Below, piece after piece: positions 1 through 38,266 of a stretch of 38,266 bases of DNA. The stretch is from positions 1 to 38,266 of the IMG/VR virus record IMGVR_UViG_3300020477_000066. One strand, given 5' to 3'. The stretch is from a virus. The notes beneath the pieces are model-generated. The model was not told the DNA's origin. It did not search any database and was given only the letters and a program-made list of their open reading frames with translations. The translations under genes were made by a program, and so were the position numbers. Every line of letters starts with the position of its first letter. The first letter of the stretch is position 1.

Positions 1-100
1 TCGCATTGCGTGCACAGTCATCTCGCCACGCACTTCAGACAGCGCCAGACGCTGCGATTGAGTGTTAGTTTGGCGAGCTGCGGCGATGGCTTTCCTGCTT
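1..100. repeat. Terminal direct repeat, left copy
   Basis: Bases 1-100 match bases 38167-38266 in the same orientation with only three differences, at positions 61, 67 and 100 of this copy. The repeat lies inside the small terminase gene read on the minus strand. All three differences fall at third codon positions and leave the protein unchanged. This looks like a circular assembly overlap built from two closely related phage variants rather than a true packaged terminal repeat, whose copies would normally be identical. Confidence 0.95.
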
Positions 101-108
101 GTACGCAC
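1..108 (-). CDS. terS: Small terminase subunit, N-terminal part (second copy)
   Basis: This is the 5' end of the small terminase gene whose remainder lies at 37909-38266. On the minus strand a GTG at 108-106 opens a frame reading MRTSRKAIAAARQ and onward, running off the window at base 1 after 36 codons. The in-frame stop TAA at 114-112 lies just upstream, so GTG is the only plausible start. No good Shine-Dalgarno sequence precedes it; an imperfect dyad at 109-125 sits immediately upstream. Bases 1-100 are duplicated at the far end of the window, so only one complete gene of about 121 codons exists on the circle. Small terminase subunits recognise the packaging site and hand the DNA to the large subunit. 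Confidence 0.7.
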   Translation of the reverse strand, partial: MRTSRKAIAAARQTNTQSQRLALSEVRGEMTVHAMR

Positions 109-169
109 GGCTTACAGCGTAAGGCTGCGACGCGTCGTTGGGCAACGTTGCCTTGCGACAACGGGGTTG

Positions 170-430
170 CTAGACGGCGAAGCCGAGCCAAGCGCGTAGC
201 GCCGACAGCACGACGTCGCACGCCGGCGGACCGCTCGTTTGCTCGCCCAAATGCCAGCGCCCCGGCGCTAGCTCAATCGCGCGAAACGTGCCGATAGCGG
301 CGTCCAGCGTACGAGCCGACAGCGCGTGTTCGCGACCAGCGTAGTGGGCTCCCAAGTGCTGCAGGGTGAGCAACAGCGACACCGCGCCGCGTGTGTAGTG
401 GATCGTAATGTTGTCTGTGATTGTCGTCAT
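170..430 (-). CDS. Hypothetical protein, first gene of the late operon
   Basis: An 86-residue protein of unknown function. It begins with the ATG at 430-428 (MTTITDNITIHYTRG) and ends at a TAG at 172-170, about 60 bases before the small terminase start on the same strand. I chose this internal ATG because the sequence before it in the open frame looks like noncoding DNA; no convincing ribosome binding site is seen. The protein has a mostly helical, alanine- and leucine-rich look, with no signal peptide, membrane segment or cysteine motif. Its position directly upstream of the terminase genes suggests a packaging-associated role or a late leader gene, but that is only context. Confidence 0.5.
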   Translation of the reverse strand: MTTITDNITIHYTRGAVSLLLTLQHLGAHYAGREHALSARTLDAAIGTFRAIELAPGRWHLGEQTSGPPACDVVLSALRAWLGFAV

Positions 431-685
431 AGCTGCAAGTTGTGCATTGCAGCGATACAGCGCAAGAGGTCGAAATTCTTTTGCATCGTAAGTGTGTGGA
501 AACACTGCGAAAGCACGAACGTAAAAAGTTTTTTTTGGCGCTAGGGGTTGCGCCAACCGGTGCAAGTCCTAAGTTGTTGTTGTCGCCGGGACAATCCGAC
601 GGCAAACACACACAAGGGGAACAGCACACAATGCCCCACCGCCCGAGAGCATCCGCCTCGGGCTTTCGGGGTAGGAGGTACAATC
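431..685. promoter_or_regulatory. Divergent intergenic region between late and early operons
   Basis: No gene is supported in this stretch between the leftward late operon and the rightward early operon, so it should hold promoters for both. Visible elements are an A/T run at 521-536, a hairpin at 537-553 (GGCGC ... GCGCC), an inverted repeat TTGTC-5-GACAA at 580-594 that resembles the TTGTCA half-sites at the 9.2 kb switch, and a GC hairpin at 641-663. No clear sigma70-type -35/-10 pair was found on either strand, so late expression may need an activator or a different sigma factor. Confidence 0.4.
641..667 (+). terminator. Possible terminator or attenuator hairpin
   Basis: GCCCGAG at 641-647 pairs with CTCGGGC at 657-663 across a 9-base loop and is followed by a short TTT. 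It lies 19 bases before the start codon of the 686 gene and directly before its GGAGG ribosome binding site. The short T tract makes a leader attenuator or 5' stabiliser as likely as a true terminator. Confidence 0.35.
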
Positions 686-883
686 ATGACAACACGCTGC
701 AAAGAGTGCCAAGGCACGAACGTACAGCGGGCGATGTGGGTCCGCGTCAACACGGACGAAACCCTCGACCAAGTGTTCGACGACTCCTACAGTGCCAGCG
801 GCGCCGCATCGTTTGCGGGTACGTGGTGCGAGGACTGCGAAGCACACACTGAACTGCGGCAGCGATTCGAGGTGACGCCGTGA
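686..883 (+). CDS. Small CxxC zinc-ribbon-like protein
   Basis: A 65-residue protein starting at ATG 686, preceded by a strong Shine-Dalgarno sequence (GGAGG at 674-678), which sets the start. It carries two cysteine pairs, CKEC near residues 5-8 and CEDC about 45 residues later, the spacing of a small zinc ribbon. Such proteins in phage early operons often bind DNA or host proteins, but no family can be named. It is the first gene of a tightly packed plus-strand operon: its stop overlaps the GTG of the next reading frame. Function is unknown; a structural zinc site is inferred from the cysteines only. Confidence 0.75.
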   Translation: MTTRCKECQGTNVQRAMWVRVNTDETLDQVFDDSYSASGAASFAGTWCEDCEAHTELRQRFEVTP

Positions 884-951
884 GGCTGTGGATCATAGCC
901 ATCGCCCTCATCTGGATAGCCGTCGAGCTGCGACGGCTCCGGCGAGGTTGA
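880..951 (+). CDS. Tiny single-pass membrane peptide
   Basis: A 23-residue frame starting with GTG 880, overlapping the TGA of the previous gene in the GTGA arrangement typical of coupled translation. The product is a hydrophobic stretch (LWIIAIALIWIAV) followed by an arginine-rich tail (LRRLRRG), a classic one-helix membrane peptide with positive-inside charge. It is too short for standard gene finders. The -35 element of the promoter for the next gene begins at its last codons. Function is unknown; comparable phage peptides modulate host membrane proteins. Confidence is limited because a peptide this short could arise by chance. Confidence 0.4.
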   Translation: MRLWIIAIALIWIAVELRRLRRG

Positions 952-982
952 ACAGCCACAAGCCGCGACTTATAGTAGCGGC
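948..982 (+). promoter_or_regulatory. Sigma70-type promoter for leaderless gene at 983
   Basis: TTGAAC at 948-953 and TATAGT at 971-976 are separated by exactly 17 bases, close to the sigma70 consensus. The ATG at 983 begins 6 bases after the -10, where transcription would be expected to start. There is no Shine-Dalgarno sequence, so the mRNA is probably leaderless. Confidence 0.7.
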
Positions 983-1222
983 ATGGCCAACCCCGCAGCA
1001 AAGAAGCTCAACATCATCGCCACCGAGGAACCCGGTGGCCAGCGCCGTATGCGCGTCGTGACGCTCGCTGAGCTCCGCGACGCCAACGGCACAATCTACG
1101 CTCGCGCCAAAACGCCCAAGGGCATGCGCGACGCTAAGCGCCCACCCAAGCCATCGTCGTGGCACGCCGTCAAACTAGGCCGCGTGCTCGACCCACACGA
1201 AACGCCAGGGGAGATCATATGA
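983..1222 (+). CDS. Hypothetical basic early protein
   Basis: A 79-residue protein of unknown function starting at ATG 983 (MANPAAKKLNIIATEEPGG). The start coincides with the predicted transcription start of the promoter at 948-982 and lacks a ribosome binding site, implying leaderless translation. The protein is rich in lysine, arginine and proline, with a central stretch (TLAELRDANGTIYARAKTPKG) that looks like a short beta-hairpin. No known domain is recognised. Its TGA overlaps the ATG of the following gene (ATGA), so it heads a four-gene coupled series. A small nucleic-acid-binding or host-takeover role would fit but is not shown. Confidence 0.65.
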   Translation: MANPAAKKLNIIATEEPGGQRRMRVVTLAELRDANGTIYARAKTPKGMRDAKRPPKPSSWHAVKLGRVLDPHETPGEII

Positions 1223-1440
1223 GCGAAACATACCGAGCCTGCTACATCCGAGAAACGGCGACGAACGGCGAGTGCGTGCTCACTGGCCCCGAACACGCCC
1301 ACCTCGACGACGCCGCCCTACGGGCAGAGGCGATGGCCGAGGCCACCCGCGCTGGACTCTATCGCGACGACGACCCCGACTGCCCGACCCGCGAGGCGAT
1401 CGCCGCGCTGCTCGAAATCGGAGACTGGACGGAACTATGA
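1219..1440 (+). CDS. Hypothetical acidic early protein
   Basis: A 73-residue protein starting at ATG 1219 (MSETYRACYIRETATNG), overlapping the previous stop as ATGA with GGGGAG a few bases upstream. It is acidic and mostly helical (AALRAEAMAEATRAGLYRDD). The N-terminal RACYIRETA motif resembles the KGHTIRETSTT motif at the start of the next gene, so the two may share a small N-terminal fold or be diverged duplicates. No known domain is recognised. It lies in the coupled early operon 983-2421. Confidence 0.65.
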   Translation: MSETYRACYIRETATNGECVLTGPEHAHLDDAALRAEAMAEATRAGLYRDDDPDCPTREAIAALLEIGDWTEL

Positions 1441-1871
1441 CGAAATACAAAGGTCACACAATACGCGAAACAAGCACCACGATCGATGTCGAGCGCGCCT
1501 GCTTCGGCCGGTATTACCGCGCGATCGCTTATCTACATGCTGTGGAGGGGCCAGTCTTTAACACGCTAGGGACGAGCCCCTGGTCGTGGCCCACAAGCAT
1601 AGCCGATGCTAAGCGCATGATCTCAGAGGCGGTGGCGTGGGAGCAACTCGACGAAACCGAACAACAGCTAGACAAGCGTGGCTATACACTCTTGTACTCG
1701 CAGGCCTACTACGACGAAGACACGCGCACGATTGAGCCACACGACGGGCAGTGGCGTGTCGACGCCGATGGCGACCGCGAAAATACCAGCGTCATGGTTG
1801 GCTACTCGCCAACGCTGCGCGGCTGCATCGAGCTAGTGGATCAAGCGGAGAGGGGAGGGCTCGACGCATGA
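1437..1871 (+). CDS. Hypothetical early protein
   Basis: A 144-residue protein of unknown function starting at ATG 1437 (MTKYKGHTIRETSTTIDVE) in an ATGA overlap with the preceding gene. Mixed alpha/beta composition with many aromatic residues (RYYRAIAYLHAVEGP; SQAYYDEDTRT) and no membrane segment or cysteine motif. The start is set by the overlap and by the unrelated look of the sequence before it. It belongs to the same coupled operon; the next gene again overlaps by four bases. The IRET motif near the N terminus recalls that of the 73-residue neighbour. Confidence 0.65.
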   Translation: MTKYKGHTIRETSTTIDVERACFGRYYRAIAYLHAVEGPVFNTLGTSPWSWPTSIADAKRMISEAVAWEQLDETEQQLDKRGYTLLYSQAYYDEDTRTIEPHDGQWRVDADGDRENTSVMVGYSPTLRGCIELVDQAERGGLDA

Positions 1872-2161
1872 AGACGACCAATGAACTCGTCATGTCGGTA
1901 CGGCGGTGTCTCGGCAATGCCTCAAGACCTGCAACCGAGCAACTCGACGACATGGCCGAATACGTCAACGACGCCGAAGAGCTAATCGAATACCACGGCG
2001 ACTCCGACTCGCTCGCAGAACTCATGGACGCGGAGCTGCGCGAAAAGCTGCATGATGAGCTGGCCGTCGCCAATCCGACCACCCAGCACCACGTACAATT
2101 TGTGGCTGCCTACATGCTCGCACACGAAGAGCACTTCGGCGCACCGTGGGTGGTCAACTGA
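1868..2161 (+). CDS. Hypothetical acidic helical early protein
   Basis: A 97-residue acidic, mostly alpha-helical protein starting at ATG 1868 (MKTTNELVMSVRRCLGNAS). The start overlaps the previous TGA as ATGA and is preceded by GGAGAGGGGAGGG, a strong ribosome binding region. No catalytic motif or known domain is visible. Its stop TGA shares a base with the ATG of the HTH gene at 2161, so the two are translationally coupled, which may hint at a regulator-partner pair. Confidence 0.65.
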   Translation: MKTTNELVMSVRRCLGNASRPATEQLDDMAEYVNDAEELIEYHGDSDSLAELMDAELREKLHDELAVANPTTQHHVQFVAAYMLAHEEHFGAPWVVN

Positions 2162-2421
2162 TGCCTCGCCTCGGCGGCAAACCCCGCACCGACGGCGACT
2201 ATGCCGACCGCCTAAACCGTGGCTGCTTCGGCGCCATCCTCCGCGACGCGCGCCTCGCTGCCGGCATCAATGGCCTCGAAATGGCCAAGCTGCTTGGCAT
2301 CTCGCGCACCGCCCTCACTTACATGGAAAAGGGGGAGAATATGAAAGAACAATCCGTGCTCCGCTACGCCGAAGCCCTCGGCCTCGAAGTGGACCTAATC
2401 CTACGACGCGCCAGAAAGTGA
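2161..2421 (+). CDS. XRE-family helix-turn-helix protein
   Basis: An 86-residue DNA-binding protein of the XRE/Cro type, starting at ATG 2161 in a TGATG overlap with the previous gene. Residues from about 24 onward show the HTH signature: GAILRDARLAAGINGLEMAK, LLGISRTALTYMEKGE, then the trailing helices RYAEALGLEVDLIL. There is no extra oligomerisation or peptidase domain, so it resembles single-domain Cro or antitoxin-type regulators. The noncoding region at 2671-3203 with two dyad-containing 37-bp repeats is a candidate target. Its placement near the end of the early operon suggests feedback control. Confidence 0.85.
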   Translation: MPRLGGKPRTDGDYADRLNRGCFGAILRDARLAAGINGLEMAKLLGISRTALTYMEKGENMKEQSVLRYAEALGLEVDLILRRARK

Positions 2422-2430
2422 AAACCGATC

Positions 2431-2670
2431 ATGAGAACCACCATCCACCACGTTACCACCGGACAACGAACCATCATGGGAACCTGCTTCCCAATTTGCG
2501 ACCAGCTCGACCGCGACCAGCGCGCAGACCGGCGCCCCTCATGGATCATCACTCGCGGCCTCTGCAACGGCACCGCCCAATCGGCGAGCGAATACCGAAC
2601 GCTCAAAGCGGCACTCGAGGCATGGACCCAAATCCACCCCGACGACAGCACCCCGACGAAAAACGCTTAA
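2431..2670 (+). CDS. Hypothetical small protein
   Basis: A 79-residue protein starting at ATG 2431, nine bases after the HTH gene, with no clear Shine-Dalgarno sequence. It reads MRTTIHHVTTGQRTIMGTC and ends in a helical stretch (EYRTLKAALEAWTQIHPDD). No known domain is recognised. It is the last gene of the operon; its TAA abuts the first 37-bp repeat. An internal ATG (MGTCFPICDQL) could be the start instead. Confidence 0.55.
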   Translation: MRTTIHHVTTGQRTIMGTCFPICDQLDRDQRADRRPSWIITRGLCNGTAQSASEYRTLKAALEAWTQIHPDDSTPTKNA

Positions 2671-2671
2671 A

Positions 2672-2708
2672 TGCCAAAATCGCCGTTTCCCACCGGCGGG
2701 AAACGCTG
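2672..2708. repeat. 37-bp repeat with internal dyad, copy 1
   Basis: Identical over all 37 bases to 2837-2873, beginning TGCCAAAATCGCC. The centre is an inverted repeat, CGTTTCCC and GGGAAACG separated by six bases. It starts directly after the stop of the 2431 gene. It may be an operator for one of the HTH proteins, an origin iteron, or a transcript hairpin. Confidence 0.85.
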
Positions 2709-2836
2709 TTTAGCGCATCTGCACAACGCCACCCAAAACGGCGCAAACGCCTTCCACGGCACCCTAGGCCTACCTACGGCCCCGAATTCGACTTTTCGCG
2801 TTGCGCCAGTTTCGGCCAAATTCCGCGACGCTAAAG

Positions 2837-2873
2837 TGCCAAAATCGCCGTTTCCCACCGGCGGGAAACGCTG
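2837..2873. repeat. 37-bp repeat with internal dyad, copy 2
   Basis: Second perfect copy of the repeat at 2672-2708, in the same orientation and 165 bp downstream. Flanks are partly similar (ACGCTAAAG against ACGCTTAAA), so the duplicated unit is slightly longer than the perfect match. Confidence 0.85.
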
Positions 2874-3114
2874 ATTTCCACTTTTCTACCAAACATAAAC
2901 GCCGAAACACCCCAAAAACGCCGCCCCCTCAGACGCCCCCTAACGGCCTCCGAGCGGCCTGGACGTAGCAACGGGCGTCCTCCCCCGGAACGCGCCTCCT
3001 AGGGGCCTTCTAGGCCCTCACAGAGGCCATCTATCCCCAGGCCCTCACCACCACCCCCAAAATCCACCTCAAACCCCCTCGACAACATCACTCTGCGCGT
3101 TGGGTGGGGTTGGT

Positions 3115-3150
3115 TCCCTAGGCCCCCCCCTAAAGGGGGGGCCGTAGGGA
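3115..3150. other. Strong G/C-tract hairpin
   Basis: TCCCTAGG followed by a run of eight C pairs with a run of seven G followed by CC, a bulged G and TAGGGA, around a short TAAA loop. This gives a stem of about 14-15 pairs. TTTT follows only about 9 bases later, so it is not a classic intrinsic terminator. It may insulate the early operon, stabilise RNA, or form part of an origin. Confidence 0.65.
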
Positions 3151-3186
3151 GGACCACCCTTTTCCACCCGTAGCGATTTCCGGACA

Positions 3187-3195
3187 TGCTATGAT
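3187..3195 (+). promoter_or_regulatory. Extended -10 promoter for gene at 3204
   Basis: TGC followed by TATGAT at 3190-3195 forms an extended -10 element. No good -35 lies at the expected distance, as is common for this class. The ATG at 3204 begins 8 bases after the -10, so the leader would be at most one or two bases. Confidence 0.5.
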
Positions 3196-3203
3196 CACCT
3201 CAA

Positions 3204-3464
3204 ATGGCCTGGCAGCAATCAGACTGGACCGCGTTTTACGGAGTCGCGAACGACAACCTGCCGGGGCCGTCGTGGTCGACAACGCGCTCGAAAATCTACG
3301 CCGCCTTGCGCGATTACGAGGACGACGCCGCGTATCCCGACCGCGTCACAGCCGTCCGCAGCGTGATCGCGTTGCAGTCGCTGACGGGCTTGGATGCCGC
3401 CTTGGTGGACGGCGTCGCGTGCGCGTTGACCGTCCCGCCTGCCGACCCGGCCGCTGGCGGCTAG
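3204..3464 (+). CDS. Hypothetical protein
   Basis: An 86-residue protein starting at ATG 3204 (MAWQQSDWTAFYGVANDNLP) just behind an extended -10 promoter and without a ribosome binding site. Two probable helices follow (STTRSKIYAALRDYEDDAAY and DRVTAVRSVIALQSLTG), ending in a proline- and alanine-rich tail. No known domain. It converges on a small minus-strand gene, sharing four bases at their stops (3461-3464), which supports both as real genes. Another plus-strand frame over this area (3191-3781) has low-complexity arginine-rich composition and was rejected. Confidence 0.55.
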   Translation: MAWQQSDWTAFYGVANDNLPGPSWSTTRSKIYAALRDYEDDAAYPDRVTAVRSVIALQSLTGLDAALVDGVACALTVPPADPAAGG

Positions 3465-3637
3465 AGCATTTCGCGCTCAGCGAGAGCGTCCGAAGACGCC
3501 TTGACGTTACGCCGTGCGAGGAGCGCCTCGCGGATATCGCGCAACGTGGTGCGCACCGCCATCTCGTGCGGCTGAGGCTCGTGTCGATCCAGCGTCTGGA
3601 TGCAACGCTCGAGCGCTGTGATGATCGTGTCGTCCAT
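3461..3637 (-). CDS. Hypothetical small helical protein
   Basis: A 58-residue minus-strand protein starting at ATG 3637 (MDDTIITALERCIQTLDRHE); a GTG nine bases upstream is an alternative start giving 61 residues. The product is predicted to be almost entirely helical, with regular hydrophobic spacing (MAVRTTLRDIREALLARRNV). No domain is recognised. It is convergent with the 3204 gene and divergent from the HTH gene at 3778, leaving a 140-base region that may hold promoters for both. Small helical proteins beside a repressor can be antirepressors or partners, but there is no direct evidence. Confidence 0.5.
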   Translation of the reverse strand: MDDTIITALERCIQTLDRHEPQPHEMAVRTTLRDIREALLARRNVKASSDALAEREML

Positions 3638-3777
3638 AATCAGCACTTACGTAACGGGAGCTACGATGCCTCAACTTCGACAAGAGTTCAACGAAAAATG
3701 ATCACCTTCACGATGCGCTATCTGCTAACGTTGCCACGTGACAGCATGGGGTCAAGTCTGCTTGGAAGGGTACCAAA

Positions 3778-4233
3778 ATGACGGTTGAAGCGCGACTGAG
3801 ATGGCTTATTGAGGAACATGAATGCTCTGCGACGGAGCTGAGCGCACAGCTTGGCAAGGCGCGCAACACGCTTAGCCAGCTGATGGTCAAATTGCGGCAG
3901 AACCCGCGCTACGCGAGTCAGACGCTGACAGCCTTCGCCGAGCTAACCGGCGCATCGCTGGACTGGATCATATTCGGCAGGGGCCAACCGTACCCGCCAA
4001 ACGAGGTGTCGCACGTTGACCCGGAGTATCCGAACCGCGCGGTGGCTTGCGCGTTTGCCCAGCGCAGCGGGTTCCTTGAGCGCGCCATACGCGAGGTCGC
4101 AAGCGGGCGGCCCGAACAGGACCTCAATCCGATGGATTGGTACCAGCAAATCGCAAAACGCCACGACGAAATGGTCGCTATTGGCATCATGGGGGAGCAG
4201 CATGAGGGAGAACTCTCAGACGTCGGTCAATAG
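3778..4233 (+). CDS. HTH transcriptional regulator, LDWIIFGRG type
   Basis: A 151-residue regulator starting at ATG 3778 with GGAAGGG a few bases upstream. The N-terminal half is a helix-turn-helix (RLRWLIEEHECSATELSAQL, then GKARNTLSQLMVKLRQ) ending in the motif LDWIIFGRGQP, common in phage repressors. The C-terminal half is a helical domain with YPNRAVACAFAQRSG and a later MDWYQQIAKR. There is no S24 peptidase domain, so it would not self-cleave. It is paralogous to the regulator at 9267, which shares the FGxG segment, a YPxR...AQRS block and a terminal Trp-containing helix. Its stop codon lies in a 15-bp tandem duplication overlapping the next gene. Confidence 0.75.
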   Translation: MTVEARLRWLIEEHECSATELSAQLGKARNTLSQLMVKLRQNPRYASQTLTAFAELTGASLDWIIFGRGQPYPPNEVSHVDPEYPNRAVACAFAQRSGFLERAIREVASGRPEQDLNPMDWYQQIAKRHDEMVAIGIMGEQHEGELSDVGQ

Positions 4234-4957
4234 GACGTCGGTCAATAGAGCACACGGCAAAGCCGAACTGGAGGCCATCGATTTCGCACGGATCTGCGGC
4301 GTCTGCGACGAAGCCATCACGCTCGTGCTCGGACAGCCCACGCCGATTCGTTCGCGCCAGAGCTGGATCGAGGCCTTCACCGCAACCCAGCGCTTCGTCG
4401 AGCAGGACCTCAATCCCGACACGCACAGCTGGACCGCCACCCACGACGGCATCATCACAGCGGGACCCCGCGCCGGCATGTCGGTCCTGCCGCTGCTCGA
4501 GCACCACAACAACGGATTTGCGTGGGGACACGACGCCCAGCGCAATCAATCCATATTCGCATGGACACGAGGCGACCTCATCACCGGCGGATTTGTGGCC
4601 GGAAAACGCATCGTCACCGCAGCCGGATTCGAGCTGGCCGGACGCGCGTGGATTGCACCAGATGGCAGCTTCACCGACCGGTTCATCATGAAACCGCTCG
4701 GCGGAATAGCTCAGCCAATCTTCGACGCCATGCAGAAAATCGCATTGCGCAAATTGCGAGGCAAACACCTGTCAGAAATGACGCCAGCGTGGCCCAAACA
4801 CCACCCCGACCACGTGCCCGAAGAGGACACCACCAAATGCCTCATCCACGAGGTGTTCGGCGGCATGGGCGTCGCATTTCGGCACGACTATCGCCAAACA
4901 GATAGCCGCGGCCACTTCGAAGTCGACCTAACCGGCCGCCACATGTGGATTAGCTGA
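4202..4957 (+). CDS. Protein of unknown function
   Basis: A 251-residue protein that I do not recognise. It starts at ATG 4202, overlapping the 3' end of the HTH gene by 32 bases, so the two are probably expressed together. Near the N terminus it contains TSVNR twice, encoded by a 15-bp tandem duplication. The body is soluble, mixed alpha/beta and rich in His, Trp and Gly, with WTATHDGIITAGPRAGM, GFAWGHDAQRNQSIFAWTRG and GVAFRHDYRQTDSRGHFEVD. No Walker, zinc-finger or nuclease motif is obvious. It converges on the replication ATPase gene with an eight-base overlap. Pairing with a repressor suggests a lysogeny-expressed accessory gene, such as superinfection immunity or defence, but this is inference. 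Confidence 0.6.
   Translation: MRENSQTSVNRTSVNRAHGKAELEAIDFARICGVCDEAITLVLGQPTPIRSRQSWIEAFTATQRFVEQDLNPDTHSWTATHDGIITAGPRAGMSVLPLLEHHNNGFAWGHDAQRNQSIFAWTRGDLITGGFVAGKRIVTAAGFELAGRAWIAPDGSFTDRFIMKPLGGIAQPIFDAMQKIALRKLRGKHLSEMTPAWPKHHPDHVPEEDTTKCLIHEVFGGMGVAFRHDYRQTDSRGHFEVDLTGRHMWIS
4219..4248. repeat. 15-bp tandem duplication across a gene overlap
   Basis: GACGTCGGTCAATAG occurs twice in tandem. The first copy contains the TAG stop of the 3778 gene (4231-4233); both copies lie in frame in the 4202 gene, giving TSVNR-TSVNR. It looks like a recent slippage event that left both reading frames intact. Confidence 0.9.
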
Positions 4958-6017
4958 CAACCCACTGGCTGCGCCCACGTGTCGCCCGATTTGTGATGTG
5001 ACCCTGCCGCTCGAGACGGTCCAGCATCGCACCAATTGCGTTCGTCCTGCCGCTAACCGAACCGCCGACTTCACGCGTGCTGCAACGAGCGTTTTGCCGA
5101 ATATAGCCCAGCACCGCCTCGCGCAACGCGCTGTCTTCTTCTTCACGGCGCTGCAGCTCAGCGTTGTGGGCGTCCGATGCCACAATGCGCAAACCCCAGC
5201 GCTCGTTTACATCCGAAACCTCGAGCACAAAGTCGTCGCACAGGTTGCCGCTTATCCGAGCTTTGTGGTGCTCGACAGTAATCGGCCGCCCCTTCTCGCC
5301 GCCAAACACCAGCACACTCTGACAAGCGTCGAACACCGCAGAACTGCCCCGAATCGCGAATTTGCCGCTCGCTGAATCGCTCGGCTTGCGCGCGTGATGG
5401 ATCATCACAAACGTGCAGCCCGTGCGCTCACTCACCCGCGTGCATTTGTCGAGAACCAGACGCACCGCACCGCTGTCGTTCTCCTCAGCGCTCGGTGCAC
5501 TTGCCCGGAAGCTGTCAACGATGCAGAGCTTGGCGCCTTCGCAGAGCGACGTCAGGCTGTCCTCAGCCGAGGGCGTGTCCAGGTACATCTCCGGCATAAA
5601 AGCCACATCCAAACGCTCGGCAAGGTTGTCCGGGCCGAGTCGCATAGCGCGTGCAAGCCGCTGGTAGCGCTCCGATGTCAGCCGGCTGCCTTGCTCATAG
5701 TCCAAATGAACGACGCGACCCGCCTCGCCCACATCGAACCGCCCCCACACACGCGAGCCGCTCGCCACGCTCAGCGCCAGGCTCTGCATTGCGATCGTTT
5801 TGCCACTAAAGCCGTACCCCGCAACCATGCTGACCGCGCCCGGAGCAAGCTCTAGCTCCTGCACAACCCAAGGCACCGGCGGAAGCTCTGCGAACAGGGC
5901 CTCGGCGCCAACTACCTGGAATCCTTGGCTATTTGTGGCGCGGTCGAGGGACGTTGCATGACGCGCAACTTCGCCCCAGGCCTTCTGGCGAAATGCCTCG
6001 ATGATTTTGGCCTGCAT
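4950..6017 (-). CDS. RepA/AAA_25-type replicative ATPase
   Basis: A 355-residue RecA-fold ATPase of the RepA-like family, probably the phage replicative helicase. Walker A is GYGFSGKT (about residues 67-74), Walker B is LCIVDS (about 164-169), followed by a sensor-like region FVMIHHARKP. The last ~65 residues look like a winged helix (LREAVLGYIRQNARCSTREV ... GAMLDRLERQGHI). I chose ATG 6017, preceded by GGGGAGG at good spacing; a GTG at 6035 with GAGAGG upstream is a credible alternative adding six residues. It lies just after the primase gene, as expected for a primase-helicase pair, and is the last gene of the leftward replication operon. Confidence 0.85.
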   Translation of the reverse strand: MQAKIIEAFRQKAWGEVARHATSLDRATNSQGFQVVGAEALFAELPPVPWVVQELELAPGAVSMVAGYGFSGKTIAMQSLALSVASGSRVWGRFDVGEAGRVVHLDYEQGSRLTSERYQRLARAMRLGPDNLAERLDVAFMPEMYLDTPSAEDSLTSLCEGAKLCIVDSFRASAPSAEENDSGAVRLVLDKCTRVSERTGCTFVMIHHARKPSDSASGKFAIRGSSAVFDACQSVLVFGGEKGRPITVEHHKARISGNLCDDFVLEVSDVNERWGLRIVASDAHNAELQRREEEDSALREAVLGYIRQNARCSTREVGGSVSGRTNAIGAMLDRLERQGHITNRATRGRSQWVVS

Positions 6018-6044
6018 GTCGATGACCTCCCCCACGCGAACCTC

Positions 6045-6887
6045 TCACAGCGCCAACATCCGGCAACTGGCTCGATGCACCGCGTCTGACGGCAACGCCT
6101 GCAGAACCTGGTAGGTCGTGCGGATGCCGCGGCAATGTTCATGGCTGCAATAAAAGCTGCCATGCGGCGCGCCTTTGCGCGGAGCGAATAGCACCGTCGC
6201 GCTGTCTGTTGAGCGCGTCGTGTGTTCGTGCTGCCACGGGCAGTCGACGCACACACGCACATCGTCGATGCGTCTCCCCAGCATGCCGGCCTCGACAAAC
6301 GCCAGCGCCAGCAGGCTGTCACCGACGTCAGCGGTGGGCGCGCCGCGCTCGGTAAGCTGGGCAGCCTTGGCCACCACCCAGCTCGGCAGCTCGGCCAGGT
6401 CAGTGTAGAGCGGATGGCTGCTGTGTTCCCACGCATACACGGCGCCGGATTTGTGCAGGCTGGGCGCGGCGACGATGTAGCCGTCCGCCTTGACATCCAC
6501 GCCCGCAGCAAGCGCCGACGAAAAGCGGATCCCTTCGGGCTGCCTGAACAGGATATGCCTACCGCCGCCGCCGGTGATGGCTTCGACGGTTTCCGGCAGC
6601 TCGCCATGCTCGTGCAGCAGGTCGTCGAGACTCTCCTCGCCGCCGTTGCGCGGGTCGATGTCCAGCGCCATGATGCCGCTGTCAGGCGTGCAGGCGATGC
6701 CGATGTTTGCGGTTGGGCTGCTCCACCACCACCGCGTGATGGTCGCGATGTTCGTGGTGGCGCTGCGATGACCACGGGGCGCCAGTCTGCCGTTGGGCAC
6801 CTTGCCGCCAGGCTTGAGCGGGAACACAGGCCAGCGCAGTCGCTGCGCATACGCCATCGCAGCTCGTGGCAAATCGCTACTGCTCAC
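6045..6887 (-). CDS. Bifunctional primase-polymerase (PrimPol) domain protein
   Basis: A 280-residue primase related to the PrimPol N-terminal domain found in phages and plasmids. It opens with the family signature (AMAYAQRLRWPVFPLKPGGK). The catalytic metal-binding pair is in ALDIDPRNGG (Asp76 and Asp78), followed by GGGGRHILF (about 106-114) and the later histidine in APSLHKSG. A C-terminal Cys/His cluster (CVDCPWQHEH ... FYCSHEHCRG, residues 213-252) looks like a zinc-binding primase module. The helicase is encoded separately, just downstream, rather than fused. The 5' end overlaps the nuclease gene by 11 bases. It likely makes primers for a host polymerase, as no polymerase gene is seen. 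Confidence 0.85.
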   Translation of the reverse strand: MSSSDLPRAAMAYAQRLRWPVFPLKPGGKVPNGRLAPRGHRSATTNIATITRWWWSSPTANIGIACTPDSGIMALDIDPRNGGEESLDDLLHEHGELPETVEAITGGGGRHILFRQPEGIRFSSALAAGVDVKADGYIVAAPSLHKSGAVYAWEHSSHPLYTDLAELPSWVVAKAAQLTERGAPTADVGDSLLALAFVEAGMLGRRIDDVRVCVDCPWQHEHTTRSTDSATVLFAPRKGAPHGSFYCSHEHCRGIRTTYQVLQALPSDAVHRASCRMLAL

Positions 6888-7248
6888 GACGCTCCGCGAC
6901 GGCTTGGTCGATGCTCTGAATCGCCACCAACACGTTCTCTTCAGCGCTCAGCTTTTTGTTGTAGCTACAGAGCACGTAGATGCCGCCGAAGCTCTCGATG
7001 AACTTCTTCCATTTGCGCTGCTGAGGTCGCAGCTTGGTGCCTGTCTTGACCTCGACCTCAAGCCGCCAGCCCTCAGGCCGTACCAGCCCGCTCAGGTCAG
7101 CGGCGCCAATGGGGGCGCCCATGACCCAACGAGCACCGCTGCGGTCAACAACCCGCAAACGTCCAGCGTTCTGGCGCCACGCTCGCGTCGAGCGACCAGG
7201 CCTGTTGAGCGCGACCTCGATTGCGCGCTGAAACTCTGACTCTCGCAT
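6877..7248 (-). CDS. VRR-NUC family nuclease
   Basis: A 123-residue protein with the VRR-NUC (virus-type replication-repair nuclease) layout. It begins MRESEFQRAIEVAL and contains PIGAADLSGLV (Asp51) followed by RLEVEVKTGTKL, the D...ExK active site of the PD-(D/E)XK fold, then QRKWKKFIESFGGIY. Family members act as structure-specific nucleases on branched DNA. The start ATG 7248 lies four bases after the helicase stop, so the genes are coupled; an upstream ATG at 7266 would add six residues overlapping the helicase. Position between helicase and primase indicates replication or replication-linked repair. Confidence 0.85.
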   Translation of the reverse strand: MRESEFQRAIEVALNRPGRSTRAWRQNAGRLRVVDRSGARWVMGAPIGAADLSGLVRPEGWRLEVEVKTGTKLRPQQRKWKKFIESFGGIYVLCSYNKKLSAEENVLVAIQSIDQAVAERREQ

Positions 7249-7252
7249 CTGT

Positions 7253-8857
7253 TCACCACTGACCATGAGCCTGGCGCGCGACCGCACGCCGGTGGTCGTC
7301 GATGGCTCTCGATTGAGATTTCATTTGTGCAAATACCCACGCGCTGCTGCGGCCTCGCTGCTGCGCAATGGCGCGTAGGCGGTCGTAACGGTCGCGCAGA
7401 ATTTGCTGCTCAGCCGTGTAGATTGGCAGCTCGACACCTCGAGGCGCTGGCGAGCGGAACAGCTCTTTGTAGCGCACATAGCACCAGCCGGGTGCCAGCG
7501 GCACAGCGCGGCTGCGGTTCTTGACGTGCCACTGGGCCACGACCACGTCCCACTTGTTGCCTGAGTTGCCCAGCAGCTCCACCAGAACGCCGTCTCGATG
7601 GCGGAGCTCCCGCTCCCTGGGCAACGGGCGAGCTGCGCCGCAGTCCTCGCAGCGCTTGGCGCTGAGCGTGTTGACGCACAGGCACTCGCAGCACTTCCAG
7701 CCCATCAGCTGAGCTGCTGAGCTGCTGCGCTTCTTGGTCTTGCTCAGTGACCAAGTGCGTTCGTCCTGCGGGAGGCCATGCTGCAGCGCGTTGCCTGCGT
7801 GGTCCAGGATGACGAACGGCGTGTCGCCGTGTGGTCGACTGCCGCGCCCAGCCTGCTGCAGGTAGACGCGCAGGCTTTTGGTCGGGCGGCACATGATGAC
7901 CGTTTTGACAGCCGGGATGTCGGTGCCCTCGGTGGCCACATCGCAGTTGGCCACCACCCGCAGCTCACCGCTCGACAGCTTGGCGAAGATGGCATCACGC
8001 TCAGCCGTGGGGGTCGAGCCATCGACGTGGGCCGCTGCGATGCCGGCAGCGTTGAAGACTGCGGCGATGTGTTTGCTGTGCGCGACGTTGACCGCAAACG
8101 CGAGGGCAGGTGCGTCGTTGCCGAGCTTCTCGTAATGCTCGACGAGATTGCCCACGAGTTCAGCCGAGTCGCAGCGCTCGGCCAGATCGGCCAGGTTGTA
8201 GTCGCCAGCTGTTGTTTTGACGCCCTTCAGGTCAGGTGTGCCTGTCGAGTAGACGCGCGGCTCGACGAGATAGCCTCGGCCTGCAAGCTCCTTGTAGGAG
8301 GCGACCGTGACCAGCTCCTCGAATAGCTCACCGAGGCCCTTGCCATCGGCGCGACGCGGGGTGGCAGTCAGGCCGATGACAACCGCATCGGGGTACAGCT
8401 CGAGCAGGTCGCGATAGCTCTTGCTCATCGCGCGGTGCGCCTCGTCGATGATGATCAAATCAGCAGCCGGCTTGGTGCGTCGCCGCAGCGTGGCAATGCT
8501 CGCCACCTGCACCGGCGCTTGGCGCTTGCGCGCGTACGCGTCCCACAGCTGCGCGTCGCTGGCATCGTCGGGGGCCTCGCCCTGCGGCTTGGCGCCAACG
8601 CCAGCTAGGATCACACCCACGTCGCTCGGCGCAACGCCATAGCGCAACAACTTGCAGAACGGCTGGCGGATTAGCTCACGACGGTGCGCCGTCAGCAGGA
8701 CCCGCTTGCCCTTAGCCAGCGCGCGTTTGATCATAGCAACCGCGATGACCGTCTTGCCGCTGCCAGTAGCAGCCTGCAGCACCATCCGCGACCCGCCGTC
8801 GCGCAGCACCTGCCGGCACCGCTCGATGGCGCCGGTTTGATACTCCCGCAACTGCAT
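7253..8857 (-). CDS. SF2 DEAH-type helicase with C-terminal zinc ribbon
   Basis: A 534-residue superfamily 2 helicase starting at ATG 8857 (MQLREYQTGAIERC) in a one-base overlap with the preceding HTH gene. Q-type motif and Walker A ATGSGKT (residues 30-36), motif II DEAH (138-141), motif III TATPRR (164-169) and motif VI QQAGRGSR (334-341) are all present. Beyond the helicase core, CCECLC at about 389-394 and CEDC at 403-406 form a RanBP2- or ribbon-type zinc site, followed by a domain of unknown role. Related phage proteins remodel forks and recombination intermediates. It is the second gene of the leftward replication operon driven from the switch at 9.2 kb. Confidence 0.88.
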   Translation of the reverse strand: MQLREYQTGAIERCRQVLRDGGSRMVLQAATGSGKTVIAVAMIKRALAKGKRVLLTAHRRELIRQPFCKLLRYGVAPSDVGVILAGVGAKPQGEAPDDASDAQLWDAYARKRQAPVQVASIATLRRRTKPAADLIIIDEAHRAMSKSYRDLLELYPDAVVIGLTATPRRADGKGLGELFEELVTVASYKELAGRGYLVEPRVYSTGTPDLKGVKTTAGDYNLADLAERCDSAELVGNLVEHYEKLGNDAPALAFAVNVAHSKHIAAVFNAAGIAAAHVDGSTPTAERDAIFAKLSSGELRVVANCDVATEGTDIPAVKTVIMCRPTKSLRVYLQQAGRGSRPHGDTPFVILDHAGNALQHGLPQDERTWSLSKTKKRSSSAAQLMGWKCCECLCVNTLSAKRCEDCGAARPLPRERELRHRDGVLVELLGNSGNKWDVVVAQWHVKNRSRAVPLAPGWCYVRYKELFRSPAPRGVELPIYTAEQQILRDRYDRLRAIAQQRGRSSAWVFAQMKSQSRAIDDHRRAVARQAHGQW

Positions 8858-9174
8858 CAAGCGACTCGAGGCGGCTGCGACTCGGGAGCGGGGGCCACGG
8901 GAGCCATCTTGGCGGCCGGGGTTACGAACTCTTGCGTCGCGTCGCGCGACCAGTCCACAGGGCGGATCCCAAACGTGTCCTGGATGTCCAGCGCCAAATC
9001 CAGCCCTGGCCTCCGCTCCCCGTACAGCAGCCGGTTGATGACGCCGCGATGGCGACCCAGCGCACGAGCCACACCGCACTGGTTCATCCCCTGGATCCGC
9101 ATCGCGATCCAAAGCAGCCGCGCGCCCTCGCTAAAATTCGGGCCTACCTTCTGCCGTGTGTGTTGCCAACGCAT
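8857..9174 (-). CDS. Cro-like helix-turn-helix regulator
   Basis: A 105-residue protein with an XRE-type HTH (LLWIAMRIQGMNQCGVARAL, then GRHRGVINRLLYGERRPG), a short linker (FGIRPVDWSR) and a proline- and alanine-rich tail. It is divergent from the repressor-type gene at 9267 and first in the leftward replication operon, the position of Cro in lambdoid phages. The ATG at 9174 lies inside a perfect 19-bp palindrome (9172-9190), a good autoregulatory site. No Shine-Dalgarno sequence is seen, and the predicted -10 is only about ten bases upstream, so the leader is very short. Its TGA overlaps the helicase ATG by one base. Confidence 0.75.
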   Translation of the reverse strand: MRWQHTRQKVGPNFSEGARLLWIAMRIQGMNQCGVARALGRHRGVINRLLYGERRPGLDLALDIQDTFGIRPVDWSRDATQEFVTPAAKMAPVAPAPESQPPRVA

Positions 9175-9190
9175 TCTGAGACTCAGAATG
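9172..9190. promoter_or_regulatory. 19-bp palindromic operator candidate
   Basis: CATTCTGAG, one central base, CTCAGAATG: a perfect odd palindrome. It covers the start codon of the Cro-like gene and its predicted -10 (9185-9190). A protein bound here would block leftward transcription and initiation together. Confidence 0.75.
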
Positions 9191-9213
9191 ATGCCCGCGG
9201 CTGTTGTTGTCAA
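9185..9213 (-). promoter_or_regulatory. Leftward promoter for the replication operon
   Basis: On the minus strand TTGACA (plus-strand 9213-9208) is followed after 17 bases by CATTCT (9190-9185). The -35 is a perfect consensus; the -10 is weak. The Cro-like ATG at 9174 would lie a few bases into the transcript. The -35 overlaps a TTGTCA half-site at 9207-9212. Confidence 0.55.
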
Positions 9214-9256
9214 GTGCCAACGGTGAATGTTGCAAACTGACAACCGAGTATATAAC
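9207..9256 (+). promoter_or_regulatory. Rightward repressor promoter with TTGTCA/TGACAA operators
   Basis: TTGCAA (9230-9235) and TATAAC (9251-9256) can serve as -35 and -10 with a short 15-base spacer. TTGTCA (9207-9212) and TGACAA (9238-9243) form a widely spaced inverted pair; the second lies between the -35 and -10. The regulator's ATG at 9267 follows the -10 by ten bases with no ribosome binding site, as for leaderless phage repressor transcripts such as lambda PRM. Confidence 0.5.
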
Positions 9257-9266
9257 CTAGTGCGTG

Positions 9267-9740
9267 ATGGAGACCCTTGCTGCACGACTGCGGAGCGCGA
9301 TGGATGCGGCTGGCGTCCGTCATGCTGACGTCGAGATAGCGATGGACCGCAGCAAGGGCTACATCTCGCGCGTTCTCAAGGGCGCGCTGGCCAGCAAACG
9401 TCCCAAGGTCAGCGACTGGCAGCCGGCTGCTGATTTGCTCAACGTGCCGCTAGACTGGCTTGTTTTCGGCCACGGTGAAACTCCAGAGGGGTTGCAGTAC
9501 CGGGCAGACCCCACCGAAGACGACATACCCATCCAGCCACCTAAGGACGCTTACCCCGGTCGAGACTTTGTTTTGCGCCTTGCTGCACAGCGCAGCGATG
9601 TGCCAGGCCAGGTGCTCGAGGAGCTGCGCCTGCACACGCCCGCCGACGACGCTGAGCTAGGCGTCGAGTACTGGGAAGCGCGGCTGTTCGACGCGTTCAA
9701 GCGCTACAAGCGCTGGTCGAAGCTATTGTCAGACGACTAG
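9267..9740 (+). CDS. CI-like HTH repressor, LDWLVFGHG type
   Basis: A 157-residue regulator starting at ATG 9267 (METLAARLRSAMDAAGVRHA); a GTG directly before it could add one residue. The HTH (DVEIAMDRSKGYISRVLKGA) is followed by LDWLVFGHGETP and a helical C-terminal domain (YPGRDFVLRLAAQRS ... WEARLFDAFKRYKRWSK). There is no S24 peptidase domain, so induction would not proceed by RecA-assisted self-cleavage. It is paralogous to the regulator at 3778. Divergent arrangement with a Cro-like gene over shared operators marks it as the likely lysogeny repressor. No Shine-Dalgarno is present, so the mRNA is probably leaderless. A terminator follows directly. Confidence 0.8.
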   Translation: METLAARLRSAMDAAGVRHADVEIAMDRSKGYISRVLKGALASKRPKVSDWQPAADLLNVPLDWLVFGHGETPEGLQYRADPTEDDIPIQPPKDAYPGRDFVLRLAAQRSDVPGQVLEELRLHTPADDAELGVEYWEARLFDAFKRYKRWSKLLSDD

Positions 9741-9756
9741 CGCTGTCTGATTTTTT
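9729..9756 (+). terminator. Intrinsic terminator after the repressor gene
   Basis: TCAGAC (9729-9734) pairs with GTCTGA (9745-9750) across the repressor stop codon and is followed by six T (9751-9756). The stem is short, so termination may be partial. Confidence 0.55.
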
Positions 9757-9767
9757 CTGTCGTTGTC

Positions 9768-9804
9768 TGTTGACAACAATGGGTGCTGAGCCCATATTGT
9801 CAGC
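9768..9804 (+). promoter_or_regulatory. Consensus promoter with overlapping operator
   Basis: TTGACA at 9770-9775, a 17-base spacer and CATATT at 9793-9798; the next gene's ATG at 9805 follows the -10 by 6 bases, so the transcript is probably leaderless. TGTTGACAACA (9768-9778) is palindromic apart from its centre and covers the -35. It shares the TTGTCA/TGACAA half-site with the switch at 9.2 kb, suggesting repression of the recombination and integrase operon by the same regulator. Confidence 0.7.
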
Positions 9805-9987
9805 ATGCAAGACAACAATGACGCGGTCTGGCTCGACATGCGCTGGCGCTGCCCCCACTGCCACAGCGAGGTTGAGGACGGCATGTGCCACCAGAGCCTG
9901 TGTGGTTGGGAGCCAGGCACGAAGCCCTGCGATCTGTGCGGGCGCTTCAACTGCCGCTTCCGATTTGGCTGTAAGGGCGGGCAGTGA
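9805..9987 (+). CDS. Cysteine-rich zinc-binding protein
   Basis: A 60-residue protein with CPHCHSE, MCHQSLCGW, CDLCGRFNC and a final CK: about eight cysteines in pairs, consistent with two small zinc sites. The ATG 9805 coincides with the expected transcription start of the promoter at 9768-9804, and no ribosome binding site is present. Function is unknown; phage proteins of this kind often bind nucleic acid or host RNA polymerase. Its TGA overlaps the GTG of the next gene (GTGA), linking it to the recombination operon. Confidence 0.7.
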   Translation: MQDNNDAVWLDMRWRCPHCHSEVEDGMCHQSLCGWEPGTKPCDLCGRFNCRFRFGCKGGQ

Positions 9988-10241
9988 GCCCGTATCCGCC
10001 AGGCGTTACCCAGGCTGACGTCGATGACGCCTGGGGCGGTGGGGAAGAGTGCCGCAGCTGCGGCGCTGAAATCGACAGGCACGACAACTGCGAGTGCCTC
10101 GAGGACGACTACGACCGCATGCTGAGAGTGGTGCGCCGCGTGGCCACCGAGGCGCTCGAGGCCGACAACCCAGCTGCGTGGCTGAAGGCCTGCCAGGTCT
10201 TGGCCACCAGCGCAGAGCTTGAGGAGCTGCTCAGTGCGTGA
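9984..10241 (+). CDS. Small Cys-containing helical protein
   Basis: An 85-residue protein starting with GTG 9984 in a GTGA overlap with the preceding gene. After a proline-containing start (MSPYPPGVTQADVDDAWGGG) it carries CRSCGAEIDRHDNCEC, a compact zinc-ribbon-like cluster, then two helices (DYDRMLRVVRRVATEALEA and WLKACQVLATSAELEELL). Function is unknown. Two consecutive Cys-rich proteins at the head of the recombination operon suggest DNA- or host-protein-binding early functions. Confidence 0.65.
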   Translation: MSPYPPGVTQADVDDAWGGGEECRSCGAEIDRHDNCECLEDDYDRMLRVVRRVATEALEADNPAAWLKACQVLATSAELEELLSA

Positions 10242-10449
10242 CGTGTGGGATGAGATTATATCGCCGATGCTGTCGGCGCTGCTGGTGGCGAGCGCTCTGT
10301 TTGTAGCGGCTATGTGGCTGAGCGGATGCGCCCCCAAGGTGAAGTACGTGCTGGTGCCATGCCAGCAGAAGGAAACGAGCGACGAGGAGTGTGCCAAGGC
10401 GCACGGTGGTGAGTGCCCGTTTATACCGGGTAGAAAGGCTGAGTTTTAA
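10234..10449 (+). CDS. Predicted lipoprotein with lipobox
   Basis: A 71-residue protein starting with GTG 10234, overlapping the preceding gene by 8 bases. The N-terminal region has a hydrophobic segment (MLSALLVASALFVAAM) ending in WLSGC, a good signal peptidase II lipobox, and then a short mature part (CAPKVKYVLVPCQQKETSDE). It is predicted to be lipid-anchored to the outside of the inner membrane or to the outer membrane. It lies in the early/recombination operon rather than next to the lysis genes, so it is more likely a host-surface or superinfection-exclusion factor than an outer-membrane spanin. This assignment is inferred from motif and context only. Confidence 0.6.
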   Translation: MRDVWDEIISPMLSALLVASALFVAAMWLSGCAPKVKYVLVPCQQKETSDEECAKAHGGECPFIPGRKAEF

Positions 10450-11111
10450 TGAGCAGTGACAAGATTGATAAGTTGGCAGCAGCCCTGTGTCGGGCCCAGG
10501 CAGAGCTGACCGGGGCGCCGAAGAACAAGCGCAATCCACACTTCCGCAGCGAGTACGCTGACCTGGACAGCGTGTTGCGAGCTGTCCGACCTGTGCTCAA
10601 CAAGCACGGCATCGCGCTCTTGCAGCTGGCGGACGGCGAGGCGCTCGAGACGCGGCTCGTGCACGAGTCGGGACAGTGGATTGCTGCCCGCACCCCCGTG
10701 CCCCCTGGCGGGGGTAAGAACCCGGCGCAGTCTTACGGGGCGTCGCTCTCCTACATCCGCCGCTATGCCGCGGCTGCCATCTGCGGCATCGCACAGAGCG
10801 ACGACGACGCCGAGTCATACGAAGCGCCGGCGCCAAGCAGCGGCAACAGCAACAGCAACGGCAAGGGTGATCTGGCATCGCAGTACATCAAGGCAGTATC
10901 TGAACAGGAGGGCCACGAGTACCGCATGGCGTCGCTCAAGGCGGCCCGCAAAGTGCTGTCGAGCGACGACTTGTTGCCGGTCATCGAAGCGGTGCTCAAG
11001 TCGACCGAGACCGCCGACCTCGGCAACGTGGCCGCGTTCATCTCCGACTGCAACTACCAAGGCGCCAGCCGCCAGCGGCTGATGGCGGCGTACAAGCAGG
11101 TAGCCGCTTGA
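10449..11111 (+). CDS. erf: ERF-family single-strand annealing protein
   Basis: A 220-residue recombinase of the ERF family, which anneals complementary single strands during phage recombination and circularisation. The conserved N-terminal domain is clear: IDKLAAALCRAQAELTGAPK, NPHFRSEYADLDSVLRAVRP, GIALLQLADGE, AQSYGASLSYIRRYAAAAI. A Ser/Asn/Gly linker near residues 125-140 leads to a C-terminal helical domain. The ATG shares one base with the previous TAA. It is followed by a RecB-like nuclease and SSB, a standard nuclease-annealase-SSB recombination set. Confidence 0.9.
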   Translation: MSSDKIDKLAAALCRAQAELTGAPKNKRNPHFRSEYADLDSVLRAVRPVLNKHGIALLQLADGEALETRLVHESGQWIAARTPVPPGGGKNPAQSYGASLSYIRRYAAAAICGIAQSDDDAESYEAPAPSSGNSNSNGKGDLASQYIKAVSEQEGHEYRMASLKAARKVLSSDDLLPVIEAVLKSTETADLGNVAAFISDCNYQGASRQRLMAAYKQVAA

Positions 11112-12277
11112 GGCGCCTGCCCACATTCAGCAAGGCTGCCCTCGCAGCCAAGTGCGCCTTCCCGTGGAACGGCGGCATCGCGTGGCCAGAGCAGATCACG
11201 TCAGATGCCGCCAACTTCGGCATCGCAGTCCACCGCGCCGCCGAGCTGCTGGCACTGTGGGGCACCGCCCCGCTCGACGCCATAGCCGAGCACTACGGCC
11301 TGCACGGCTCGGAGCTGAAGCGCTTCCACCTGACCGTCGGGTGGGTAGCCGACTTCATCCGCGGCGAGCGCGAGCAGTGGTCGTTCGCTGCCGCAGAGGT
11401 GGCGTTCGCGGTCGACCCGTTTGTCGACGAGTCTCGAATCCTCGAGCAGGACGGACCACGCGACTACAGCCGCGCGCGCCCCGCCGAGCTGTGCGGCACC
11501 GCTGACCTGGTGACCGTGGTGGGCGAACAGCTCATCGTCAGCGACTACAAAACGGGACGCTACAAGATGGGCGCCGACCCATCGGCGGACGCCCAGATGC
11601 GTGCGCTTGGCTATGCAGCAGCGCGCGCCTACGGATACGACAGCGTGGAGGTGCGCCTGCTCAACGTCGATGAGGGCGGCGTGCGCATGACCCGTCGCCT
11701 GCTCGACGTCATCGACCTGGCCACCATCCGGCTCGAGCTACTGGGCGTGGTGCGCGATACCGGCGAGGTCCACAACCCCACACCCAAACCCGGCAGCCAC
11801 TGCGCGCAGCAGTGGTGCCCCATCGCGTCGGTGTGCCCAGCGACGCAAAAGACCATCGCGCAGATAAACCCAGAGCTGCAGCTGACCGCCGACATACGCA
11901 GCCCCGAACACGCGGCGCGGCTGCGCGAGCAGGTTGCAGTGGCCAAGAAGGCGCTGGCCGCTCTGGATACGGCCATCAAGGAATACGCCAAGCGGCACCC
12001 CATACCGCTAGGCAACGGCAAGGTGCTCGGCCAGCAGGAGCGCACGCGGCGCACAATCGAGTGCACCCCCGAAGCGGTGGCCGCCCTCGGCCGCTACGGC
12101 GTGAGCGGGGCAGTCGAATCCAGCGTCAACATGGCCGGCATCAAGCGGGCCGTCAAAGGCGTCTGCGCCAACGGCCAGGCCGCCGGTACCATGCGCGCCA
12201 TCATGGCCGAACTCGAAAAGCTCGGCGTCGTCAAGACGCGAACATACACAACAATAGCGGAGATAAAGAGACAATGA
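11108..12277 (+). CDS. RecB/Cas4-like PD-(D/E)XK exonuclease with Fe-S cysteines
   Basis: A 389-residue nuclease starting at TTG 11108, overlapping the ERF stop by four bases. The PD-(D/E)XK core is visible: the GIAVHRAAE histidine (about 42), AAAEVAF (Glu97), GTADLV (Asp132) and SDYKTG (Asp146, Lys148). A lone Cys16 near the N terminus plus HCAQQWCPIASVC (Cys232, 237, 243) matches the four-cysteine iron-sulfur clasp of AddB and Cas4-type nucleases. The last ~140 residues form a helical region ending at the SSB gene. It probably resects DNA ends to make single strands for the ERF protein. No Cas1 or CRISPR array is present, so a Cas4 role in adaptation is not implied. Confidence 0.85.
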   Translation: MRRLPTFSKAALAAKCAFPWNGGIAWPEQITSDAANFGIAVHRAAELLALWGTAPLDAIAEHYGLHGSELKRFHLTVGWVADFIRGEREQWSFAAAEVAFAVDPFVDESRILEQDGPRDYSRARPAELCGTADLVTVVGEQLIVSDYKTGRYKMGADPSADAQMRALGYAAARAYGYDSVEVRLLNVDEGGVRMTRRLLDVIDLATIRLELLGVVRDTGEVHNPTPKPGSHCAQQWCPIASVCPATQKTIAQINPELQLTADIRSPEHAARLREQVAVAKKALAALDTAIKEYAKRHPIPLGNGKVLGQQERTRRTIECTPEAVAALGRYGVSGAVESSVNMAGIKRAVKGVCANGQAAGTMRAIMAELEKLGVVKTRTYTTIAEIKRQ

Positions 12278-12627
12278 ATCTGCACGTAGTCATGGGTCAC
12301 GTCGGTGCTGACCCGGAAGTTCGAACCACCACCAGCGGCAAGGAGGTCATGAATTTCCGCGTCGCCACCAACCGCCGCCGGAAAGAAGGCGACCGGTGGG
12401 TGGATGAAACCGATTGGCACTCCGTGGTATATTGGGAACCAAAAGGTTTGGTCGACGTATTGCGAAAGGGGTCGCAGGTGCTGGTGCGTGGTGAGTCGCG
12501 CGAGCGTGAGTGGACACACGACGACGGGACGCGCAAATGGAAAACAGAGCTGCACGCGTTCAAGATTGAGCTGTGCGGCGGTCGGCCGCAGTCGCAGGAC
12601 AGCCGCAGCCCTCGGGAGCCCTTCTAG
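12274..12627 (+). CDS. ssb: Single-stranded DNA-binding protein
   Basis: A 117-residue SSB with the OB-fold pattern: MNLHVVMGHVGADPEVR, KEVMNFRVATNRR, DRWVDETDWHSVVYW, KGSQVLVRGESREREW. The typical long acidic-tipped tail is missing; the protein ends SRSPREPF, a proline followed by a terminal phenylalanine, which resembles the DDxPF host-interaction tip only in the last two residues. ATG 12274 overlaps the nuclease stop (ATGA). It protects single strands during replication and annealing. Confidence 0.93.
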   Translation: MNLHVVMGHVGADPEVRTTTSGKEVMNFRVATNRRRKEGDRWVDETDWHSVVYWEPKGLVDVLRKGSQVLVRGESREREWTHDDGTRKWKTELHAFKIELCGGRPQSQDSRSPREPF

Positions 12628-12629
12628 CC

Positions 12630-12830
12630 ATGCTGCTGTCGTGCGGGAGCTATCCGGGGCCGACGTACATCGAGGGCTCCATTGACGAGATTGCCAGGCT
12701 GGCAAAGCAGGCTGGCAAGGTGGTGCTGTTCGTGCCGGCCTCGGACCCGGACGGCAGCGCGTGCGTACTGATCAAAAAGCCTGCCGTTGGGCAGGGCATC
12801 AAGGCACTCATCAGGCGGGGGATTTTCTAG
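12630..12830 (+). CDS. Hypothetical small protein
   Basis: A 66-residue protein starting at ATG 12630, two bases after the SSB stop. It reads MLLSCGSYPGPTYIEGSIDE, then a helix (IARLAKQAGKVVLFVPAS) and a lysine-rich end (LIKKPAVGQGIKALIRRGIF). It looks like a small alpha/beta protein. No family is recognised. Its TAG overlaps the GTG of the next gene by one base. Confidence 0.6.
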   Translation: MLLSCGSYPGPTYIEGSIDEIARLAKQAGKVVLFVPASDPDGSACVLIKKPAVGQGIKALIRRGIF

Positions 12831-13009
12831 TGCGCCTCAAGATGTTCACCGAGCTTTGTAGGGAGCTTGGGCTGACTCCGGCCCAGCTGCGGCGTGTCGC
12901 CGACGACATCGACGGCAAGCTCGTCGAGCCTGAGCCGGCGCGCGTCACAGAGGAGCACCGGCGCATAGCGCGGGCCGCGTTGCTCAGAGCAGGCATCGAG
13001 CTGATATGA
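12830..13009 (+). CDS. Small helical protein upstream of integrase
   Basis: A 59-residue protein starting with GTG 12830. It reads MRLKMFTELCRELGLTPAQL followed by RRVADDIDGKL and a helical end (EEHRRIARAALLRAGIEL). The first half could be a small helix-turn-helix. Its position just before the integrase, with the stop overlapping the integrase ATG, is where excisionases are often found, but no excisionase signature is certain. Confidence 0.55.
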   Translation: MRLKMFTELCRELGLTPAQLRRVADDIDGKLVEPEPARVTEEHRRIARAALLRAGIELI

Positions 13010-14151
13010 GCGTCAGCGCGGTTAAGACCAAGGGCGGCGTGCGCTTTCGCGCCCGGCTGCGCATCGGCGGCAAGGTTGTTTCGCTCGGACAGTACGCGAC
13101 ACGCGCCGAGGCCGAGAGTGTCGTCAAGGCTGCACGTGCCGCGGCAAGGGAGACAACCAGGCGCACCCTGCGGTGGTGGGGCGAGATATGGCTCGACGAG
13201 CGCGACAGCGACCCCCACTACCGCGGCGTCGATGAGGAGCGCTACAGGTGGAACCGCCACGTCGTCGGCTTCGCCCACTTCGCCGACTGGCCGCTCAAGA
13301 AGATCAAACGACGCGACGTGGTTGCCTGGGTCAAGCGGTTGCAAAAGCGCGAGGTCATGCACGTCAGCCAGGTCGCTGGCGAAACCGTGCTCAAACCAGC
13401 CGGGCGCTCGCTGTCGAGGCAGACAGTCAAGCACTGCTTAAAACTGCTGCGGCGCGCGCTGAACGAGGCGGCCGACATGGGCTACGTAGATCAGTGCGTC
13501 GCGCTCGGCGTGCGCGTGCCCAAGGTCGCCAGCTCGCAAGAGACCTGGACGTTTTTGTCGACGATTGAGATAAGCCGGCTCTTCGGCCTGAACCTGCGCG
13601 ATGACCAGCGCGCCATCCTGAGCGTCGCAATCTACGCCGGGCTGAGGGCAGGGGAGCTGTGGGGACTGAGGTGGGGCGACGTTCGCCTCGGAGCGCAGCC
13701 ACAACTCACCGTGCGCCACAGCTACCGCGGCCCAACCAAGACCGGCCGCATCCGCCATGTCCCGCTGCTCGAGCCAGCCCTCGAAGGGCTGCGACGCTGG
13801 CAACACCTGCGACCCGGCGTCGCTCATGCGCTGGTTTTCCCCGCCCACGGCGGCGGCTGCCACGCGCGCGGCTTCGATGCAGGCTGGCCCCGCCTGGTGC
13901 GCCTCGCGGAATTTGGCAGGCGCGTAAGGTTCCATGATCTGCGCCACACGTTCGCGTCGCACCTCGTCATGGGCTCCTGGGGACACCCCTGGAGACTCGA
14001 AGAAGTACGCCAGATGCTGGGGCATTCCACCATCCAGCTCACCGAGCGATATGCCCACCTAGCCCCCGATTCACTGCACAAATTGGCAGCTAAGACCAAC
14101 CAGCGGCGTGACGCTGGTGTGACGTTGGACATTTTTAAGGTGGACACGTGA
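13006..14151 (+). CDS. int: Tyrosine recombinase integrase
   Basis: A 381-residue phage integrase starting at ATG 13006 in an ATGA overlap. An N-terminal arm-binding segment (GGVRFRARLRIGGKVVSLGQ) precedes a SAM-like core-binding domain (about 55-165) and the catalytic domain. Active-site residues are present: Arg214 in AGLRAGELWGLRW, Lys245 in PTKTGR, His310 and Arg313 in FHDLRHTFASH, His340 in MLGHST and the nucleophile Tyr349 in ERYAHL. It should join attP to a bacterial tRNA-Arg gene, as a tRNA fragment lies 30 bases downstream. It ends the rightward operon, so it is probably co-expressed with recombination genes unless it has its own promoter. Confidence 0.96.
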   Translation: MSVSAVKTKGGVRFRARLRIGGKVVSLGQYATRAEAESVVKAARAAARETTRRTLRWWGEIWLDERDSDPHYRGVDEERYRWNRHVVGFAHFADWPLKKIKRRDVVAWVKRLQKREVMHVSQVAGETVLKPAGRSLSRQTVKHCLKLLRRALNEAADMGYVDQCVALGVRVPKVASSQETWTFLSTIEISRLFGLNLRDDQRAILSVAIYAGLRAGELWGLRWGDVRLGAQPQLTVRHSYRGPTKTGRIRHVPLLEPALEGLRRWQHLRPGVAHALVFPAHGGGCHARGFDAGWPRLVRLAEFGRRVRFHDLRHTFASHLVMGSWGHPWRLEEVRQMLGHSTIQLTERYAHLAPDSLHKLAAKTNQRRDAGVTLDIFKVDT

Positions 14152-14414
14152 GCGGGAAAAGCGTAGTCATTCCGCCGGTTGCGCCCATAGCTCAGCTGGA
14201 TAGAGCACCGGCCTACGAAGCCGGAAGATCTGCTAACGAGTTCGGCGACTTACGGGCGAAACGTCACCCCGCGGTCCTACAGAAGTTCTGGGCTGACCTC
14301 GAGCAAGAGCAGCGACGGCATGAGCAGGCGGTCGCTGCGCTGTTTGATGATCTACTCAACGCTACTCGCACAGCGGCAAAACCTTCGCGATGTTCAGATC
14401 AAGAAGATCCGTAG
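14148..14414 (+). CDS. Questionable small ORF containing attP
   Basis: An 88-codon frame starting with GTG 14148, overlapping the integrase stop by four bases and running 53 bases antisense into the lysin gene. The first third is simply translation of the tRNA fragment. The rest (KRHPAVLQKFWADLEQEQRR and HEQAVAALFDDLLNAT) looks like a genuine amphipathic helical protein. If real, integration would cut the gene and change its N terminus between phage and prophage. Probability of being a real gene is modest. Confidence 0.3.
   Translation: MSGKSVVIPPVAPIAQLDRAPAYEAGRSANEFGDLRAKRHPAVLQKFWADLEQEQRRHEQAVAALFDDLLNATRTAAKPSRCSDQEDP
14181..14225 (+). other. attP: attP core: 5' half of tRNA-Arg(ACG)
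   Basis: The sequence reproduces the first ~45 bases of a tRNA-Arg gene: acceptor strand GCGCCCA, D-arm TAGCTCAGCTGGATAGAG, and anticodon arm CCGGC-CTACGAA-GCCGG with anticodon ACG. The match then stops; no T-arm or matching acceptor 3' strand follows. It lies 30 bases after the integrase stop. A tRNA fragment beside an integrase gene is the usual form of attP, so the host site is predicted to be in tRNA-Arg(ACG), with crossover in the anticodon arm region. Because the 5' half is carried, integration would need the phage sequence to restore that half of the gene. Confidence 0.85.
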
Positions 14415-16215
14415 CTGAGCCGGTGCCGTACTCCGGGCCGCGGTGGCTGCCGCTCTGCTGCCAGATGGTCCACTCACCGTCCCAGCGCGGTTTGGTCACG
14501 CCGTAGTGCGCGACCCAGATGGGGTTGTCGCGGAACAGCTGCGGCTTGCCCAGCTCGATGTCGACGGACGGGCTTGTGTAGAGCAAACATCCGCCGAAGC
14601 GCTCCTTGAGAACGTCCGCCATCTTGGACGCGTAGGTCAGCAACTTGCTCGGCTCCCACGGGTCGTACGGTTCATTTTTCTCGATGTCCAGCACGGGCAG
14701 AATGTCCGCCGGCCCGTAGCCGATGGCGTCGAGCTGAGCGCAGAATACGTCGAGCTGCTCTGCCCACGGCTGGCTGGTGCGCACAAAGTGGTACGCGCCG
14801 AGGAACAGATCACTGTTGCTCACTGCGTCGGTGTGTGACCGGTACGCCTTGTCGATGGCGCGACCGTAGGTGGCTCGGCAAATCACAAACGCATGCGTGT
14901 CGACAATCGCGTCCCAATGCAGCTTGTCAGGTCGCTGCCAGCTCGAGATGTCCAGCCCCGTCGAGTTGGCCACCCACTCGGCATCGTCGTCACCCTCCTC
15001 GGGCTCCTCCAGCTTGTCGATGCCAAGCCAACGCGCGAAAAGGTGATCCGCGTCGAACCACAGCGGGTCGCTGCCCTCGTGGACGGGCTCGTCGTCGGGC
15101 ACGTCGTCGTAGTCCATGGCCTCGGTCTCAAACCCGTCCAGTCGACCCACGCCGAACAGCAGCGGGTCATCCAGCCGCCTGCCGTTATTGCGCCAGACGC
15201 GATCACCTAGCGGCCCCGCGTTGCCCTCGATGGTCGTCATCGTGCGCGTGTCCTCGTCATAGCTCTCAAGTACGCCGATGTGTCCGGTCCACGTCAATGG
15301 CGGACGCTTCCAAATGACGATGGCGCCAGCAGTCATATCGTCAGCCGTGATGTCGCGCTTCTCGACAAACAGACCCGCCTTGCGCAGCTGCGCCATCGTG
15401 GCCTGCGCGCCGGGTGACCCGGCGATTGGTGGCTCGATATCCTCAGCCTCGCACGCCTCCCGCAGCCACGCTGCTACGGCGACTGAGCACCAGTTCTGCG
15501 GGGGGCGCAGGCCGAACGGCTTGAGGTATTCGCGGATGCGCTTGCCGTCGTTGGGGCCTAGGTCCTCGTGCACCCCCGCGTCGAGGTCAGCCTGCGCTGC
15601 CTCAAGCACAGCCTCGCCCAGGGTATGACAGACCGGCGCCTCGCCTGGGTCGGTGTCGTCGGGCTTCGGCGCATCGACACGCGCAACGTAGGTCGTGGAC
15701 GCGTAGTCGTGGTGGTGGTCGCCGTGGCCCGAGTAGGGCTTTTGTATAAAGCTGCCATCGGCCTTGCGCCAACCGAACAGCGCGCCCTCATCGCTCCAGC
15801 ATTTGCCCACGTTGGCGACGGGCTCATTGCCGTCGAAGCCAGTTTCCTCGAGCGCAGCGTCGACCGCATTGTCGTGGATGCGCGCCCATTGCAGGCTGCT
15901 CATGTTGGCGCTGCGGAACCGATTGATGGCGTCCGTTGTGAGTGGCACGCGAGCGGACACCACCATCGCGGTGGTGGGCAGCGTGACCGGCGCAATCCAA
16001 AGCGCGACGTCGTGTAGCTCCCGCAGCTCGGCGACGGTTGGCAACCGGTATCCGTTGTCGGCGCACCACTGCCTAGCCTCTGCGAGGCTCAAGCGCGCAA
16101 ACACCTCGTTCTCGCCGTCGTAGAGGGGGAGCTCCGAGACCTCGGCGCCGCTCTTGAGCGTCACAAAACCGGTGCGTGGATAGACAGCGTGTAGGGGGGA
16201 GGCAAAAACAGACAT
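14362..16215 (-). CDS. Three-domain lysin: lectin-like, CHAP-like and GH25 lysozyme
   Basis: A 617-residue protein starting at ATG 16215 (MSVFASPLHAVYPRTG), sharing one base with the previous stop. Residues ~1-180 contain SLAEARQWCADNGYRLPTVA and YVARV, resembling FGE-sulfatase/C-type-lectin-like folds. Residues ~195-360 look like a CHAP-type Cys/His amidase: NWCSVAVAAWL (Cys243), GAIVIWKRP, WTGHIGVLE (His312). Residues ~418-617 are a GH25 lysozyme: GLDISSWQ (Asp422), PVLDIEKNEP (Asp510, Glu512), LLYTSPS, WTIWQQSG. Two wall-cutting activities with a possible binding head fit an endolysin or virion-associated wall hydrolase. No signal peptide is seen, so a holin would be needed. It is the last gene of the late operon. 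Confidence 0.85.
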   Translation of the reverse strand: MSVFASPLHAVYPRTGFVTLKSGAEVSELPLYDGENEVFARLSLAEARQWCADNGYRLPTVAELRELHDVALWIAPVTLPTTAMVVSARVPLTTDAINRFRSANMSSLQWARIHDNAVDAALEETGFDGNEPVANVGKCWSDEGALFGWRKADGSFIQKPYSGHGDHHHDYASTTYVARVDAPKPDDTDPGEAPVCHTLGEAVLEAAQADLDAGVHEDLGPNDGKRIREYLKPFGLRPPQNWCSVAVAAWLREACEAEDIEPPIAGSPGAQATMAQLRKAGLFVEKRDITADDMTAGAIVIWKRPPLTWTGHIGVLESYDEDTRTMTTIEGNAGPLGDRVWRNNGRRLDDPLLFGVGRLDGFETEAMDYDDVPDDEPVHEGSDPLWFDADHLFARWLGIDKLEEPEEGDDDAEWVANSTGLDISSWQRPDKLHWDAIVDTHAFVICRATYGRAIDKAYRSHTDAVSNSDLFLGAYHFVRTSQPWAEQLDVFCAQLDAIGYGPADILPVLDIEKNEPYDPWEPSKLLTYASKMADVLKERFGGCLLYTSPSVDIELGKPQLFRDNPIWVAHYGVTKPRWDGEWTIWQQSGSHRGPEYGTGSATDLLDLNIAKVLPLCE

Positions 16216-16658
16216 CAGTTTTTCATTTGTGTGGCTTGGCCCCATGCGTTGACGCGGGGCAGTTCAATTTCGACATCAACCTCAATGTCATCGCCTTCGG
16301 CAACGAACACGGTGGTGGGCTGCTGGACGTGGTCATGGTCGGGGACTTTGAAGCCGAAGCGGCGGGCAAGGTGGACAAACGCCGGGGGGAGCACGTTGAG
16401 CTGCTCGATGCTGTGGGTGATCCACAGCGACTGCTCATCCGGCGCGGACTCGCGCAACCTGGCCAGCTCGTGCTCGCAGTAGAGACGCTCTTGCTCGGCA
16501 TCGATCCAACGCATCGCCAAGCTGATGACCTTCTCGCGCACCTCGGCGTGCTGCTGCGGCAGCGTGCGCTGTGAGCCCAGCCGCACGAAAAGCCACATCA
16601 TGCAGTAGCCGAGGCCACCGACGACAAGCGGCAGCCAGATGCTCGTCACCGGTTCCAC
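16215..16658 (-). CDS. Membrane-anchored protein, lysis region
   Basis: A 147-residue protein starting with GTG 16658, overlapping the previous TAG by one base. One membrane helix near the N terminus (WLPLVVGGLGYCMMWLFVRL), then a charged helical region (REKVISLAMRWIDAEQERLY) and a beta-rich C-terminal half (TTVFVAEGDDIEVDVEIELP). The topology resembles an inner-membrane spanin or a membrane-anchored lysis accessory, but no family is certain. It lies directly before the lysin. Confidence 0.6.
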   Translation of the reverse strand: MEPVTSIWLPLVVGGLGYCMMWLFVRLGSQRTLPQQHAEVREKVISLAMRWIDAEQERLYCEHELARLRESAPDEQSLWITHSIEQLNVLPPAFVHLARRFGFKVPDHDHVQQPTTVFVAEGDDIEVDVEIELPRVNAWGQATQMKN

Positions 16659-17029
16659 TAGGTGGTGACCTCCACATCGAGGCCGCCATCGTCCCTGCGG
16701 ATCACAACAGCAGCTTGAGCAAACTGCATTGCGTTGTGAATTTGCAAGCCGCTCGCACGAAGCTCAGTCAACGCCTCGAGCTGCGCAAGCGCGTCAACCT
16801 GCGCTGCACTGAACGATACGCGGTGCACCGTCCGCGACACACGGCCAAGCGACGAACCAGCAGACGACGGCGCTTGATGATTCGCTCCACCACCCATGGC
16901 GTAGACTGGCGCACCCACCGGCCGCGGCGGCGAGCTAGGCCGCACCACTGGTTCTGCTTCGGGCGGCTCAGTCCGCCGTACCCCATCAAGGTGTTGCGCA
17001 GCATTGCTCGACCTGTTCGCTTGCGGCAT
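16658..17029 (-). CDS. Proline-rich protein overlapping the transglycosylase gene
   Basis: A 123-residue protein of unknown function. ATG 17029 (MPQANRSSNAAQHLDG) is preceded by GGAGGAAAAC, an excellent ribosome binding site, which sets the start over an in-frame ATG 12 bases upstream that lacks one. The first ~60 residues are proline- and glycine-rich and disordered; the rest is helical (SAAQVDALAQLEALTELRAS) and ends in a beta strand (AVVIRRDDGGLDVEV). It overlaps the transglycosylase gene in another frame for 262 bases (16768-17029). The strong start site and coupling to the next gene argue it is translated. Confidence 0.55.
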   Translation of the reverse strand: MPQANRSSNAAQHLDGVRRTEPPEAEPVVRPSSPPRPVGAPVYAMGGGANHQAPSSAGSSLGRVSRTVHRVSFSAAQVDALAQLEALTELRASGLQIHNAMQFAQAAVVIRRDDGGLDVEVTT

Positions 17030-17388
17030 GTTTTCCTCCATAGCGATAGCGCTGTGACAACGCGCTTAAGGTTGTAGGTCCCTATCTGCAGACGAGCACG
17101 CACAGCGCGGCACCCTTTGCCGGGAGCCTTGACTGGGGACGGGTCTGAGCGACATTTTCCAAAAAATCTGGCTCTGATTTGTCCGAGACCGATGTCCTCG
17201 CCATCGCGGCTCACCAGGCCAGGGCGCCAACTGCTCTCGTGGTGCACCAGGGCAACCACTGTCAGTGGATCGAACCTGGCCCTTTTTGTTTCGGCGCGGA
17301 TGACCTTCGCATACCTGTGCGCTCGGCTGATGTTCATGCCGGGCTGCGACTGCAGAATGGCCCATACGATTACGGCTACAGTGCGCAA
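16768..17388 (-). CDS. SLT-type lytic transglycosylase
   Basis: A 206-residue protein with the soluble lytic transglycosylase core. A hydrophobic start (MRTVAVIVWAIL) is followed by FDPLTVVALVHHESSWRPGL (catalytic Glu51), then GEDIGLGQIR and a later LMGYGGL in place of the usual AYNGG. It cleaves peptidoglycan between MurNAc and GlcNAc, either during entry as a virion enzyme or during lysis. The start is TTG 17388, four bases after the previous stop. The C-terminal third is extremely arginine-rich (ERIIKRRRLLVRRLAV) and overlaps the 123-residue gene in another frame; this tail may be a by-product of the overlap. Confidence 0.65.
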   Translation of the reverse strand: MRTVAVIVWAILQSQPGMNISRAHRYAKVIRAETKRARFDPLTVVALVHHESSWRPGLVSRDGEDIGLGQIRARFFGKCRSDPSPVKAPGKGCRAVRARLQIGTYNLKRVVTALSLWRKTCRKRTGRAMLRNTLMGYGGLSRPKQNQWCGLARRRGRWVRQSTPWVVERIIKRRRLLVRRLAVCRGRCTAYRSVQRRLTRLRSSRR

Positions 17389-17391
17389 TGA

Positions 17392-18159
17392 TCATGACCA
17401 ATCCGGGAAGGCGTATTTGGTGCGCAGCTCAGTCTCGATGGCCACGCGCTCGGCGTTGGTGTGCAGCACGTCGTACCAGCGGAACAGCAGCAGCTCGCCA
17501 TAGGACGCATAGTTGCTGCCAGCAGACGGCGTGCCGCCCGTGGTCATCAGCGTCAGGTTGCCGGTTAGCTGCTGTGGCGTGTAAGTCAGCGGTGAGCCGT
17601 ACGCCTCCCAGCCGTTGACATGAATCTTCGCGCCGCCGGCCACACCGTTGAACGAGAACACCCACAGGCCAGAGAACGTGCCAGGCCAGTAGGTGCTGGT
17701 GCGCAGCGTGCCATCGTCGAAGCCGGACGGACCGCTGGTTGTCTTGTACCAGCATGAGAGGTTGCTGGTGTGCATGATGGGCTGACCGTCCAGTGGAATC
17801 GTGCCACGGTGCAGCGCGTAGATGGTGTGGTCGGTGCTGGTGCTCATGCCCGTGACATCGACGACGTGCTGCTCGAACCAGTACGCGTAGTAGTCGATAT
17901 AGGGCTTGTTGTTCCAGTTGGCGCTCGACGAGTACCACTGTGGTTGGTTTGTGTCGCCCTCGCCGGCGAGCTGTAGGCCGTTGGTCGCATCGAGCCATCG
18001 CACCGCGAAGTCACCGTTTTCGACGGGGTCGGTGGCGCCGGTGTCCTCGTAAACGTCGGTGTCGGCCTCGACCGATACCTTGAGCGGCCCGGCTGGCGTG
18101 CCGCCCGATGCTGCTGGCTTGCCGGCTGTTGCGATGCCGATGGTTGTCCCGATGCGCAC
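17392..18159 (-). CDS. LamG-like putative receptor-binding tail protein
   Basis: A 255-residue protein starting with GTG 18159, preceded by a GGGGGG ribosome binding site. It is rich in Trp, Tyr, Gly, Ser and Thr with the look of a concanavalin/LamG beta-sandwich: DFAVRWLDATNGLQL, YSSSANWNNKPYIDYY, LSCWYKTTSGPSGFDDGTL, GLWVFSFNG, KIHVNGWEA and the ending GELLLFRWYDVLHTNAERVA, a pattern common in LamG-domain proteins. Such domains bind carbohydrates. Placement between the internal virion genes and the lysis genes fits a tail-spike or fibre-tip protein that recognises the host. No trimerisation repeat or glycosidase motif is obvious. Confidence 0.6.
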   Translation of the reverse strand: MRIGTTIGIATAGKPAASGGTPAGPLKVSVEADTDVYEDTGATDPVENGDFAVRWLDATNGLQLAGEGDTNQPQWYSSSANWNNKPYIDYYAYWFEQHVVDVTGMSTSTDHTIYALHRGTIPLDGQPIMHTSNLSCWYKTTSGPSGFDDGTLRTSTYWPGTFSGLWVFSFNGVAGGAKIHVNGWEAYGSPLTYTPQQLTGNLTLMTTGGTPSAGSNYASYGELLLFRWYDVLHTNAERVAIETELRTKYAFPDWS

Positions 18160-18227
18160 TAGGCTGCCCCCCTGCGGCTATCGCGCCCGCGGACGCGTTG
18201 CATGAGCTTGTCGGTGAGGTATTTCAT
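18159..18227 (-). CDS. Tiny basic peptide in lysis cassette
   Basis: A 22-residue frame (MKYLTDKLMQRVRGRDSRRG, then AA). It begins in an ATGA overlap with the stop of the 102-residue membrane protein and ends in a TAGTG overlap with the start of the LamG-like gene, so it fills the gap exactly. Amphipathic and strongly basic. Function unknown; it may serve mainly to couple translation. Confidence 0.35.
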   Translation of the reverse strand: MKYLTDKLMQRVRGRDSRRGAA

Positions 18228-18532
18228 GGCAGCAATCGCTCTGGCGGTGAGAACGTCTGATCGATATCCGCCGCCAGTGCTTCGCTCATTTCGAGTGCGC
18301 CTTTGGCGATTTGGGCGTTGAGTTCCGCTGCCTGGCGTTGCTCTTTGACGCGTAGCTCGTTGAGTCGTGCGATCTCGCGGTCCTTCGCCGCCACCGTTTT
18401 GTCGTGACGCTCCATTGCCGTCCGATACTCCTGGTCGCGTCTCTGCAGGAACGTCCAGAAAGCTTTGGCTAAAATCGCCAGAATGATCCCCGGCAGCCCG
18501 TTCTGGAGCAGTGCTTGAGTCAGCCCGTCCAT
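18224..18532 (-). CDS. Membrane-anchored coiled-coil protein (spanin-like)
   Basis: A 102-residue protein starting at ATG 18532 (MDGLTQALLQNGLPG). One membrane helix (GIILAILAKAFWTFL) is followed by a long charged coiled coil (DQEYRTAMERHDKTVAAKDR ... VKEQRQAAELNAQIAK) and a proline-containing end. The layout, an N-terminal anchor plus a periplasmic coiled coil, is that of inner-membrane spanins, but it also resembles small phage holin-associated proteins. Neighbours are a hydrophobic holin candidate upstream and wall hydrolases downstream, so a lysis role is likely. Confidence 0.65.
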   Translation of the reverse strand: MDGLTQALLQNGLPGIILAILAKAFWTFLQRRDQEYRTAMERHDKTVAAKDREIARLNELRVKEQRQAAELNAQIAKGALEMSEALAADIDQTFSPPERLLP

Positions 18533-18541
18533 AGCTCATCA

Positions 18542-18739
18542 CTACCCCGCTTTTTTAGCTATTGCCTTAGCGCCCTCTTCGCCGGCTCGAGCTACCACGA
18601 GCGCGCTGAAGCCCCATTTCAGGAACGCGACGATGTCATCCATTGTGCCCTTGCCGAGAGCCACGAGCACAGTCAGGGCGATGATGCTCAGCAAGAACGC
18701 CACGCCTTTGTAACTTTCGAATAGCTTTTTCAGTCCCAT
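18542..18739 (-). CDS. Putative holin
   Basis: A 65-residue hydrophobic protein starting at ATG 18739 in a TAATG overlap with the previous stop. It has a basic N terminus (MGLKKLFESYKG), one strong membrane helix (VAFLLSIIALTVLVAL), a short polar turn (GKGTMDDI), a second amphipathic hydrophobic helix (VAFLKWGFSALVVARA) and a basic C-terminal tail. Size and topology match class II holins, which open the membrane for a signal-less lysin such as the one downstream. No specific holin family is recognised. Confidence 0.6.
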   Translation of the reverse strand: MGLKKLFESYKGVAFLLSIIALTVLVALGKGTMDDIVAFLKWGFSALVVARAGEEGAKAIAKKAG

Positions 18740-19029
18740 TAGTAATTCAGCACCACGGTGCCGCTCGCTGCGTTAATGGCGGTGACGCCGCCGTTTGATA
18801 GGTAATATGGAACGGGGACGGCGAGCGTGGTTAGCGCCAGCAGCACGCTGGTGCCGTCGGTCATCGTCAGCGTGTAGTCGCCGGCTTGGATGAAGTGCAG
18901 TTCACGCGGGTAGTAGTTGTCGGAGCCAATCGTTTTGGCTGTCGACACCTGTGAGCCGCTCAGCGTGATGACGGCGAGGTGGGTGCCCGTATGCAGGCGG
19001 ATGTTTGGTTGGTTGTCGGTGTTTGGCAT
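18739..19029 (-). CDS. Small beta-rich virion protein candidate
   Basis: A 96-residue protein starting at ATG 19029 (MPNTDNQPNIRLHTGTHLAV). Predicted beta-rich throughout (AVITLSGSQVSTAKTIGSDN, YTLTMTDGTSVLLALTTLAV, GVTAINAASGTVVLNY), with no charged coiled coil or membrane helix. It resembles small phage virion proteins that decorate or trimerise on a fibre or capsid. No specific family is recognised. It sits between the last large internal-virion gene and the holin candidate. Confidence 0.55.
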   Translation of the reverse strand: MPNTDNQPNIRLHTGTHLAVITLSGSQVSTAKTIGSDNYYPRELHFIQAGDYTLTMTDGTSVLLALTTLAVPVPYYLSNGGVTAINAASGTVVLNY

Positions 19030-19031
19030 GG

Positions 19032-21617
19032 CTACGCCGTCGCCTCCATTCGTTGCGTGTCAGTTGAATAAGCCGCAGCCAGTGCCTGGCTTTTGGGTCG
19101 CGGCGCTCGGTTTGCTTTTTTGCTTTTGGCGTCCTTTTCTTTGGCGGCGCCGTAGCTGTCCATGACCTGCGCAATCACCTGTGGCTGCAGGGTGCCGTCG
19201 GTTGGGATCTCAAGCAGGATGCCGAGCTGCTTGCGCTTGGCGTAGCTCACTGTTTTGCCCTTGGCCTGGAGGCTTGCGAGCTTCTCCATGACCTTCATCT
19301 GCATCTGCATGAACATCCTTGGGTAGACGTTCTTGACCGCGTCTACTGCGTCACGCGACAGCTTGCCGTCCTTGAGGTCGTGGAGCAGCGACGCTGGCTT
19401 GTCGATGGCGCCTGCTCGCTTCAGCCACCGCTCGGCCTCGATAAGGCTCACGACTGAGCGCTTGCCAAACGGATCGATTTGAAACGTGCCGCCAGGCATC
19501 GTGTCATTGAGGTACTTGATGGCTCGCAAAGCGGTGAGCGTGGCAGCATCAACCGCCTTCGGGGCGCCGTTGGAAATGGGCGCAAGCGCCGCCTTCATTT
19601 CGCGCTCTGTCTTGGGCAACTGCTCGGCTAGCTCGCGCACTATCTTGCTGCGCTCAGCAAACTGCACACGTGTGTCTTTGCTGCGTATGGCTCCCTGGGC
19701 GATGCGGGCCGATGTCGCCGACAGCGCCTGCGTGGACCGCGTTGACACGGTGTTCGAGAAGAATTTGGTGACGCTCTTGTCGATTTCTCCGTCAAACTTG
19801 TTGGCCACCTTGCGCAGAGCGCCGAGCTGGCGAATCGTACGCGCGGGGTCGAGAAGAGGCGAAAGCGCCAGCGCCGGCACACCAGCGCCCGCAGCCATGA
19901 GCCCAAGCAGCGCCGTCTGGTTGGCCCCGCTCAGGTCACGCATCTGGTTGCCGGCGGCTATTGTGCCAGCCGCTTCGTCCATCGTTTTGAGGATGGTGTC
20001 GGTGGTCCTCTCAACCCCCTGGATAGACTTGCGAGCACTATCGTCCAGGTCGAAGTTGTCCAACATCACACGCGCGGCATTGCGCCGGGACACAAGCGAC
20101 TCGCGTAGCGCCTTTTCATTGAGAGCGTTTCGCTTCAACCCCATGTTGTTGACGAAGCGATTGATTGCCTCAGGGTTGGCAACCCAAGCGTCCTGCCAGG
20201 GGTTCATGGCGCTCGTGCCGTACTTGGTCATGAGCGTCTTGCGCACGTGCTTGGCGCCGCCGAGAAACGAGGTCAGGCTTGAGTTGAGGTCTTTCTGAAC
20301 GGCGCCGGCCGCCTTCCACGTGGCAGTGTCCTCGAGGCCCTTCTGCAGACTCGTGTAAAGGGTGTCGAGCTTTTCGCCGGCAGCGGCGTGCTTGTAGCTC
20401 TTGCCGAGGCTTCGTGGGTGGTTGGCCGGCTTTGACAGCTTCCCAATTCTGCGCTTGAGGCCATCGGTGGCCATGAACCAGTGCAGCGCGCGCTCTTGGC
20501 CATCGTTGATTTTGCCGGCGCCTCGGATCGCTTCATCCTTGAGATAGGCGATGTCTTTGCGCAGCTCCTTGAGACCCTTGGCCTTAAAGGTGTCCTTCTT
20601 TAGGAGCATGTTGTCGACTTCGCCAAGCATGTCCTCGAAGTAAGCCAGCCCAGCATTCTGCGCGGCTACAGGGTCAACGTCCTTCATCAGCGGACGGACG
20701 GCATCGCGCTTCATCCGCAGCTTCTGAACGTTCTCGCTGACCTTCGCCCAGTCCGCGTCACCGGCGTCTATCTCGTTGGCGAGGCGCTCCGCAAATGCAG
20801 GCTTGAGCTTGTCGCCGTCTAAGGCTGCTTTGCGAAAAGCGTCACCCTCGGCATCTAGCGCGAAGCCCTTGCGTATCGAGCCGCGGTCCTTACCGGTGAG
20901 GTGGTGCGACACATCGGCAAGGCCATCTGAAATGCGCCGGCCTAGCGTTTTGTCCGCTCCGTCAAACGCAGCGTCGCCAACGTCTTGCATGGCCTTGGCG
21001 CCAGGCCTGTTAACCGCGCCGGCTAGCCTCTTCGCGCCTGCGCCGATGCCACCAAGAGCGCCGCCCACCACGCCGCCAGCCACCAGACCACCAAGAACGT
21101 TGGCCGCCACCTTCTCGCCATTGATGGCATCGTCGAGGCTGGCCTGGGCAGCAGCTTCGCCGGCGCCGACAAGAGTGCCCTCCACGGCGCCGCCAACGGC
21201 TAGCCTCCCGGCGAGCCCGGCGCCTCGCGCTCCTGCTGATGCCGCTGCCCTGGCTGCGGCTCTCGCGGCAAATGCTGCGGGCCCTACGCCGGCAAGTGTA
21301 GAGCCGATGCCGCCTATGATGTCGCCGCCTACGGTGGCCAGCGGGTTGTACTGGCGCAACTTGCGCACGTCGTCGCGCAGGCCAGTGCGGCCGAGGAGCG
21401 CTGTCGACGCGCCGAGCGTAGCTCCGTGCGCCAGGCCAAGGGCACCAGCTGCCGCCATCCCGCCGAGGCCGCCGTACTTCTCCTGCTCGGCAAAGCGCTG
21501 CTCTTGCTGCGGCGTGGCAACGCTAAAGCCCTCGGGGAGCTTGCTCACGTCGGCAGCGCTGACGGTTCCGGCTTTGTTGCCGAGAGGGTCAACGACGCTG
21601 TAGGTCTGCGGCGGCAT
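19032..21617 (-). CDS. Large internal virion/ejection protein
   Basis: An 861-residue protein starting at ATG 21617 (MPPQTYSVVDPLGNKAGTVS). Residues ~45-210 are extremely glycine- and alanine-rich with hydrophobic stretches (GGDIIGGIGSTLAGVGPAAF, NVLGGLVAGGVVGGALGGIG), a pattern typical of phage ejection proteins that insert into membranes. The rest is long, charged and helical with several coiled-coil-like segments, ending in a Lys/Arg-rich tail. It is the last and longest of four consecutive internal-virion-type genes. The likely job is to be ejected before DNA and help form a conduit across the cell envelope. No enzymatic motif is seen. Confidence 0.65.
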   Translation of the reverse strand: MPPQTYSVVDPLGNKAGTVSAADVSKLPEGFSVATPQQEQRFAEQEKYGGLGGMAAAGALGLAHGATLGASTALLGRTGLRDDVRKLRQYNPLATVGGDIIGGIGSTLAGVGPAAFAARAAARAAASAGARGAGLAGRLAVGGAVEGTLVGAGEAAAQASLDDAINGEKVAANVLGGLVAGGVVGGALGGIGAGAKRLAGAVNRPGAKAMQDVGDAAFDGADKTLGRRISDGLADVSHHLTGKDRGSIRKGFALDAEGDAFRKAALDGDKLKPAFAERLANEIDAGDADWAKVSENVQKLRMKRDAVRPLMKDVDPVAAQNAGLAYFEDMLGEVDNMLLKKDTFKAKGLKELRKDIAYLKDEAIRGAGKINDGQERALHWFMATDGLKRRIGKLSKPANHPRSLGKSYKHAAAGEKLDTLYTSLQKGLEDTATWKAAGAVQKDLNSSLTSFLGGAKHVRKTLMTKYGTSAMNPWQDAWVANPEAINRFVNNMGLKRNALNEKALRESLVSRRNAARVMLDNFDLDDSARKSIQGVERTTDTILKTMDEAAGTIAAGNQMRDLSGANQTALLGLMAAGAGVPALALSPLLDPARTIRQLGALRKVANKFDGEIDKSVTKFFSNTVSTRSTQALSATSARIAQGAIRSKDTRVQFAERSKIVRELAEQLPKTEREMKAALAPISNGAPKAVDAATLTALRAIKYLNDTMPGGTFQIDPFGKRSVVSLIEAERWLKRAGAIDKPASLLHDLKDGKLSRDAVDAVKNVYPRMFMQMQMKVMEKLASLQAKGKTVSYAKRKQLGILLEIPTDGTLQPQVIAQVMDSYGAAKEKDAKSKKANRAPRPKSQALAAAYSTDTQRMEATA

Positions 21618-23548
21618 TACTTGATGGCCGTATAGGTCGTGTATGGAATCGTGCGGCTATAGTCGAGGTGCAGCATGCGTGGGTCGAGGCCCATCTTGAT
21701 GAGCTGCTGTGCGTTGTGAACCCCATAGATGGGTCGGATGCCGTACTTCTTCCTTACGGCCCTGCGCTCGCGGTCTGTGGTGCGCATTAGGAAGTTGATG
21801 GCGCTCTGCTGTAGCCCGGGGAACTCTAGGATTTTGTTGGGCTGGTCCTTTAGGCCAGAAACCCGCCCGACGATCTTACGCTCTGCGTCGGTGGCTGCCT
21901 TGCCGCTCTTTTGCAAGGTCATATCTAGAATGAACCGCGCGTAGTCCATGTCTGCCTTTGAGCGCTGCTCAGGCGTCAGCTTGCCGGCTAGACCCTTCTT
22001 GTAATGAGCATGCAGCCGCTGCAGCCGCTCCATTTGCGAGAGGTGCATTGCTTCGTCACCCGCAAGCTTCTGCAACAGCTTCCTGTCAAGCCCGCGCTTT
22101 GCAAGCCCGACGCCTGGGATATATCGCTGCTCTTCGTCCTTGGTTGCAGCTTGTAGCCCGTACTGCTTTTTGGCCCTCGCCGCGGCTGCTGCTGCTGCTG
22201 CTGCTGCTGCCGCACGTCGCTGTGCCTCGATAGCTTGCTGGTGAAGCTGGGCGGCTCGCTGGCGCATGGTTAGGTCGAAGTGATTCGCATTGGCGTCAGC
22301 TGTCGTCGCCATGAGTTCGAGTTGCGCCTTTTTGCGGTCATCGGCGAGTCCACGCGAAACACGTCGTTGCGCGTGTGCGACCTGCCGCCACATCTGCGAT
22401 CGCGCGAACATCTCGGCTTGCTTGTCGTCTCCAAAGCGCTGCCGAGCCATGCCATAGAGCGTCTGTTTGCCTTTGAGGGCTGCGCGCTTGCTCCACATGT
22501 CGGACTTCTGCGCGTCGATGTCGCGGTCGATTGCGCGTTCAATCATTTCCGCAGCTCGGTTTTTGAGCTTGCCACCACTGTAGCCCTCAGCAAAAGCGCC
22601 GAGCCCCAGACCGATAAGCGCCAGGATGCTGCGCCCCGCGCCGCGGTTTTTCCACCATCGACCTGGGTCGAGCTTGGTGTTGGCTATCTCGTTGTTCAGC
22701 TGGTCGATTTCACCGATGCGGCGCTCCATGTCCGCGCGGTGCTCGGCTTGGCGCTTCTGCCAAGCTTCCTGTCTGTCACGCTCTGCAGCTGCGCCCGCGG
22801 TTTCGTATGCGCCAGCAAGGTAGTTCGCCTTGCGCTCAGCTTCGCCCACTTGCTGGGCTGCGCGAGACTTGTCCTGTAGCAGGTCATGTTTGTTGGCGTC
22901 GATTTGTAGTTGCAGCCCGTACGGGCTGGCGAGCATCTTTTTGAGGTCTGCTAGAGCGTGTCTTGCGACGTCGGTTCTGCTTGTAATTTCCGCATCACCC
23001 TGCGCAGCGTCGACCCACTTGGCAAGGTCAGCCTCATAGGTAGCCATGTTGGGGTAGTACAGCCCCCCATACTGCGGCTGCAGGTGCTCCGGCAGCAGGC
23101 TCATGTCGGGGCCAATTACCGCAGCGCGCCCTGCGCCAGCTACAGGCGGTGCTTGCTGCGCCTTTGCTTTCGCCAGCTCGGCCTGGCCAGCGGGGCTTAG
23201 CATCGGCGCCGTTATGGGCGCGTACTGAGGGGCAGCCGTGGGCGTAACGACCGGCGCAGCTGTCGGTGGCGGTGGCGGTGGCGGTGTCGGCGGCGCACCC
23301 TGCCCACCAGAGTAGGAGGCCGGTGGGGCGCCGCCATGGCCACCAGAGTGGTAGCCCGGCGGGGCACCGCCATAGCCACCAGAGGCCTGATTTGGCATCG
23401 GCGGTGGCGGTGGGTCGGCAGGAGGAAGCGGGCCGTAGTAGCCAGTAGGCTCGGGTGGCCCATGTGGCGGCGGCGGATCCGCGTAGCCAGAGTCGTAACT
23501 CATGTTAGGGGGCGGCGGCGGCGCCGGGGTGTAGTTCGTCGGCATCAC
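21617..23548 (-). CDS. Internal virion protein with Pro-rich head and coiled coils
   Basis: A 643-residue protein starting MMPTNYTPAPPPPPNMSYDS; the ATG at 23548 or the one at 23545 may be used. The first ~120 residues are proline/glycine-rich with repeated GG(Y/H)GGAPP-like units. The middle is helical and charged, with a hydrophobic patch (ILALIGLGLGAFAEG) around residue 310. Near residues 440-455 there is an alanine run encoded partly by a (GCT)8 microsatellite on the plus strand. The C terminus is a more ordinary helical domain. It belongs to the internal virion block and probably acts in DNA ejection. Confidence 0.55.
   Translation of the reverse strand: MMPTNYTPAPPPPPNMSYDSGYADPPPPHGPPEPTGYYGPLPPADPPPPPMPNQASGGYGGAPPGYHSGGHGGAPPASYSGGQGAPPTPPPPPPPTAAPVVTPTAAPQYAPITAPMLSPAGQAELAKAKAQQAPPVAGAGRAAVIGPDMSLLPEHLQPQYGGLYYPNMATYEADLAKWVDAAQGDAEITSRTDVARHALADLKKMLASPYGLQLQIDANKHDLLQDKSRAAQQVGEAERKANYLAGAYETAGAAAERDRQEAWQKRQAEHRADMERRIGEIDQLNNEIANTKLDPGRWWKNRGAGRSILALIGLGLGAFAEGYSGGKLKNRAAEMIERAIDRDIDAQKSDMWSKRAALKGKQTLYGMARQRFGDDKQAEMFARSQMWRQVAHAQRRVSRGLADDRKKAQLELMATTADANANHFDLTMRQRAAQLHQQAIEAQRRAAAAAAAAAAAARAKKQYGLQAATKDEEQRYIPGVGLAKRGLDRKLLQKLAGDEAMHLSQMERLQRLHAHYKKGLAGKLTPEQRSKADMDYARFILDMTLQKSGKAATDAERKIVGRVSGLKDQPNKILEFPGLQQSAINFLMRTTDRERRAVRKKYGIRPIYGVHNAQQLIKMGLDPRMLHLDYSRTIPYTTYTAIK
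22185..22208. repeat. Trinucleotide microsatellite (GCT)8
   Basis: Eight uninterrupted GCT units encode most of a polyalanine run in the 643-residue virion protein on the minus strand. Slippage would add or remove alanines without shifting the frame. Confidence 0.9.
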
Positions 23549-24702
23549 TTCCGCCTTTCCAGCTCATCGACACGCTGGCCGAGTCGGCCAATCATCCCAA
23601 GCGTTGCGCCGGTAGCCGCACGCTGGTCAATCATCAGGTCACCACCAGGCGAGTTGGTCAGCATCATGCGCCCTAGCGGCGTGCGCTCTAGTTGCTGCGC
23701 CATGACGCCGTACTGTCGGCCGGGGGCCGCGCCGATAGAGTTTGGATCTTTGTAGTCGTAGGTGTAGCCCCGCAGATTGCGAATCGTCTGGTCGTTCTGA
23801 TCTGGAACAAGAGGCACACCAGGCCTCGGCGCCGGAGCGTCGACCCAGGCAGGAGTGCGACCAGCCGCACGCGCACGCGAGGCGCCCATGCTCGTGGGGA
23901 CCATAGCTGCTGTATTGGGCGCCGCCCCCATGGCAATGCTGCCATCTCCCAGCTGACCAACAAGCGCATCAACCGACCGCTGGCCTGCCCTAAAGGCGCG
24001 CTTCTTGGCGCGCTCATCGGACTTCGGGTCGGTGTCCCCACCCATTTGAGCCGCACCGGAGAACACAGCGCCGCCGACCTGCGCAGCGGTCGCCGTGGCC
24101 TGCTGCGCATCCCTTGTCGCGCCCCTTGCCTCGGCATCATCTAGATCTTGCTTGCGCCCGCGAGCCGCCGCGAGGTCCGACAGGTGCTGCGTTTCGCCGC
24201 GCTGTTGCTCCATCTCAGCAGCAGAGCGACGAGCCATCGCTTCGTACATCAAACGGTCGCGCTGCTGGTCCTCTACCGCCTGCAACTGCTTGGCCATGCC
24301 CCAGCCCCGGCTCTCGAGTTCACCACCCGCATACTGCGCAGCGCGCGCTGCTCCTGGCGCCATCCCACGCCGCGCAGCCAAGGCGCCCATCTGCGCCTGC
24401 TGCTGACGGACGCCGCCCCACATCTGACCCTGCGAGCCGTCGTACCGCTTCTGAAACCGTGGGTCGCCAATCTTGCCATAGCCCATGTATGGGTCTTGAC
24501 CCTGCAGAAACGCCATCTGCTGGGCATAGGTCTCGTTGATAGGCGCGCGCTGGTAATAGCCCAGGCCATCGGGGCGCAAACCTGTCGCTCCGCCAGTAGG
24601 CGAAAAGCTCTCGCCCCACCCCCGGCGCCCCCACATCTCGAGTGGATCATTGTAGCCACTGGCTTGGCCCGGCGGCTTGCTGGGGTCGTAGTCGTTAGGC
24701 AT
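23545..24702 (-). CDS. Virion protein with C-terminal S74-like chaperone domain
   Basis: A 385-residue protein starting at ATG 24702 (MPNDYDPSKPPGQASGYNDP). The first ~215 residues are Gln/Arg/Ala-rich and helical, like internal virion proteins. From about residue 228 it resembles the intramolecular chaperone (peptidase S74) domain of endosialidases and tail spikes: SDERAKK, YTYDYKDPNSIGAAPGRQYG, VMAQQLERTPLGR, GGDLMIDQRAATGATLGMIG, with a final coiled coil (RLGQRVDELERR). In that family the protein is cut at a Ser within SDxR. Here the domain would leave a helical rather than beta-helical partner, which is unusual. The ATG overlaps the previous stop by one base. Confidence 0.65.
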   Translation of the reverse strand: MPNDYDPSKPPGQASGYNDPLEMWGRRGWGESFSPTGGATGLRPDGLGYYQRAPINETYAQQMAFLQGQDPYMGYGKIGDPRFQKRYDGSQGQMWGGVRQQQAQMGALAARRGMAPGAARAAQYAGGELESRGWGMAKQLQAVEDQQRDRLMYEAMARRSAAEMEQQRGETQHLSDLAAARGRKQDLDDAEARGATRDAQQATATAAQVGGAVFSGAAQMGGDTDPKSDERAKKRAFRAGQRSVDALVGQLGDGSIAMGAAPNTAAMVPTSMGASRARAAGRTPAWVDAPAPRPGVPLVPDQNDQTIRNLRGYTYDYKDPNSIGAAPGRQYGVMAQQLERTPLGRMMLTNSPGGDLMIDQRAATGATLGMIGRLGQRVDELERRK

Positions 24703-25493
24703 CAGTAGGGTCCGTAGTAGGAGTTATGGGGGTCGCCGAAGTTGGCGCCGTAGGGGTCATAGCCAATAGATTCGGTGTCCGAGTAATCGATGCCGGACTT
24801 GTCGGCGCTAAAGTCGGCAGTGGCCTGGTCGAAAAACTTGTCGTAGTTGGCCTGCTCCTGCGCCATCGTATCGCCACTAGGCATACGCGCCGCCTGACCA
24901 AGCAGGGTTGTACCCGCGTTCACATACCCCTGGATAAGCGCCTGCTGCTGGGCGTTCTGCCATTCGTCCATCTGCATCTGGCGCGCCCGCGCAGCTAGAG
25001 TCTCGTTGATTGCAGCCACGCGCCGCGCCTCCTGCAGCCGCTGCGCCTCGAGCTGATTGGCCATCTGCCGCGCATATGCGTCGGAGGCCATGGCGCGAGC
25101 TTGTCCAATCTCACGCTCTCGCCCCATCGAGGCGCTGCCGATGACACCAGCGCCGGCACGGGATGCAGTGAATGCGCCTTGCTGTGCGCCCATCGGGTTG
25201 GAGGCAGCGAGCCGAGCAGCGCGGTCGTAGGCGCCGCCGAGGTTACGCTGCTGGGCAACCCGAGCAACTGAACCCTCGCCAGCGACGCGCCGGTCGTAGG
25301 CGCTGCGGGCGTGGTCGATGACCGCCCGGTTGCGCCGCTGCATCGCCGCCTTGGTATAGTCGTCGTACCATTCGGGCTGGTAGGAGGCCAGAGACCGCTC
25401 GGTAGCGCTCTTGCCGTCAAGAGGCGCGTCATCGGGGTCATCCGGGTCGCTGAAGAGGCCCTTGCCCTTGGAAATTCTTGGGTCCAACGCCAT
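24702..25493 (-). CDS. Internal virion protein, Ala/Gln-rich
   Basis: A 263-residue protein starting at ATG 25493 (MALDPRISKGKGLFSDPDDP), with AGGAA a few bases upstream. An acidic disordered start leads to a long helical body rich in Ala, Arg and Gln (QLEAQRLQEARRVAAINETL; MQMDEWQNAQQQALIQGYVN), with one mildly hydrophobic segment (ASRAGAGVIGSASMG), and a Tyr/Asp/Gly-rich C-terminal tail. Composition and place are typical of podovirus core or ejection proteins. No conserved domain is recognised. Confidence 0.55.
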   Translation of the reverse strand: MALDPRISKGKGLFSDPDDPDDAPLDGKSATERSLASYQPEWYDDYTKAAMQRRNRAVIDHARSAYDRRVAGEGSVARVAQQRNLGGAYDRAARLAASNPMGAQQGAFTASRAGAGVIGSASMGREREIGQARAMASDAYARQMANQLEAQRLQEARRVAAINETLAARARQMQMDEWQNAQQQALIQGYVNAGTTLLGQAARMPSGDTMAQEQANYDKFFDQATADFSADKSGIDYSDTESIGYDPYGANFGDPHNSYYGPY

Positions 25494-25495
25494 AA

Positions 25496-28400
25496 CTAGT
25501 TCCTTTGCTGCTTTCCGACCTTCACAACGCCGCGCTTTGGCATGACCTCAAAGGTGAAGCCGGCGCACGTATATCCCTCGCCGGTCGTGGTCGACGGCGA
25601 GATGGTGTCGTAGATTGCCACCTTGGTCGCCGTAGCCTTCTGCTGCTGTACGCGCGCCATCAGCTGCTCGCGCACGTTGGGGTTTGGCATTTGCGCGATG
25701 GTGGCCTCTTGCCAGGTGTAGCTCTGCGCACCGACGCCGCCGGCCCCCTCAAAGTCGTGGCTGATGGTCATCGTCAGGTTGTGATGGTCCTGGCGCTGGC
25801 ACATTGCCACGATGCTGCGCACCCGGTTCCAGCCGTTTGGTTTGGACTGAAACCAGCTCGTCTCGATGCGAAGCTCGACGAAGGCGGTGCCGTCGTCGCG
25901 GTAGGTGAGCTGGTCTTCTTGCCAGACCGTGCCGTCGGCAGTCAGCATGTAGTAGTCGCCGTTGTGCATGGTGGCGCCGATGATGTGCAACGCGGCTCCG
26001 GCTGCCGTCTTCGGCGTCCAGGTGGTCCATGCTTTGATGCCGTAGTCGTAGATGAGCACAACGCTCTGCAAGAGCGGATTGAGGCACGTGAAGCGAATGT
26101 GTGTCTTGCCTGGCACGACCACGGCGCTGGTGATGGTCGGGTAGAGCGCCAGTGTGTCCTGCACGGCTTCGCCGATGAAGTTCATCTCCATCGAGCGGGT
26201 CAGGACGTAAATGCCTGCAGCCGACTGAAAGAACACGCCGCCTGGCACGCTGACGACGCTGCGCGGCTCAATGCAACCGGCATCGCTCGAGATGGGCTGC
26301 AGGCCAGAGAAGTCGTTGTTGCTGCCACCGTCGTCGGGCCCGAAGCCGGCGAGCGCATAGACCTCGTCGGCTGTGAACACCACGGTTTTGTCGTCCATGA
26401 TGGCCAGCCCGGTGCAGCGCTTACCGCCGGGCAAGATGTAGGTGAAGGCCTCGTTAAACTCGGGGGCAATGGCGTCTTCGTTGGCGGTACCTGGGTTGGC
26501 GTTCTTGGTGTACTGGATGCGGTCGCGCCGGAAGAAGCCGCTGAGCCACACCCGCCGGGGGCCTACCGTGGCAATGGCGGCCCCTTCGGGCATCGCAGCG
26601 GCCACTTCGGCGCCGCCTTGCGTGTAGATGGGCGGACCGAGGTCGCCGGTGCCAAGGTCACGGTAAGCGTCGCAGTAGTAGCTGTCGGCGTTGGGGATGA
26701 CGCGGATAGCGTCGCTGATGCGCTCAAAGACGCCGTCGGCCTCGGCGCGGTAGACCACCATGCCGAAGTTGCGCTTGTTGACCAGGCCATTGGTGGCGCC
26801 CAGCGCCAAGGTGGTGACGTCGATAGAGTTCTGGCCCGCTGCCACCACACCTGAAACCGGAGGCGACGGCGCCGAGCGATGCCAGTTGCCATGCTCATCG
26901 TAGCCTTCCCACATCGCCTGGTACTGGTAGGTGCCGACAGCGAGCGCGCCCGATGGGTCGGTTTGGCCGTTGGTGTCGATGACCATGGGCGGCATGGCAA
27001 AGCCGAGTTCCTCGGTGGCCACCCCTGAATACCAAGCGCAGACGCCGCCGCCGACCAGTGACGAGCCGTGCGTGGCGGTGATGCTCAGGGGCGCTTCGTC
27101 AAAGTTCAGCTCGACCATGTCACCCGCGTAGCGCGCGAGGTCGGACAGGGGCGTCAGCTCGGTGTCGAGCACAAACGCCGCCGAGATTGATGCGTAGCGG
27201 GCGGGGGTGTCGACGGTGGGTGTTGTGAAGACGTTGTTGGCGCTGCCTAGCTCAATGCTCTTGTTGGCAATTTTAGGAACGCCGGCAATGGGCGCAACAC
27301 CCACATCGTAGACGCCTGCGAGCTGGTGCATCCGCTCACCGGTGCTGCCGGTGATGTTCAGATCCAAAATCACACTCGAGTCGGATGCCACCTTGCCACC
27401 CGTCGTGAACCCTGCCACGTAGCAGCGCCCGCCTTTCCAGAACGGCTTGGTCCGCTGCGCGCAGTTGTAGATGCTATGGCGGTCGTCGAGGTTCAGGCCC
27501 AGCACGTCGGTGCTGCGGTTGTCGATGCGCCAGTCTTCGCTGTTGGTCGCATTGCCTTTGCTGTCGACATTGGAGCGCGTCCAAACGGTCCACGCGCCGA
27601 CCGCGCGCGACGCGCCTGTCACGATGTCGGTGCCAAAGGCCACGCCCACGCTGTAGACAAACTCGGTGGCCGGTATCGTATACAGAACCACCGGGCCCCA
27701 GTTGCGCGCGAGCGTTGTGTCGTTGAACGCCCACATCTCGACCTGGCGCGTGCCCAGCGGTGGCAAGGGCGGTTCTTGGGCAATTACTTCCCAAGCCACT
27801 GCGATCATGTAGATCTGCTCTGTGGCCGGATCCTGATGCAACGCCAGCATTTCGTACGGCGGGTTGCCTGCCTCACCGGCGGCTCCGGTGTCGATGAGGT
27901 TGGTGGCTAGCAGCATGTGGTTTGGCGAGCGAATGAACAGCTTGATGTTCTGCGCAGTGTTCTCGACGTAGGCATAGGCATAGTTGCCATCGTCCAGCTC
28001 GATGATGTCGTAGGGCCGCTGGTTGTCGGTGATCGGCCGATAGACATCTGCCTGTGTGACCACGTTGACTGGCGCGGTGGTGGGCGTCGCCAGAACGTAT
28101 TCGTAGATGCGCAGCGTGGCGGCAGCTCCGAATGCGCCATCGACGTAGCAGGGCAGCAGTTTACCGGTGCAGCCCCCGACGCGGGGCGAATCGGGGCGAG
28201 ATGGCGCGGTGTTGTTCGCCTTGGCGAGCACGACATCGCCGAGCACCACGTGGTCGTCGGTGGTCATGGCGCGCCAGTGGATCGCAAACTCAGTCGCCAG
28301 CGTCGATTCCTCGTACTGGCGAACGCTCATGGTGATGTAGCCGCGGTAGGTCCCCTTCTGCCAATGGTCGACGGAGCTGTGGCTAAGTTGGTCGTGAAAC

Positions 28401-28741
28401 ACCGTCTCGAGCGTGCCGGTGAAGGGGCTGAGTGTTCCGCGGTCGTACCAGGCAGACTCGATGGTGTTGTAGGCGTAGAGGTTGCGATAGCCGCGGATGC
28501 ACAGCTCTTCGCCGGTCGAGAAGATCCCCTTGGGCGTGCCGTAGCGAACCACGGTGCCGGTGTGGGAGGCGACCACGTTCGAGATGCGCGTGAAGCCGTT
28601 GCGCTTGGCGATAGCGGCGCGGTCACCGACTCGGAACACGCCGTTGGTCACGGCAGTCAGCTCGCCGGGCGAGCGCACGCGCTCATCGGCAGAGGTATCG
28701 ACACCTCGAGCTACGGGAATAAAGATTTGCTCGCGGGGCAT
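25496..28741 (-). CDS. Large tail nozzle / DNA-stabilisation-like protein
   Basis: A 1081-residue, beta-rich protein starting at ATG 28741 (MPREQIFIPVARGVDTSADE) in a TAATG overlap. Early residues GELTAVTNGVFRVGDRAAIA and KRNGFTRIS, and later blocks such as RVWLSGFFRRDRIQYTKNAN, YALAGFGPDDGGSNNDFSGL, GCIEPRSVVSVPGGVFFQSA and GIYVLTR, are characteristic of podovirus tail tubular protein B / packaged-DNA-stabilisation proteins with beta-propeller or barrel architecture. It should sit below the adaptor and form or plug the short tail. The length is greater than T7 gp12 or P22 gp10, so extra domains are likely. Gene order adaptor, small tail protein, nozzle supports this. Confidence 0.7.
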   Translation of the reverse strand: MPREQIFIPVARGVDTSADERVRSPGELTAVTNGVFRVGDRAAIAKRNGFTRISNVVASHTGTVVRYGTPKGIFSTGEELCIRGYRNLYAYNTIESAWYDRGTLSPFTGTLETVFHDQLSHSSVDHWQKGTYRGYITMSVRQYEESTLATEFAIHWRAMTTDDHVVLGDVVLAKANNTAPSRPDSPRVGGCTGKLLPCYVDGAFGAAATLRIYEYVLATPTTAPVNVVTQADVYRPITDNQRPYDIIELDDGNYAYAYVENTAQNIKLFIRSPNHMLLATNLIDTGAAGEAGNPPYEMLALHQDPATEQIYMIAVAWEVIAQEPPLPPLGTRQVEMWAFNDTTLARNWGPVVLYTIPATEFVYSVGVAFGTDIVTGASRAVGAWTVWTRSNVDSKGNATNSEDWRIDNRSTDVLGLNLDDRHSIYNCAQRTKPFWKGGRCYVAGFTTGGKVASDSSVILDLNITGSTGERMHQLAGVYDVGVAPIAGVPKIANKSIELGSANNVFTTPTVDTPARYASISAAFVLDTELTPLSDLARYAGDMVELNFDEAPLSITATHGSSLVGGGVCAWYSGVATEELGFAMPPMVIDTNGQTDPSGALAVGTYQYQAMWEGYDEHGNWHRSAPSPPVSGVVAAGQNSIDVTTLALGATNGLVNKRNFGMVVYRAEADGVFERISDAIRVIPNADSYYCDAYRDLGTGDLGPPIYTQGGAEVAAAMPEGAAIATVGPRRVWLSGFFRRDRIQYTKNANPGTANEDAIAPEFNEAFTYILPGGKRCTGLAIMDDKTVVFTADEVYALAGFGPDDGGSNNDFSGLQPISSDAGCIEPRSVVSVPGGVFFQSAAGIYVLTRSMEMNFIGEAVQDTLALYPTITSAVVVPGKTHIRFTCLNPLLQSVVLIYDYGIKAWTTWTPKTAAGAALHIIGATMHNGDYYMLTADGTVWQEDQLTYRDDGTAFVELRIETSWFQSKPNGWNRVRSIVAMCQRQDHHNLTMTISHDFEGAGGVGAQSYTWQEATIAQMPNPNVREQLMARVQQQKATATKVAIYDTISPSTTTGEGYTCAGFTFEVMPKRGVVKVGKQQRN

Positions 28742-29055
28742 TAGAACACCCAAACCGCGACGGTCACCGTGGCGCCGCTGGCGTTGCGCAGGGTGAGGGT
28801 TTTGTTGTTCCACGCGGTTCTACTGATCCGCGCATCGAGCCCATCGATGTCCGTCAGCATCCAGCCTTTCGGCTGACGGCCCAGCCCGTGGTAGATGGCT
28901 TTGATGGCGGTGGCTCCAATTTCCACGCCGGTAATCTGCCGCCCGTTCTGCAGAAACGACACCTGCCTCTGCTGCCGTTGCTGGCTGCTGGATTGATCAC
29001 GCAACGACTCAGACACACGGTCTGGCTGCTTGGGCATGGCAGTTGTGCGTGCCAT
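28741..29055 (-). CDS. Small tail-associated protein
   Basis: A 104-residue protein starting at ATG 29055 (MARTTAMPKQPDRVSESLRD), directly after the adaptor stop. The N-terminal third is helical and Gln-rich; the rest is a small beta domain with GLGRQPKGWMLTDIDGLDAR and TLTLRNASGATVTVAVWVF, a pattern seen in many small phage virion proteins between adaptor and nozzle genes. Probably part of the head-tail junction or tail; no named family is assigned. Confidence 0.6.
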   Translation of the reverse strand: MARTTAMPKQPDRVSESLRDQSSSQQRQQRQVSFLQNGRQITGVEIGATAIKAIYHGLGRQPKGWMLTDIDGLDARISRTAWNNKTLTLRNASGATVTVAVWVF

Positions 29056-29778
29056 CTACCAGTACCAGCTGTTACGGCGCCGGTACCTTCCGCGGCGCCA
29101 CCATCCAGTCTTTCGGGTGTCTTGTACCTTCTGCGGGCGGCCCGCGTCACGCGTGCCTGCCAGGTCGTTCAGCTGCCTGTCGAGGCGCGCGAACACAGCG
29201 GTGAGCGCGGCGGCTTGCTCGAAAGACTCTTCTTTGTTTAGCAAGTCGATGGCTGCGGTGTAGCAGGCCCAATCTTCGAAGCCGTTGAAGCCATCAAACT
29301 TGTCGTTTGGGTTGGTCATCTCGGGCAGCGTCGGCACGTAGCGCAAGATGATCTCATTGCTCGCGCTCTGCGGCTGGGGGCGGATCTCAATTGCGTCCGC
29401 GACAATGCGGTAGGCCCACTGCCACATCTGCCCGCTGGTCAGCGTCTCGAGACGCTTCAGCTCAGCCAGGTCTTTGTAGCCCCACTGCGGAAGCGAGCGG
29501 TAGAAGTTGCCATCGGATGCGATGACCTCGATGCACTGGAAAAAATCGGCCGGCAGGGGGTAGGAAGCCCTGCCGGCCTCGGAGGCGATGGTTTTTTCTG
29601 CTGCGTAAAAGTCGGCGCCACGCTTGAGGACAAGCTTGTTGTAGAGCTGTCGTAGGGAGCGATTGATAGCTCTATCGAGACCCGTGTCATCCACAAACGC
29701 AGACGCCGGTGCGGAGGTTTCCATGTCAGCGAGCTCCCTCGTGCGAGAACGCAATTCTGCGAGCGTAATTGCTGACAA
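29056..29778 (-). CDS. Head-tail adaptor (tail tubular protein A-like)
   Basis: A 240-residue protein starting with TTG 29778 (MSAITLAELRSRTRELADME), preceded by AGGGGG at good spacing. The pattern LDRAINRSLRQLYNKLV, ASYPLPADFFQCIEVIA, YRIVADAIEIRPQPQSASNE, IILRYVPTLPEM and GFEDWACYTAAIDLLNKEES is that of podovirus adaptor proteins (T7 gp11 / P22 gp4-like helical bundle with beta insert). It binds below the portal and starts the short tail. The C terminus is very basic (GWWRRGRYRRRNSWYW). A small hairpin separates it from the capsid genes upstream. Confidence 0.75.
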   Translation of the reverse strand: MSAITLAELRSRTRELADMETSAPASAFVDDTGLDRAINRSLRQLYNKLVLKRGADFYAAEKTIASEAGRASYPLPADFFQCIEVIASDGNFYRSLPQWGYKDLAELKRLETLTSGQMWQWAYRIVADAIEIRPQPQSASNEIILRYVPTLPEMTNPNDKFDGFNGFEDWACYTAAIDLLNKEESFEQAAALTAVFARLDRQLNDLAGTRDAGRPQKVQDTRKTGWWRRGRYRRRNSWYW

Positions 29779-29792
29779 AGAAACCCCCTAAA

Positions 29793-29808
29793 CCTCAGGA
29801 ATCTGAGG
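29793..29808 (-). terminator. Short hairpin between capsid and tail genes
   Basis: CCTCAG and CTGAGG pair across a four-base loop; on the minus strand the stem is followed by a T-containing stretch and the AGGGGG ribosome binding site of the adaptor gene. It covers the stop codon of the 29795 gene. It is more likely a partial attenuator or mRNA processing/stability hairpin than a full terminator. Confidence 0.35.
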
Positions 29809-30187
29809 TCGAGTCGTACATGTTGAGTGTGCAGGTGATGCTGACGTCGTTGGTGTCTGCAGCCGCGCCAGCCGCGTTGTACGTAAGCAACGCGATGACA
29901 TTGACGACACCAGTTCCATCCACGGCGATAGCGTTAACCGTGTGGCCTGCGCCGCCCATGCCGGCCCCAATCGAAGCCGTTACATGCGTCTTGGCGTAGC
30001 GGTTTTTCAGCGTGACATAGATCACGCCGACGCCGATTCGAGCGAGTCCCGCGACGATACCCGCGGGGTCACTCAAACCGTCAGGAGTTCCCACACCATT
30101 GGTCATGAATTGGAGAGAACCAACCGTGTGACCGTTGTGGTGTGTATAGGGGCGGGTGTGCCCCTTGTACCCGTTAAAAGCCGTCAT
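29795..30187 (-). CDS. Capsid-associated beta-rich protein
   Basis: A 130-residue protein starting at ATG 30187 (MTAFNGYKGHTRPYTHHNGH). Beta-rich with glycine turns (ARIGVGVIYVTLKNRYAKTH; VTASIGAGMGGAGHTVNAIA; VNVIALLTYNAAGAAADTND). It follows the 154-residue capsid-linked protein in a four-base overlap and lies downstream of the major capsid gene, where decoration or head-fibre proteins are encoded. Function inferred from position and composition only. Confidence 0.55.
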   Translation of the reverse strand: MTAFNGYKGHTRPYTHHNGHTVGSLQFMTNGVGTPDGLSDPAGIVAGLARIGVGVIYVTLKNRYAKTHVTASIGAGMGGAGHTVNAIAVDGTGVVNVIALLTYNAAGAAADTNDVSITCTLNMYDSTSDS

Positions 30188-30648
30188 CCTAGCAGCTCAT
30201 ATTCCACGATGAGAACGCCGCCGTGCCCTGCGCCTGCGCCAGAGTGAACAATCCGCAAATACAGCGTTTCGCCCGTGTCCAGCGTATCGGTGGGAACGAT
30301 GGTAAAGGGATGCGCTACGCGCGAAGTCAGCGTCACGTTGTCGCCGCCTGTTGCGGTGTCGAAACTGTCGAACGCCGTGATGGCGCCGGCTGCTTGGTCA
30401 CCTTTGCCCAACGTGTAGGTCAGGTAGTTGGCCGCGTGGGCTGCGGTGGTAATTTTCGGCACAATCCGAACCGCAGTCAGTCTCATTGGGGACTGAGCCT
30501 GAAATACGGCGTTGTCTTGGTCTTCACCTGGCGGCCCACCATGGGCGCGGGAGAAATCGCGGTGAATGATCTGACGCGCGTCGGTAGTGTTGTTGGCACT
30601 ACCGATTGCGACCGTGCCCTCGAAGTTTTTTTCTACTGTTCCAGCCAT
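30184..30648 (-). CDS. Putative head decoration protein
   Basis: A 154-residue protein starting at ATG 30648 (MAGTVEKNFEGTVAIGSANN), with a perfect AGGAGG ribosome binding site that overlaps the end of the major capsid gene. Beta-rich (MRLTAVRIVPKITTAAHAAN; NYLTYTLGKGDQAAG; LDTGETLYLRIVHSGAGAGH; GGVLIVEYEL). Position immediately after the capsid gene, small size and strong translation signal suit an abundant capsid decoration protein. No family is named with certainty. Confidence 0.6.
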   Translation of the reverse strand: MAGTVEKNFEGTVAIGSANNTTDARQIIHRDFSRAHGGPPGEDQDNAVFQAQSPMRLTAVRIVPKITTAAHAANYLTYTLGKGDQAAGAITAFDSFDTATGGDNVTLTSRVAHPFTIVPTDTLDTGETLYLRIVHSGAGAGHGGVLIVEYELLG

Positions 30649-30660
30649 TGGTCAATCCTC

Positions 30661-31908
30661 CTAGTTGTCCCAATCGATAAGAACGTTATCGAGGGGCCGT
30701 TTGCACATGAGGTTCCAATACGCCTTGAGCCGGAACTCGATGGCGTCGCTGGCGACCTCTTGGCGGAAGCGGCGCCCGTCCTCCTCGGCGAAGTGGGGCG
30801 CGCCTTTGAGCGAGCTGAGCTTCCAGGCCTTGCGGCTGGTCATCAGACCGTATGCGTAGGGGCAGTTTGGATCACTCATCACGGTGACTGGGCCAGACTC
30901 GCCGGGGAAGACGAAGCCCTGGAAGCCCACGTTGACCTTGCCGCTGCGACCGCGCGAAGACTTCACGCTGACGATGCTGTTCTGGCCGTACCAGGCTTTG
31001 CTCTGGATGCTCTTGCACAACGCTGCGAAGCGGTGGCTGTTCATCCACAAGGTGTCGACGTCGGCGCCGTTGACGCTGGCCTCGGCCTGCGCCTCGAAGA
31101 CGATCTCTTCGATGCTCTTGCCGCCACCATTCATTCGGATCCCCGCAAGACGCGTCGGGAAGACGCTGCGGTCAACACCGAAGAAGTTGTCACCAGGCGT
31201 CGGCACAGCTGCCGGTACCCAGGCGCGCACACCACTGAGCACAGCGGAGCCAGCTGCGGTGTATTCACCCTCTTGTGCCAACGTGTCGGTTGCAGCCGGA
31301 GCTGCCGCACCGTCGAGCAACGTGACCGTCAGCTCACCGCTGCCGGCGTTGTTGGTGTTGATGGCAGTAACCAACATGCGGCCAGGCAGAAGCACGCCAG
31401 CGGCGGTCTTCTTGACCAGCATGTCGCCGACCTCGAAGTGCACGATGTCGTAACGGTTGCTCAGCGTGATGACACCAGCGGCGTATGCGCCCACGGTGCC
31501 GCGGGTGCCGGTGCCATCGCCCCAAACCTGGAAGGCTGTGGTGCGACCAAACGAATACATCGCGGCATCGAGAGCCGTCTTGAGCGCCTCGGCAATGGCT
31601 GCCGGCTTGCCCTTGGACGCCTCGATGACCTCGTTCTCAATCGAGCCGATGAGGTACTGCTTAACGCGGGTTACGTTGAAGCGGGCGTGGCTCGGCGTGC
31701 TTTTGCCTGCCATGGCCACACTGAAGCTCGGGGAGGTGCGAACGCCTCCATAGAGCGGGTTGATTTGCTTGCTGCTGCCGCCGAAGTCGTATTCTTTCGG
31801 GATCCACGCAACAAAGGGGCACTTCTTGTACCAGACTTGTTCAAAGCCGGCAGGATAGAGAACCTTCAACGCATTGTCGAAGGTGGTGGTCGTCATCTGT
31901 GAGGCCAT
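30661..31908 (-). CDS. Major capsid protein
   Basis: A 415-residue protein starting at ATG 31908 (MASQMTTTTFDNALKVLYPA). It has the order of an HK97-fold capsid protein: an N-terminal arm (YKKCPFVAWIPKEYDFGGSS), an early helix (YLIGSIENEVIEASKGKPAA), GRTTAFQVWGDGTGTRGTVG, a glycine-rich beta insertion, NGADVDTLWMNSHRFAALCK and a final AYWNLMCKRPLDNVLIDWDN. A TTG 12 bases upstream is a less likely start. Portal and scaffold genes precede it and decoration-type genes follow. The spine-helix and final block resemble capsid proteins of other podoviruses; assignment rests on pattern, size and gene order. Confidence 0.8.
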   Translation of the reverse strand: MASQMTTTTFDNALKVLYPAGFEQVWYKKCPFVAWIPKEYDFGGSSKQINPLYGGVRTSPSFSVAMAGKSTPSHARFNVTRVKQYLIGSIENEVIEASKGKPAAIAEALKTALDAAMYSFGRTTAFQVWGDGTGTRGTVGAYAAGVITLSNRYDIVHFEVGDMLVKKTAAGVLLPGRMLVTAINTNNAGSGELTVTLLDGAAAPAATDTLAQEGEYTAAGSAVLSGVRAWVPAAVPTPGDNFFGVDRSVFPTRLAGIRMNGGGKSIEEIVFEAQAEASVNGADVDTLWMNSHRFAALCKSIQSKAWYGQNSIVSVKSSRGRSGKVNVGFQGFVFPGESGPVTVMSDPNCPYAYGLMTSRKAWKLSSLKGAPHFAEEDGRRFRQEVASDAIEFRLKAYWNLMCKRPLDNVLIDWDN

Positions 31909-31953
31909 AGCCGCTATCAATCTCCGGGGCGACTATGGCTGCGCGAAGTATGA

Positions 31954-33072
31954 CTATCTGCCGAACCCTCCGGCTATCAGCATCTTGCCGACAGCGTCCA
32001 GGTCGAGTTCATCGTCATGGCCCGCAGACACAACGCCCACATCAGGGGTTGTACGTTGCACTGTCTTTCGCGCCTTTCTTGGCCGACCGTTTTTACGAGC
32101 CGTCTTGCTCGATGGTGACGCATCTTCGCTCAGATGCCCGGCCAATGCCGTGCCCCTAGCATGTATGTTTGCCAATCTTTCGTCAAGAACGTCAAACATC
32201 ACCCCTGGCGGGACTGGATTGCCGGTGCGCTGTGCATAGTCGTATGCACGGCGTACCTCTTCGCCCAGTTCCTTGCGAAATTGCACAGGATTCGCCTTTG
32301 CGAAGGCATCGACGTATTGCCATCGAGACGGGTCCCAGTTCTGGGCATCCTGCACGCCTGGAAGCTTGGCTTCACCGGTTATGACCAGGTCGCCGAGCGC
32401 GGTATCCCAGGCATTCTGCTCTTGTTCGATGCTATGGCGCTGCTGCTCTTTTTGAATGCGCTCATCGCGCTCGAGCTGCATCTTCTCGAGCTTTTCCAGC
32501 CTATCGAGGATCTTGTTCGACACATCGTGCTGCTCGAGGTCGCCGGGGGCGCCGTCGTTGAGCACCCGCTGTTGCACGCGCTCGAACAGCTCTTCTTTTG
32601 ACCAGCCAGCCTTCTCAGCTATCAGGTCGAAGGCCCGGAGCGGGTTGCCGCGCGTCATCTCAACGAGTTCGCGCGCAGCCGCTAGGGTTTTTTCGTGCTC
32701 CTGGCGCTCTCGGTGAAAGGCCTCTTCGCGGTCACGCAGCGAGTTGGACCGGCTACGCCACTCGGCCCACTTCGCGTCGAGCTTTCGGTTCTGCTCGGCG
32801 CGCACATCCACCTCGCGGCGGCGCTTGGGCTTTTCGGGCTCCTCGTCGGGCTCCTCGTCAGGCTCCTGCTCAGCCTCGTCTTCGTCGACCTCGTCTTCGT
32901 CAGCTTCTTCGGCCTCATCAGCCTCTTCGGGCTCATCAACCTCTTCAGCTTCTTCGGCCTCATCAGCCTCTTCGGGCTGCTTGTCGGCGTCTCCTCGAAT
33001 AGCCGCTGCAAATATCTCGCCGGCTTGTTCTAGTGCCTCATGCTCGGGCAGTTGTTCAATCTCTTCGCTCAT
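31954..33072 (-). CDS. Scaffold-like capsid assembly protein
   Basis: A 372-residue protein starting at ATG 33072 (MSEEIEQLPEHEALEQAGEI) in an ATGA overlap with the portal stop. Residues ~35-80 are an extreme acidic tract of repeated EEADEAEEADE-type units, followed by a Lys/Arg patch (EKPKRRREVDVRAEQNRKLD) and a long coiled coil (KLEKMQLERDERIQKEQQRH). The C-terminal end is basic (SSKTARKNGRPRKARKT). Between portal and major capsid this is the scaffold position, and scaffolds share the acidic/coiled-coil layout with a positively charged C-terminal capsid-binding end. A pattern of tandem codons makes the acidic tract prone to length change. Confidence 0.75.
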   Translation of the reverse strand: MSEEIEQLPEHEALEQAGEIFAAAIRGDADKQPEEADEAEEAEEVDEPEEADEAEEADEDEVDEDEAEQEPDEEPDEEPEKPKRRREVDVRAEQNRKLDAKWAEWRSRSNSLRDREEAFHRERQEHEKTLAAARELVEMTRGNPLRAFDLIAEKAGWSKEELFERVQQRVLNDGAPGDLEQHDVSNKILDRLEKLEKMQLERDERIQKEQQRHSIEQEQNAWDTALGDLVITGEAKLPGVQDAQNWDPSRWQYVDAFAKANPVQFRKELGEEVRRAYDYAQRTGNPVPPGVMFDVLDERLANIHARGTALAGHLSEDASPSSKTARKNGRPRKARKTVQRTTPDVGVVSAGHDDELDLDAVGKMLIAGGFGR

Positions 33073-35030
33073 GCAACCATTTCCTCAGGCGGTAGGGGCG
33101 GGGGAGGCATATCAGGGGGCGCGCCGGGGTAGGTTTCGGGCGGTATGCCGGGTGGCACACCGGGTGGCATTTCGGGCGGCATCATGTCGCCGGGCGGCAT
33201 CATGTCGCCGGGTGGCATTTCGGGGCCCATGGGCGGGGCTGCCGGCTCTGCTGGCTTGGCTTCATCGATGAGTGCCTGCACATCGACGAGGAAGTCACGC
33301 AGCAGCTGGATGCGTTCTTCGGGCGCCTCGTCGAGGGTGGCGCGTTGGATGCTGATGACGGTTTCGCGGATAGCGAGTTCGAGGTCCATGTACGTATCAG
33401 GCGCAACGTACTCACCGGTGCGCAGCATGCTGTCGAGCTGCCTGAGAATGAGCTGCCGCGGTGCGGACACGCGTCCTGCGGCCGACTCGAAGTCGGGCAC
33501 ATCGAGCAGCTCATAGAACGTATCGGAGTCGATGTCCTCGCGGTCGCGCATGGACTGGAGCATTTCGATCTTCGCCGCCGGGTTTTCGGGGAAGGCGCTC
33601 GCGGGGAACACGCGCACCCTGTAGTTGTCGGCTTCCAGATCGATTTCGCTCCACTTGATGCGGTTGGTCTGGCCGGTTTGCTTGTTTTCGTAGACCACTT
33701 CGTGATCTGGATCTTCTTGGCTCAGCTGCACCTCGAGGCGCACAATCGCGCTGTACGTATCGATGGCAATACCCTCGAAATCGCGCTCAAAACCGATGAA
33801 ACGACGGCTTTGGACGTCGTTGTACACCTGCAGCGCGCGCCCCGAATCAAGCCCCTTAGGCTTCAGGCTCGTTGCGCTGAGCTGACTGACACCGACAGCT
33901 TCATAGATCTCTTCTTTCAGCTTCTCGCGCCACCGGTAGGCGTCCCCAGTCATCGGCGTGGGCGCATACCAAGCAGGCGGTTGCGGCCCGTCATACTCCA
34001 GCATCGTGCCCACATCATTGACAACGTGGCCCTTTTCGATGTTCGCCGCGCGAGGCACCAAGAAAATCGGACTGCTGCACAAATACCACGCGTCCTGAAG
34101 ACGCTCGCTCAGCTCGTTGTGCTCCGTCTGCAACGGCTCAGCACGCTCAACCAACGAGGCGCCAGCCACACCGCACACCGGCTTGATGGCGCGCACCACA
34201 GCGAACGGCAGCTCGGCGTGGTCATAAGGCTCATCGAGCAACACCGCCTCGTTCACCACCAAGCAGCGACGCCCATCGGTCTCCACCGAGCCGTCCTCCA
34301 GCTCCTTGCCAGGACCCGAGGGCAGCCGAATCGCCTCCCACACCAGCACCACGTCGCGGTACGCGTGCGCGTCGGCCCACCACGCGGCGTTGTCGGGGCT
34401 CGGCGCGCGGTCAATCACATCGGCGTGCTCCGGGTACTGCGCCATCAGCTCCGGCTTGTCGCATATATGTCGAATAAAGTACTCCCGCGGGGGGTCGGTC
34501 ATACCTTGGTCGTCATACACGAGGTGAAACGGCAGAATGCGCCGCAAGCACACCTTGCGGTAGGTGGGGTGGATATACGGATACAGAATCCCAATACCGG
34601 CAATGGCCGAATCGCGGGCAGCCTCAACTGCCTTCGAATAGAAGTCGAGCGAATGGAAAATCGCGTCGCCGTAGTGGGTCATATCGCGGGCGCGTTGCTG
34701 GTCAAACCAGTCGCCATTGATGGTGACCACCATAGGGCGCGGTTTGGTCTGGGTGACCTCGCTGACCACGGTGTCGATGGCATTGGCGATGTGGTTGCCT
34801 TCGAGCCTGCGCCTATTGATCTCATACGCATTGCCGGTCAGGACGCTGTCGTCCCCATACATGCAGTAGTTATCAATCTGGCGCTGTTGCCTTGCCATGC
34901 TGGCGTTGTCGCAGGCTTCAGCTGCGCCCACGACGGCTTGCGCGAGTTCGGAATCCTCGGCAAGCCACCAGCGATGCCGCGCGCTTGGTTGGTCATCGCG
35001 AGGGGGTGGGGGATTGCCGTAGGTCTGCAT
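33069..35030 (-). CDS. Portal protein
   Basis: A 653-residue portal starting at ATG 35030 (MQTYGNPPPPRDDQPSARHR), directly after the preceding stop. Typical portal blocks are visible: NAIDTVVSEVTQTKPRPMVV, HYGDAIFHSLDFYSKAVEAA, HLVYDDQGMTDPPREYFIRH, LVERAEPLQTEHNELSERLQ, the GVSQLSATSLKPKGLDSGRA segment with following QVYNDVQSRRF, and the barrel region rich in helices. Twelve copies would form the DNA gate and bind TerL and the adaptor. The C-terminal ~60 residues are an unusual proline/methionine/glycine tail with PPGDMM repeats. Size fits P22-like or larger podovirus portals. Confidence 0.85.
   Translation of the reverse strand: MQTYGNPPPPRDDQPSARHRWWLAEDSELAQAVVGAAEACDNASMARQQRQIDNYCMYGDDSVLTGNAYEINRRRLEGNHIANAIDTVVSEVTQTKPRPMVVTINGDWFDQQRARDMTHYGDAIFHSLDFYSKAVEAARDSAIAGIGILYPYIHPTYRKVCLRRILPFHLVYDDQGMTDPPREYFIRHICDKPELMAQYPEHADVIDRAPSPDNAAWWADAHAYRDVVLVWEAIRLPSGPGKELEDGSVETDGRRCLVVNEAVLLDEPYDHAELPFAVVRAIKPVCGVAGASLVERAEPLQTEHNELSERLQDAWYLCSSPIFLVPRAANIEKGHVVNDVGTMLEYDGPQPPAWYAPTPMTGDAYRWREKLKEEIYEAVGVSQLSATSLKPKGLDSGRALQVYNDVQSRRFIGFERDFEGIAIDTYSAIVRLEVQLSQEDPDHEVVYENKQTGQTNRIKWSEIDLEADNYRVRVFPASAFPENPAAKIEMLQSMRDREDIDSDTFYELLDVPDFESAAGRVSAPRQLILRQLDSMLRTGEYVAPDTYMDLELAIRETVISIQRATLDEAPEERIQLLRDFLVDVQALIDEAKPAEPAAPPMGPEMPPGDMMPPGDMMPPEMPPGVPPGIPPETYPGAPPDMPPPPLPPEEMVA
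33180..33215. repeat. 18-bp tandem repeat in the portal tail
   Basis: Two near-identical 18-bp units beginning CATCATGTCGCCGGG (one base different) encode tandem PPGDMM units in the C-terminal tail of the portal. Related GGTGGCAT and GGCGGCAT units flank them, so the whole Pro/Met/Gly tail probably grew by slippage. Confidence 0.85.
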
Positions 35031-35402
35031 CTAGTCCTCGATGATCAGATATTCAATATCAACCGCTGCGATGTTTGCCTGCGCCGAAAGCGAGAACGTC
35101 GACTCGAAGCGAATGGTCTGCAGCTCGCCCGGCTTCAGCCGCGTGATAGCTGCGCCGCTGGCGCCATCCATCAGTCGCACGTAGTTGCTGGCGTCCCGGT
35201 TGATGAACATGCAATAGCCACCGAGCGCGATGTCGCCCAGGTCGATGGCCTCGATAACCGTCCCAATGTTCTGCCGGTTGTGAATGAAGCGGCTTCCGGT
35301 GACGGTCACATTGATAGACTGCGCGTTCGCATCAGGAAACTCGACGGTCGTGCCGCCCTTCGCGAAGCTCGCTTTGGTCTGGAGATTCAGCTCGTCTGCC
35401 AT
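35031..35402 (-). CDS. Small beta-sandwich virion protein
   Basis: A 123-residue protein starting at ATG 35402 (MADELNLQTKASFAKGGTTV), with GGGA upstream; longer frames start in poorly conserved-looking sequence. Beta-rich: SINVTVTGSRFIHNRQNIG, VIEAIDLGDIALGGYCMFIN, RDASNYVRLMDGASGAAITR, LKPGELQTIRF and AAVDIEYLIIED. This pattern occurs in small structural proteins of diverse phages, possibly fibre- or collar-associated. It lies between the terminase genes and portal. Confidence 0.6.
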   Translation of the reverse strand: MADELNLQTKASFAKGGTTVEFPDANAQSINVTVTGSRFIHNRQNIGTVIEAIDLGDIALGGYCMFINRDASNYVRLMDGASGAAITRLKPGELQTIRFESTFSLSAQANIAAVDIEYLIIED

Positions 35403-35403
35403 G

Positions 35404-35667
35404 CTATCGTCCCTTGCGTCGTCGCTTGCCGCTAGCCGACTGCAGGGGCCTGACCTGCGCAACCGGCTTATCTAATTGGTACCACGCGACGATATGCAAT
35501 GGATAGGCGGTCGTTTCCGATACCCACACCGCCCCGTTGTCAATGCGCAACATAGAAGTGTAGTCATCGCGGCCTGGGGTGGATGTTTGCAGTCCGGCGA
35601 CGGGGTGTTTCTGATCACCATCCGGTCGCGGCACAAATCCAGTAAAAACAACGCGTTTGAGATTCAT
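35404..35667 (-). CDS. Hypothetical small protein
   Basis: An 87-residue protein starting at ATG 35667 (MNLKRVVFTGFVPRPDGDQK), overlapping the preceding gene by four bases. A beta-rich core (MLRIDNGAVWVSETTAYPLH; HIVAWYQLDKPVAQVRP) is followed by a very basic end (SASGKRRRKGR). No family recognised. Its neighbours suggest a virion or packaging accessory. Confidence 0.55.
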   Translation of the reverse strand: MNLKRVVFTGFVPRPDGDQKHPVAGLQTSTPGRDDYTSMLRIDNGAVWVSETTAYPLHIVAWYQLDKPVAQVRPLQSASGKRRRKGR

Positions 35668-35984
35668 TCGCCGACTCCGACGCCGCGCTTCTTGGCGGCA
35701 ATGTTGACAGGTTTGATGCGGCTATGGCGGAAGCGGACGTCATCATCCTTGCTGCGCCAGTGTTTGTCTGCGGTGGTGTTTTCTGCGGAGGCAAACTCCA
35801 TGAGACCGCGTTCGAGCGCGGTGACGCTCTGGTGCTGTCGCGGAGCAGCTGGCTCATAGCGTGACAATTCGATGCTGAGCCCTGCCCATGTCAGCCGCGT
35901 TACTCCTTTGGCGCGGCAGAGGTCAATCACTGAAGCGAGACTTTCTAACTCGCCCCACGGTACGCCATTTTCGTTTTTTGCCAT
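35664..35984 (-). CDS. Small protein overlapping the end of terL
   Basis: A 106-residue protein starting at ATG 35984 (MAKNENGVPWGELESLASVI), with AAGGGAG at good spacing; the start lies 62 bases inside the large terminase gene in another frame. The first part is a helix plus beta hairpin (DLCRAKGVTRLTWAGLSIEL), a pattern seen in small proteins between terminase and portal genes. The rest is charged. Function unknown. Confidence 0.6.
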   Translation of the reverse strand: MAKNENGVPWGELESLASVIDLCRAKGVTRLTWAGLSIELSRYEPAAPRQHQSVTALERGLMEFASAENTTADKHWRSKDDDVRFRHSRIKPVNIAAKKRGVGVGE

Positions 35985-37575
35985 TGTCGTTCTCCCTTTC
36001 AAACTGCCGTTTGCTGTCAGCTAGCTCGCGCATATCGCGGGCGGTCCATCCATCTGGCAGCCCTTCGGCTTCTGGCGCGATGGCGCGCAGTGGCTGCACA
36101 GCCAGCATCGCCAAGCTTGCCGCGTAGTCGCAGTGTCTTCCATCTGCGGTCTGCGGCAGGTCGACTCGAATCCCGACCTGCGTGACCACCCTGCGCACCC
36201 GTTTCAAATCACCCATCACATGGCGGTCGTCGGGCAGCTCAATCTGCCCCGTATCCACGAGCGTCGCCAAGCTCGAGAAGTTCTCCACCTTGCTGCGGCT
36301 GGTGACCGTCTGCTCATCGATGGCAAGACCATGCCGCCGCCCCAGTGCCTTGAGCGCATCGGCGGCATACTGATCACTAATGACGCGTTTGACCCGGTAG
36401 GGGCGCAGCACCTTGCCAATCTGGATCAAGACATCTTCAGGATCCAACGGGTGCGCCACCGAGCCCTGCCACTGGCGCGCCATGACAACCTGCAGAAATT
36501 TCTCCACGCTGCCGTCTTCGTTCTGGCGCTCTGCCTGCGTACCCACCACCAGCGTCCACGCGTTGGCTCGCGTAGCAGGATCCATAACAGCCACGTAATG
36601 GTGCCGGTCCTTGGCCCCAATCGTCAGCGGCTCCTTGCGCGCAATCTTCTCGAGCGTCGCCGTCGTAAACAAGCTCGACTCGACATCCGCAAACTCGCCC
36701 AGCACATCTGTGCGGTACACCTTCTCATTGCGCTTCTTGATGTCCGCAACGCGCTCCTGGGTCCAAAAATATGGATTGAGGTGGTCCGCCCGCGAACGTA
36801 TGACCACCAGCGCCCTCGTGGGTTTGCCCCAGTGCTCCTTCTGCGTTTCGTAGGCCGGGCCAAACGGCGCCCACGGGGAACCAATATCCACCAGCTGCGC
36901 GCCCGGCAGCAGACGCCCCATCACCGCGTCAATCATGTCATCCAGGTTCACGACCGCGCCCGCATCCGCGCCCACCATGCGAGGGGACTCGTCGAAAATA
37001 CACCCCGCACTCCAACGCGCTACCAGCGTCGCGCCCGCTCGAGACCCCGCCACCACCTTCACCTCCACAGCCTTGCCGCTAGGGTGCTGGATCAAAACAC
37101 TGTCAGACGTAGGCTCGCCCAACAACAACGGCGCCATCGCCTCCGTCGCACGAATGTTGCCCACCAAATGCTGGTAAATCACCTTTGCAAGGTCCACCTG
37201 CAAGCTCACCACGCTCACACGCGGCACCTCGCCAGGACCCAACTTCGCCATGTCAACACGCTGCGTGCAGCACCACGCAATCGCCGCAGCAAGCAAACTC
37301 TTGCCCGTACGAATCCCCGCCAACAACTGAACACGCGCGGGCATACCCTTAGGCGGCTTGCCACCACCTAGCGCCAACGTCACATGTGGATGGTCCGCCA
37401 ACTCGCCCAGCGGCTCCCCATCAAAAATACGACAAATCGCCGTCTGCAGCGGCGACATCTGAGCACCCACGTGCCCCAACCACGATCCAAAGACGCTCTC
37501 CAGCGACGTCAGGTTCTGACGCGCGGCCAATTGCAGAGCGTATTGCTCTATGGCTTCAAGCTCTTCGGGGGTCAT
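35923..37575 (-). CDS. terL: Terminase large subunit
   Basis: A 550-residue packaging motor starting at ATG 37575 (MTPEELEAIEQYALQLAARQ). The ATPase half has Walker A GIRTGKS (residues 87-93), with an arginine inside the P-loop, and Walker B GCIFDE (Asp195, Glu196). The RNase H-like nuclease half shows Asp332 in AVMDPATRA, Asp401 in ISDQYAADAL and Asp483 in HCDYAASLAM, the expected metal-binding triad. It cuts and pumps concatemeric DNA through the portal. No ribosome binding site is obvious at the ATG, and 333 noncoding bases with strong secondary structure separate it from terS. Confidence 0.93.
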   Translation of the reverse strand: MTPEELEAIEQYALQLAARQNLTSLESVFGSWLGHVGAQMSPLQTAICRIFDGEPLGELADHPHVTLALGGGKPPKGMPARVQLLAGIRTGKSLLAAAIAWCCTQRVDMAKLGPGEVPRVSVVSLQVDLAKVIYQHLVGNIRATEAMAPLLLGEPTSDSVLIQHPSGKAVEVKVVAGSRAGATLVARWSAGCIFDESPRMVGADAGAVVNLDDMIDAVMGRLLPGAQLVDIGSPWAPFGPAYETQKEHWGKPTRALVVIRSRADHLNPYFWTQERVADIKKRNEKVYRTDVLGEFADVESSLFTTATLEKIARKEPLTIGAKDRHHYVAVMDPATRANAWTLVVGTQAERQNEDGSVEKFLQVVMARQWQGSVAHPLDPEDVLIQIGKVLRPYRVKRVISDQYAADALKALGRRHGLAIDEQTVTSRSKVENFSSLATLVDTGQIELPDDRHVMGDLKRVRRVVTQVGIRVDLPQTADGRHCDYAASLAMLAVQPLRAIAPEAEGLPDGWTARDMRELADSKRQFERENDNGKKRKWRTVGRVRKSRFSD

Positions 37576-37908
37576 TTATATCTGCTATGGTCTCGGTTTT
37601 TGTTTGTGAAAATATATCTTCCCGGCTTGCCGCCGGAGGGCACGGGGTGCCATCCGGAGGGGGGTGTACACCCCCTAGCCAACCACGGTCCGCAGCCGGT
37701 CGCTTGCCCATGGCAAGCTGGTCCTGTTGCAACGCCTGGAGCCTGTCGCGTCGTTTCGCTCCGCCACAAGCCAGCGCACAGTGTGGTGCCACTGGCTGTG
37801 ACAGACAGCCAAGCCAGCAGTTGCTAGCGTGCGATTGGCCATGATATTGCGGATTGCGTCTTGCGGTGTCGTCCTCATACGAATAACATAAGTCGCGACT
37901 TGCACCGG
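37576..37908. other. Noncoding, highly structured terS-terL gap
   Basis: No gene is convincingly supported in this 333-base gap. Open frames here lack start signals and look like low-complexity Arg/Pro/Cys translations. In the late region almost all other genes overlap, so the gap stands out. It contains at least four inverted repeats: 37622-37636 (CCGGC/GCCGG), 37633-37657, 37660-37675 and 37702-37718 (GCTTGCC, CAT, GGCAAGC), plus a GCCAG/CTGGC pair near 37770-37800 and an AT-rich stretch at 37575-37620. Candidate roles are the packaging-initiation site, a late regulatory element, or a degraded inserted element. Confidence 0.5.
37633..37675. other. Adjacent hairpin and perfect palindrome
   Basis: CCGGAGGGCAC (37633-37643) pairs with GTGCCATCCGG (37647-37657) with one mismatch around a three-base loop, and is followed two bases later by the perfect 16-bp palindrome GGGGGTGTACACCCCC (37660-37675). 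These are stable as DNA or RNA structures and lie about 60-100 bases upstream of the terL start. Confidence 0.75.
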
Positions 37909-38266
37909 TCAACCCTTGTCGGCGCTTTTCTTTTCAATAGCCGGCACAGTGTTTGCATCGACTACGACTTTGCGCTCGCTACGTACAGCACGCAGCGCGG
38001 CTAGCAGCGCGGCTTCCCTGTCTTCCGCACTGCGCGTAGCAAGCTCGGGTGCGCTGCTGTCGACCAGCACGGCTTGCACGGGTTTGCCCAGCGAGCGGTC
38101 AAGGATGGCCTTGGCAGCTTTCAGCTTGATTGAGTCATCGTCCGATTCGAGCAACATGCGCAAGGTTCGCATTGCGTGCACAGTCATCTCGCCACGCACT
38201 TCAGACAGCGCCAGACGCTGCGATTGTGTGTTCGTTTGGCGAGCTGCGGCGATGGCTTTCCTGCTG
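37909..38266 (-). CDS. terS: Small terminase subunit (runs off the window)
   Basis: The C-terminal 118 residues of the small terminase subunit; the true start is at GTG 108 after circular joining. In frame it reads SRKAIAAARQTNTQSQRLAL, then SEVRGEMTVHAMRTLRMLLE, LKAAKAILDRSLGKPVQAVL and a charged end. The helical TLR..L....D...KL.AA..ILDR..GKP pattern is widespread in small terminase subunits and related phage DNA-binding proteins. A GTG at 38199 is an internal codon, not the start. It should recognise the packaging site, possibly in the structured gap that follows. Confidence reflects the pattern plus its place before terL. Confidence 0.75.
   Translation of the reverse strand, partial: SRKAIAAARQTNTQSQRLALSEVRGEMTVHAMRTLRMLLESDDDSIKLKAAKAILDRSLGKPVQAVLVDSSAPELATRSAEDREAALLAALRAVRSERKVVVDANTVPAIEKKSADKG
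38167..38266. repeat. Terminal direct repeat, right copy
   Basis: Same sequence as bases 1-100 with three differences, all synonymous in the terS frame. Joining the two ends here restores one continuous terS gene and a circular map. Confidence 0.95.

Follow-up and report, generated by a model that had tools for sequence, protein, structure and literature searches.

In this study, the two ends of a 38,266-nucleotide stretch of viral DNA (IMG/VR record IMGVR_UViG_3300020477_000066, positions 1 to 38,266, hereafter the window) were compared, and they almost certainly represent one stretch of a circularly closing phage genome recovered from two strains, that is, a trace of assembly and not a special genome end. 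As a metagenomic contig, the window would derive from a single population of temperate tailed phages, whose genome closes circularly at about 38,166 bp. This population would comprise at least two strains, near-identical over most of the genome and about 11% apart over approximately 610 bases that take in terS and the adjacent gene. Assembly traces of this kind are ordinary and already known; here the independent confirmation is unusually good.

In an ungapped alignment, bases 1-100 differ from 38167-38266 at just three sites, positions 61, 67 and 100 of the left copy, so that the end overlap described in a sequence-only reading of this DNA was borne out by direct comparison. Among all overlap lengths scanned from 20 to 600, none besides 100 reached an identity of 80% or more, and a simple calculation puts the chance of three or fewer mismatches in 100 bases, with the offset fixed, at about 1e-54. 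In the joined terS frame, the differences at 61 (ACT/ACA) and 67 (ACT/ACG) are silent threonine changes, and the mismatch at 100 would be ACA/ACC, again a threonine third position, the right copy stopping within that codon. The same reading had taken all three differences as silent threonine third positions, and this stands, with the third probable from a codon that is incomplete in the right copy. Silent changes make up 26% of all single substitutions in the overlap stretch, which gives three out of three a probability of about 0.018; taken alone, the three silent mismatches are suggestive, and not decisive, against error.

Closing the contig was observed to restore a whole gene across the overlapping ends (Table 1). 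When 38166 is joined to base 1, an intact minus-strand open reading frame (ORF) of 121 aa is obtained, running from a GTG at 108 to 1 and then from 38166 to 37909, with a stop codon immediately upstream of the GTG start. The joined protein weakly matched phrog_2538 (terminase small subunit, E 5e-4), a match that appears only once the ends are joined, as the profile search with the cut gene returned no terminase small subunit. The terS label of this ORF is based on that weak match and on its position beside terL, which is itself recognised weakly (22.5% identity to the S-CBS4 terL, E 1e-5; terminase large subunit structures, E 0.03).

Table 1. Features at the ends of the window and around the closed junction.
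Feature	Position	Strand	Remarks
Left copy of the end overlap	1-100	-	Haplotype A, 5' part of terS; lies within the 1,977-base run identical to PBMF01000024.1
Right copy of the end overlap	38167-38266	-	Haplotype B; the terS codons of the left copy, with three silent changes (the third probably silent)
terS start and first 36 codons, haplotype A	1-108	-	GTG at 108; continues at 38166
terS remainder, haplotype B	37909-38265	-	118 codons, running off the contig end; compared with A, 28 codons differ silently and 2 by replacement
93-base block, same in both haplotypes	38134-38226		Holds the contig start (base 1 = 38167)
Divergent haplotype B tract	37653-38266		65 substitutions in 613 bases compared with PBMF01000024.1
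76-aa conserved gene between terS and terL, haplotype B	37675-37905	-	Differences from A mostly in third positions; one 3-base indel
terL, terminase large subunit (weak sequence evidence)	35923-37575	-	Protein identical in PBMF01000024.1

Independent evidence was provided by a second contig. A TerL scan of 84,980 prokaryote genomes disclosed one relative, 100% identical, on PBMF01000024.1, a contig of 37,250 bp in 'MAG: Chloroflexi bacterium isolate SP22'. Lying in reverse orientation, this contig is circularly permuted relative to the window: its bases 1-13354 correspond to window 13354-1 and the rest to window 38265-14274, and it thereby covers 1-13354 and 14274-38265 of the window. It has no physical end at the overlap, and crosses the window junction unbroken at about 13300 of 37250, with the 100 bases present once, inside an intact terS. 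It follows that the sequence closes circularly and that no single molecule carries the overlap as a repeat. The accession falls into the series submitted by the Tara Oceans MAG project, whose assembly used MEGAHIT and then Minimus2 (PMC5769542), and whose samples were assembled singly, limiting the unresolvable branches that arise from strain heterogeneity (PMC5769542). We take the isolate name SP22 to stand for South Pacific. If PBMF01000024.1 comes from that project, it has passed a merging assembler and could itself be mosaic. The presence of the phage in a Chloroflexi MAG hints at an uncultured Chloroflexota host, though binning alone is no proof.

With reference to this contig, the two ends of the window behave differently. 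The left end is 100% identical to PBMF01000024.1 over 1,977 bases, and this version was named haplotype A; at 61, 67 and 100, PBMF01000024.1 carries the bases of the left end (100 by way of the identical run). Comparatively, 37653-38265 at the right end, named haplotype B, displays 65 substitutions in 613 bases and a 3-base indel, against 49 substitutions in 36,733 comparable bases elsewhere; in length, this tract exceeds the 100-base overlap about sixfold. Between the A and B versions of terS, 28 changed codons are silent and two alter the residue (A81E and N96S, numbered as in the cut gene), with an NG86 dN of 0.021 and dS of 0.39, and the 3-base indel in the 76-aa gene preserves the reading frame. 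The differences look evolved, being silent, clustered and extended past the overlap, and judged from these sequences A and B are evolved variants under purifying selection, which probably co-existed in one sample. Exact searches of IMG/VR, in a set from which near records may be missing, gave no second copy of a haplotype B 37-mer and no match to a shared 43-mer.

It could be argued that the mismatches are sequencing or assembly errors at the low-coverage ends of a single-haplotype circular genome, as contig ends are error-prone and the overlap itself holds just three mismatches. However, the divergence density of the whole 613-base tract, the 28 silent codons among the 30 changed in terS, the frame kept in the 76-aa gene despite its indel, and even the low probability that the three overlap mismatches alone are all silent speak against errors, and the third-position pattern refutes them; this explanation can practically be dismissed. 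Both the earlier claim that the mismatches are not random errors and the earlier claim of two phage variants under purifying selection have thus held, the left end being that of PBMF01000024.1 and the right end not.

The same data bear on a true packaged direct terminal repeat, in which the 100 bases would belong to a linear T7-like virion genome and the mismatches to error or mutation. As in T7-like genomes, a direct repeat is present at each end, and the contig is near a plausible genome length. T7-like packaged repeats are renewed in every packaging round, and identical copies are expected, but the copies in the window differ at three sites. Unlike T7-like repeats, they also lie inside terS, a gene that the repeat would cut, and the sister genome harbors the stretch singly, in mid-contig and in an intact terS; moreover, the 613-base tract into which the right copy runs differs by 11% from haplotype A, to which the left copy belongs. 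A packaged repeat is hence very improbable, and the single mid-contig copy sustains the sequence-only reading, which had argued against one.

The preferred explanation, two strains joined on one contig, can be followed through the position of the contig start. The first base equals 38167 and falls in the 93-base block, 60 bases before the first mismatch, and the right end lies 40 bases past the block. The assembler would have begun on haplotype A within this block common to both strains, circled the genome once, switched to haplotype B near the start of terL, passed the shared block again and halted 40 bases beyond it, on haplotype B. As the contig starts on A and ends on B, the same 100 bases occur at its two ends in the versions of the two strains. 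An unresolved node common to two strains would probably leave such ends, exit A opening the contig and exit B closing it; the graph steps of the assembler are our inference. The central proposal of the earlier reading, that variants were joined at the overlap, is supported by the recovery of both haplotypes and by the single-copy junction in PBMF01000024.1.

A sub-version of this explanation, compatible with it, differs only in the origin of the A-to-B switch. Here the phage would have acquired its terS tract from a diverged strain by natural recombination, the left end would come from a co-occurring non-recombinant, and the change near 37653 would be biological. The 1.3 kb at 36329-37652, directly before the divergent tract, differs nowhere from PBMF01000024.1, and this zero-difference run, together with the near-identity elsewhere, resembles a recent short-tract exchange. 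Nevertheless, an assembler crossing between strains in the same identical stretch would yield the same contig, making the two origins indistinguishable here, and two haplotypes at the join are still required. We give this sub-version a little less than an even chance. Again, the differences between the two contigs occur in tight clusters kilobases apart, such as 36301-36328 and 23795-24070, with terL carrying five silent changes within the 28 bases of the former; this clustering suggests short-tract exchange between strains.

The 93-base block is unusual amid about 11% divergence, as it harbors 31 unchanged codons (shuffle p 0.0007, for a block chosen post hoc). Its identity would be explicable by recombination or by a shared graph node, and its lack of silent change could be due to recombination, chance or a constraint at the DNA level such as a packaging (pac) site. 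It seems unlikely that selection acts on the block as DNA, as it might on a pac site lying within terS, and that the block also marks a point of recombination between strains. The RNA fold of the conserved terS block was not stable above shuffles (z 0.28).

Relatives of the phage were scarce. Among GenBank phages (50,697 records), no close relative was found, with no DNA match to 8.3 kb, TerS unmatched and TerL giving weak matches only. In IMG/VR, one relative was detected by TerL, one by TerS (47% over 34 aa) and none by portal, and none of the TerL and TerS relatives was near enough to supply a third haplotype. When 294 genomes of the same class were searched with TerL, only PBMF01000024.1 and two distant partial matches were returned. 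Relatives by the major capsid protein, 24-50% identical, were used for synteny and for a survey of contig ends only.

This survey covered 20 related IMG/VR contigs, 19 found by major capsid protein and one by TerS, of which eight have exact end overlaps, three inexact overlaps, two repetitive ends and seven none. The overlaps of the two contigs with repetitive ends (G016 and G017) were set aside, since they display many staggered lengths at 80-92% identity. The exact overlaps measure 127 bases in six relatives and 123 bases in two, lengths typical of assembler k-mers and not of biological terminal repeats. It has been reported with CheckV that the repeats at contig ends are often as long as the k-mer of the assembler (PMC8116208). 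Such repeats resemble the window in that the assembler cuts a circle and the repeat does not mark where the genome physically ends, but they are exact and one k-mer long, whereas the overlap of the window carries three strain differences.

The inexact overlaps span 450 bases with 13 mismatches (G008), 148 bases with five (G009) and 143 bases with two (G014). In G008, 121 identical bases are followed by the 13 mismatches between 122 and 323 and then by exactly 127 identical bases, the length of the six exact end overlaps, and all 13 mismatches are silent in an ORF spanning the closed junction. In G009, silent differences do not predominate in the most probable frames, and the overlap of G014 contains no long ORF; the silent pattern recurs in one of the three. 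The window is also similar to the breaks and unresolved bubbles caused by strain heterogeneity (PMC5769542, PMC11443906), as its contig ends where the haplotypes diverge, and likewise PBMF01000024.1 ends near a cluster of differences at 13128-13252. Unlike the usual breaks of this kind, both sides of the break are found on one contig, because the genome closes on itself.

PBMF01000024.1 breaks at an integrase and tRNA-like region and is without window 13355-14273 (919 bases). The window encodes a tyrosine integrase at 13006-14151, which differs from that of PBMF01000024.1 by 15 substitutions, with nine replacement codons against three silent ones, unlike the silent pattern of terS; from the sequence comparison, this region is read as a second strain-variable spot. 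Downstream, about 45 bases (14180-14227) resemble the 5' half of tRNA-Arg genes, the likeness reaching 91% in genomes from the class to which the Chloroflexi MAG belongs, and ARAGORN placed a tRNA-Arg(acg) at 14180-14262. It is possible that 14180-14227 serves as an attP core, for which the 5' half of a tRNA gene would be used; an exact host copy of the tRNA-like stretch was sought in the Chloroflexi MAG and was not found. Additionally, a 49-base direct repeat, 94% identical, was observed at 2663-2711 and 2828-2876, 165 bases apart and containing the inverted motif CCGTTTCCCACCGGCGGGAAACG, which is possibly an operator or iteron.

Our data provide a clean and independently confirmed case in which strain variation leads to an inexact end overlap on a complete phage contig, and serve as a warning that one contig can start on one strain and end on another. 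Inexact end overlaps also yield free haplotype data. Since three of the 20 related IMG/VR contigs likewise have inexact end overlaps, completeness tests may overlook a noticeable fraction of complete genomes if they demand that end repeats be exact.
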